Part shown: positions 1-41,013 of the stretch, in pieces
How positions within the stretch are numbered: position 1 is the stretch's first letter
Layout: the number at the start of each line of letters is the position of its first letter
Virus record (IMG/VR): IMGVR_UViG_3300008113_000121
Coordinates: 1-41,013 of that record
From: a virus
DNA length: 41,013 bases
Strand: one strand, 5' to 3'
The notes under the pieces: generated by a model
Seen by the model: the letters and a program-made list of their open reading frames with translations, nothing else
Databases searched by the model: none
Told to the model about the DNA's origin: nothing
Position numbers and translations under genes: made by a program

Positions 1-686
1 TTAATAGCATTCGCCTCAGCCTCAGACGACCAGAGTTTAATGACAGTGGAAGAAAAGAACTTGACTGCCATGCCACCTGTGGGGATGTGACTAGCATGCA
101 TAGATCCAAATTGATTTCGTTGTTGTGAGATGAGTACAAGTAGTGTGTTTTTGTTTGCATAGTTTAACATCTTGACTGCGTGGGTCATATCCTTTGCTTC
201 AGCGCCGATTTGCTTGGTATCTTGCAAATCCTTCATTTCATTTCCATCTTTTTCAAAATATATTCCTGGAAGAAGTGCTGATATGGAATCTACCACGATA
301 AGGTCTACTCCAGCTTCCATTAGCTTTACACCAACATCAACCATATCATTTACTGTTTTTGCAGGAGAATATATTAATGCTTCTGAGTCTACGCCAAGTT
401 CTTCTGCCCACTTTTGATCATAAGATGCTTCTGCATCAATCCAAGCGCATGTTTTGCCTTCTTGTTGCGCTAAAGCAATCATCTGTAAGCAGAATGAAGA
501 TTTTCCAGCAGACTTATTTCCCCATACAAGAACTTGTCTACCATATCCAAGGCCACCTTTTAGTGCCATGTTTAGACCAATACTTGGGGTTGCTTGTTTT
601 TCAACCTTTACGTCTTGTGCAGACTGTACTCTTGCCCTTGTTTTAGGATCTAGCTTTGCTAATATATTATCTAATGCTATTGTCAT
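1..686 (-). CDS. recA: RecA-like recombinase, partial (C-terminus beyond window)
   Basis: ATP-dependent strand-exchange recombinase, expected to pair homologous DNA during phage replication and repair. The frame was read by hand from the ATG at 686 to the window edge: 228 codons with no stop, so the C-terminal third of a normal ~350-residue RecA is missing. The Walker A motif GNKSAGKS is at residues 56-63. The RecA-type WIDAE with its catalytic glutamate (E86) and the Walker B-like DLIVVDS (128-134) follow in order. Near the edge, ISQQRNQFG and TGGMAVKF correspond to the DNA-binding loop region and the TGG.AlKF motif of RecA. It is the last gene of the visible replication block, 32 nt below the MazG-like gene, with a purine-rich weak ribosome site and an extended -10 box in the gap. 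The N-terminus is shorter than cellular RecA. The family call is secure; whether it complements host RecA is unknown. Confidence 0.93.
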   Translation of the reverse strand, partial: MTIALDNILAKLDPKTRARVQSAQDVKVEKQATPSIGLNMALKGGLGYGRQVLVWGNKSAGKSSFCLQMIALAQQEGKTCAWIDAEASYDQKWAEELGVDSEALIYSPAKTVNDMVDVGVKLMEAGVDLIVVDSISALLPGIYFEKDGNEMKDLQDTKQIGAEAKDMTHAVKMLNYANKNTLLVLISQQRNQFGSMHASHIPTGGMAVKFFSSTVIKLWSSEAEANAI

Positions 687-708
687 TTTACTCTTTCTTC
701 TCTATAGT

Positions 709-717
709 ATTATATCA
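709..717 (-). promoter_or_regulatory. Extended -10 promoter element upstream of recA
   Basis: Read on the minus strand this is TGATATAAT, a perfect extended -10 (TGN plus TATAAT). It follows the stop codon of the MazG-like gene in the string TAAATGATATAAT. A weak -35 (TTCACG, 18 nt upstream) lies inside the mazG 3' end. The predicted start would be about 15 nt above the recA ATG, leaving a short leader. The same string occurs in other gaps of this genome, which raises confidence that it is used. Confidence 0.5.
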
Positions 718-718
718 T

Positions 719-1066
719 TTAGAACAGGTTGCCGTGAAGGGCTGGGCGTAACTTATTTTTCTCTATCTTTTTATTTAAAATTTCATCAAGACTATGCAAA
801 ACTTGTTCTTCATTTCTCATTGCTGCATACACATCAAGCAGACGAATAATTATATCAGCCATCTCTTCAACAATTTTTTCTGAGCCTTGGCTTTTTCTGA
901 TTGCCTCTAATACCTCTGTAACCTCTGAGTGTACTAATGCTAACTTATTTCCAATCTTGTCGTGAGAATAATCTCCATCCCAAAAACCTTTTTCTCTTGC
1001 AATTTCATGTAGAAATGCTGAAAGGGCATCTAGGCCATACTCTGTAACTATATCATTACTGTTCAT
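719..1066 (-). CDS. MazG-like nucleotide pyrophosphohydrolase
   Basis: A 115-residue all-helical protein of the MazG/dUTPase-like NTP pyrophosphohydrolase superfamily, which hydrolyses (d)NTPs, and in some phages alarmones, to monophosphate plus pyrophosphate. The metal-binding pattern is present: ExxE within HSEVTEVLEAI (E48, E51, E54) and ExxD within VEEMADIIIRLLD (E68, D71). The ending LRPALHGNLF resembles the RPxxHGKxF tail common in phage MazG-like proteins. The ATG is preceded by AAGGA at normal spacing and overlaps the previous gene by 11 nt. Its place between polymerase and recA suggests nucleotide-pool control during replication, which is inference; the substrate cannot be read from the sequence. 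Confidence 0.85.
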   Translation of the reverse strand: MNSNDIVTEYGLDALSAFLHEIAREKGFWDGDYSHDKIGNKLALVHSEVTEVLEAIRKSQGSEKIVEEMADIIIRLLDVYAAMRNEEQVLHSLDEILNKKIEKNKLRPALHGNLF

Positions 1067-1247
1067 TTTGATTCCTTAAACTAAACTTAAACGTCAAATT
1101 TTGATCGTCATAATCAACAACTAGTTCTTTGTCTTCATTTACTGCATTTACAAGCCTATCTGTTTTTACAGAAAGTGAGCCATGCTCTTCAAGCAATGCA
1201 ACTAATATTTTATTCAGACTTAACGATTGAATAATTTCTTCTGTCAT
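1056..1247 (-). CDS. Small acidic hypothetical protein downstream of DNA polymerase
   Basis: A 63-residue protein of unknown function. It starts with an ATGA overlap on the polymerase stop codon, and its ribosome site AAGGAGATAAA lies inside the last codons of the polymerase gene, so translation is probably coupled. The sequence predicts an N-terminal helix (about residues 3-35) followed by beta-type strands (ELVVDYDDQNLTFKFSL). There are no cysteines, membrane segments or known motifs. A polymerase accessory role is possible from position only. The good ribosome site and tight packing support a real gene. Confidence 0.65.
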   Translation of the reverse strand: MTEEIIQSLSLNKILVALLEEHGSLSVKTDRLVNAVNEDKELVVDYDDQNLTFKFSLRNQNEQ

Positions 1248-4200
1248 TTTATCTCCTTAATCATAAAAGTACCATCATCCAATTTAGACAAAACTGGATT
1301 GCAGACCATTCCATCTCTCATCTTTGCTAAAGTTATTTTATACATAGTTGGAAATGCAATTGCTCTTACTAAATTCTTATCCTTATCAGTCATTACAATG
1401 TGAGACATAGTTTTCCCAGCCTTTGTTTGATATGGAGTGAAGTTAATAACCATCTTGTCATTCTCATCAATATCATATTGTTTGCGATATAAAAAGTCGA
1501 CAAATATATCTTTTGAGTCAGGCGTTACATCGCCAACTTCTACATATCTTGCAATTCTATTATCGCCTACCAATATGAAATACATTTTTCCAGATTCAAT
1601 TTTTGTCTGCTCATGATCGAATAGACCAATACTGCCAGTCTCATCAACCAACTCAACACGAGCCCAACCTTTTCCACGCTTAATACTTTTAACCATACCA
1701 AACATAACAAATGATCCAATAGGATCAAATTGATCAATTGTTAAAGCCTGTGCTTTAATTCTTGGAGGTATGTTCTTTAATTCAAAAGAAGGTATTCCTA
1801 AAAACTCATAATAGTTTTCTTTCTCTGTGCCTGTCCTTAAATTATCTTCAAAAGCTGCACCACCAATAGCATTTAATGAGCTTATGGCTCTGCTATTAAT
1901 TCCGCTTCCCTTTTTTGAAGCCTTGTCTACAAAATCTTTATAAGTTTTGTAAGGCCTGTTTTCAATAATCTTATTAGCAATACTGTCTGATATATACTTA
2001 ATCTCTGCTAGACCAAATGTTAAAGAGTCTTTTTGCAAGGAGAAATAAACTTCAGACTCATTAATGTGAGGAAGCTTTACCTTAAGTCCAAGTCTCTTTG
2101 CCTCAATTAAGTATTCTGTTCTGGTATCTTTGTCGCCTTCGTTTTTGAGCGCTGCGAAAATAAACTCCAAAGGATAATGTAGCTTAAGCCAAGCGGTATA
2201 ATAAGAAAGCATAGAGTAAGCAACAGCGTGAGACCTATTGAACGAGTATCCAGCATGTGCTTCAAAGTCGTGCCAAAGTTTTTCTGCTTGCTTTTTAGAA
2301 ATATGCTTTGAAGCGCCTTCGACAAATTTATCTTTGAATTGATCGAATTCTTTTGCATCCTTTTTCTTTCCAATAATCTTTCTAACCTTGTCTGCTTCAG
2401 ACCAAGTCATACCACCTAAATGCACACAGGCTTGCATTACCTGTTCTTGATAAATAATTACACCATAAGTATTTTTAGTAAATGGCTGCATTATTGGATG
2501 GACATATTCAGTAGCCTCTTTACCATTCTTTCTGTTAATATATGAAGCGCCTACAGTATTCATAGCTCCTGGTCTAACCAATGCATTAGAAACAACTAGG
2601 TCTTCAAATTCAGTAGCACCCATCTTAATTAGCAGGTTTGTATATGGAGTAGCTTCTGCTTGGAATACACCTTTGGTATATCCTTCGCTTAACATCTTGT
2701 ATACGTTTGCATCATCAAACTTTATCTTAGAGAAGTCTATCTTCTTTCCAGTTCTTTTATTTACAGAATCTATTGTATCTGAGATAACAGAAAGACATTT
2801 AAGTCCTAGAGCATCTAGCTTAATCAAGCCAATATCTGCAACAGTATCCATATCATATGCAATAACTGGTATTCTTCCTGATGCCTTATCTTCACGGTCT
2901 TCTCTTGTCTCAACTGGACCATAATTTCTAAGATCATCCTTTGCAACGATAACTCCAGCCGCATGGATACCAGTACTTCTTATCTTTCCACGCAATCTTT
3001 CGGAAAGCCAAGTTACTTCTGGGTATTTTAATCTAAATTCTTTTGTATTTGGAGAAGACATGTACTCTTCAAATGTGTCCACGGATTTTAATGCATGGTT
3101 TACTTCACCAAGAGGAACCATAAAAGCACGAGCAGCATCACGAATAACACCCTTATCTTTAAAATAAGTGTATGTGGATATAGATGCGACATACTTAAAC
3201 TTTTTCTTTAAGTATTCTTTTACTTCTTTTCTTCTGCGGTCCTCAAAGTCTGTATCAATATCTGGAAAATCGTTTCGATCTGGGTTAATGAATCTAAAGA
3301 ATAGTAAGTCATATTCAATTGGATCTACATCTGTAATTCCAAGAGAATAACATACTAAAGATCCAGCTGCAGAGCCACGGCCAGGACCAACCATAATATT
3401 ATTATCTTTAGCCCAGTTAATCATATCAGCTACAATAAGAAAGTATGAGGCAAAGTTTTTATCTTTAATCACAGATAGCTCTTCTTCTAAACGATTTATA
3501 TACTGCTCATCTAAATCTTTACCAATCTTTTTTAATCCAGAATATGATAGCTCTCTTAACTTATCGTCAGCATCAGTTTTTGGAACTGGTAGCAAGTCTA
3601 GGTTTTTGTGCAGGTCATATTCGCCAATCTTGTCTGCAACCTCTAATGTGTTTTCAAATATATCAGTTCTAGTTATACCAGATGCATTAAAGTCAGCCTC
3701 TATCTCTTCACGAGACTGCATAAATAAATTCATACCCTTAAACGACATGCGACGATCAGGATAAAGATAATCAAATCTATCAGACATGTCGTTCATCTGT
3801 CTAGACATGTCAAAATCTGCATCCTTATTCATTTTAGGATTAGTAGAAATAATTAGTAGTGCTTCTTCTAACAACCTGTCTTCTTCTTTAGCATAATGAA
3901 TATCTCCTGTAGCAATTGGCTTTATGCCTAACTCATCAGCTAATTCTAAAAGCGCTAAGTTTATTTCTGGCGGGTTATGAGATTGTACTTCAACATAAAA
4001 GTCGTCTTGAAAAGTTTTCTTAAAATCTTTGAGCATGAGTCGTGCTTCAGACATGTCTCCTTTGCTAATAGCCTTGCTAGCAAGTCCATTAAGACATCCA
4101 GACAATACAATAATACCTTCTGCATATTCTTTTAAAACCTCCCTATCAATTCTTGGCTTTGAATAAAAACCTTCTGTCCAAGCTATTTCCTGTAGCTTAT

Positions 4201-4513
4201 GAATATTACTCAAACCCTTTTTATTCTTTGCCAATAAAATAATATGGTTATAAGCCTGTATACTCTTATCTTTAAAAGATGATCTATCAAATCTATCTGT
4301 TGGAGATATATATGCTTCTACTCCAAGAATGGGCTTGATGCCATACTCATTGCATGCTATTTGCATGTCTCTATGGGAAGATAGGGTACCATGATCTGTG
4401 ATAGCAATTGCTGACATGCCAAGGGATTTTGCATGCTTTGCTAACTCATCTGGTGAATTTAGCCCATCCATCATAGAATAATGAGAATGTACGTGTAAGT
4501 GTATAAAGTTCAT
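1244..4513 (-). CDS. dnaE: DNA polymerase III alpha subunit (DnaE-type) with PHP domain
   Basis: Replicative family C DNA polymerase of 1089 residues (bacterial DnaE is usually 1050-1180). The N-terminal PHP domain (about 1-210) keeps the metal-site motifs: HLHVH (H5, H7, H9), TDHG (D40, H41), GVEAY (E66), VEVQSHN and TGDIHY. The palm has GPGRGSAAGS (376-385), PDIDTDF with catalytic D420 and D422, and LIKLDALGL with the third aspartate D567. The finger and helix-hairpin-helix regions follow, and an OB fold begins near FGMVKSIKRGKGW. E. coli DnaE has lost several PHP ligands; here they look intact, so intrinsic 3'-5' proofreading is plausible. The ribosome site is AAGGCGG, 4 nt before the ATG and just below a very stable hairpin. 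It acts with the helicase, primase and SSB encoded upstream. No epsilon, clamp or clamp-loader gene is in the window. Confidence 0.97.
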   Translation of the reverse strand: MNFIHLHVHSHYSMMDGLNSPDELAKHAKSLGMSAIAITDHGTLSSHRDMQIACNEYGIKPILGVEAYISPTDRFDRSSFKDKSIQAYNHIILLAKNKKGLSNIHKLQEIAWTEGFYSKPRIDREVLKEYAEGIIVLSGCLNGLASKAISKGDMSEARLMLKDFKKTFQDDFYVEVQSHNPPEINLALLELADELGIKPIATGDIHYAKEEDRLLEEALLIISTNPKMNKDADFDMSRQMNDMSDRFDYLYPDRRMSFKGMNLFMQSREEIEADFNASGITRTDIFENTLEVADKIGEYDLHKNLDLLPVPKTDADDKLRELSYSGLKKIGKDLDEQYINRLEEELSVIKDKNFASYFLIVADMINWAKDNNIMVGPGRGSAAGSLVCYSLGITDVDPIEYDLLFFRFINPDRNDFPDIDTDFEDRRRKEVKEYLKKKFKYVASISTYTYFKDKGVIRDAARAFMVPLGEVNHALKSVDTFEEYMSSPNTKEFRLKYPEVTWLSERLRGKIRSTGIHAAGVIVAKDDLRNYGPVETREDREDKASGRIPVIAYDMDTVADIGLIKLDALGLKCLSVISDTIDSVNKRTGKKIDFSKIKFDDANVYKMLSEGYTKGVFQAEATPYTNLLIKMGATEFEDLVVSNALVRPGAMNTVGASYINRKNGKEATEYVHPIMQPFTKNTYGVIIYQEQVMQACVHLGGMTWSEADKVRKIIGKKKDAKEFDQFKDKFVEGASKHISKKQAEKLWHDFEAHAGYSFNRSHAVAYSMLSYYTAWLKLHYPLEFIFAALKNEGDKDTRTEYLIEAKRLGLKVKLPHINESEVYFSLQKDSLTFGLAEIKYISDSIANKIIENRPYKTYKDFVDKASKKGSGINSRAISSLNAIGGAAFEDNLRTGTEKENYYEFLGIPSFELKNIPPRIKAQALTIDQFDPIGSFVMFGMVKSIKRGKGWARVELVDETGSIGLFDHEQTKIESGKMYFILVGDNRIARYVEVGDVTPDSKDIFVDFLYRKQYDIDENDKMVINFTPYQTKAGKTMSHIVMTDKDKNLVRAIAFPTMYKITLAKMRDGMVCNPVLSKLDDGTFMIKEIK

Positions 4514-4526
4514 AACCGCCTTTTAA

Positions 4527-4548
4527 ATGGGGGCCCGTAGGCCCCCAT
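4527..4548 (-). promoter_or_regulatory. GC-rich hairpin with UACG tetraloop between ssb and dnaE
   Basis: A perfect 9-bp inverted repeat (4527-4535 with 4540-4548) encloses a 4-nt loop reading UACG on the transcribed minus strand, closed by C-G. That is a UNCG-type super-stable tetraloop. The 3' flank is TTTAAAA, so the U-tract is weak for intrinsic termination. It begins 4 nt below the ssb stop codon and ends only a few nt above the dnaE ribosome site. Likely roles are partial terminator, RNA-processing or 3'-end-protecting element, or a brake on dnaE translation that keeps polymerase below SSB. The role is inference; the structure is direct. Confidence 0.7.
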
Positions 4549-4552
4549 CATG

Positions 4553-5224
4553 CTACCAATCTAAGCTGCTACTTGAAGCAGAAGACTCTTCTGTGTTGCT
4601 AGTTTCACCTGTATAAAAAGCTTCTTGCTCTGCATACGGTACGTGACGAACTGCTGTCTTCTCTAGATCATACAATTCTAGACCAGAGAAGTCAAATGGT
4701 GTTTCGTCTTTTGCTAATGGAATAATTGTATAGCTGGTATCTGTCTTAGAACCATTACGCTTGATTCGCCACATCAAATTAGTAATACTTCCAATTTCAC
4801 CAGCATATTCAATTAGGGTAGGTGTAATTGTTTTTCCACTTGTACCTTGTGAAAGAATTGCAACATATGGCTCTTCCTTACCATCATCTACAAGAACATT
4901 AATGTAGAGTCGTGTCTTTGCCTTCCAGCCAGCCTTTGGGTCCTTGCGATGTTGCTCTTGAGCCCAGTCACGTCCTTCTGTCTCCATTGTATCTAGAGCC
5001 TTACGACGGTAATCTGCAGGATTTGTATGCTCTAATGCGATAAATCCGCAACCAAGCTTATCGTTGTAATTAGGTGAATCTGGATCTAGTTCCTGAAGAA
5101 ATCTAATCTTTACGCTCTCGCCGTCTTCAACCTTTAGCCAGCGACCTTTGTTTTCATCTCCGCCACTATATGTTGGCTTATCTAGTGCCTTGTTTAAGTC
5201 TTTTAGACCTTTTACTATACTCAT
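4553..5224 (-). CDS. Phage ssDNA-binding protein (gp32-like)
   Basis: A 223-residue protein, likely the single-stranded DNA-binding protein of the phage replisome. The N-terminal region is short and charged. The central part (about 27-175) looks like a beta-rich OB-type core with many aromatic and basic residues (RWLKVEDGESVKIRFL, KTRLYINVLV, LMWRIKRNG). The last ~20 residues are a flexible Ser/Glu tail ending SSLDW, similar in design to the acidic, aromatic-tipped tails by which SSBs recruit partners. The ribosome site is AAGGAGA with an ATG start. Position between primase and polymerase supports the role. No zinc-site cysteines typical of T4 gp32 are visible, so the call rests on overall composition, tail and context. 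Confidence 0.65.
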   Translation of the reverse strand: MSIVKGLKDLNKALDKPTYSGGDENKGRWLKVEDGESVKIRFLQELDPDSPNYNDKLGCGFIALEHTNPADYRRKALDTMETEGRDWAQEQHRKDPKAGWKAKTRLYINVLVDDGKEEPYVAILSQGTSGKTITPTLIEYAGEIGSITNLMWRIKRNGSKTDTSYTIIPLAKDETPFDFSGLELYDLEKTAVRHVPYAEQEAFYTGETSNTEESSASSSSLDW

Positions 5225-5270
5225 TTATATCTCCTTATGTAATTGATGGTATAAATCCATCTGTATATGT

Positions 5271-5279
5271 ATTATATCA
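5271..5279 (-). promoter_or_regulatory. Extended -10 promoter element fused to the primase stop codon
   Basis: On the minus strand this reads TGATATAAT; the TGA is also the primase stop codon. The predicted transcript would start about 40 nt above the ssb ATG. A short inverted repeat (GATGG...CCATC, 5245-5261) lies in that leader. No good -35 is seen (AATACA at 17 nt), as is usual for extended -10 promoters. It would give ssb its own transcript, which fits the high amounts of SSB phages need. Confidence 0.5.
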
Positions 5280-6326
5280 CGAGTTCCAAGATCTGTATTC
5301 TATGTCGGATACAGAGTTTTTAATACAGGCTTTAATCTCTTCATCAGTCATATCGCCTACATCTTTTGCATCATGTGGGTATATCTTACCATATTCATAA
5401 GAAGCCCACAAGATGTCTTTATTTTTTAGTCTAGCAGCTATGCTTAATCCCAATTCTCTGCCAGCTAAATCTGAGTCTGTCATTATAGTAATTTTATTAA
5501 AGTATCTATTTAAAAGGAATATATTTTCCTTTGATAAATGTCCGCCAAGTGTTGCTACAACATTTGGGAACCCAGCCTGATGTACCCTGATAGCATCAAA
5601 GCTTGACTCTACTACGATTACTTGCTCTCCAATCTTTTTTGCTCTATGAATATTGAACATTGTTTTATTCTTAGGCAGATTAGTACTATTCTTAAATCTT
5701 TTTTCTTTAATAGATCTTCCAACTAGTCCTACTGGCATTCCATCTGGACTATGCACTGGAACAATAACCATGTCCATCTTTTCTGAATACCCTAACTTAA
5801 AGTGATGCATAGACTCTTCACTTATTCCACGCCCTTTAAAATATTCTTTTGCAGCATCTGATGCGCCTAGATCAGAATAAAGCTTGTCTAAAGTGTCCTG
5901 CGAGAATTCTTCAAAGTCTGGCTTGTCTTCAAGCACTGAGCTCAACTCGTCTTCAAATAGATCATCAGAGTTAGGTTTTTTAGAAAGAATAAATCTTAAA
6001 GTTTCAAACTCATTTTTACCAAGTATCTTTTTAACCAACTCTTTAATCCCGCCAGATTCTCCGCATGAAGGATTAAAACAAATCCAAGCACCGTTCTCTT
6101 CGCTTATGTAGAAGCATGCTGTGTGCGTATTGTTGTGAAATGGGCAGTACAAAATTATATTATTATTCGATTCGCCTACAATATTAAGACCTAAGCCTTT
6201 AACTATTGCTTTAATTTGTCTAGGTGAATAGAACGAGGTATCAGCTTGCTTTGTGATATTCCCTCTGTCTGCCATGCCTTCTTCTTCCCTACGTATACGC
6301 CATGGAGAGTCATTAAGAACTTCCAT
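5277..6326 (-). CDS. DNA primase, CHC2 zinc ribbon plus Toprim
   Basis: DnaG-type primase that makes RNA primers for the lagging strand. The 349-residue frame has an N-terminal zinc ribbon, CPFH (C61, H64) and CFNPSC (C83, C88), followed by a linker and a Toprim core with VVESSFDAI (catalytic glutamate), VATLGGHLS and the DSDLAGRE acidic motif. It is much shorter than bacterial DnaG (~580) and has no visible C-terminal helicase-interaction domain. The ATG at 6326 has a good AGGTGA ribosome site but overlaps the previous gene by 124 nt. An in-frame ATG at 6275 would put the zinc ribbon at the DnaG-like position (C44) with a 73-nt overlap. Both are possible. The stop codon is part of an extended -10 box for ssb. 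Confidence 0.93.
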   Translation of the reverse strand: MEVLNDSPWRIRREEEGMADRGNITKQADTSFYSPRQIKAIVKGLGLNIVGESNNNIILYCPFHNNTHTACFYISEENGAWICFNPSCGESGGIKELVKKILGKNEFETLRFILSKKPNSDDLFEDELSSVLEDKPDFEEFSQDTLDKLYSDLGASDAAKEYFKGRGISEESMHHFKLGYSEKMDMVIVPVHSPDGMPVGLVGRSIKEKRFKNSTNLPKNKTMFNIHRAKKIGEQVIVVESSFDAIRVHQAGFPNVVATLGGHLSKENIFLLNRYFNKITIMTDSDLAGRELGLSIAARLKNKDILWASYEYGKIYPHDAKDVGDMTDEEIKACIKNSVSDIEYRSWNS

Positions 6327-6502
6327 GTTTCACCTGTGAATTCTACCGAAAAGGCAGGGTCTATGTCAAGTACTCTGACATATCCCTTACCTCTCATGTC
6401 TTGAACTAACAAATTTTCATATTGTGGTCTTAAGCTAATAAGTTGTGCATTATCATAAAACTCAACATCGATTTGAAATCTTTTAATTTTTCGATGAGTC
6501 AC
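6203..6502 (-). CDS. Hypothetical protein between helicase and primase
   Basis: A 99-residue frame of unknown function, beginning with GTG at 6502 inside the helicase 3' end (20-nt overlap) and running well into the primase 5' end. It is mixed alpha/beta with a basic N-terminus (HRKIKRF) and two beta-rich stretches (GYVRVLDIDPAFSVEF, TWKFLMTLHGVYVG). Residue composition looks like a folded protein, and without it about 150 nt between helicase and primase would be empty. No strong ribosome site is visible, so the exact start is uncertain. It may be a helicase-primase accessory factor by position only. Confidence 0.6.
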   Translation of the reverse strand: MTHRKIKRFQIDVEFYDNAQLISLRPQYENLLVQDMRGKGYVRVLDIDPAFSVEFTGETWKFLMTLHGVYVGKKKAWQTEGISQSKLIPRSIHLDKLKQ

Positions 6503-7733
6503 TGTTTAACTCTGGCAGATTCTCATAAATTGGAGTAATAACTCCACGATTGATATCCCAGTCAAGGTAAAAATCAAACTCTGATCCGTGACGATTCTTT
6601 CTGCTAACTACTTCAATCATATTTGTATTTGTATACTTATGAATAGCAATAGCCATATCAGCATCATACTCAATTGCCTTTGACCATGCTACCTGAGATA
6701 GCATAGGTGGTGCATCTTGATCTGAAATATCATCCATAGTTGCTGCAGTAATATCAATCACTGGGATTCCATTTGTCATAGCAAGCATCTTAAACTCACG
6801 AGAGATATTCATGTTTCGCTCAGTTGCTCCCTGACTTCTCTTTGTATCTGAGAAAAGCTGGTGGTAATCAAGAATAACTAAGTCTGGCTTGTGCTGATCA
6901 ATCTTTGCTTGAACTGTGTTAGCGCTAACTTCTCCCATGCCTTCATTTGACACTAAGATAAACCCGTTCTTATTTTCAAACTTTTTATTTCCCCAAGACC
7001 TTAAGCTGTCAATGTTTACATCGCCTTTGGCAAAATCACTTGCCTTGAATAAACCAGAACCCATCATTGTATAAATACGATTACGCATATCTTCTGGTGA
7101 CATTTCAAGAGAAATAATCATTGGCTTAAACCCTTGCTCCCATGCCTTACATGCAAGATAGGATGTAAACCATGTCTTACCACGTCCTGGCCAGCCAATG
7201 GCTACGATAAGGTGTCCTGGGGCCATGCCTGTAGGATATGCCTTATCGATTGCTTCAAAGCCTGTTAGAATTCCTGGACTACCGCCCATTGCTGCAGATC
7301 TTTCTTTAACTGACTTAAAGTGTTGTTCTGCTAAATCAATATCAGTAATATCAACATCTCTTACAGCATTAGTAAATTTTGAAAGATTAACGAGCTTGCC
7401 TTGAAGATCTATAAGTACTCTTGCAGCAGCATCTTCTTTTAATGCAGAACCTGATTGAATAAGGATAGTCTTAAGCTTATTAGATATATACTCATTCTTT
7501 AATGAGTCTAAGTAATATCCAGTCTCAGCATTTGTTTTTGCTGGCTCAAAGTCTTTAAATCGTTCCATGAGGATTCCGACATCTGGTACCGCCTTGAACT
7601 TATAATAGTATGCCTTTAGAGAATCCCACACATCTCTATGTGATACAAATAGCTCATCCACATTTTCTGCCAGTAATGTGCTAATGTCTTTATTATTGCA
7701 TACCGCTGAGATTAGTGTTGCTTCTGTATTCAC
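6483..7733 (-). CDS. Replicative DNA helicase, DnaB-like
   Basis: Hexameric ATP-driven helicase that opens the replication fork. In 416 residues it has a helical N-terminal domain (about 1-130) and a RecA-fold C-terminal domain. Walker A is GWPGRGKT (180-187), the glutamate motif is IISLEMS (E210), and Walker B is LVILDY (285-290). Further motifs follow through SKAIEYDADMAIAI, and the RKNRHG loop resembles the DnaB arginine-finger region. The start is a GTG with GGAG upstream, overlapping the previous gene by 4 nt (GTGA). It lies directly before the primase gene, as in many phage replication modules. Slightly shorter than E. coli DnaB (471). Confidence 0.95.
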   Translation of the reverse strand: MNTEATLISAVCNNKDISTLLAENVDELFVSHRDVWDSLKAYYYKFKAVPDVGILMERFKDFEPAKTNAETGYYLDSLKNEYISNKLKTILIQSGSALKEDAAARVLIDLQGKLVNLSKFTNAVRDVDITDIDLAEQHFKSVKERSAAMGGSPGILTGFEAIDKAYPTGMAPGHLIVAIGWPGRGKTWFTSYLACKAWEQGFKPMIISLEMSPEDMRNRIYTMMGSGLFKASDFAKGDVNIDSLRSWGNKKFENKNGFILVSNEGMGEVSANTVQAKIDQHKPDLVILDYHQLFSDTKRSQGATERNMNISREFKMLAMTNGIPVIDITAATMDDISDQDAPPMLSQVAWSKAIEYDADMAIAIHKYTNTNMIEVVSRKNRHGSEFDFYLDWDINRGVITPIYENLPELNSDSSKN

Positions 7734-8053
7734 TCTTCTCCACCTTCAACTAATCTTTTAGTAGCCTCTCGCAATTTGCGTCGCCTTTCTTCATCTTGAA
7801 ACTGTGCTTCCATCATGTATGCCATACGGTCAAAATTATTAAAAAAGAAGTTAAGTGGATGACCCGCCTTTGATACTCCAAAATAATAATTAAGCAGTTT
7901 GTATGCCTGATCAAATCCTACACTATCAATTACATCTTGCATAGCCCACTTCTCACGAAACTTATTTATAGTTACAGCCTTCTTATATTTTTGCTTATAT
8001 AAGTTTTGATATAGTGTCAAAAGAACATATGGGTCTTTATTTTTTACGGTCAT
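7730..8053 (-). CDS. Small helical protein, possible helicase loader/accessory
   Basis: A 107-residue, mostly helical, basic and aromatic-rich protein encoded directly before the helicase and coupled to it by a 4-nt overlap. The C-terminal third is a highly charged helix (EERRRKLREATKRL). There is no ATPase motif, so it is not a DnaC-type loader. Small helical proteins beside phage helicase genes are often loaders or replisome organisers, and that is the basis of this suggestion. It could also be an unrelated conserved phage protein. No motif proves function. Confidence 0.6.
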   Translation of the reverse strand: MTVKNKDPYVLLTLYQNLYKQKYKKAVTINKFREKWAMQDVIDSVGFDQAYKLLNYYFGVSKAGHPLNFFFNNFDRMAYMMEAQFQDEERRRKLREATKRLVEGGEE

Positions 8054-8249
8054 TTAGCTCTTCTTCTACTTCACGAGTTTTCTGAATCAGCTTATCCTCA
8101 ACAAACTTATATACACGCTCTGTTGCAGAATCAACATTTTCTCCATCACGAACAGAGTCTTCAACTCCTATGCCTATCTTAATGCTCTCATAATTTCCCA
8201 AATTACGAGTAAAAGATAAGTCTACCTTAACCTTTGTTGGGTCTGTCAT
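8037..8249 (-). CDS. Small conserved-looking phage protein (NLGNYESIKI)
   Basis: A 70-residue protein of unknown function. The ATG at 8249 is chosen because it forms a TAATG overlap with the previous stop and has GGCGG at good spacing; an upstream in-frame ATG at 8264 would add five residues. The N-terminal half is beta-type (KVKVDLSFTRNLGNYESIKIGIGVE) and the C-terminal half is a long charged helix (SATERVYKFVEDKLIQKTREVEEELNDRKK). I recall similar NLGNYES-type small proteins from other phages, but without a known function. Confidence 0.65.
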   Translation of the reverse strand: MTDPTKVKVDLSFTRNLGNYESIKIGIGVEDSVRDGENVDSATERVYKFVEDKLIQKTREVEEELNDRKK

Positions 8250-8731
8250 TATTCCGCCTTCCATACTGGTATAAACTTGCCGTCAGAGCTCTTAGTATAC
8301 AATATAACATTGTTTTTGAGAAGAGCCTTCAGTTCACTTCTTGAAGGCAATTCTTTTGAGTATCCTGAGTCTAATATAAACTCATGAAGATCTAGTATGT
8401 CAGATTCACTAAACATAAATTTAGACCATGTGCTTTCTGGATTTCCGATTGGGTATACTCTTTGAGGTACTTTTATTTTGCCATCCAAAATATAGTCTTC
8501 TAAAGTAACCTTATGCCTATCAAGAATTCTTGCCACATCAGATGTTGAATATGCGTTCTCCATATTTTTCTTTACTTGAGAATATGGATACAGCACTCTT
8601 TTTTTGTCTGGGTAGCACCAAGCTATCAATTCATCTTTTGATCTATTACTTCTTAATACTTTATGTATTTTTCCATTTAAGAAGAAATAGACAAATTTTT
8701 TTGATACTGGTTTTCTCTGTTTTCTAGCCAT
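8249..8731 (-). CDS. HTH (MerR/excisionase-like) DNA-binding protein
   Basis: A 160-residue protein with a very basic N-terminus (ARKQRKPVSKK). Residues 61-84 (YSTSDVARILDRHKVTLEDY and following) look like the helix-turn-helix of MerR/excisionase-type proteins: a T/S-x-x-D-V-A-x-x-L helix, a turn and a recognition helix, followed by a wing-like RVYPIGNP segment. This suggests site-specific DNA binding as a small phage regulator or recombination directionality-like factor. There is no integrase in the window to pair with it. It overlaps the zinc-ribbon gene upstream by 55 nt; the ATG has AGGTTGGG before it. It is a candidate for binding the operator at 9705-9723, purely by proximity. Confidence 0.6.
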   Translation of the reverse strand: MARKQRKPVSKKFVYFFLNGKIHKVLRSNRSKDELIAWCYPDKKRVLYPYSQVKKNMENAYSTSDVARILDRHKVTLEDYILDGKIKVPQRVYPIGNPESTWSKFMFSESDILDLHEFILDSGYSKELPSRSELKALLKNNVILYTKSSDGKFIPVWKAE

Positions 8732-8865
8732 TTGCCCAACCTATTCGTGTCTTTATTCAACATCCATCTTTTTCCGCACAGTATACAAAAAAGCTCAATG
8801 TGAAGCTTTTGAGAGAATACTCTGTCCACAAATACTCTTCCGTTACATCTACTACATGTCATCAT
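8677..8865 (-). CDS. Small zinc-ribbon protein
   Basis: A 62-residue protein starting at the ATG at 8865, which gives an ATGA overlap with the phosphoesterase stop. A longer in-frame start at 8895 would run into that gene and is less likely. The core is a four-cysteine zinc ribbon, CSRC (C4, C7) and CILC (C27, C30), with beta-type sequence between. The C-terminal ~25 residues are a charged tail. Such small ribbons in phages bind DNA, RNA or RNA polymerase, but no specific role can be read here. The tail overlaps the next gene in another frame. Confidence 0.65.
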   Translation of the reverse strand: MMTCSRCNGRVFVDRVFSQKLHIELFCILCGKRWMLNKDTNRLGKWLENRENQYQKNLSISS

Positions 8866-9662
8866 ACTTGAAAGAACTTTCCATCCACTACACAAGAATA
8901 ATCAGGTGCTACGTGAATCATCTGAATATGAGGATAGTCATTTACAATATGAGCTACCGCAAAACCCTTTTGCCAATCATGGTGCTGTGTATACTTCATT
9001 CCTGGGCCCTTCTCGTCGCACATGTGTCCAATCTCGTAGCCACGTAGCGTTTCACCTTCTCCATTGTTTCTAAGTTCATATGTTACCATATGTGAAGCGA
9101 TTCTGTGTGAGTGTCCACGAATTAATGAAATCTGCATGTCTTCCATATCTTTTCTTGCAGAACCAGTTGCTGCAATTGATAATCCGTGATGTACGTGAAT
9201 GTCTCCAAATCGACGTTTAGGCAATTCGTCATAAAATATATATTCATATCCTAAAGAATCTAAAGACCATAATGCTTCTGGCGTTACTTCATTAATATAG
9301 TCTGGCAACTTGGCATCAACATAATTAAAGATACGTACATCGTGATTACCTAAAGCAGAAAAAAGTTGTGCGTCTGGAAGCATCTCACGAGTCTTTGCAT
9401 AAAAATCTCTTGCGCCTTTAGCCTCATGTCTCATCATTGGCACGATTAAATCTTTGCTATCTGTCTTATGAAAATTTAAAAATTCGGCAGACCTGCCTTC
9501 TGTATATTTGCTATAGCATGCTTGGTCATCTGTATCTCCAAGGTAGTCTACAACATCTGGCTTAAACCACTTCATTACCTTAAACCACAGCTCAATCATC
9601 TTGTCATCTTGATATGGGAACTGCTGATCAGAAGACAGCATCCACTTTAAATCGTTGCTCAT
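8862..9662 (-). CDS. Calcineurin-like metallophosphoesterase
   Basis: A 266-residue binuclear-metal phosphoesterase. The family motifs appear in order: SSDQQ (D12, Q14; many members have DxH here, phage members often DxQ), GDTDD (G42, D43), GNHD (105-108), HVHHG (156-160) and GHSH (183-186). Substrates in this family include 2',3'-cyclic nucleotides, DNA or RNA ends and phosphoproteins; the sequence does not decide. The ribosome site is AAGGA, 5 nt before the ATG. It is the first gene after the terminator/promoter junction at 9678-9742 and so probably leads the accessory-plus-replication operon. Confidence 0.88.
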   Translation of the reverse strand: MSNDLKWMLSSDQQFPYQDDKMIELWFKVMKWFKPDVVDYLGDTDDQACYSKYTEGRSAEFLNFHKTDSKDLIVPMMRHEAKGARDFYAKTREMLPDAQLFSALGNHDVRIFNYVDAKLPDYINEVTPEALWSLDSLGYEYIFYDELPKRRFGDIHVHHGLSIAATGSARKDMEDMQISLIRGHSHRIASHMVTYELRNNGEGETLRGYEIGHMCDEKGPGMKYTQHHDWQKGFAVAHIVNDYPHIQMIHVAPDYSCVVDGKFFQV

Positions 9663-9677
9663 TTAATTCCTTATGAT

Positions 9678-9702
9678 AAAAAAGTCACGGATACGTGACT
9701 TT
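9678..9702 (-). terminator. Intrinsic terminator ending the tail-fibre operon
   Basis: A perfect 9-bp stem (9681-9689 with 9694-9702, AAAGTCACG pairing with CGTGACTTT) has a 4-nt TATC loop and on the minus strand ends in six T residues. On the plus strand there is no T-run, so it acts leftward. It should end transcripts arriving from the structural genes. It also starts only ~6 nt below the predicted start of the promoter at 9715-9742, so that promoter's mRNA would carry this hairpin at its very 5' end. Confidence 0.82.
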
Positions 9703-9704
9703 GA

Positions 9705-9723
9705 TGTTACAGTAATTGTAACA
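9705..9723. promoter_or_regulatory. Perfect inverted repeat, likely operator
   Basis: TGTTACA-GTAAT-TGTAACA: two exact 7-nt arms around a 5-nt spacer. It covers the whole -10 hexamer and the predicted transcription start of the promoter at 9715-9742. That geometry fits a dimeric repressor blocking RNA polymerase. No matching protein is known from the sequence alone. An RNA hairpin role is less likely because most of the repeat lies above the transcription start. Confidence 0.65.
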
Positions 9724-9742
9724 TATAATTATGGCTTGTCAA
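9715..9742 (-). promoter_or_regulatory. Sigma70-type promoter for the accessory/replication operon
   Basis: A consensus -35 TTGACA (9737-9742), a 16-nt spacer and -10 TACAAT (9715-9720) preceded by TGT (extended -10). This is the best sigma70-like promoter in the window. The start is predicted near 9708. It drives the metallophosphoesterase and presumably the genes down to the helicase. The -10 lies inside an inverted repeat, pointing to regulation. Confidence 0.75.
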
Positions 9743-9744
9743 TA

Positions 9745-10197
9745 CTATGCTATTGTTGGTTTTGCTACTGCAAAATAATGTACTTTTACTGTAAATGATT
9801 TTGATGTGGTGTATGCTGCTCCACCTGCTGTATTTACTCCAGCAACTCTATTAACCATCAATTTAAATCCTTGTCTATCAGCGCTTTGAACATAATGAAC
9901 TAAATCCATATCTTCACTAGAACATTCAAGCGTTACTATTACTGAGTACGGATCATTTGATAATGGCTTGTCAAATGTAATATTAAGTGGCTGAGCTTTA
10001 CCAGAAAATGCAATTGTATAACTTTTTGACACTCCAGTAGTCATAACTGATGCAACCACATCTCCAGCAATATCTGCTCCACTTGGAAGCTTGAGGGCTT
10101 TTGCGTTTACCTCATTAATAAATGTAACTAGCTTTTGTAGCTTTGTTGCATCAATTGGTTCGCCCTCATTAAATTGAAGGCTATACTCTTGTGTCAT
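9745..10197 (-). CDS. Small virion protein, probable fibre/receptor-binding accessory
   Basis: A 150-residue protein with a short N-terminal helix (IDATKLQKLVTFINEVNAKA) and a beta-rich rest that ends FTVKVHYFAVAKP. The last strand resembles those of small H-type lectin-like beta-sandwiches on phage fibres, though this is only a weak likeness. It ends the structural operon, just before the terminator, and is coupled to the previous gene by an ATGA overlap with a good GGAG site. A trimeric fibre tip or fibre-associated protein is the best guess. There are no transmembrane or lysis features. Confidence 0.6.
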   Translation of the reverse strand: MTQEYSLQFNEGEPIDATKLQKLVTFINEVNAKALKLPSGADIAGDVVASVMTTGVSKSYTIAFSGKAQPLNITFDKPLSNDPYSVIVTLECSSEDMDLVHYVQSADRQGFKLMVNRVAGVNTAGGAAYTTSKSFTVKVHYFAVAKPTIA

Positions 10198-10592
10198 AAA
10201 TTTTCTCCTAATAAATGCATTGCTACTTCATCACTACTTACTTCAACAATCTTAGATCTATCTAATCCAAAATTATCAAATACGTCTGGACTAGTTATAT
10301 GACGTCTTTTGTTCTGTGATATTAAATATATTTTACCATCTGATATATCCTTTATCAAGGTTCCGTCACGAAATCCAAGCTTTCCAACTACTTTAAACTT
10401 TGACAATGCTGATTCTGCTGCATAAACTGTTGTAAATGACCAAGAATTCTCAGCCCTCTCAGAAATTATTCTGTAGAGCTTTCCATCTTTTACCCAATAA
10501 GTGTTCTTATCAGTCTTTACAGCAATGCCAGAAGGAAAGTTAGTTGACTTTACTATTAAGCTCTTCTTTGTATTCTTGAATAGCTTTTTCAC
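10194..10592 (-). CDS. Small protein with repeated DGxxYxI / KRRHI surface-type motif
   Basis: A 132-residue protein. The C-terminal half (TLIKDISDGKIYLISQNKRR, then HITSPDVFDNFGLDRSKIVEVS) matches the pattern of small beta-rich repeats, DGK.YLI..GKRR.I.S..VF...G, that I recall from secreted and phage-associated cell-surface proteins. The first half has a second, weaker copy (DKNTYWVKDGKLYRI). The start is a GTG with AAGGA 5 nt upstream, 53 nt inside the previous frame; no ATG is available in frame. Likely part of the adhesion apparatus at the tail end; no enzyme motif is seen. Confidence 0.6.
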   Translation of the reverse strand: MKKLFKNTKKSLIVKSTNFPSGIAVKTDKNTYWVKDGKLYRIISERAENSWSFTTVYAAESALSKFKVVGKLGFRDGTLIKDISDGKIYLISQNKRRHITSPDVFDNFGLDRSKIVEVSSDEVAMHLLGENL

Positions 10593-10722
10593 GCTGTTCC
10601 TTTTCGGTCATTAGCTCTGTAACTTCGGCACGAAGCACTGCTACCTGTGTCTCATAGTTTGAAACAATCTCGCCAATTCTTTGCTGAAGTGCGGTTACAA
10701 TAAGTTCGATCTTCTCTGTCAT
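10540..10722 (-). CDS. Tiny coiled-coil protein 3
   Basis: A 60-residue, almost wholly helical protein with heptad-like spacing (LIVTALQQRIGEIVSNYE, then VAVLRAEVTELMTEKEQREK). It begins with MTEKIELI, echoing NEEKI at the start of the two small proteins encoded just before it. The ATG overlaps the previous stop as TAATG. No membrane segment, so not a holin. Candidate fibre chaperone or trimerisation helper, in the manner of T4 gp57A, from size and position only. Confidence 0.6.
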   Translation of the reverse strand: MTEKIELIVTALQQRIGEIVSNYETQVAVLRAEVTELMTEKEQREKAIQEYKEELNSKVN

Positions 10723-10937
10723 TATGATAGGCTTTCTATTTCGTTTGCGAGAACAGCAATTTGAGCCTCACATCTTGCAATTTCAGAATTAATTTCTGAA
10801 ATTCTTGTCTCATTGGGAGTAGCAACTGCATTCTCAACAAGTAGCTGTACCTCTAGCGTATACTTACTATAAACTATCTGTCTAGTTTGACCTGTTATGA
10901 TAGCTATCTTTTCTTCATTTGTTAGTGCATATGTCAT
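10722..10937 (-). CDS. Tiny coiled-coil protein 2
   Basis: A 71-residue helical protein with a regular hydrophobic pattern, ending in a clear coiled coil (ISEINSEIARCEAQIAVLAN). The N-terminus holds TNEEKIAIITGQ, similar to the NNEEKIYLI start of the previous gene. It has the strong ribosome site AAAGGAGG and lies directly below an extended -10 box at 10955-10963, so it may have its own transcript. No enzyme motif and no membrane span; function unknown, possibly a fibre chaperone. Confidence 0.65.
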   Translation of the reverse strand: MTYALTNEEKIAIITGQTRQIVYSKYTLEVQLLVENAVATPNETRISEINSEIARCEAQIAVLANEIESLS

Positions 10938-10954
10938 TTTATTCCTCCTTTCAT

Positions 10955-10963
10955 ATTATATCA
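10955..10963 (-). promoter_or_regulatory. Extended -10 promoter element before small coiled-coil genes
   Basis: Minus-strand TGATATAAT directly after a stop codon, in the string TAAATGATATAATA, identical to the one before recA. The start would fall at the beginning of the AAAGGAGG ribosome site of the next gene, giving a very short leader. It could boost late expression of the small coiled-coil and fibre-tip genes. Confidence 0.45.
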
Positions 10964-10964
10964 T

Positions 10965-11165
10965 TTAGCCTTGATTAGTCAAGGATAATTTTTCCTCTTC
11001 AAGAACTAATTTTTGGGCTTGAAAATCTTCAATCACCTGCTGAAAACCTTTCTGCCCTTCTTTTTCAGAATAACCGTTAGATATATTACTTTGCAATATA
11101 CCTATATGTATATTTATCTGATTAATCTTGTCATCAATTAAATATATTTTTTCTTCATTATTCAT
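10965..11165 (-). CDS. Tiny coiled-coil protein 1
   Basis: A 66-residue helical protein, NNEEKIYLIDDKINQINIHI onward, with isoleucines at heptad spacing and a second helix rich in Glu, Gln and Lys. Good ribosome site AGGAGA before ATG; it follows the 1113-residue fibre gene by a few nt. First of three consecutive tiny coiled-coil genes with similar N-termini, suggesting duplication. No known family recognised. Confidence 0.6.
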   Translation of the reverse strand: MNNEEKIYLIDDKINQINIHIGILQSNISNGYSEKEGQKGFQQVIEDFQAQKLVLEEEKLSLTNQG

Positions 11166-11173
11166 AAATTCTC

Positions 11174-14100
11174 CTACTGTGCACTAGATTGTCCTGAATC
11201 TGATGATGTTCCAGAGCTATTTGTAGCATATACTGCAACTTTCCAAAGGCTAGAAGTTTTTGGAAGCAAAAATGACTGTGCTGAAGCACCTGTACTGAAT
11301 GGTCCTCTTGTAGTTTGTACGCTTGCATACGAATCGCTTGAGCCGTAACACTTTAAGTAATAACTTATAGGTGCGGTTCCTGTAGAATTTGTCCACGTTG
11401 CAGAATATCCGTAATCATTAGTAGTATTGTTTGCAGGAACATATGTTAATGTTGGAGTTCCTGGGGTAGATGGTGCAGTTCCACCAGAAGTTACAGTTGC
11501 TGAATTAGAAAATGCTTGTACTCCAGATGGAGCGCCAGAATTAAATGCAGTAACTCTACATCTAATTGCGAAATTAGCCCATGAACTAGAGTTAAATGTA
11601 GATCCTGTTTGACCTGTTGAAAACCATGTTGCTCCTTGATCAAAATATTGCCAAAGATATTCATAACTTGTTGGAGAATTTGTCCAAGTTCCATTGGTTG
11701 TACTAAATGTTGTTCCAGCTGCTCCACTAGTTGGTGTAACTGCTGGAGCGACTGTATTTACTGGAGGAGATACTGTTGCTAGTCTAGTTCCAGAATCTCC
11801 AGCGCTCCATTCAGATTTTGTATCTGTTGGATTACCTGATCTAAATGCTTGAACATAGTAATCTCTTGTGACTCCAGCACCCATAGAAGTATCTAAGTAT
11901 GAAGTTCCTGTAAGCGTTGTAGTAAATACACCTTGTCCATCTTTTGGAAAATCTGGCGTATTGTTATAGGATGGTGCTGGTGGACCATACCAAATTCCAT
12001 AATAAGCTGCATTAGGTACCGCTGTCCATGTAATATTGATTCCGTCTGTTCTATTGTCAGATGCAACAACGTTTGTTGGAGTTGCTAATTTTGTTAATGT
12101 TGCTGTTGTATCGTAGAAGCTGTTATTTGTTACTCCTTCTTGAGACATAACGCTTAAAGGTATTACTGTTAAATAATATCTAGTGCTTGGTGATAATCCG
12201 CTTATTGCCAGAGGATTAGTTGTTATAGTATTTGCACTTGAAACAATAGGGCCAGTATAAGATCCAGTTCTTAGAGTATAAGAATAGGTAGCAAATTCTG
12301 GTCCAATAAAATTAAATGGTATTGATAATGATGTAGATGTAGCGGTAGCAACTCCTGGGGTAATTGAGCATTGTACATATTGATTAGCAAAAGCTTGAAT
12401 TCTTGTCCATCCATTGTCAGCGTTCCCGCCAGTAGTCAATGATGCATTATTTGTAGTATTTATTTGCTGTGCTGATATCATTAAAGAGTCTGGTATTCTA
12501 AGTTGCTTTCCTACTGGTCTTCCTGGCCATGGGGTTATTCCAGTTGACCCTTGTGTTCCATTAAAGTTTAATCTGTAAGTAAATGCGTTAGCGGTATCTC
12601 CTTCATCTACTGTATCTGTTGGTATTGTATATGCAGGTAGACCATTTGTCCCTGGGATCCATTGTTGTCCATTATTGTATGCTCCTGGCATACTTGATCC
12701 TGGCAACAGATTGCCCTTTCTAATAATAGAAACATCTACGTATGCATTTGATGTGTTAAATTTTACCTGATAGTCTAAAGCATAGCTAGACTGATTTGAT
12801 TGGTTAAAGTAGTAACCTCTCCATTGTAAAACATAGTTAGAAAAATCAGACCAATATTTTAACCCAACAAAATCTGCAGTGGGCTGACCTTGTATTAAAT
12901 CTGTTGGATATATTCCCATAGATCTAAACGGAACTGCTGACATTATTGTAGATGTACTTGCTTGATCAAATGATATATATCCATTTGTTCCAACATATAG
13001 AATATCTCCAAGGCTAAATTGATACGGTCCAACTAAAACAAAACTTCTTTGAATATTTCCAGGCTGAGCTGTTATAGTTATTGTTTTTGAGCTACCAGTG
13101 GAATATGTATGAGCCCTGCTTTGAGAAATAGTTTCTGTCAAAAACCCAGAATATGTTTCATTTGGAGTTCCGTCTCCCCAGTTAATTGTATATTGAGTTG
13201 TATATCCAGATATACTAAAGCTATAAGAAGATGAAACTCCTGGGGTAAATGAAAGTGGGCTTAAAGCATTTATGGTAACTTGAGAATCAAGATTTGACAG
13301 AGTGTCTCCCCAATTTGCAAATGCTGTTACTGGTGTATCAGTTCCATTTCTGGCTGTTACTTTACACCTTGCTTTGCTATATAATGCTGAATTTGGAACA
13401 ATAAAAGTATTAGTATTATTTCCAGTTTCAGTAAAGTTTCTATAACCATCTTCTCCCACTCCAGCCTGGTCATAATACTGCCATTGATATGAATATACTG
13501 TGTTAGCATTTACATTTGACCAAGATCCAGTACTACATACAAGTTGTGTATTTTTTGGAGCATACAATCTACTATTTAAAGGCGTTACGGTTGGAGCCAC
13601 CGTATTTACTGGTAAAACTGCTGTCGTATTGAATGCTACAGATCTTACTTGAAGTGTTGGATTTGCAGAGGTTTTCCATCCATCATTTGCAACTACTTCA
13701 ATTCTTCCAAAATATGAAGTGCTTGGAGCTAAGTTAGGATCATTAGTTACCGTATACACTCTAGTATTTACTGGGATACCTGTGATTGGAGAAATTACAT
13801 CAGGGCCAGTTGCGCTACCAGATCTTATTTTTAAAGTTTGACTATGTATATATGTGGAGTCGGTTATTCCAGTAACATCCCAGGTAAAAGTTACATCATT
13901 ATCTGTTACATTTGAAGTTGTTAATGAACTAACTGCATGAGATACTTTTGCTAATCCAGCCGTTGTTTTTATTGGAAAATTATAAACAGTCGAGTTTGGA
14001 TCCGATGGATCCGTGTCCACCCTTATTCTTCCAGCAATATAGTATTGTCCCTTTGCATCATCATCAGTAACAATATATGTAATTGCTGTGCTAGATGTGG

Positions 14101-14515
14101 AGTTATTTCCATAAAAAATAGTTGGACCAGAGACAGTTTCCCAATTTGCAATATTGGTATCAAAATTAATACTTCGAACTATGGACATGGTATATTTTGT
14201 TTGTGTATCTGCAGTAGTATTAGTATAATTTCCTCTAGTCAAAGAAACTATATTTCCTCCCTTAAACAAAGATGCTTCAGTTGCAAGGTCGGGATCTAGA
14301 TTAGTTTCATTTCTTAAAGTTGCGAATGGTGTGGCTGAGGTTGGCTCTAGAGTGGATGAAAAAACATTTACCCAAACACTATCATTACCTGGAGCCCCTT
14401 TTCTATATATAGCTTTCATTTTCACCCAAACGTTATCATTAGTTGGAGAACCTTTTCTATATATATTTTTTAAACGTAGCCATACGCCATTTCCGTCATA
14501 TCTATAAATTGGCAT
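11174..14515 (-). CDS. Large tail fibre/minor tail protein with Fn3, PKD and Ig-like domains
   Basis: A 1113-residue, Ser/Thr/Asn-rich, beta-type virion protein, probably a tail fibre that contacts the host surface. The N-terminus has an 18-residue tandem repeat (IYRKGSPTND then IYRKGAPGND). Fibronectin III-like segments follow (e.g. TWDVTGITDS, NITWTAVPNAAYYGIWYG). Two related Ig-like domains each start with VNTVAP and contain WQY.DQ (about residues 305-410 and 915-1010), and a PKD-like stretch (YTINWGDGTPN) sits near 445. There is no catalytic motif or classic trimeric chaperone domain. It follows the 1614-residue fibre gene after 3 nt. Modules like these are freely exchanged between phages. 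Confidence 0.85.
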   Translation of the reverse strand: MPIYRYDGNGVWLRLKNIYRKGSPTNDNVWVKMKAIYRKGAPGNDSVWVNVFSSTLEPTSATPFATLRNETNLDPDLATEASLFKGGNIVSLTRGNYTNTTADTQTKYTMSIVRSINFDTNIANWETVSGPTIFYGNNSTSSTAITYIVTDDDAKGQYYIAGRIRVDTDPSDPNSTVYNFPIKTTAGLAKVSHAVSSLTTSNVTDNDVTFTWDVTGITDSTYIHSQTLKIRSGSATGPDVISPITGIPVNTRVYTVTNDPNLAPSTSYFGRIEVVANDGWKTSANPTLQVRSVAFNTTAVLPVNTVAPTVTPLNSRLYAPKNTQLVCSTGSWSNVNANTVYSYQWQYYDQAGVGEDGYRNFTETGNNTNTFIVPNSALYSKARCKVTARNGTDTPVTAFANWGDTLSNLDSQVTINALSPLSFTPGVSSSYSFSISGYTTQYTINWGDGTPNETYSGFLTETISQSRAHTYSTGSSKTITITAQPGNIQRSFVLVGPYQFSLGDILYVGTNGYISFDQASTSTIMSAVPFRSMGIYPTDLIQGQPTADFVGLKYWSDFSNYVLQWRGYYFNQSNQSSYALDYQVKFNTSNAYVDVSIIRKGNLLPGSSMPGAYNNGQQWIPGTNGLPAYTIPTDTVDEGDTANAFTYRLNFNGTQGSTGITPWPGRPVGKQLRIPDSLMISAQQINTTNNASLTTGGNADNGWTRIQAFANQYVQCSITPGVATATSTSLSIPFNFIGPEFATYSYTLRTGSYTGPIVSSANTITTNPLAISGLSPSTRYYLTVIPLSVMSQEGVTNNSFYDTTATLTKLATPTNVVASDNRTDGINITWTAVPNAAYYGIWYGPPAPSYNNTPDFPKDGQGVFTTTLTGTSYLDTSMGAGVTRDYYVQAFRSGNPTDTKSEWSAGDSGTRLATVSPPVNTVAPAVTPTSGAAGTTFSTTNGTWTNSPTSYEYLWQYFDQGATWFSTGQTGSTFNSSSWANFAIRCRVTAFNSGAPSGVQAFSNSATVTSGGTAPSTPGTPTLTYVPANNTTNDYGYSATWTNSTGTAPISYYLKCYGSSDSYASVQTTRGPFSTGASAQSFLLPKTSSLWKVAVYATNSSGTSSDSGQSSAQ
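14370..14465 (-). repeat. 54-nt tandem repeat in fibre gene start
   Basis: Two 42-nt copies (14370-14411 and 14424-14465) with 36 of 42 bases equal, period 54 nt, in frame with the fibre gene. Together they encode two copies of an 18-residue unit with VWV/VWL, IYRKG and ND. The high nucleotide identity suggests a fairly recent duplication within the anchoring end of the fibre. Confidence 0.8.
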
Positions 14516-14518
14516 CTA

Positions 14519-17500
14519 TTAAACCCTTTGCAACCATATATCGCCTACTGAAAACGCCATCGTTCCAGTCTGCCCTGTAAGAGTTCCAGCTTGAGCTCTG
14601 GTTTGAATTCCACCAGAAACTGCAGTGTTAGGATCAAGTAATCCTCCATAATAAAATGAACGTCCAGTAGTTAATCTTCCATCAGTTGCAGCTTGAACAA
14701 CGGTTGGATCTCCAGCAGTTCCATCATTATTAGAAACAACATTCAAGAACATAGCTGTATTTTTTATTTCTAATGTTGTTGTGCTAGCATTATAAATTAT
14801 TCTTCCTGCGCCAAGTCTAAAGCTTCCAGTATCATATATATAATCTGCTGACGCTCCGATATACATTCCATGATTTCCTGTACCACCTGCTGCATTTCCA
14901 AATGACATTGTGCTTCCTGCTGTAACTGTTAACTTTCCAGTTAAATTAGCATTTGTAGCAGTTAAAGCTCCATCTGCAGTTACTCTAAATGCTGCTGATC
15001 CTCTTGTTGCAAATGATTGTTGTCCAGACCATAAAACAACATCACTTGCTGCTGCTGGTGCTGTAATTCCTGTACTATAGGCTAAAGCTGATATTGTAGT
15101 GGAAGCAGCAATATAATTACTACTTGAATTTAATTCTAAAAGTCCAGCAGTAGTACTTTTATTTATACCAGATGCTGCAATTGTCCATCCGCCAATAAAT
15201 CCAGTTTTAAATAATGCAACACCATTTCTTGTTAATGCAAAATTTGCAGTACCAAATGCAGCTTGAGTTGTTTCTGTTCCAGTAAGTCCAGATGTAGTTG
15301 TATCAGTTGATGGGTATGCACCTATTCCACCAGCATTAAAAATCATTCTATCGCCAGATAATACTGTTGGAGTAGCTGCACTTGATATATATAGAGAAGC
15401 TGAATCTATATTTATATTGCCAATTCTTCCACTACTTGCAGTTATCTTACCAGTAATGTCTGCACTTGTAGAAACCATTCCGCCATCTCGTGTTACTTTG
15501 AATACTCCACCACCAGCATTGATAAAGTCTGCTGTACCACTTGCTGAAACTAAGCTTATGTTGCTTGCTCTTGCAGATCCATCTGGCTTTACCCAGAAAG
15601 ATCCACCTATATCACTTGTTGGCCCACCAGAAGCATTTGCACCAGCATAGAATGCATATGTTCCAGTTGAAGAAATTCCAGTAAATGTTCCTGCTGAACC
15701 TCTTTCAAGTTTTGCAGCGTCAACTATCCAGTTACCAATATTTGCAGATGTTGTTATTAAACGACCAGTAGCTGCGTCTATGATTGTACTATTGCCAAAT
15801 GTTAGACCCTTAGTATTTAAAATATATCCTGCAGATACATTTAGCAGGGCTCCAGATTGTCCAGTTACTTGAGCTTGAGTTGGAATAGTATTTGTAGATA
15901 CTTGAGGATTAGCAACAATTGTTGATGCAGTAGTTCCAGCTTGAGTTATAAATGTTCCATTAAATGCAGATGAGTTTGCTCCAGTTAGTCCAGATACTGT
16001 TATTACAACTCCAGTACCAAGTCCATGTGCTGCAGATGTTGTATATGTTGCCTGTGCAGAAGCTCCGCTGTAAGCTGTGACTGTTGGTGTAATTTCTGTT
16101 CCACTATAAACAGATCCATTTGTGACCTTTACATTTCCGTCAAATGTTCCGCTTCTAGCATTTATTGCACCAGTAACTGTTAATGTAGATCCAAGCCAAG
16201 TAATAGTATTGTTTGCTGCACCTACAGAAAAGTTTCCAGTACTATACCAATAATTATTAGCATTAATATATATACCATCATTCGTAAGGTTTACACCTTT
16301 TCCAAATCTCATTCCGCCTGCATTTGCTTCAACGAATCCAGTAAATATTCCGCTGGATGCATTTATTGCTCCATTAACAGTTAATATATTGGTTGTAGGA
16401 TTGAATGTTAATTTATCTCTTAATGAAAATTGTCCATTAGTATCTAAATAAAATGGAGTTCCTGGACTTGTTCCAGAATCATTATATATTCCAGCTCCGC
16501 TATAAAACTTAAATGGGCTTGCTGCAAGTCCAGTTCCAGATGCGTCAATTTTAATAGCAGTATTTACAGTAGATGTTGCAACTCCTGATTGATCAAGTAA
16601 TGAGCCAGTTGCTCCAGATCCTCCAACCAATACAACAAATGTATTTGCTGTTGTTGACTGTATTGCAAAATTTGTAATATTAAATGCAACAGTGCTCAAT
16701 CCACTTACAGAAACTAAAGTGCCATTTCCAAAACCATGAGTTCCAGACGTAGTATATGTTATATTGCCGCCAGATACAGATGCAGCCGTTACAACAGCAG
16801 ATCTTGCTCCCACTGTAATTACTTTATTTGCTAATAACGCTGATGAGTTAATCTGATCAGCCGTTATCTCACCAGCCCTTATTACATTTGCACGAACTGC
16901 ATTTGGCGCAATATCTCCATTATCTATTCTTAAAGTTGTTGCTGATCCTTGTGTTCCTAATGTTGAGGCTGCACCGTCCGCATCTGTTGCTCTTATTCTT
17001 ACATAATAGGTTGTACCATATGATAATGGTGTAGATGTTCCTGGCAGAGTGTCTATGATAGCAAAAGTTCCAGTAACTCTCAAAGCTAGATTCGATGGCA
17101 CTACGCTTGTAATAGGACTTGATGACAAATAAACTTCGTAGTTTACTGGATCTGCATTTGAGATTGCCGTCCACTTTACTTCTAATGCTCCATATAAAGG
17201 ATTTACAACTGCTTCTGGTGATGAGGCTGGTGGATTGCCGTCTGAAGTTCCGACTCCAGTAACAGAAACCGTGGAAGATGTTCTTGCAATACTTGATGTT
17301 CCATAAGAATCTTCTGCATAAACATTTACATAATATGATCCAGCAGCAAGTCCACCAAATGACATGTTAAGACTGTAGGAATATTCTGTAGAAACTAAAA
17401 CATTTGGCGATCCAGTTCTATACAACTCAACCTTATATCTAGATATTGGAGCTCTAATAACACTTGGAGCCGTCCATGATGCAACAGCTCCAGCTGTAGA

Positions 17501-19363
17501 TGCTGTCAAGCTAGCAGTTGCTGGCTGGTCTACTGATAATGATCCTGTGGTAAAGTTTACATCAGTAGAATATGCGCTTGTATTATTAGATGCATCTACT
17601 GATGCTACTGAAATATTATATGTAGTAGAAGGTAGAAGGTCTGATATAGTCGTAGTTGTAGTTGTAGTATTATACTTTACCAATGTTGTTTGATACATTG
17701 TAGATGAGCTTGGCTTATATCTGACTCTATATTCTTTTGTATCTGTACCAGCCGATTGAGTTATTGTTGCAACGGCCTGATATGTTGATCCAGACAATGT
17801 TGGTGTGGCTACAGAAACTGTAGGTACTGGTGGCGGGGTTGTATCAAGAGTTACTGGGTTTACAGCTAGCGCAGTTAATTCGTTTGAAAATGCAGAAAGA
17901 TCTCCACAATCATTTGAAAAAGCTAATCTGACATATATTGTTTGATATGTGGTATCTGCAACATAAACTGGAGTTACTCCAGATCCGCCTATCTCTGCAG
18001 AAGTAGGGGTAGTGGTAGGTGTTCCGCTTGGATTGCCCCAGCTAGTTGTTCTCTTATAAACCTTTGCATGAGTAGCTCCAGCTGGTAGAGTAAATTTAAT
18101 GCTAAATCCATCAGCCAATGCAGTAATGTCTGAATTGCTTATTACTGGGGTAACGCCTGACAGCGCACTAGTTCTAGTACCTGTTGAAAATGCTGTACCA
18201 GTATTTATATTGTCAGCTTTATCTGCTGATTTCCATGTTCCAGTAAATGATGTATAAGCACATGAGCCAAACCTATTGTATATATCTATTGCAGATAAAG
18301 TAAGTTTTCCTGCTACTAAATCGCTTCTCCAAACAAAAAATGTTCTTGTAAGAGAAACTGAATTCAAAACTCCTGTTAAATCAATTAAAAATCTTACGCT
18401 GTCATCTCCAGTTGCAAATGTTGGTGTTAATTCTAAGGATGCACCGTTCCATGCTGAGGATACTGAAACTACATTTGGTGGCGGAGTAACATCTATAGCA
18501 TCAAAAATTGGATCAACTGGCGTTACTTTAACTGCATTACTGTAAGATGTTTGTTGACCATTTGTACTAACAAAATATGCTCTAACCCATCTTGCCTGTG
18601 CATCGGCTGCTGGGACTAATACTGGATTATCTATAGACTTTTTAACAAATGCCCAACCAGTTGTTGGCGCTGTTGAACTATTACTTACAACCTCTTCTAT
18701 ATATATTGCTTCGCAAAGCGTCATGTCTTGAGCATTCCAAGATACTAGGTAAGAAAAATCAGATCCAGTTGCAGTTATAACTGGTGGGTCTAGCGGGTTT
18801 GGAGCAATGTCTGAAGTTATTGTAACTGGATCACTCTCAGTTTTATTTAATGTATCTATTGCAATAACTGTAATTGTAAACTGGCTCTTGAAAAATCCGC
18901 CAAACTCAGCCTTATTGTCTGCGCTTTTTAATGTCCAAACTTGCGATGTTCCAGACTTATTAATTCCAGTGTGATAAAAATCTCTTGTTATTGGATTTGC
19001 GCCAACTGTAGTAAGTCTTATCAAATACTTATCGACACCAGTATTATTATTAGTTCCATTATTTAATGATGTGTCATGGTTAAATCTTACATGAAGTGTT
19101 CCAGTTTTTTTACCAGTATCGTCAAGCCATGTTCCAGTTAAATTTGTTACTGGTGATGGTCTGGCTGCAGACTTTGAAAGATATTCATAAGTTGCTGACC
19201 AGTTGTCTCCCACTAAATCATTTAATTTTTGATCTTCAAAAATCCATTGGAATTGAAACTTGTATGGTGTACCAACAACTAGCGGACTAATTGTAATAAA
19301 AATATATTCATTATTTTTATCTGGTTCACTTGGGTCAAATTTTAAATCCTTTGGAACTGCCAT
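14519..19363 (-). CDS. Giant tail fibre / host-specificity protein with Fn3 domains and phage-fibre core
   Basis: A 1614-residue tail protein. The first half (about 1-800) is a string of fibronectin III-like domains separated by Pro-rich linkers (VTPPPNVVSVS, DTTPPPVPTVS, NPPASSPEAVV). The middle has the spoke-like IAPNAVRANVIRAGEITADQ segment typical of siphovirus tail-tip and fibre proteins that run along the fibre axis. The second half alternates short beta units such as INASSGIFTGFVEA and INARSGTFDGNVKV with glycine-rich turns, and holds two copies of a YTTS..HG.G.G..V.VSGL unit. It ends with GDIWLQRV, probably the fibre tip. It starts with a TAATG overlap on the previous gene. Function as receptor-binding fibre is inferred from architecture; the receptor is unknown. 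Confidence 0.85.
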   Translation of the reverse strand: MAVPKDLKFDPSEPDKNNEYIFITISPLVVGTPYKFQFQWIFEDQKLNDLVGDNWSATYEYLSKSAARPSPVTNLTGTWLDDTGKKTGTLHVRFNHDTSLNNGTNNNTGVDKYLIRLTTVGANPITRDFYHTGINKSGTSQVWTLKSADNKAEFGGFFKSQFTITVIAIDTLNKTESDPVTITSDIAPNPLDPPVITATGSDFSYLVSWNAQDMTLCEAIYIEEVVSNSSTAPTTGWAFVKKSIDNPVLVPAADAQARWVRAYFVSTNGQQTSYSNAVKVTPVDPIFDAIDVTPPPNVVSVSSAWNGASLELTPTFATGDDSVRFLIDLTGVLNSVSLTRTFFVWRSDLVAGKLTLSAIDIYNRFGSCAYTSFTGTWKSADKADNINTGTAFSTGTRTSALSGVTPVISNSDITALADGFSIKFTLPAGATHAKVYKRTTSWGNPSGTPTTTPTSAEIGGSGVTPVYVADTTYQTIYVRLAFSNDCGDLSAFSNELTALAVNPVTLDTTPPPVPTVSVATPTLSGSTYQAVATITQSAGTDTKEYRVRYKPSSSTMYQTTLVKYNTTTTTTTISDLLPSTTYNISVASVDASNNTSAYSTDVNFTTGSLSVDQPATASLTASTAGAVASWTAPSVIRAPISRYKVELYRTGSPNVLVSTEYSYSLNMSFGGLAAGSYYVNVYAEDSYGTSSIARTSSTVSVTGVGTSDGNPPASSPEAVVNPLYGALEVKWTAISNADPVNYEVYLSSSPITSVVPSNLALRVTGTFAIIDTLPGTSTPLSYGTTYYVRIRATDADGAASTLGTQGSATTLRIDNGDIAPNAVRANVIRAGEITADQINSSALLANKVITVGARSAVVTAASVSGGNITYTTSGTHGFGNGTLVSVSGLSTVAFNITNFAIQSTTANTFVVLVGGSGATGSLLDQSGVATSTVNTAIKIDASGTGLAASPFKFYSGAGIYNDSGTSPGTPFYLDTNGQFSLRDKLTFNPTTNILTVNGAINASSGIFTGFVEANAGGMRFGKGVNLTNDGIYINANNYWYSTGNFSVGAANNTITWLGSTLTVTGAINARSGTFDGNVKVTNGSVYSGTEITPTVTAYSGASAQATYTTSAAHGLGTGVVITVSGLTGANSSAFNGTFITQAGTTASTIVANPQVSTNTIPTQAQVTGQSGALLNVSAGYILNTKGLTFGNSTIIDAATGRLITTSANIGNWIVDAAKLERGSAGTFTGISSTGTYAFYAGANASGGPTSDIGGSFWVKPDGSARASNISLVSASGTADFINAGGGVFKVTRDGGMVSTSADITGKITASSGRIGNINIDSASLYISSAATPTVLSGDRMIFNAGGIGAYPSTDTTTSGLTGTETTQAAFGTANFALTRNGVALFKTGFIGGWTIAASGINKSTTAGLLELNSSSNYIAASTTISALAYSTGITAPAAASDVVLWSGQQSFATRGSAAFRVTADGALTATNANLTGKLTVTAGSTMSFGNAAGGTGNHGMYIGASADYIYDTGSFRLGAGRIIYNASTTTLEIKNTAMFLNVVSNNDGTAGDPTVVQAATDGRLTTGRSFYYGGLLDPNTAVSGGIQTRAQAGTLTGQTGTMAFSVGDIWLQRV

Positions 19364-20238
19364 TAGAAGTTAATTCCTAACTTATATTCTATATCTAATG
19401 GCCTCCCAGAAACCTTGACTATCTCAGATACTGTTGATCTGGCAATAATTCCAAATGTTGGATCGAATGTATCTTCGTCATTAATTCTAAGACCATCAAA
19501 ATAAACGTTTGAGGTTCCGCTTGCTTTTGCAGCAACAATTACTGAAACTTTTGAAACAAGTTGTCCAGGACTATTTACGGAAGTCATTGTTGACAAATTT
19601 CTTGATAATATCTTATTGCCAGTACCAGTATCAATATCTGCTCCATCAAAAGAAACTTGATAGTAGGCTGTATCAGATGAATAGAATCTAACATTGATAT
19701 AATCTAAATTCGAATCAGCCTGATTTATTGCAAGTGTAAGGCTATCATTTCCGCTATATCCTGAAATATCTAGGAAGGGAATTGATGACTTAAATTCTTT
19801 TGTAGAGTTAGCTGTTGCTGTTACCTGAATCATTGATACTCCAATTCTTGGAGTTGGTGTTAATACCAATGAAGGGTTAGCATTTGATGAATCTGTCCAC
19901 AATAAATTGTCTTCAAAATCCGCCACAAATTGACTGTCGTAGTTGTTAATAGATGTTCTAGAACTTGGATATAGGCCAATCTCTCTAATTACACCAGCAA
20001 CATCTTGTGGAATTGTAGTCTTATAAACCACTGAGTATGTCGTATTAGATCCCACAGTCTGGATATCAATTCCTCCAAATACAACAGGAAGTCTATAAAA
20101 TTCAAATCCTAACTTTGTATCATTTCCATCTACATTTACAGCCGTCGAATCAATACCTATGGCTATGCTCTGCTTATTAAAAGAATTCATGCCAGCAATA
20201 CATGAGGTTAAAAATCTTTTGCCAAATTTAGTTATCAT
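19363..20238 (-). CDS. Minor tail protein
   Basis: A 291-residue beta-rich protein. The N-terminal part (FGKRFLTSCIAGMNSFNKQS, then GVIREIGLYPSS) resembles the beginning of phage tail-collar and baseplate-periphery proteins, which carry an early IGL.. motif. The middle (about 120-250) looks like a jelly-roll/carbohydrate-binding type domain (ISGYSGNDSLTLAI, YYQVSFDGADID, NVYFDGLRIND). It couples by ATGA to the previous gene and by TAATG to the next fibre gene. Likely connects hub and fibre or adds a lectin-like domain; no enzyme motif. Confidence 0.65.
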   Translation of the reverse strand: MITKFGKRFLTSCIAGMNSFNKQSIAIGIDSTAVNVDGNDTKLGFEFYRLPVVFGGIDIQTVGSNTTYSVVYKTTIPQDVAGVIREIGLYPSSRTSINNYDSQFVADFEDNLLWTDSSNANPSLVLTPTPRIGVSMIQVTATANSTKEFKSSIPFLDISGYSGNDSLTLAINQADSNLDYINVRFYSSDTAYYQVSFDGADIDTGTGNKILSRNLSTMTSVNSPGQLVSKVSVIVAAKASGTSNVYFDGLRINDEDTFDPTFGIIARSTVSEIVKVSGRPLDIEYKLGINF

Positions 20239-20588
20239 TGTGGGATTCTACCTCTTATTCCTTTTATTACTGCATCTGTTCTATCAACAATCTTTAACTT
20301 TAACTTAATTGTAGCAGGAACTGTGGAGTAGTCAAATTCCTCAGAAACTATTGATATATCAGAAAGCTGTGGAAGATATTTAGAGATAGAGCCATCTTCG
20401 TCCCCTCCATCATCGCCACCCTCAAAGTCCCCTAGTCCACGAAATGCAAATGCTGCTCTTCCAACACTATTGCTATATCTAAGCTCTGTGGGATCTATTG
20501 TAGATGTTCTTGGGTCTCCGTATGTGGCAAAAAGTGGAGGGTTTTTGTCCACTTCATTTTTAGATATCTTTTTATTCTCAGTTGCCAT
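20235..20588 (-). CDS. Small tail-region protein with acidic Gly-Asp stretch
   Basis: A 117-residue protein of unknown function. The N-terminus is lysine-rich and looks disordered. A Gly/Asp/Glu run (DFEGGDDGGDEDG) lies near residue 55, and the C-terminal ~45 residues form a compact beta-type segment (ATIKLKLKIVDRTDAVIKGI). The acidic run could bind calcium or act as a flexible linker. There is no ribosome site; a TGGTATAAT box ends 6 nt before the ATG, so the mRNA may be leaderless. Conserved position between tail-hub genes suggests a virion or assembly role. Confidence 0.6.
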   Translation of the reverse strand: MATENKKISKNEVDKNPPLFATYGDPRTSTIDPTELRYSNSVGRAAFAFRGLGDFEGGDDGGDEDGSISKYLPQLSDISIVSEEFDYSTVPATIKLKLKIVDRTDAVIKGIRGRIPQ

Positions 20589-20594
20589 TTTTTT

Positions 20595-20603
20595 ATTATA
20601 CCA
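20595..20603 (-). promoter_or_regulatory. Extended -10 promoter placed for a leaderless mRNA
   Basis: Minus-strand TGGTATAAT directly after the stop codon of the upstream gene (TAAATGGTATAATA). Only six A residues lie between the hexamer and the ATG at 20588, so the normal start point would be at or next to the A of ATG. No ribosome site fits in the gap. The -35 is poor. Confidence 0.5.
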
Positions 20604-20604
20604 T

Positions 20605-21837
20605 TTAAGCTACTATAGATCTAGCCGTAATGGATGTCTCCAATCCATCATTCCATGAATGACTTATGCTTGTAATAACAAACTTTTGATTTGGATCAAT
20701 TTCATTAAATGAATGGCTTACCGTTATTATGTCATATACAGACAAAAGAGGGTTTCCAAATACTTCCATTTCAAGCACAATATTATTTTTGCTCCACTGG
20801 GATTTTATAAAACTAGAAAGCTCTACGGCATCAGCTTGATCTTGCAGCCACTCAGAGGTAAATGAGATTGGTTCTTGAGAAGCATATTTATTCGTCTCAT
20901 CTTCTTGATAAACAATTCCAGCAGTTTTAATTAAGTTATTACCAATAACATTTATTTGTGTTCCAAGAGAAGAATCTACAAGTGTGGACATTCCAGCATT
21001 ATTAATTAAATATAGTTCTGCTTCAAATGGCATTAGGTTTGCATAAAGAACTTTAACGCTTGAGTTTAAATTTTCATATGTAAACTTTGGTATAGATGGA
21101 GCTGAGTCGTATCTTTTTTTAATATATCTAATTTCTCTTGCTATTGAGCCAAACTCTTCAATATATTTTTCTTTACTTGCAGAAGCAACTCTTGCAATTC
21201 CATTTGCAAAAAATTCACCATAGGCTAAGCTTACAATACTTTTTGAAAACTGAGATTCATAGATGTCAGTTAATGAGGGTGAGCCAAACTCTGTTTCAGT
21301 AATCTTCATTGCATAAGCATAGTCAAAAAATGCTGAGCCAAGATTTGCAAACAATGACATTCTTGAGCTTTTGGCTACAACTGAGCTTGTATCAATAGCT
21401 TGAATTAAAAAGCCATTAATATATGCATTAATAGTTACTGCCGTTCCAGTATGCTTTGCAAATATATCTACCTTATAAGACTTTCCCTCTTGTATTCCAA
21501 TGGTATCTTTTTGCAAATTTATGTTGTCATTAAAAACTTTTACAACAGATCCGTTAACAACCTTTACAATTCTAAACTCATCGCCGAATAGTCCAGCTGT
21601 TTGTGAGGTCTTAGCTCTAATAAAATATCCAGTATTTGATGTAGCGTTTGTAAATATACCTACTCCGCCAGACTGTCTTGTCGTTCTATAGTTTGGCTCA
21701 AAATACATTGTAGTGCCAAATGAAAAGAACTGGCCAGTAGTATCTATTCCAGTATCTTTTACAGCACCAGAAAAACTATTTGAATTATTTGAATTGGATT
21801 TTACAACTAAGAATGATTTAGAAATATTAGATGGCAT
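20605..21837 (-). CDS. Minor tail protein with lectin-like N-terminal half and tail-hub-like C-terminus
   Basis: A 410-residue protein. The first ~190 residues form a concanavalin-like sandwich pattern (FSFGTTMYFEPNYR, GYFIRAKTS, GKSYKVDIFAKHTGTAVTIN, YINGFLIQAIDTS). The end (NPLLSVYDIITVSHSF, KFVITSISHSWNDGLETSIT) looks like the closing beta-domain of gp27/hub-type tail proteins, which form the ring under the tail tube. The ribosome site GGGAGGGG is strong and the gene overlaps its upstream neighbour by 11 nt. Together with the preceding 678-residue protein it may form one hub complex split over two genes. Confidence 0.7.
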   Translation of the reverse strand: MPSNISKSFLVVKSNSNNSNSFSGAVKDTGIDTTGQFFSFGTTMYFEPNYRTTRQSGGVGIFTNATSNTGYFIRAKTSQTAGLFGDEFRIVKVVNGSVVKVFNDNINLQKDTIGIQEGKSYKVDIFAKHTGTAVTINAYINGFLIQAIDTSSVVAKSSRMSLFANLGSAFFDYAYAMKITETEFGSPSLTDIYESQFSKSIVSLAYGEFFANGIARVASASKEKYIEEFGSIAREIRYIKKRYDSAPSIPKFTYENLNSSVKVLYANLMPFEAELYLINNAGMSTLVDSSLGTQINVIGNNLIKTAGIVYQEDETNKYASQEPISFTSEWLQDQADAVELSSFIKSQWSKNNIVLEMEVFGNPLLSVYDIITVSHSFNEIDPNQKFVITSISHSWNDGLETSITARSIVA

Positions 21838-23863
21838 AAAACCCCTCCCTATAATTGTTTACTCCAAAAGCACCAGAGCCAACATTTGTACTTACAACAT
21901 TGCTTGTATTTAATATTCCATCCGTAAAAGGGGTCCATCCAGTTGGAACACCAGTTGTAACATTATGAGTTGCTAGCTCTGTGCCGAACTTTGCTCTGCC
22001 TTTAATTCTATATTTTTCAGTTGGAATAAAGCCAACTAAAGATCCTAAAACTTTTGCTTGGCTTCTATACTTAGCAAAATCTGCTGGGCCAGTAATATCT
22101 ACCTGTACTCTTGAACCTCCAGATATAGGCTCATATTCATACTGTATAGCATCGTACTCTATAATTTCTTCATCAATTAATAGATAGCCAGAAAAGCTTT
22201 GTAGGGCCTCAATTGTTTTATCTTGTGCAGACCTTATTGATATTACTGCAAGACTAATATATCCACCAGCACCAGTTGAACTTGATAATGTTTCTTTTAA
22301 TGCGGCAGACGAAAACGATGTTTTATCTATATCTACAATAGACTTATTGCTTTGTTCATACCCAGCGACATAAGCGCTGTTATAAAATACCTTAACATTA
22401 TTAGAAGATGCTATATTGTTTGCATCTAAAGAAATAATATTTGGCAAAGAGCTTCCGTTTGCAGTGTCTCTAAATGTCCAATCTTTTACTAAAGATGCTT
22501 TTTTGGTAAAGATAAAATCTCTACTATAAAATTGCAAGATATTGTTTTCATCAAATACTGCTGACATCTGTGTATCTGAGCAAAGCTCTTGTATAGCAGA
22601 CCAAACAGTCTTTGTTCCATCACTCCACCACCATCTTAAAGATATAATAGACTTATCTGAGTCAGCCAAATTAAAGTTATAAGTTGTAAATCCTACTGAA
22701 TCTAGAATTCTTCTAATTACCGCAGTAGCAGAATAGTCATCACAAATAATATCTGGGCAAATAGTTTCTTGTAAAAACTTAGCGGCATCTAATGCAAAAA
22801 GTTCAAGCTCTCCATTTTCTCCTATCTTCCAGTTATCCAAATAATATGATCCTTGGGATACCTTAAAATACTTACCATTAGAGTCTGTTAAAGTTCCAGC
22901 AGAATCATATACTTTATAAAAAGGTTTCACTTCTGCTTTTTTAGATAAATAGACATAAGAGTTATTTATTGCAATAGTTTCTTGAAAATTATAATTTCTA
23001 AATAAAATATTTGCATTGCCATAGGAATTTAATTGCATGTCTAATGAGTTTGCTGTAGCTAATCCTACTGGAAGAATGTCGCTTGTTTGAGATGATGCTT
23101 CTTTCTGTATACCAAACGATACGATTCTGTCGGTAACATCCTTTAACCAGTGTGGAGCAACTTCAATCAATCCGATGTATTTATTTCCGCCTGGATTTGT
23201 TGCAGTAACTCTTAAAGTGTTTACTGTTACTTGAGAACTATAATTCAAGCTTGACTCATTTGTTGTCCAAGAAGTTCCATTATAATATATAGAAACTAGA
23301 CCATTTGAATCCACAGTCTTTGTCATTCCAGAAGTTACATCTGTTCCATTAATAAATATGGACCAAGAGCTTGGAGTACAATGAGATAGTTCAAACTTTA
23401 AAACAATTTTATTTGCTGGGACAGCCTTGTTTTGATAAGATATTGCAGATACGCCATCATAATATCTTATAGATATATCTAGATTTGTATTTTTTTGAGT
23501 AACATAATATTTATAATTTGTATTCTTTGACGGACAATATGTTCTATATGTAACTCCACTTTGTGTAGAATAGGCTGTGTTTCTTGGATTAGTATATGTA
23601 TTAGCAGTTGCAACATCTCCAAAAATTCCATATTTAATTCCATGCTTTTCTGGTCTAAATGGTTTAACTACTGAGTCTAATGGAAATAGTAATTTAAAGG
23701 GTTGTGCTCCGTCTGCAGATGTATAGTAGTTGGCTCCAGTAAAATCATCATCTGAAAATGACACTAGCGTGTTGCAGTTGATGTCAAGCGTTGCACCAAC
23801 GCCAATATTGATACTTGAGCTTTGATCAAATTTATTAGTGACTTCTGATGGTGCCTGTATCAT
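21827..23863 (-). CDS. Tail hub / minor tail protein (gp27-like domain)
   Basis: A 678-residue protein from the ATG at 23863, chosen over an in-frame ATG at 23896 because it makes a TAATG overlap and has GGAAGAG before it. The N-terminal third is beta-rich with a jelly-roll-like part (LKFELSHCTPSSWSIFINGT). The middle, with RIVSFGIQKE, GNANILFRNYNF, ELFALDAAKFLQE, AVIRRILDSVGFT and WSAIQELCSDT, has the pattern of tail-hub proteins (T4 gp27, SPP1 gp21/Tal N-terminus), including the helical segment that samples a cavity domain. No peptidase or lysozyme motif is seen. Likely forms the trimeric hub that closes the tail tube. Confidence 0.75.
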   Translation of the reverse strand: MIQAPSEVTNKFDQSSSINIGVGATLDINCNTLVSFSDDDFTGANYYTSADGAQPFKLLFPLDSVVKPFRPEKHGIKYGIFGDVATANTYTNPRNTAYSTQSGVTYRTYCPSKNTNYKYYVTQKNTNLDISIRYYDGVSAISYQNKAVPANKIVLKFELSHCTPSSWSIFINGTDVTSGMTKTVDSNGLVSIYYNGTSWTTNESSLNYSSQVTVNTLRVTATNPGGNKYIGLIEVAPHWLKDVTDRIVSFGIQKEASSQTSDILPVGLATANSLDMQLNSYGNANILFRNYNFQETIAINNSYVYLSKKAEVKPFYKVYDSAGTLTDSNGKYFKVSQGSYYLDNWKIGENGELELFALDAAKFLQETICPDIICDDYSATAVIRRILDSVGFTTYNFNLADSDKSIISLRWWWSDGTKTVWSAIQELCSDTQMSAVFDENNILQFYSRDFIFTKKASLVKDWTFRDTANGSSLPNIISLDANNIASSNNVKVFYNSAYVAGYEQSNKSIVDIDKTSFSSAALKETLSSSTGAGGYISLAVISIRSAQDKTIEALQSFSGYLLIDEEIIEYDAIQYEYEPISGGSRVQVDITGPADFAKYRSQAKVLGSLVGFIPTEKYRIKGRAKFGTELATHNVTTGVPTGWTPFTDGILNTSNVVSTNVGSGAFGVNNYREGFYAI

Positions 23864-24309
23864 TATATCTCTTCCAGAGTTAAAGATACATTCCACAATT
23901 CTTGAGGCGTATCCCCAGGACTCATTTTAGCATTTCTTCTAATAATCTCAAAACTACATGAAGTAAAAAACATTGTTAGGCTTTCTGCATTTGCAGTAGA
24001 GCCATATTTTACAGTAACTGGAAATGATGCCTTGCCAGTAGCACCTTCATAAAAATCTTTAATATCTCTAGCCCCATAAAATCCATCTACAGTATATGAT
24101 GCTCTTGATGGAAGCATATCCCAAGAAACAGTAATTTGCTTTTTATCTGCAATAAAAAACTTTCTCATTGTTCCATTAGACATTCTTTGAAGCTTTTCAA
24201 TTCTATTTACAGATATAGATACTGGTCTACGATTATGTTCTGACAGGCTGTACCCGCCAATTGTTATAAGGGCTCCTACTGGTAATGTTATTGGGTATGA
24301 TGTTGGCAT
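23863..24309 (-). CDS. Distal tail-type protein
   Basis: A 148-residue beta-sandwich type protein encoded right after the tape measure, with a TAATG overlap. Motifs such as NRIEKLQRMSNGTMRKFFIA, ITVSWDMLPSR, ARDIKDFYEG and FEIIRRN...LWNVSLTLEEI have the form of the N-terminal domain of Dit-like or tube-related proteins that attach the hub to the tail tube. It is much shorter than a full Dit (~250), so it may be a tube-fold adaptor only. Good ribosome site GGAG. Confidence 0.65.
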   Translation of the reverse strand: MPTSYPITLPVGALITIGGYSLSEHNRRPVSISVNRIEKLQRMSNGTMRKFFIADKKQITVSWDMLPSRASYTVDGFYGARDIKDFYEGATGKASFPVTVKYGSTANAESLTMFFTSCSFEIIRRNAKMSPGDTPQELWNVSLTLEEI

Positions 24310-27300
24310 TATTTACTCCTACCGTATCCTATTCTCTTTAATTCCTTCATTTCAAGATCAACTATATATCTTCCGACTTCTTCTTTAGATAGACTTTGAG
24401 GAATATTATAGGTGTTCTGCATAACAATGTTACCACCAAGTAGTGGTGCTTGTCCACCACCAGACATCATTACTCTATTTGATGTTGTGCTTGGAACAGA
24501 ATACTTTGTTGCTAATCCACCCATCGCCATTCCATTAATTCTATCGAGTAGTGGAACTCCAACATTTTGAACAGCCTGTGCTCTAATTACATATTCTCCA
24601 TTAGAAAGCATTGCTGGTATTGAATCAGATGTTCCAGAACCTGGGCCAGATATTACTCCGCCGCCTGCTTTTTGCAAAATAGCTGGCAAGAAGTCTCCTG
24701 ACCCCCCAGTATTTCCTTTATATGTTTTTCCTTCATATGTAAAGAATTGTCCAGAGCCAAGTCCAAAGGCCTTCATAATTGCTCTTCTTCCTTCAGCATT
24801 TAAAGTGCCATCTTTTTGCAAATAGCTGTCGTATGTATTGCTTTGAATTTGTTTCGAGTCCGCCTTTGACCTATACATACCTTGTGCTCCGCCGCCTGCT
24901 ATGTCTAGCTTTTTGCCATTTATATATATATCTCCAGTAGTAGTAATTCCTTCTTTAGCCAATGCTGCAGATAGTCCTTTATCCAAACTCTTTATAAGGT
25001 TGAATGAAGTATTTGCGATATCTTCTGGCTTTAATTTTCCGCCAACAACATCTGGTAGGTTAGCAGTTCCTGTTGGAAGTCCAGCCTTCTTTACTTCATT
25101 TAAGAAGTCAGCAGCAAGTCCCTTAAACTCAGCGGTTGTCTTAAACTTTTCAATATTATCTTTATTTGCAATAAGCGCTAATTGGAATCTAGTCATTGCT
25201 CCATTTACGCCATCAATTTCTTTTGTCTGTCTTGCAATTTTTGCATTTAAAGCATCTAAACTTTCAGCAGCAAGTGCTGCCTTATCTCCAAGCTTTTCAT
25301 TCTTATCTTGAATTGCTTGCTTTCTTGCTTCTAGAGGTTTTACTTGTGCATCTCTTTCTGCGTCAATTTGATTCATTGCAAGAGTATTTTGTCTGCCAGA
25401 TATTAACTCACGCATTCTCAATTTAGCTTGTGCAGCTGCAGTCATATCTCCAGTTGCTATATTTTGCTGATACTCAAGTTGTGCCTTTTGCAACTCTAAC
25501 TGATAACTCTCACCAGCAGCCTGATCTTGCAAAGCCTTCTTTCTGGCGTCAGCTCTTTCATTAATCTTCTTTATTTCTCTATCAATAGCTCTAATCGCAT
25601 CACGATCTTTTATTTGCTGTGCTACAGTTTGTCCCTTAGTAGCCTTTAGCAATTCCTTTTGTCTTGCTGTAAGCTTATCTAAATTCTCATACTGCTTCTT
25701 TAGAAGGTTTTCTCTGTTAGTTGAAACAACAGCATTTGAAACTTTAACTGTCAACTGATACAACTGCTCAACTTGCTCAGTATTTAACTTACTTATATCT
25801 CCAGTAAATCCAGCAGCTTGAATTCTTAACTTTTGCCACAAGCTAACTACAGTATCTGTTGTGCTAGCAAATGCTTTCCACTCTGGATTCTGTTTAATAA
25901 GATTATTTAAAAGAGCTTGTCCTATAGGCTGCTGTTCTTTAACCTTAGAATTAATCATTTGAAGCTGCTTATTCTCTGCTTCATATAGAGCAAGCTTCTT
26001 TGTTTTTCCAGTCTTATCTTTTCTGGCCGACTCTTCGCTAGCCTTCATTATGCTTTCTACGCCTGATTCAATTGCACCTAAAGCAGTAAATAGTTGAGCC
26101 GCTTGATCTCTTGTATTTTGAAAATCTTTTGCTAAATTAAATGTTCCAATAGAGCTAACTGCTGCAGTTTCTGGATTTCTTATTTCTCCAAATCCCTTTG
26201 AGCCAACTGCAGACACTGCATATGCAGCTTTATCTGAGACCTTGAAAAGAGTATAGATCTTTTTGCTAGCTTCCTCTGCTGACATTCCAGCAGCTACAAA
26301 TTGTTCTTTTAGTTGTATAGCTACTTGATTTAAGTCTTTAGAACTAGTGGCATTAATAAGATCTATCTGATCCTTCATTGTTGCTTTAACTTCTTTTTGC
26401 AACTTCTTATACTCTTGAATTGTTATATTGAATGGAGTGCCAGCAATCTGTAGACTTTCATAAACAAGTTTGTTTTTATCAAGTAGCAACTTGATTGAAT
26501 CAATAGAATCTTTTATCTTTGAATTATAATTTGTATATTTTAGCCCAGCCTTTTCTGCAGATTCTGCAGTCAATCCAAATGCTGCTGCTGATAATCTTTG
26601 TGTTTCATTATAATTCTTCCAAGCTTTTATTCCAAGGCCAACGGCAGCTACACCAGCACCAAGCGCAACATTTAATCTTGAAATACCAGTAAGCATTTTA
26701 CCTAGAGTAGGCAAAAGCTTTCCTCCGCCTGTAGCCATTTCATTAATGCTAGATGCAAATCTTGTTCCAGCAAATACTGATTGTCTGCCTCTAGATAATC
26801 CTGGCGTTACAGACATTCCTGGTCCAGATGGAGTAAGTCCCATTTGATCCGCAAGCATTGGACCACGTCCTGGGAATCCTAATCTTTGTTCTATTGAAGG
26901 TCCATCTACTCTGCCTCTACCTCCGCCAAATCCTGGTGTTAAAATTGATCCAAGCAATCCGCCAATCATTGAGCCATTTTGACCTCCTAATCTAGATCCC
27001 AATGCGGATCCTCCATAGTAGCCAAGTTGACTTAGTAGAATGCTAGCAAGTATACCTCCGCCCCTGTTGTATCCTGGAACTCTGCCTCCGCCCATGTAGC
27101 CTTGTACCATTCCACCGCCCATGTATCCTGGAACCATACCGCCCTTATTGAATCCAAAGATTGCTTTTCTAACTCCTGGGGTAGACTTAAGCTGCTTAAT
27201 GTCCCAATTAGTAAATTGTTCCTTTAATATCTTTTTATCAATTGGAGATAATTGCTTACCATGTCTACGCATAACAATTTCTGCTGCATCACGTATCATT

Positions 27301-30300
27301 TGATCTGTTTGGTCTGGCTCTATACCTCTAAATAATTTTCCATCTGCAGCCTTAAAGTATCCGCTAGGCCTTGTGTTTGAGGTTGTCTCTAGCAAAGCGT
27401 CATAAAGTAAATTTTGTGTATATGGTCGTAATCCTGTTCTTCCAAATAATTTAGATCCCATTCCAAGGCTTGCTGACTTGTGAGACCATCCTGCATCATT
27501 ATCATTCTTGCCCCACTTAGCACCAAGCTTTTTCATAATCATACTTTTAGTAAATGCTTGTACTCTTCCTCCAACTGCATACCCTGGAACCATACCGCCA
27601 CGATTTGCTGTAAACATGCTTGAAGCGCTAGAAGACTTTGAGAATCTTGTCATTGCGCCAATTTCTGCAGAACTTACAAGTTTGCCCCAAAGATTTTCAT
27701 TCATTGTCCCATTTCTGCTTTTTATCAAAGTGTTTAATCTTTGTGCAGCAATTTTAGCAATAGCCTGAGCTTCTGCTGGAGGAACTCCCATATCCTTTAG
27801 TTTTATTAAAAGACTTTGCATATCTTGCCAGCCAACATCTGACCATGCGTCTTTCCATCCCTTGCCGTCTGGAGTTGAGGCTGGGGATCCCGCACCCTTA
27901 ATTCTTTGATTAAAGCTTCCTGAATTTTTTACCCATGTTGTAGATAAAGCTTTTAATGTAGCGTACTGCGTATTTCCTGGAACTTGAATTCCCATAGACC
28001 TTAATACGTCAACAGGTATCTGATCTTCTGGTCCGTAACCTAATGCCTTTAATCTTCTTATATATTGTGGAGAAAATGCATGAACAAGAACATTTCCTTT
28101 AGATGTTGGAGTAATTCCATACTCTTTATTTTTTGGATCATTGTACACATTAGATCTTCTAAGTCTTGCATCTGAGTATCTTATTGAACCTGCGCCTGTT
28201 TCTGCAATTGGTTGTGGATTTGATCCAGTAGTATCCCATCTATTTCTACTTTGTCTAAAGTATCTAGTTCCAGGAGATCTAAATCCGCCAAATATGCTTG
28301 ATTTAGCTAGGTATCTAGGAATTATTCCTCCAAGATTTCTATTGATTGGAACAATCATTGCTTGTCCGTCGTTAAGTGCTCTCATTCCTTCTGGATCTTG
28401 TTGAGCAACTCCTCTACGAATTACAAACTCTCCAGGAGTTAACATAGCTGGAACTACGTCAGCATTTACATTTGGTCCTGGTACTTGATCTCCATTATTA
28501 TAAAATACTTTTCCGCCAGAATTTAGTCCTTGAGGTTTTGTAGTCTCAATACTGTATGCTCCACCCATTGTTCTTGTTCTTGTTGCTCTTCCTAGAGCAG
28601 ACATAACATCTCCAAATATTCCTTGACGGAACATTCCACGAGTATTTGGCTTTCCTCTAGGATCAACTACTGGCTGATCTATGAGTGGTGCCTTTGTTAA
28701 ATCTATTGTTCTGCCACGCTGTGCAGCATATGCTGAAACTTCCGCACCCATCATTCTTTCAAGCTCAGCATTTGAAGCTATAATAGCTGCACGAGCCTGC
28801 TGAATATTAATTTTTCCAGCCTTTAATTCTGAAACAATTTGAGCAGATTGTGTGGCAGCATTTGCTGTAAGCCTTTGTGTAATTGGCAAGATGTCATCAA
28901 ATGTATCAATAAGCTCCTTTGATACTTGTCCGCCCATTCCAATAATCTTCTTTAAAGAATCAATTTCTGCTTTACTTTGTACTCCCAATGTAGCCATCAA
29001 TGCTGCATATCTTGCATGTTCTGAAGCAACTACTCCTGTGGAAACATTATTTATTGTTGTTAATCCTGGGACATCTGGCAATCTTTCATTCATTAATATC
29101 TGAGGGTTGGCACCAATCTTTCTATTTACTGGAATTGGTTGCATGGTTAATCCAAATATTGAAGTTGGATTATTTGGATCTCTAGGATTTAAATGTGCTG
29201 CTGCTCTTGAAGTTCCGCCAAGAAGAGGGTTACTTGTATCTACAACTCTTTGTCCAGGAACAGAACCAAAATTCATAACTGGTGTTCCAGAGGCTGTAGT
29301 CATTACGCTGCCAAGCGTAGCTGTAGATGCAGTTGCTCTTCTGGCATTTGCCTCTAATAAAATTAAATCTTCGCTTAGCTTTTTAATTGCTAAACTTAGT
29401 GTTGCTGCTGCCTTCGAATCGTTATAGAATTCATTTCCAAGTTGCTTTCCTGCATCTTGTGCAGCCATCATTTCTGGAGTTAATAGTTTAAATCCTTCTG
29501 CACCTTTAAATAAAGCTTTAAAGTGTCCAAGGCCCTTAATAATATACCCAAAGAAGTTGGCAAGAACACCAGTAAGCATAATTACTGGACCTATGATTGC
29601 TGTAAATGCTCCAGCAAATGTCATAAGCTTTTTAACTGGGTCTGGTAGCTTTTGTGCAAAATCAATAATTCCGCCTAGAACATTTAGAAGCTTTGTTCCT
29701 ATATCTAAGAAATCTTCTCCAACTCCAGCAAGATCTGCCTTCAAACTTTCAATTGCTCTCTTATATCTTCCAGCTGCTGATTCTGTTACTGCTGCTAATT
29801 CTCGTCCAGCCACAGCTTCAAGTTCTCCAGTACTTGCCTTCATTAAATCTAAAACCTTTAAAGTCTGGCTTCCTTGGCGGCCTAAATTCTCAAACAAAGC
29901 GTTTAGTCTTGAGAACTGGAACTTACCGAACAACTGCTCAATAGCTTGTTGTTTTTGCAAAGGATCTAGATTATCTAAGGCAGCTTGCAATGCTAGTAGC
30001 GTTTCAGTTACATTTCCAGCATTACTATTTACAATACCCAACAAGTCAATTCCAAATCCTTGGAACTTTTCAACTGCTACATTTGTTGGGTTAATCAAAG
30101 ATGCAAGTGCTGACTTTAATGCGTTTGCACCTTCTGATGCATTAATTCCACCTTCACGCATTGCTGTTAAGTATAGTGCTAAATCTTGTACGCTTCCGCC
30201 CAAACCCTTAATTACAGGACCAGCCTTTGGAATAGCCTCAACCAAATCTTGAAGGGTTGTTGATGTCTGGTTTTCAACTGCGTTTAGGAAGTTAATAGAT

Positions 30301-31238
30301 TGCGCTAGCTCTTCTGTATTTTGCTGAAATGCTGACTGAATTGCAAGAGTTGCCTTCATAGCCTCTTGTCTATCTACTTCACCAAGAACTGCAAGTCTTG
30401 TTGTTTCTGCAACTGATGAGAGAAGTTCGTTTCCAGTTTTTCCAGTTGCTGCAATATCTGCAGCTAAGCTAATGGTCTCTGAGAAGTTAACTCCCATTGC
30501 AGATGACAATTCTTTTGCAGTGGCAGAAACTTCTTTTCTTACTTTAGCGAGCTCTTCTGCGGATGTACCAGCCACATCACCATAAACCTTTGTTAATCTT
30601 GTTAACTCTTGATCAGCAACCTTAAATGCATCTGCTGCAGCTTTACCAAATGCAGCAAGTGGCAATGTTAATCCAACTGTTAACTGGCGTCCTGCCCACT
30701 GAGTATTCTTACCCCAGTTAATTAATTGAACTCCGCCATCTTGAATTACCTTATTCATTATCTGTAATTCTTGTTTTAATACAGATGCTCTATTCTTTAC
30801 TAAGTCTAGTCCACGAGGAATATGAACGTTATACTGCATTAGCCCCTGTGCATTTCTGCCGAGGGGTTGCAATACTGAGTTTTGTAGTTGAACCTGCTGT
30901 TTTGCAAGGTCTCTTATAAGTCCACCAGTTGTTCGTGTATGGTCTTGATAAACTCTAAAATAATCTCTAAGCTTTAATCTGCCACTATCTAGATTTCTAC
31001 CAAACTTTTCAACATCAGAGGTTAGACTAACAAAGTGTGTAGAGAATTGCCCAGTCTTGAGCATTGTCTCTTTGAACATTGCATTGGTTGCACCAATTTG
31101 ACCAGCTAATGCTCTATTTGATCCAGCAAATTCTTGTTGCAGTTTTGAGAGACTATTCGTAACTCTCTGCACATCTGCAATAAGATTTGAAAAATCAGAT
31201 TTAGCAACTATGTTAGTTACTATTTGTTGATCAGCCAT
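24309..31238 (-). CDS. Tail tape measure protein
   Basis: A 2309-residue protein that sets tail length and helps DNA cross the cell envelope. Residues about 150-350 match the TP901-type phage tail tape-measure core (GRQLTVGLTLPLAAFGKAAA, SLAADIAATGKTG, AMREGGINASEGANALKSAL). Long helical and coiled-coil segments rich in Gln, Lys and Ala follow, especially 1650-2150. Hydrophobic stretches lie near 545-575 and 1525-1550, and a glycine-zipper-like run lies near 1390-1435. Two copies of the loop motif PAMLTPGEFVIR / PAMLSNGEYVIR lie near 935 and 2200. Between them a GG-V-PGY repeat occurs several times. No peptidase (CHAP, lysozyme, M23) was recognised. By the usual length rule the tail would be ~350 nm. 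Confidence 0.95.
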   Translation of the reverse strand: MADQQIVTNIVAKSDFSNLIADVQRVTNSLSKLQQEFAGSNRALAGQIGATNAMFKETMLKTGQFSTHFVSLTSDVEKFGRNLDSGRLKLRDYFRVYQDHTRTTGGLIRDLAKQQVQLQNSVLQPLGRNAQGLMQYNVHIPRGLDLVKNRASVLKQELQIMNKVIQDGGVQLINWGKNTQWAGRQLTVGLTLPLAAFGKAAADAFKVADQELTRLTKVYGDVAGTSAEELAKVRKEVSATAKELSSAMGVNFSETISLAADIAATGKTGNELLSSVAETTRLAVLGEVDRQEAMKATLAIQSAFQQNTEELAQSINFLNAVENQTSTTLQDLVEAIPKAGPVIKGLGGSVQDLALYLTAMREGGINASEGANALKSALASLINPTNVAVEKFQGFGIDLLGIVNSNAGNVTETLLALQAALDNLDPLQKQQAIEQLFGKFQFSRLNALFENLGRQGSQTLKVLDLMKASTGELEAVAGRELAAVTESAAGRYKRAIESLKADLAGVGEDFLDIGTKLLNVLGGIIDFAQKLPDPVKKLMTFAGAFTAIIGPVIMLTGVLANFFGYIIKGLGHFKALFKGAEGFKLLTPEMMAAQDAGKQLGNEFYNDSKAAATLSLAIKKLSEDLILLEANARRATASTATLGSVMTTASGTPVMNFGSVPGQRVVDTSNPLLGGTSRAAAHLNPRDPNNPTSIFGLTMQPIPVNRKIGANPQILMNERLPDVPGLTTINNVSTGVVASEHARYAALMATLGVQSKAEIDSLKKIIGMGGQVSKELIDTFDDILPITQRLTANAATQSAQIVSELKAGKINIQQARAAIIASNAELERMMGAEVSAYAAQRGRTIDLTKAPLIDQPVVDPRGKPNTRGMFRQGIFGDVMSALGRATRTRTMGGAYSIETTKPQGLNSGGKVFYNNGDQVPGPNVNADVVPAMLTPGEFVIRRGVAQQDPEGMRALNDGQAMIVPINRNLGGIIPRYLAKSSIFGGFRSPGTRYFRQSRNRWDTTGSNPQPIAETGAGSIRYSDARLRRSNVYNDPKNKEYGITPTSKGNVLVHAFSPQYIRRLKALGYGPEDQIPVDVLRSMGIQVPGNTQYATLKALSTTWVKNSGSFNQRIKGAGSPASTPDGKGWKDAWSDVGWQDMQSLLIKLKDMGVPPAEAQAIAKIAAQRLNTLIKSRNGTMNENLWGKLVSSAEIGAMTRFSKSSSASSMFTANRGGMVPGYAVGGRVQAFTKSMIMKKLGAKWGKNDNDAGWSHKSASLGMGSKLFGRTGLRPYTQNLLYDALLETTSNTRPSGYFKAADGKLFRGIEPDQTDQMIRDAAEIVMRRHGKQLSPIDKKILKEQFTNWDIKQLKSTPGVRKAIFGFNKGGMVPGYMGGGMVQGYMGGGRVPGYNRGGGILASILLSQLGYYGGSALGSRLGGQNGSMIGGLLGSILTPGFGGGRGRVDGPSIEQRLGFPGRGPMLADQMGLTPSGPGMSVTPGLSRGRQSVFAGTRFASSINEMATGGGKLLPTLGKMLTGISRLNVALGAGVAAVGLGIKAWKNYNETQRLSAAAFGLTAESAEKAGLKYTNYNSKIKDSIDSIKLLLDKNKLVYESLQIAGTPFNITIQEYKKLQKEVKATMKDQIDLINATSSKDLNQVAIQLKEQFVAAGMSAEEASKKIYTLFKVSDKAAYAVSAVGSKGFGEIRNPETAAVSSIGTFNLAKDFQNTRDQAAQLFTALGAIESGVESIMKASEESARKDKTGKTKKLALYEAENKQLQMINSKVKEQQPIGQALLNNLIKQNPEWKAFASTTDTVVSLWQKLRIQAAGFTGDISKLNTEQVEQLYQLTVKVSNAVVSTNRENLLKKQYENLDKLTARQKELLKATKGQTVAQQIKDRDAIRAIDREIKKINERADARKKALQDQAAGESYQLELQKAQLEYQQNIATGDMTAAAQAKLRMRELISGRQNTLAMNQIDAERDAQVKPLEARKQAIQDKNEKLGDKAALAAESLDALNAKIARQTKEIDGVNGAMTRFQLALIANKDNIEKFKTTAEFKGLAADFLNEVKKAGLPTGTANLPDVVGGKLKPEDIANTSFNLIKSLDKGLSAALAKEGITTTGDIYINGKKLDIAGGGAQGMYRSKADSKQIQSNTYDSYLQKDGTLNAEGRRAIMKAFGLGSGQFFTYEGKTYKGNTGGSGDFLPAILQKAGGGVISGPGSGTSDSIPAMLSNGEYVIRAQAVQNVGVPLLDRINGMAMGGLATKYSVPSTTSNRVMMSGGGQAPLLGGNIVMQNTYNIPQSLSKEEVGRYIVDLEMKELKRIGYGRSK
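27059..27153 (-). repeat. GG-V-PGY repeat cluster inside the tape measure gene
   Basis: Encodes a run with the units GGMVPGY, GGMVQGY and GGRVPGY in tandem; another single unit (GGMVPGYAVGG) lies near 27566-27608. These Gly-rich loops sit between helical segments and immediately precede a glycine-zipper-like hydrophobic stretch. The copies are imperfect at nucleotide level. Confidence 0.7.
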
Positions 31239-31248
31239 ATACTATATG

Positions 31249-31904
31249 TTACTCCCTGGAGTAGCCCAATCCCATTCCAATACCAAATCCAGCTTCATTG
31301 GCAAACTGTCCTTGTAATGACACGATATCATCACCTCTAGCATCTATGCCCATTGCTCTTCTTTGTATATCTTCAAAGGTTGGACCTTTGTTTTCTTCGC
31401 TTCTTTCCAAGGTCTTATCTTGTAGTGAAGCCAAGAATATTCTTTTTTCCTCTTCCACCTTTTGCATTGCTGAAAAGGTTTCAAGTAGTTCTGGTAAGGA
31501 TAAGTTTTCCTCTAACTCCTGATAACTTTTCCAGCTACCAATAAGAAAAACTTGCCCTTCTAAAGCAGCTAAATCTAGTTCTGACCAGCCAGAACCGCCG
31601 CCATTAGGTTTGGGTCGTCAAGCTTAATACCGCCACACACTTCAAGAATTCTGTTAATTGTTGGAATGTCTAGCGCTTCTTCTAGCAAATCTTTATCTTT
31701 AGTTAACTCTGGAAGTTGTGTCTCTAGTGCAATTGCACATGCATCAATTAGAACGCCTAATGATTCATTTTCTGTTGTAGCTTCTTGAGCTTTATTAATT
31801 ACAGCCATGAACTTGCGAAGCTGCTTAATTGATAGCGGCTTTAACTGAACTGTCTCGCCGTTTTGTAGTTTAATTTCTTCTACATCGTATACCGTAGTGG
31901 CCAA
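31249..31904 (-). CDS. Tail assembly chaperone, -1 frameshift product (gpGT-like)
   Basis: Fusion of the gpG-like frame to a second open frame by a -1 ribosomal slip. The second frame is open from just below a TGA at 31618 to the stop at 31249 and continues upstream of its first ATG (31467) with sensible protein sequence (GGGSGWSELDLAALEGQV, FLIGSWKSYQELEENLSL). The slip site C CCA AAC (31614-31608) is in the right phase for -1. The fusion would have 99 residues from the first frame plus 119 from the second, 218 in total. In lambda-like phages the T part contacts the tail tube protein and tape measure during assembly. Position between tail tube and tape measure is exactly the usual one. The second frame alone lacks a convincing start. 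Confidence 0.85.
31575..31904 (-). CDS. Tail assembly chaperone, short form (gpG-like)
   Basis: A 109-residue helical protein with the typical plan of phage tail assembly chaperones: a short beta N-terminus (VYDVEEIKLQNGETVQLKPL) followed by helices (SIKQLRKFMAVINKAQ, INRILEVCGG). It coats the tape measure and helps the tail tube polymerise. The start is a TTG with a strong AAAGGAGG ribosome site; no in-frame ATG is near. A promoter at 31931-31959 sits just upstream and the tail-tube terminator lies above that. Most ribosomes should stop at 31575; a fraction should slip to make the longer GT form. Confidence 0.85.
   Translation of the reverse strand: MATTVYDVEEIKLQNGETVQLKPLSIKQLRKFMAVINKAQEATTENESLGVLIDACAIALETQLPELTKDKDLLEEALDIPTINRILEVCGGIKLDDPNLMAAVLAGQN
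31578..31614 (-). promoter_or_regulatory. Programmed -1 frameshift signal (CCCAAAC plus stem-loop)
   Basis: Heptamer C CCA AAC at 31614-31608 fits the X XXY YYZ rule in the zero frame. Twelve nt downstream lies a 6-bp stem, GTTCTG (31595-31590) with CAGAAC (31583-31578), around a 6-nt loop, as a possible stimulator. Both reading frames stay open over the site: the -1 frame has its last stop at 31618 and the zero frame stops at 31575. Confidence 0.8.
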
Positions 31905-31930
31905 TTTATCCTCCTTTAGGATTATAAATC

Positions 31931-31959
31931 ATTATAACAAAAGAAATATATTAATACAA
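31931..31959 (-). promoter_or_regulatory. Promoter for tail chaperone/tape measure operon
   Basis: -35 TTGTAT (31954-31959), 17-nt spacer, -10 TATAAT (31931-31936) preceded by TGT, so extended. It lies just below the terminator of the tail tube gene, so it restarts transcription for the chaperones, tape measure and tail tip. A second TATAAT at 31921-31926 is closer to the gene. Confidence 0.65.
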
Positions 31960-31963
31960 GCAG

Positions 31964-31983
31964 AAAACCCTCATTTCTGAGGG
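31964..31983 (-). terminator. Intrinsic terminator after the major tail protein gene
   Basis: Stem CCCTCA/TGAGGG (31978-31983 with 31968-31973) closed by a GAAA tetraloop on the minus strand, then four T residues and a further TTCT-like run. It lies about 30 nt below the tail tube stop codon. It should make a short abundant tail tube mRNA and isolate it from the tail operon. Confidence 0.82.
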
Positions 31984-32010
31984 CTTCTGTGAATAATTAA
32001 ATTTATTTAA

Positions 32011-32754
32011 TTATGCGTAAACACGGTCAATAATCTTACCGTATTCTTGACCAGCGTATGCCGCATCACCTGATGGTAGAAGACGGAATGTTACTGGGAA
32101 TGTTGTTGGGGTGTTACGTGCTAGTGAGAACTGTGACTGCTGTACTGAAAGAACACGACGTGCATAATATACACGCTCCTGCTTTGAGTAGCTAGTTGTG
32201 TTGTACTCTGGTGATGGGCCTACAGCGATTAGCTGACGCTCAACTGGTGCAGCAAGCAAAGCTCCTGCAGCCAAACCAAGTACCTGTGGTGTACCTGAAT
32301 CTCCTGGGCCTGTTGGCTCAGCAGTTGTTAGAGTTTCGCTTGATGAATAACCTGAAGACTCTGTTACTCCTGTTGATCCTCCTGGCTGACCAAATACAAC
32401 TAGAAGATTCTCAAGAGTACCTTCTGTCATTTCTGTTGCAAGCATAACTTCCATTGACTCCTTGAAAAGCTTTGCTGTATCAAGAAGCTGATCTACAGTT
32501 ACTGAACCGTATGTTGGGTTGTAAGTAATCTGAAGACCGTTGTTTGTGTAACCTACGTTACGGAATTTAGCTGTTGATGGTGAAGATGTGTAAGCTGTGT
32601 TTAGTGTATCTGTGTATGAACCAGTTCCAAACGCAACCTTTCCTGCACCCTTTGTTGGATCCAAATCTACTGCGTCGCCAGCCTTTGTGCTGATGAACAG
32701 TGGTGATGCACCCACGATAATATTTTTGGCTGAATTAAATTTATCTCTTGCCAT
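32011..32754 (-). CDS. Major tail tube protein
   Basis: A 247-residue protein that stacks as hexameric rings to form the tail tube. It has the strongest class of ribosome site (GGAGGT), its own likely promoter upstream and its own terminator downstream, all fitting a very abundant product. Sequence is beta-rich with a central variable Gly/Ser loop (QPGGSTGVTESSGYSSSETL) and ends with strands FPVTFRLLPSGDA and EYGKIIDRVY, a usual tube-fold ending. Its base composition looks less AT-rich than neighbouring tail genes, as in the capsid gene. It lies directly before the tail chaperones. Confidence 0.85.
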   Translation of the reverse strand: MARDKFNSAKNIIVGASPLFISTKAGDAVDLDPTKGAGKVAFGTGSYTDTLNTAYTSSPSTAKFRNVGYTNNGLQITYNPTYGSVTVDQLLDTAKLFKESMEVMLATEMTEGTLENLLVVFGQPGGSTGVTESSGYSSSETLTTAEPTGPGDSGTPQVLGLAAGALLAAPVERQLIAVGPSPEYNTTSYSKQERVYYARRVLSVQQSQFSLARNTPTTFPVTFRLLPSGDAAYAGQEYGKIIDRVYA

Positions 32755-32814
32755 TTTTGACCTCCATGTTTAAAAAATAATATTTGCTGGCTAGGCTCTT
32801 TTCCTCTATGTCCA

Positions 32815-32843
32815 ATTTTAGGCTAAAATAGGTTATAAAGCAA
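32815..32843 (-). promoter_or_regulatory. Possible promoter for the tail tube gene
   Basis: TTGCTT (32838-32843), 17-nt spacer and TAAAAT (32815-32820) on the minus strand, in the 90-nt gap before the tail tube gene. Start predicted near 32808, giving a ~54-nt leader that ends in the GGAGGT ribosome site. Only moderate matches; supported by the gap's unusual length for this compact genome and by the terminator after the gene. Confidence 0.4.
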
Positions 32844-32844
32844 C

Positions 32845-33375
32845 TTATAAAAATCTGCCCTGTATGTCAGCATGTCTTGAGTATTTAAGCTCTAAAACTA
32901 TCTCTTCTGCTAAAAATCCCTGAATTTCTTGAGAAGGCTGTGTTGGAGATATGTCTGCTATATAAATACTGTGAAACTTAAATTCTGGTGACTTATCTGA
33001 CCATGCATTTATCTCTTTTGCTGAATCATCCATTCTTCTAAATAGGTCCATCATAAAGTTTCTTATTATTGTTATCTTATTATAATCTATTGCATATACT
33101 GTAAATACCACCTGCTCACAGCAAATGGTCCAATTTTCTTCATAGGATATACCTATCTTGTCATATACTATGTGAGTCTTATTATCTTCAGTTGCGGATG
33201 TTAGTCCAAGGAAAAATGTTGTCATTTCTGGAACCTGTTGTACTGGTATTACTGGGACTATCGTGTTTCCGTTTCCATCTAAATAATCATTTGCAGATAA
33301 AACATTCTCCTGCTTAAGTTTATGCCAAAGATAATTTCTTATTTCTACGACTGCATCTTTTGAGTAATCTACCAT
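32845..33375 (-). CDS. Tail terminator/completion protein
   Basis: A 176-residue protein from the ATG at 33375, which lies one base below the previous stop (TAACATG); an in-frame GTG at 33384 would add three residues. Sequence has an N-terminal helix (AVVEIRNYLWHKLKQENV), strands, then a helix with TIIRNFMMDLFRRMDD and a final strand EIVLELKYSR. This alpha/beta plan and the place directly before the tail tube gene fit the tail terminator that caps the tube and joins it to the head. No specific family signature is certain. Confidence 0.65.
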   Translation of the reverse strand: MVDYSKDAVVEIRNYLWHKLKQENVLSANDYLDGNGNTIVPVIPVQQVPEMTTFFLGLTSATEDNKTHIVYDKIGISYEENWTICCEQVVFTVYAIDYNKITIIRNFMMDLFRRMDDSAKEINAWSDKSPEFKFHSIYIADISPTQPSQEIQGFLAEEIVLELKYSRHADIQGRFL

Positions 33376-33376
33376 G

Positions 33377-34147
33377 TTATCCACTAAACGCTGATGAAAC
33401 AGCGGCCTTTGCTTGTGATCTTATAGCGTTTGGGCTAAAGCTATATTTAACAGTTTTAATATCTCTGGGTAAATCTAAAGACTTTGACAATGATGAATTA
33501 AATAGATTTTGGAATCCTGATCTTTTAATTGATTCATTAACTAAATTACCTTTAAAGAAATATGTGTATGCCATCTGAAATGAATTCTTTACGCTAGGTC
33601 CTCCAGGCCTTCTAACGGTCACAGAGGCTCCTTTAGGCATATATACAGTATAACCATTAACTTCAAATACTAAGCGCTGAGAATGGCGTGGAGCAATTTT
33701 AAGGGGCATTCCAGCTTCCATCACAGATGCCTTATTTGTGAATACGTGCCTTCTCTTTGAGGATGACTTTGCAAAAGACTTTGATGGCAAAAAGTCATAT
33801 AAAACTTTAAATGATAATTGATCTGTGTTTAATTTATTTAACTTAAATAATCTTGCATTAGGCTGTCCTACTCTATTCCATTCGTAGACATGGTGCATGG
33901 ATCTAGGATTCATTCTTGCCTTGGCGTCGATATAGTTTCCAAAATCTTTTTCTATCTGAGTATAGATCATTGTATTAAATTTATTCTTAAATCCTTCGTT
34001 ATCCATAACATTTGCCATTACCTGTGAATTATAATAAACAAAAGCAGAAATTTGAGAGACTATGCTGTTTTTAAAAATTCCAGGCTCTGGCGCAACCATG
34101 AGAGGTTCTAATTTGCTTGAGGCTTGTACTAATAAATTAGAGTCCAA
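33377..34147 (-). CDS. Head-tail joining / minor tail protein (HK97 gp10-like position)
   Basis: A 256-residue basic protein. It begins with a TTG at 34147 overlapping the previous gene by 11 nt, with AGGG/GGAG nearby; an ATG at 34099 is the alternative. It contains an N-terminal helical part, then a basic region (SKSFAKSSSKRRHVF), a beta-turn segment (RLVFEVNGYTVYMPKGASVT) and further helices. It sits between the head-closure and tail-terminator genes, where HK97 gp10-like neck/tail-completion proteins are usual. The MPKG..V..PGGPSVK segment may be a flexible loop. Call mainly by position. Confidence 0.55.
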   Translation of the reverse strand: MDSNLLVQASSKLEPLMVAPEPGIFKNSIVSQISAFVYYNSQVMANVMDNEGFKNKFNTMIYTQIEKDFGNYIDAKARMNPRSMHHVYEWNRVGQPNARLFKLNKLNTDQLSFKVLYDFLPSKSFAKSSSKRRHVFTNKASVMEAGMPLKIAPRHSQRLVFEVNGYTVYMPKGASVTVRRPGGPSVKNSFQMAYTYFFKGNLVNESIKRSGFQNLFNSSLSKSLDLPRDIKTVKYSFSPNAIRSQAKAAVSSAFSG

Positions 34148-34565
34148 TTCCCTGATTCTCCGATCTCTTTAATGAAGAGTTATATCCCAATGTACGTCCA
34201 AATGGATCTGTAAGCGGGGTTGTTCCAACTACCTCAAATACGGTTGGAGTTTCTTCTGGAAAATTTAGTTCTGTCCAGATTTGAACTCCGTCAGCATTTC
34301 TTATATTTGTAACTTTTTCTCTTGCAGTAATTTTCTCAACAGTTCTTACTTGAATCATTTGATCGTTAATATATCTATTGTCAAATATCTGCTTATCGCT
34401 ACTTCTAGTAGTTGCCGAATTGCTGATTACTCCTTTGGCATGGCAGTCAATAGTTTTATAGTACATCCACTGTCTTTTGATTGCTCCAGTATAGCTGTCC
34501 TGCTCTTCTTTTTGTCTGTATACATCCATTTTCATGGAAAGAATTGAATCAATTAAATCATTCAT
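34137..34565 (-). CDS. Head closure protein (head-tail adaptor)
   Basis: A 142-residue mainly beta protein with the order seen in SPP1 gp16/HK97 gp7-type stoppers: an early strand (MKMDVYRQKEEQDSYTGAIK), a YYKTIDCHAKGV strand, a central loop region, then FEVVGTTPLTDPFG. Such proteins bind below the connector ring and hold DNA in the head until injection. TAATG overlap with the gene before. Confident by order and size rather than by a hallmark motif. Confidence 0.6.
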   Translation of the reverse strand: MNDLIDSILSMKMDVYRQKEEQDSYTGAIKRQWMYYKTIDCHAKGVISNSATTRSSDKQIFDNRYINDQMIQVRTVEKITAREKVTNIRNADGVQIWTELNFPEETPTVFEVVGTTPLTDPFGRTLGYNSSLKRSENQGIGL

Positions 34566-35551
34566 TATACGACAACCATATTAGTGATGACATATGGTGC
34601 CAGTAGCTGATCAGCGTATAGGTTTCCTGTTCCGCTAGTTGCTCCATCAGAGTATTCAAATTGCCAGTCAAATGTTTGAATATTCTTTATGTACTTATTC
34701 TTCCAGATCTTATCCTTTGCAAAATAATCTCTCATTAATTCAATACAAGCTAACTCAACATTGTCTGGAACACGGTCCCAACCAAATCTTCCATAGACTT
34801 TATAGGTTGCATTATTTTTAAAGACGCCATAAGAATAATCTGTTACAGAAGGAGGAACCATTCCGTTTGCTGTATAAACAGTATTATCTAGCATGCTAGC
34901 CTTATTTATTCTAATAGCAAATCCGCTTTCGGATATCTGTGTATCGTAGTTCCAGTTATTAATATTATTTAAATTGTCTATTAACAAATAGTCATTTACA
35001 TATAATTGATGTAATGTGTTTATCTTGTATGGCAAAGGCAGAACATCAGATCCAGATCCATAAACAGTAAATGTATCGTCTGCTGGATAGAACTCTTGAC
35101 CAGTATAATCTTCAATTATTTTTCTAGCATATTTTTCAGCAGCCTTTAATTCTTTATAAGAAACATAGTTTGGATCTGTGTTATCTATACTTAAACCCAA
35201 TTCTTCTGAAGACTGTGTTAGGTCTGTATACGGAGTAACAACAAATACATTATGAGCCTTTGTTACAGTTACTCCGCCAACTACATATTGCCACTCTAAT
35301 TTTAAAGTTCTATTTCTACTTGTTAAAGAATATGGAATATTAATGTAATATAGACCAACATTAGTTTCATCTTTTATCGATGTAAGGGTTGCTAAAATTG
35401 TAGAAGGACTAATGGCTGGTACAACAAGTGGATCACCTGTTGTGTCATAGATTCTTACAGTTGGTAAAGTTGAGTCTACATCAGAAGCTGAACCCTGCCA
35501 AAATATTTGATGGGTTACTGGTGAACTTGAATTTAGATATACCTCTGCCAT
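34565..35551 (-). CDS. Head-tail connector/adaptor with extra N-terminal beta domain
   Basis: A 328-residue protein with two parts. Residues ~1-105 are an Ig-like beta-sandwich (VTHQIFWQGSASDVDSTLPT, GLYYINIPYSLTSRNRTLKL). The remainder has the helical pattern of gp6/gp15-type connector proteins, including SYKELKAAEKYARKIIEDYT and a later IELMRDYFAKDKIWKN helix, with an inserted beta region (DVLPLPYKINTLHQLYVNDY). Connectors form a 12-mer under the portal. The fused beta domain could decorate the neck. There is no good ribosome site. Confidence 0.65.
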   Translation of the reverse strand: MAEVYLNSSSPVTHQIFWQGSASDVDSTLPTVRIYDTTGDPLVVPAISPSTILATLTSIKDETNVGLYYINIPYSLTSRNRTLKLEWQYVVGGVTVTKAHNVFVVTPYTDLTQSSEELGLSIDNTDPNYVSYKELKAAEKYARKIIEDYTGQEFYPADDTFTVYGSGSDVLPLPYKINTLHQLYVNDYLLIDNLNNINNWNYDTQISESGFAIRINKASMLDNTVYTANGMVPPSVTDYSYGVFKNNATYKVYGRFGWDRVPDNVELACIELMRDYFAKDKIWKNKYIKNIQTFDWQFEYSDGATSGTGNLYADQLLAPYVITNMVVV

Positions 35552-35561
35552 TTAATAGGCT

Positions 35562-35960
35562 TTAGTTGTAAAACTCCTGAACTTCTTTAGGAGTTGCCAA
35601 TCTAAAACCTTCCTCCTTATCAAAAATTGCCTGAGCATTTTCATGGCTCATGGCTACAAACGGATGTTCTTTTGTAAATGTTGATCCCATAATATCATAC
35701 CTAAAGTTATCTCTAGTCATTCTTACAAGAACATTGTCCTTTGACAACTGCTTTTTTGGATCAAAGCGTGGCAAGATCTCTACCACATTGTCGTCTTCTT
35801 CTTCATTTTTTTCCAAGGTCTTACTATAAATAGACCATGTAACGCCCTCTTCTGCTAGGGCTGCAATTACGTCTGCCTTATTTTTTAAACCATCTGTATC
35901 TACGGCGAAATCTTCCGCTATTTTCTTTAATTCAGATACCTTGAGTGTATCAAATGACAT
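35562..35960 (-). CDS. SAP/Rho-N-like small head-region protein
   Basis: A 132-residue protein. The N-terminal ~40 residues (LKVSELKKIAEDFAVDT then KNKADVIAALAEEGV) have the helix-extended-helix pattern of SAP/LEM/Rho-N domains, which bind nucleic acid. An acidic linker (KNEEEDDNVVE) joins a C-terminal ~60-residue part (VLVRMTRDNFRYDIMGSTFT...FAMSHENAQAI). Phages often encode such a protein right after the capsid gene, with roles as head-completion, connector-associated or DNA-contact factors. It has the ribosome site AAGGAGATAAA and is the first gene below the capsid terminator, under a new promoter. Confidence 0.65.
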   Translation of the reverse strand: MSFDTLKVSELKKIAEDFAVDTDGLKNKADVIAALAEEGVTWSIYSKTLEKNEEEDDNVVEILPRFDPKKQLSKDNVLVRMTRDNFRYDIMGSTFTKEHPFVAMSHENAQAIFDKEEGFRLATPKEVQEFYN

Positions 35961-35985
35961 TTTATCTCCTTAACTAGGTAATGTA

Positions 35986-36014
35986 ATTATAGCATTAAGA
36001 TATTTAAATGAAAA
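35986..36014 (-). promoter_or_regulatory. Promoter after the capsid terminator
   Basis: -10 TATAAT (35986-35991) with extended TGC, and TTTTCA (36009-36014) as a -35 at 17 nt. The -35 shares bases with the T-run of the capsid terminator. It would transcribe the SAP-like protein and the connector genes. About 19 nt separate the predicted start from the ATG, enough for the AAGGAG site. Confidence 0.6.
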
Positions 36015-36036
36015 GCCCCTAAAATTAATTAGGGGC
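36011..36036 (-). terminator. Intrinsic terminator after the major capsid gene
   Basis: 8-bp stem GCCCCTAA/TTAGGGGC (36015-36022 with 36029-36036) with a 6-nt loop. On the minus strand the stem is followed by TTTTCATTT; flanking AAAG/TTTT can extend the pairing. It lies about 30 nt below the capsid stop codon and should end a strong capsid message. A weaker T-run on the other side makes it possibly bidirectional. Confidence 0.82.
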
Positions 36037-36066
36037 CTTTCTTGCAAGTCTTCTTAATAAATTAAA

Positions 36067-37119
36067 TTATGAAGCGACCTTAACGTTCTTAACAACTACC
36101 CAAGCGTCTGCCTGCTCAATTTGAACGCCAACACGAGTATACATTGTGTACTCAATTGCGTCCTTCTTTGGCCAGAAGAAGCGGTATACGGTTACATCAC
36201 GCTTGATACCAATAACAACGTTATTTGGGAATGTCAAGTGGATATCTCCGTGATTACCAGTCTCTCCTGAGTAATCGCCGTCCTGTGCTTCAGGAAGTAG
36301 TGGAACTTCAACAATTGGAATACCAAATGCGAATGGCGCTACATAACCTGCTGGACCACCTAGTGGCTGTACACCTTGTCCACGGATTACGCTTGAAGCG
36401 ATGTCCTGTGGAATTGTGTTGTTTGTTCCAATGCTGTTAGCATATAGGAAATCTTGGATCAGGTTTGAACCTGCCAAGAAGCGAAGATCTGAACGACGCT
36501 GCTTGTACTTACGTGGAAGAGCCTTAAGAGCGCTGTTAAATACAGCACGACTTACTGCAGCTCCACCAGCATCAACAACGTGACCGTGTGTCTTAGCCTT
36601 CTTAACTACACCATCAAATGCCTTGTATAGGTTATCTGATGTAAGTGATGTGTTACCGTTTAGAAGAACATCTTCAATATCGTTACCTGCCTGTGTTGCC
36701 ATCATGCGGGCGATATGGTCTTCAAGATCAGCACCTTCAATATTGTCTTCTAGAGACTCAGTTGAAAGCTCCCAATCTAGACGAAGCTTCTTTGTTGTTA
36801 GCGAGATCTTTGAGAAAGATACCGCTGAGTTTGAACCTGTGTTGTCTGCTTCAGTTGCGAGAACCATAAGCTTCTCACCTACTGACATACGATCAATTTC
36901 GGTTGTATCAGATCTCATTCTGACTGTACGGGCGACCTTACCAATTACGGTTGCGTCGAACATATAATCTAGAAAGCGGGCTGATTGCTCTGCATTGAGA
37001 AGTCCACCTTCTCCTTCAGAACCAACGTGAATACCAGTTGTAGCTACTGCTGAACCAGTCATGTTAGCTGTAACGTGTGTGTTAGCCGCTACTGCTTTTT
37101 CTAATGTTTCATTGCTCAT
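36067..37119 (-). CDS. Major capsid protein, HK97 fold
   Basis: A 350-residue protein forming the icosahedral shell. The order of features matches HK97-type capsids of the non-crosslinked class: N-terminal arm (to ~40), a LNAEQSARFLDYMFD helix, the long spine region (ADLEDHIARMMATQAGNDIE), P-domain strands and the A-domain loop PIVEVPLLPE, and a closing TVYRFFWPKKDAIEYTMYTRVGVQIEQADAW. It follows the protease/scaffold gene by 19 nt with an AGGTGA-like site and has its own terminator. Base composition is visibly more GC-rich than the fibre genes. No large delta-domain is needed because the protease gene carries a scaffold-like tail. Confidence 0.93.
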   Translation of the reverse strand: MSNETLEKAVAANTHVTANMTGSAVATTGIHVGSEGEGGLLNAEQSARFLDYMFDATVIGKVARTVRMRSDTTEIDRMSVGEKLMVLATEADNTGSNSAVSFSKISLTTKKLRLDWELSTESLEDNIEGADLEDHIARMMATQAGNDIEDVLLNGNTSLTSDNLYKAFDGVVKKAKTHGHVVDAGGAAVSRAVFNSALKALPRKYKQRRSDLRFLAGSNLIQDFLYANSIGTNNTIPQDIASSVIRGQGVQPLGGPAGYVAPFAFGIPIVEVPLLPEAQDGDYSGETGNHGDIHLTFPNNVVIGIKRDVTVYRFFWPKKDAIEYTMYTRVGVQIEQADAWVVVKNVKVAS

Positions 37120-37138
37120 TATATTTTCACCTACCTTT

Positions 37139-38455
37139 TTATTTTAAAAGTTCATTTACGGAACCGAGGAAAGAACCGTTCCATTTTGATTTCTTGATTG
37201 TTACTTCCTGAGACCCGCCAAGGTCTGAGGACTTCTTAATTGCAGTCTCTGATTCTACTGCATCGACACGCTTTTCTACGCCATCAATCGTGTTCTTGAT
37301 ATTTTCTACAGCCTTTGAAAGTGCTGCATGCTGTTCTGCCAATTCTGAAATTTTAACATCTACGCTCTTGCTAAATGTCTCAACAGTATCCTTGATACCT
37401 GAAACTTGTAAAGCATTTGCCTCAGAAGCCTTATTCAGAGTCTCAGAGAAAAAGCCCTTTAGATCGCCAAGCATCTTTGCAAAATCAGGTTCATCAACCT
37501 CAACTTCGGATACGTCGGCTGCTTTTTCCAGAGTTTCGGCAGAAGCGTCTGCTACTGCATCTGCTGCAGGAGCTTCTTCAACAGCTGGTGTCTCTTCGAC
37601 AACAGGTGCTGACTCTTCGACAACAGGAGTCTCTTCGACAACTGTGTTTTCTGTATTTTCTGACACTTCATTACCTCCTTCTGCGTTTGCCTGTTTTGCA
37701 ATTGTTTGTGTATCAGGCAACGTCAATCTTGATTGCTTGTGTGAATCAAGAATTTTATTTATTTCTTTTGACTTATTAATATCATTAGATTCTACCCAGC
37801 CGATTAGTGTTGCTGGCTTTCCAGAAACTGGAGATGTGAATTCTTTTTCTGTTGACATAAATACAGTGTCGCTGTCTTCGCAATAAAAAATATTTTCCAT
37901 TTTTGTTTCTGCTGCAATTCCCTTGAACATAAGTTGTCCATTCATCTTTTGAATAGATAAGATGTTGCATAGTTCATTTGCTGGCGAGTCTACTACTGAA
38001 AGTTCCATCAAAGAATACTCCTTGATAAATCTTACTGGCTTACCCGTAGACTTGTTAACTTCATTTTCTGAATCTATAATCTTTCCGCCAATTGAAAATC
38101 CTTGAAGAGTTCCATCTAGAATCTTTTCCCATGTGTCTTGTGCGCCCTTTGAGATGTATGCATCTACATAAACGCCATTGTAAAATTCGTTAGTCTTTGC
38201 ATCATAAAAAGTTTCTGGCTTGAACGAAACCATCTTGCCAACAGAGATTGATCCATGCATCTCACGAATGTTTCCACGGAAACTTTCAAAAGCTTTGATG
38301 CTAGCTTCTGAAGTAACGACATCACCTGTCTGATCTAGATTGTCTAGTGTTGCAAATCCAGAGACTGTGCGCTTTTCACGGTTGACCTTTGTAAATGGGA
38401 CAGATAAATTAATATTATCGCCATCTGATGACCATAGTGATTTTTCAATATTCAT
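37139..38455 (-). CDS. Prohead protease fused to scaffold-like C-terminal region
   Basis: A 438-residue protein. Residues 1-170 are an S78-type prohead serine protease: catalytic His in REMHGS (H67), catalytic Ser in LQGFSIGG (S121) and the LMELSVVDSPANE segment (149-161). After a beta-rich linker come an acidic low-complexity stretch of VVEE/P units (~260-310) and a long coiled coil (~320-420) with a basic end (IKKSKWNGSFLGSVNELLK). Such C-terminal parts act as scaffold for shell assembly and are removed at maturation. Protease and scaffold joined in one chain occur in several phages. A TATAAT box lies 7 nt above the ATG with no ribosome site, so the mRNA may be leaderless. It is followed by the capsid gene. 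Confidence 0.9.
   Translation of the reverse strand: MNIEKSLWSSDGDNINLSVPFTKVNREKRTVSGFATLDNLDQTGDVVTSEASIKAFESFRGNIREMHGSISVGKMVSFKPETFYDAKTNEFYNGVYVDAYISKGAQDTWEKILDGTLQGFSIGGKIIDSENEVNKSTGKPVRFIKEYSLMELSVVDSPANELCNILSIQKMNGQLMFKGIAAETKMENIFYCEDSDTVFMSTEKEFTSPVSGKPATLIGWVESNDINKSKEINKILDSHKQSRLTLPDTQTIAKQANAEGGNEVSENTENTVVEETPVVEESAPVVEETPAVEEAPAADAVADASAETLEKAADVSEVEVDEPDFAKMLGDLKGFFSETLNKASEANALQVSGIKDTVETFSKSVDVKISELAEQHAALSKAVENIKNTIDGVEKRVDAVESETAIKKSSDLGGSQEVTIKKSKWNGSFLGSVNELLK
37592..37642 (-). repeat. Short tandem repeats encoding VVEE units
   Basis: Three near-identical copies of a ctcttcgacaac-type unit at 37592, 37613 and 37631 (plus-strand spelling), spaced 21 and 18 nt, in frame with the scaffold-like gene; a more diverged fourth copy lies near 37572. 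They code for the alternating Val-Val-Glu-Glu/Pro tract. Copy number may vary between relatives by slippage. Confidence 0.7.
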
Positions 38456-38462
38456 ATGCTTT

Positions 38463-38491
38463 ATTATATTTATTTATGTATAAAAAGGCAA
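38463..38491 (-). promoter_or_regulatory. Promoter for protease/capsid genes, leaderless spacing
   Basis: TTGCCT (38486-38491), exactly 17 nt, TATAAT (38463-38468), then 7 nt and the ATG at 38455. The normal start point would be at the ATG. The 54-nt gap contains no purine-rich ribosome site. It would drive the protease and the capsid gene up to the terminator at 36011-36036. Confidence 0.6.
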
Positions 38492-38509
38492 ATAAACAGT
38501 TGAGTAGTA

Positions 38510-40090
38510 TTAGTCAACCTGTCTGCCTTCTCCTTGAGGATTTCTAGATTCCCCAGAAACATCTGGAGAATTATTACTTCTTTCCTGTCCTCTAGCTCTA
38601 GTATTACCTGCTTGAGACCTGATTTCAGCTTGTGCCTCTGGCTTTAAAATAACGACTTCGTCTCCTCCATCTAGAGGAACCATGCCCTTTCTAATACGAA
38701 CTTCATTGGGAGTAATAACCTGCATACGCAAATAACGCTCATCAATTTTAGACTGAGTGTCTTCGTCTGTAAGACTTAATTCATTGAATTTAATAGACAA
38801 TGCGTCTGTCATTTCTTGAATTAATTTATTTAATTTCTTTTCTAATATATCTTGAATTGGCTTACAAACCTGCTCTTTAAATGTCTTATCTGCATCACGA
38901 GCATTAGCAAGAGATATTCCTTGAGGACTTCCGATTTTAGAAATTGGAACACGGTGAGCCATCAAAATTTCATCTCTATTTGATTGTCTGTAAACATTAA
39001 ATGAAGATTCTTGAGTTCCTGCCTCAATTGGCTCCATCTTAAATTCAACCTTAGAATCTGGCGAATCTGCAGGAAGTGGAATATAAAGAGATCTATGGTT
39101 CTTGCCTTTTAGTCCAACCTGGAAAAATTCTAATAGCTTTCGCTCTGATTCTGCAGATAGTTTTGCTCCCTTTACTGTAATAATATATCTTGGAACCGCC
39201 TTATTTTCAAAGTAGTCAAGGTTATATTTTCCAGCGAACTCATTTCCAGTCATGGCATTTTGAGCAGCAATAATATCTGGGATTCCATAGTAATTATTTT
39301 TAGGTGTATACTTTTTAAAATGAATAATTTCATTTGGTCTATCAAGTCCACCAGCAATTGGGTTAGGAGTTTCTTGATCTCCAAAGTTACGGAAGAACAC
39401 TGCCTTGCCATATAGCAACTGAATGAATCCATCACGAAGGCGACGAACTCTCATAGTCTTTGAAGGGATGTGACCAATATATCCAATCTTGCCAGAAGTG
39501 GTTCTACCAATTTCTAAAAATCCATTTCCAGTTGCTTCTACATCTGTATAGAACTTAATAAGAGTTTCTTTAAATGTTTCTTCTTCATTGCAATCTTCAA
39601 GCCATTGATGCAGATCTTGTCTCAACTTGTCAAGCTTTCTTCTAGCTCTTTGTAGCTGGGCTTCATTTGTTATCTCATCAATAGCATCTACTGTTTTTCT
39701 TGTTTCAATAAAGTCAAAACCTAAACCAACAATATTAGAAACCTTTGCGTTGATTGCAGAGTAATTGTATGGAGATATTTCATAAATTGTAGAAAGGTAT
39801 TCTAGATTATATGGAGGTTCCACAAGATCAAACATTGCATATCCAGTAACCGCCTGTTGCAATAGATTTTGCTGTGTAGCAGTTCCATCAATACCAGTAA
39901 ATCTTTTTTGTAGATCTCTATTCATCTTACGACGAAATGTAGAGCTTAGTCCAGATACTTTTGATAAAGCATCTCCTTCAATTTTAAATGGGTCATTGCT
40001 CACAACATCTTGAGGGGTGTTAAATCTGACCCAATCATCTATATTTGATAGCTGAATGCTTTCTGTGTTTGACTCTTCTTCGTGTATCAT
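38510..40090 (-). CDS. Portal protein
   Basis: A 526-residue portal, the 12-fold ring through which DNA enters and leaves the head. The ATG at 40090 is used, with AGGTGG upstream; an in-frame GTG at 40102 would add four residues and overlap the previous gene. The portal pattern is seen in PPYNLEYLSTIYEISPYNYS, the stem helices (QRARRKLDKLRQDLHQWLED), ATGNGFLEIGRT, the clip and wing strands GKIGYIGHIPSKTMRVRRLR, IIHFKKYTPKNNYYG and IIAAQNAMTGNEFAGKYNLDYF, which is highly typical. The C-terminus (RSQAGNTRARGQERSNNSPD) is polar and looks disordered. Position just before protease and capsid is the normal order. Confidence 0.93.
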   Translation of the reverse strand: MIHEEESNTESIQLSNIDDWVRFNTPQDVVSNDPFKIEGDALSKVSGLSSTFRRKMNRDLQKRFTGIDGTATQQNLLQQAVTGYAMFDLVEPPYNLEYLSTIYEISPYNYSAINAKVSNIVGLGFDFIETRKTVDAIDEITNEAQLQRARRKLDKLRQDLHQWLEDCNEEETFKETLIKFYTDVEATGNGFLEIGRTTSGKIGYIGHIPSKTMRVRRLRDGFIQLLYGKAVFFRNFGDQETPNPIAGGLDRPNEIIHFKKYTPKNNYYGIPDIIAAQNAMTGNEFAGKYNLDYFENKAVPRYIITVKGAKLSAESERKLLEFFQVGLKGKNHRSLYIPLPADSPDSKVEFKMEPIEAGTQESSFNVYRQSNRDEILMAHRVPISKIGSPQGISLANARDADKTFKEQVCKPIQDILEKKLNKLIQEMTDALSIKFNELSLTDEDTQSKIDERYLRMQVITPNEVRIRKGMVPLDGGDEVVILKPEAQAEIRSQAGNTRARGQERSNNSPDVSGESRNPQGEGRQVD

Positions 40091-40091
40091 A

Positions 40092-40433
40092 TTATTTCCC
40101 ACCTCTTAATTTTTTCATTTCATCTTTATGGTTTCCGATATCCAATGGATCTGGAATTAGGCCCCACTCAAGTCTTTTAGTCTGATGCTCAAATTCTTCA
40201 TCATCTATTTTTCTGCGTCCTGCTAAAAACTTAGGCTTTCCGTCATGGATTCCATATGATCTAACTTCTCTAGCCAGGGCGTCTATCTTAGACCTGTTTC
40301 CTTTTGTAGAAGTAACTGATAGGAAATTCCCATCGTCGTCGCCAATCCATCTTCCGTCTGGCATCTCCCAGACATATATTCCAAGTCTGGTAACATCTTC
40401 TACAACTTGCGAGTTTACTTTATTGATGTTCAT
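40092..40433 (-). CDS. Small hypothetical protein upstream of portal
   Basis: A 113-residue protein of unknown function. It has a beta-turn-beta N-terminal part (IYVWEMPDGRWIGDDDGNFL) that looks like a small globular domain and a basic, helical C-terminus (EFEHQTKRLEWGLIPDPLDI onward, ending KDEMKKLRGGK). It ends 1 nt before the portal ATG, so translation is probably coupled. No ribosome site precedes its ATG; a TGGTAAAAT box ends 8 nt upstream. A head-assembly or packaging helper is possible from position. Confidence 0.6.
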   Translation of the reverse strand: MNINKVNSQVVEDVTRLGIYVWEMPDGRWIGDDDGNFLSVTSTKGNRSKIDALAREVRSYGIHDGKPKFLAGRRKIDDEEFEHQTKRLEWGLIPDPLDIGNHKDEMKKLRGGK

Positions 40434-40441
40434 AGGTTATA

Positions 40442-40470
40442 ATTTTACCATTCTTTATGGCTAAAGTCCA
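40442..40470 (-). promoter_or_regulatory. Possible promoter before the portal operon, leaderless spacing
   Basis: TGGACT (40465-40470), 17-nt spacer, TAAAAT (40442-40447) with an extended TGG, then 8 nt to the ATG at 40433. Matches are moderate, but the spacing is right and no ribosome site exists in the 61-nt gap. It would transcribe the small protein and the portal. Confidence 0.45.
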
Positions 40471-40494
40471 TATTCTGTCATTTAGTTGTACAGA

Positions 40495-41013
40495 TTATAT
40501 GGTTGAGATAACGATCCATTCACTATTTGCATAATTTATACCATTATCTGTCAGGGTCATGGCAGAATCTGATGAGGATAAGGTTGGTCTTGCTATATAT
40601 TCAGAATAGTGTCTTAATGCTTCAGTAATGGTTAAAGCCTTTGTATAAATAGCAATATTATTGAATCCGTTTGATGGTCCGCCAGATGTATTATAATTAA
40701 ACTTAATGTCTCCAGTTATGGCAGTTGTAAACCTAATAACTACATGGTGAATTTGACCAGAATTAAAAACTGATGCTATAGATGTAGCTGCTGACTTGTC
40801 CACCCCATTTACATATATGGCGGCTATATTGGTTTTAGATATTACCCCTGATCCGTTCCAGGAAAAATTGGCAGAAGTATTATTGATAAGGGTGCTTGCT
40901 GTTAGGGCTGATGGGTTATAGAAAAATTCTAGGGTGTTTATATTGACATCAGAATTTATTTTAAATCCACCAGATGAAGAAGTTTGGATGCCATCCCTGT
41001 CCATTCTAATAAG
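40495..41013 (-). CDS. LamG/concanavalin-like protein, partial (N-terminus beyond window)
   Basis: The frame is open to the window edge (Leu-Ile-Arg before the first ATG at 41004), so only the last ~172 residues are seen. They follow the LamG/jelly-roll lectin pattern: FSWNGSGVIS, AAIYVNGVDKS, HHVVIRFTTAITGDIKF and, most typical, NGFNNIAIYTKALTITEALRHY. Such domains bind sugars and occur in fibres, head decorations and adhesins. Here it lies upstream of the portal, not with the fibre genes. After the LamG end there is a short beta tail (LTDNGINYANSEWIVIS). Surface carbohydrate binding is the likely role; the protein's total size is unknown. Confidence 0.75.
   Translation of the reverse strand, partial: LIRMDRDGIQTSSSGGFKINSDVNINTLEFFYNPSALTASTLINNTSANFSWNGSGVISKTNIAAIYVNGVDKSAATSIASVFNSGQIHHVVIRFTTAITGDIKFNYNTSGGPSNGFNNIAIYTKALTITEALRHYSEYIARPTLSSSDSAMTLTDNGINYANSEWIVISTI

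Follow-up and report, generated by a model that had tools for sequence, protein, structure and literature searches.

Two overlapping reading frames lie between a major tail protein-like gene and a tape measure protein gene in a viral sequence from IMG/VR record IMGVR_UViG_3300008113_000121, and the downstream frame has no evident start of its own. We asked how this second frame is translated, using the whole stretch of 41,013 nucleotides (here, referred to as the window) and its relatives. Judged by sequence comparison, the answer is very probably a programmed -1 ribosomal frameshift of the lambda G/GT type at CCCAAAC, which would yield a gpG-like protein and a gpG-T fusion. Two versions of the tail chaperone are almost certainly made from one gene, a device familiar from many long-tailed phages and present in some form in nearly two hundred distinct relatives.

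Layout of the two frames

The features of the region, in the direction of translation, are as follows.

32011-32754, minus strand: major tail protein-like gene (Ig-domain family PHROG 2175); the syntenic gene in cultured relatives is annotated as major tail protein
31914-31902, minus strand: Shine-Dalgarno GGAGG (31914-31910) and TTG start of the gpG-like gene
31904-31575, minus strand: gpG-like tail assembly chaperone ORF (G part), 109 residues, TTG start; PHROG 10504 (E = 9.6e-33) and PHROG 344 (E = 9.3e-4); its relatives carry the annotation tail assembly chaperone
31617-31249, minus strand: -1 frame ORF (T part), stop at 31251-31249; PHROG 10474 (E = 2.3e-11)
31614-31608, minus strand: slippery heptamer C CCA AAC, in phase with the TTG ORF; local reading GAC GAC CCA AAC CTA ATG
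31577-31575, minus strand: zero-frame stop TAG of the gpG-like ORF
24309-31238, minus strand: tape measure protein, 2,309 residues; PHROG 10030 (E = 9.5e-120) and PF10145

The order major tail protein-like gene, chaperone, tape measure is the same in relatives, and the GGAGG upstream of the gpG-like start is retained in the relatives listed. The initial annotation had placed an in-phase C CCA AAC at 31614-31608 in the gpG-like frame, and this is exact. It had the -1 frame open from 31618 to 31249; the frame is indeed open to 31249, but because a TGA at 31620-31618 shuts it just upstream, it opens at 31617. We rejected 31618 as its first position, since translation from there gives the wrong frame. 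Counted from CCC, the -1 frame is 121 codons long. Its earliest ATG, GTG, or TTG is the ATG at 31467, which has no Shine-Dalgarno sequence, so a gene caller would report a 72-residue gene and leave a gap of 107 nt (31574-31468), as the initial annotation had foreseen. The predicted fusion also agrees with the length and the DDPN-PNGGG joint given there: it has 218 residues, is joined at KLDDPN-PNGGG, and links its G and T parts through a Gly/Ser-rich stretch.

Elsewhere in the window, the tape measure protein contains several internal repeats of the GGMVPGY/GGRV type. An ORF of 1,113 residues with no PHROG match (11174-14515, minus strand) lies between the tail genes and the replication genes. 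The replication block (3-9662, same strand) encodes RecA/UvsX-like, MazG-like, DNA polymerase III alpha-like, and single-stranded DNA-binding proteins, a primase, a DnaB-like helicase, and a metallophosphoesterase. No tRNAs were found in the window.

Conservation of the slip site and coding of the -1 frame

In-phase XXXYYYZ heptamers occur 62 times in the 10,624 codons of the window, and at this rate a slip zone of approximately 12 codons would contain one with a probability of about 7%. By itself, then, the heptamer is weak evidence, and its significance comes from its conservation in relatives. A second in-phase CCCAAAC, at 33434, leads into a -1 frame that is closed after 16 codons. We found 80 IMG/VR loci with the G protein, 79 of which reach the site; the remaining contig ends before it. 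All 79 informative close relatives have the heptamer (CCCAAAC in 74, CCCAAAT in 5), in every case from gene nucleotide 291, and their -1 frame spans 121 to 125 codons in every contig that extends far enough to include its end. The CCCA of the heptamer comes from codons GAC96 and CCA97, and neither showed a synonymous change in 47 distinct genes, whereas the neighboring Asp95 alternates between GAC and GAT in the same genes. Elsewhere in these genes, GAC accounts for 40% of Asp codons and CCA for 66% of Pro codons.

We then considered how the -1 frame itself changes. Over the 36 codons from the G stop to the first ATG, the window and its relative L001 differ at 0, 0, and 8 sites at codon positions 1, 2, and 3, respectively. 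Past the overlap, third codon positions change most often across 76 distinct loci, and the -1 frame keeps an invariant string of residues (W, E, L, D, L, A, A, L ... F, L ... G). None of the 73 close sequences examined, window included, has an ATG, GTG, or TTG in the overlap. By this pattern of substitution, coding selection already acts on the -1 frame ahead of the first codon at which it could start, in line with the earlier claim that it codes for protein through the gap with no start of its own. Coding selection upstream of any start codon implies that the -1 frame must be entered from G.

Two structures downstream of the heptamer were considered as possible stimulators of slippage.

31601-31597 with 31569-31565, minus strand: candidate stimulatory helix of 5 bp, GCGGC with GCTGC, starting 6 nt after the heptamer and enclosing a hairpin at 31596-31577
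31595-31578, minus strand: hairpin GTTCTG-GCTGGT-CAGAAC, 12 nt after the heptamer, present in the window

The complement needed for the helix is present in all 77 distinct close relatives, as GCGGC-GCCGC (58), GCAGC-GCTGC (10), or GCGGC-GCTGC (9), and the variable pair is G-C, G-U, or A-U, with 4 two-sided cells. The Ala codon on the partner side is GCC or GCT only, though GCA makes up 60% of the Ala codons in the rest of T. Every helix cell pairs in a 40-sequence alignment, and the two-sided count, which rests on one pair and probably on few events, was matched by only 1 of 500 shuffles. The helix was not found in the other clades compared, and downstream folding energy was no better than that of shuffled sequences (z = -0.99; mean z = -0.58). 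We regard the 5-bp helix 6 nt downstream as a plausible lineage-specific stimulator. In the window's own fold, the GTTCTG/CAGAAC hairpin is nested inside this helix. It is the 6-bp stem-loop that the initial annotation reported 12 nt downstream; the stem-loop exists in the window, but its pairing is not conserved: two of the pairs are disrupted, each in 12 of 40 sequences, no two-sided change occurs, and we rejected it as a conserved stimulator. An upstream Shine-Dalgarno sequence was likewise rejected for the window: many relatives carry GGAGGA approximately 15 nt before the site, but the window reads GGCGGT, and the codons there are variable.

Apparent relocation of the slip site and alternative explanations

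A slippery-type site and a -1 ORF were kept in all 196 distinct sequences compared. Site types among these 196 distinct G genes were CCCAAAC/T (144 genes), AAATTTG/A one codon downstream (30), both in overlap (2), and CCCGGAA (20). All 20 CCCGGAA sequences are of the Boydwoodruffvirinae type (the Streptomyces-phage type), in which we detected no XXXYYYZ in the overlap (L086, L089, and L176-L185); CCCGGAA stands at the corresponding place, often immediately after the -1 frame TGA. The comparison with relatives that the initial annotation had proposed, covering heptamer, phase, and open -1 frame, came out in its favor among both the close relatives (79 of 79) and the wider set (196 of 196 with a slippery-type site).

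The two main site types differ in the codons that create them. The 144 CCCAAAC/T genes always have GAC for Asp and never have TTA or TTG after Asn, whereas the 30 AAATTT genes always have GAT for Asp and TTA or TTG after Asn. The change from GAC to GAT, which removes CCC, thus coincides without exception with the TTR codon after Asn that creates AAATTT (30 of 30 versus 0 of 144). The form A AAT TTG was seen after GAT CCA in L146, L155, L157, and L159 and after GAT GCA in L309 and L314, the 2 of the 30 AAATTT genes in which the Pro codon is also lost. Two further genes, L226 and L252, carry an overlapping double site, CCCAAATTTA, with both heptamers in phase. On a tree built on G plus T with the slip site left out, the AAATTT group is nested within the CCCAAA group; parsimony gives two changes, and one change is possible. 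Because L226 and L252 fall in other lineages, they indicate that a double-site intermediate is viable and do not identify it as an ancestor. The simplest reading of these patterns is that selection maintains a slip site rather than its exact letters.

A homogeneous A-site codon (AAR or TTY) was found in none of 176 heptamers. We give about even chances to the following account: in one clade, the slip site shifted one codon downstream, C CCA AAC giving way to A AAT TTG, plausibly by way of the overlapping double site CCCAAATTTA, with phase and fusion kept, and the family holds to mixed purine/pyrimidine A-site codons (AAC, AAT, TTG, and TTA), which by E. coli rules are weak, as though under selection for a low slip rate. 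A low slip rate would fit a fusion made in the minority. We infer selection for a low rate; an alternative reason for the codons would be an amino-acid constraint on Asn.

These data bear on other ways in which the T part could be made. It is very improbable that T is a separate protein rather than part of a fusion, arising after the G stop through re-initiation or a non-canonical start, as a separate downstream ORF in gene callers' output and in several GenBank records (Circinus gene 35, Wakanda gene 34) would have it. The overlap lacks all three start codons in the 73 close sequences, ATG 31467 is not preceded by a Shine-Dalgarno sequence, and conservation of the -1 frame reaches back to the heptamer, 49 codons ahead of that ATG. 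A separate T would not need the heptamer, yet the heptamer is kept synonymously and replaced in step. Slippage of the RNA polymerase rather than the ribosome would be expected to give a -1 product as well, and we consider it less probable still: no long homopolymer is present, the longest runs being CCC and AAA and the relocated AAATTTG being alike in this respect, and the phase of the heptamer is always kept, though it is irrelevant to RNA polymerase. A single gene split by a sequencing or assembly indel, which can leave two ORFs in adjacent frames, has next to no probability: the relatives refute it, with the same arrangement in isolated phages and in 196 distinct sequences drawn from many assemblies.

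The sequence, phase, conservation, coding selection, and synteny of the frameshift region are established by these comparisons. Several points were counted against the frameshift. The A-site shift from AAC to AAA belongs to a class that is inefficient in E. coli (PMC4066793), the downstream folding energy does not surpass that of shuffled sequences, and the G part is tied to lambda gpG only indirectly, through a weak match to PHROG 344.

Predicted products and known systems

Under the ribosomal frameshift, the majority of ribosomes would terminate at 31575 and release the 109-residue gpG-like chaperone. In a minority, tRNA-Pro on CCA and tRNA-Asn on AAC would move back one base to CCC AAA, with the helix 6 nt downstream possibly contributing, and the slipped ribosomes would run on to 31249 to make the 218-residue gpG-T fusion. 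By analogy with lambda, the G part may bind the tape measure protein and the T part may bring the major tail protein.

The locus resembles lambda gpG/gpGT in its short chaperone frame, its -1 extension, and its position near the tape measure gene. The lambda slip heptamer is GGGAAAG, an X XXY YYZ sequence near the 3' end of G. The window differs in its heptamer, has an Asn codon in the A site where lambda has a Lys codon, and shows no direct sequence match to gpG. A heptamer unlike lambda's and a TTG start had been singled out in the initial annotation; both are true, but they are only ordinary variation. Lambda has gpG and gpGT in a ratio of about 30:1; both bind the tape measure, T recruits the major tail protein, and both are gone from the finished tail (PMC5009743). 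Efficiency in E. coli is lower for slips after which AAC or AAT is mispaired on AAA, whereas CCCAAAG combined with a strong stimulator slips very efficiently (PMC4066793).

PHROG 344 (tail assembly chaperone) was matched by 13 of 49 relatives at E ≤ 0.01, and Foldseek gave a match to the viral tail assembly chaperone A0A6J5QVP5 (E = 2.8e-6; model mean pLDDT 66). No Pfam or PDB match linked the G part directly to lambda gpG. Gene order, architecture, and family (weakly, through PHROG 344) are as in lambda, and together with the fold match to a viral tail assembly chaperone they suggest the same chaperone role.

The nearest isolates are Streptomyces phages of the Stanwilliamsviridae, which have homologous G (42 to 57% identity) and T (about 38 to 47% in best hits), the same gene order, and the slip site in the same place. 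The window differs from these isolates in its CCCAAAC heptamer, its 37% GC sequence, and its T part, which is about 40% identical. Patelgo (genes 37/38) and Sham (34/35), both Loccivirinae, have CCCAAAT, and Yaboi (60/59, Boydwoodruffvirinae) has CCCGGAA; a joined CDS is already in GenBank for all three, and several such records read "tail assembly chaperone." In Circinus (gene 35), Wakanda (34), LilMartin, Tomas, and others, GenBank gives T as a separate gene that begins beyond the G stop, and the records of the four named phages (L085, L091, L093, and L094, respectively) probably lack the joined gene. Rhodococcus phage Francesca has a distant homologue with an annotated joined CDS and GGGAAAA at the corresponding place; compared with the window, its G is larger (174 codons), its heptamer differs, and identity is 30%. 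A search of viral contigs with this Rhodococcus homologue gave no match, and no relative of the G protein was found in the bacterial and archaeal genome collection searched. The cultured relatives do no more than hint at an actinobacterial host.

In SEA-PHAGES genomes, PRFect reported a hypothetical "threetwotwo" slippery motif whose commonest form is CCCGGAA (PMC10885494). Given this and the joined CDSs in GenBank, the mechanism in this phage family is already known to annotators. Our literature searches, which had partial coverage, returned nothing relevant on CCCAAAC with frameshift and phage, nothing on Stanwilliamsviridae with tail assembly chaperone, and no laboratory evidence for the frameshift.

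Overall, this is an ordinary lambda-type tail-chaperone frameshift, and its novelty is modest: an uncultured clade is annotated, and a slip site appears to have moved by one codon. With PHROG 10504 assigned as the G part and PHROG 10474 as the T part, two families that had no label acquire a function; both are common in metagenomic phages and readily mis-called by standard gene finders. The natural series at one position (CCCAAAC, CCCAAAT, CCCAAATTTA, AAATTTG, and CCCGGAA) would be useful for testing how far bacterial ribosomes tolerate mispaired A-site slips and for asking how a slip site moves without loss of the fusion.
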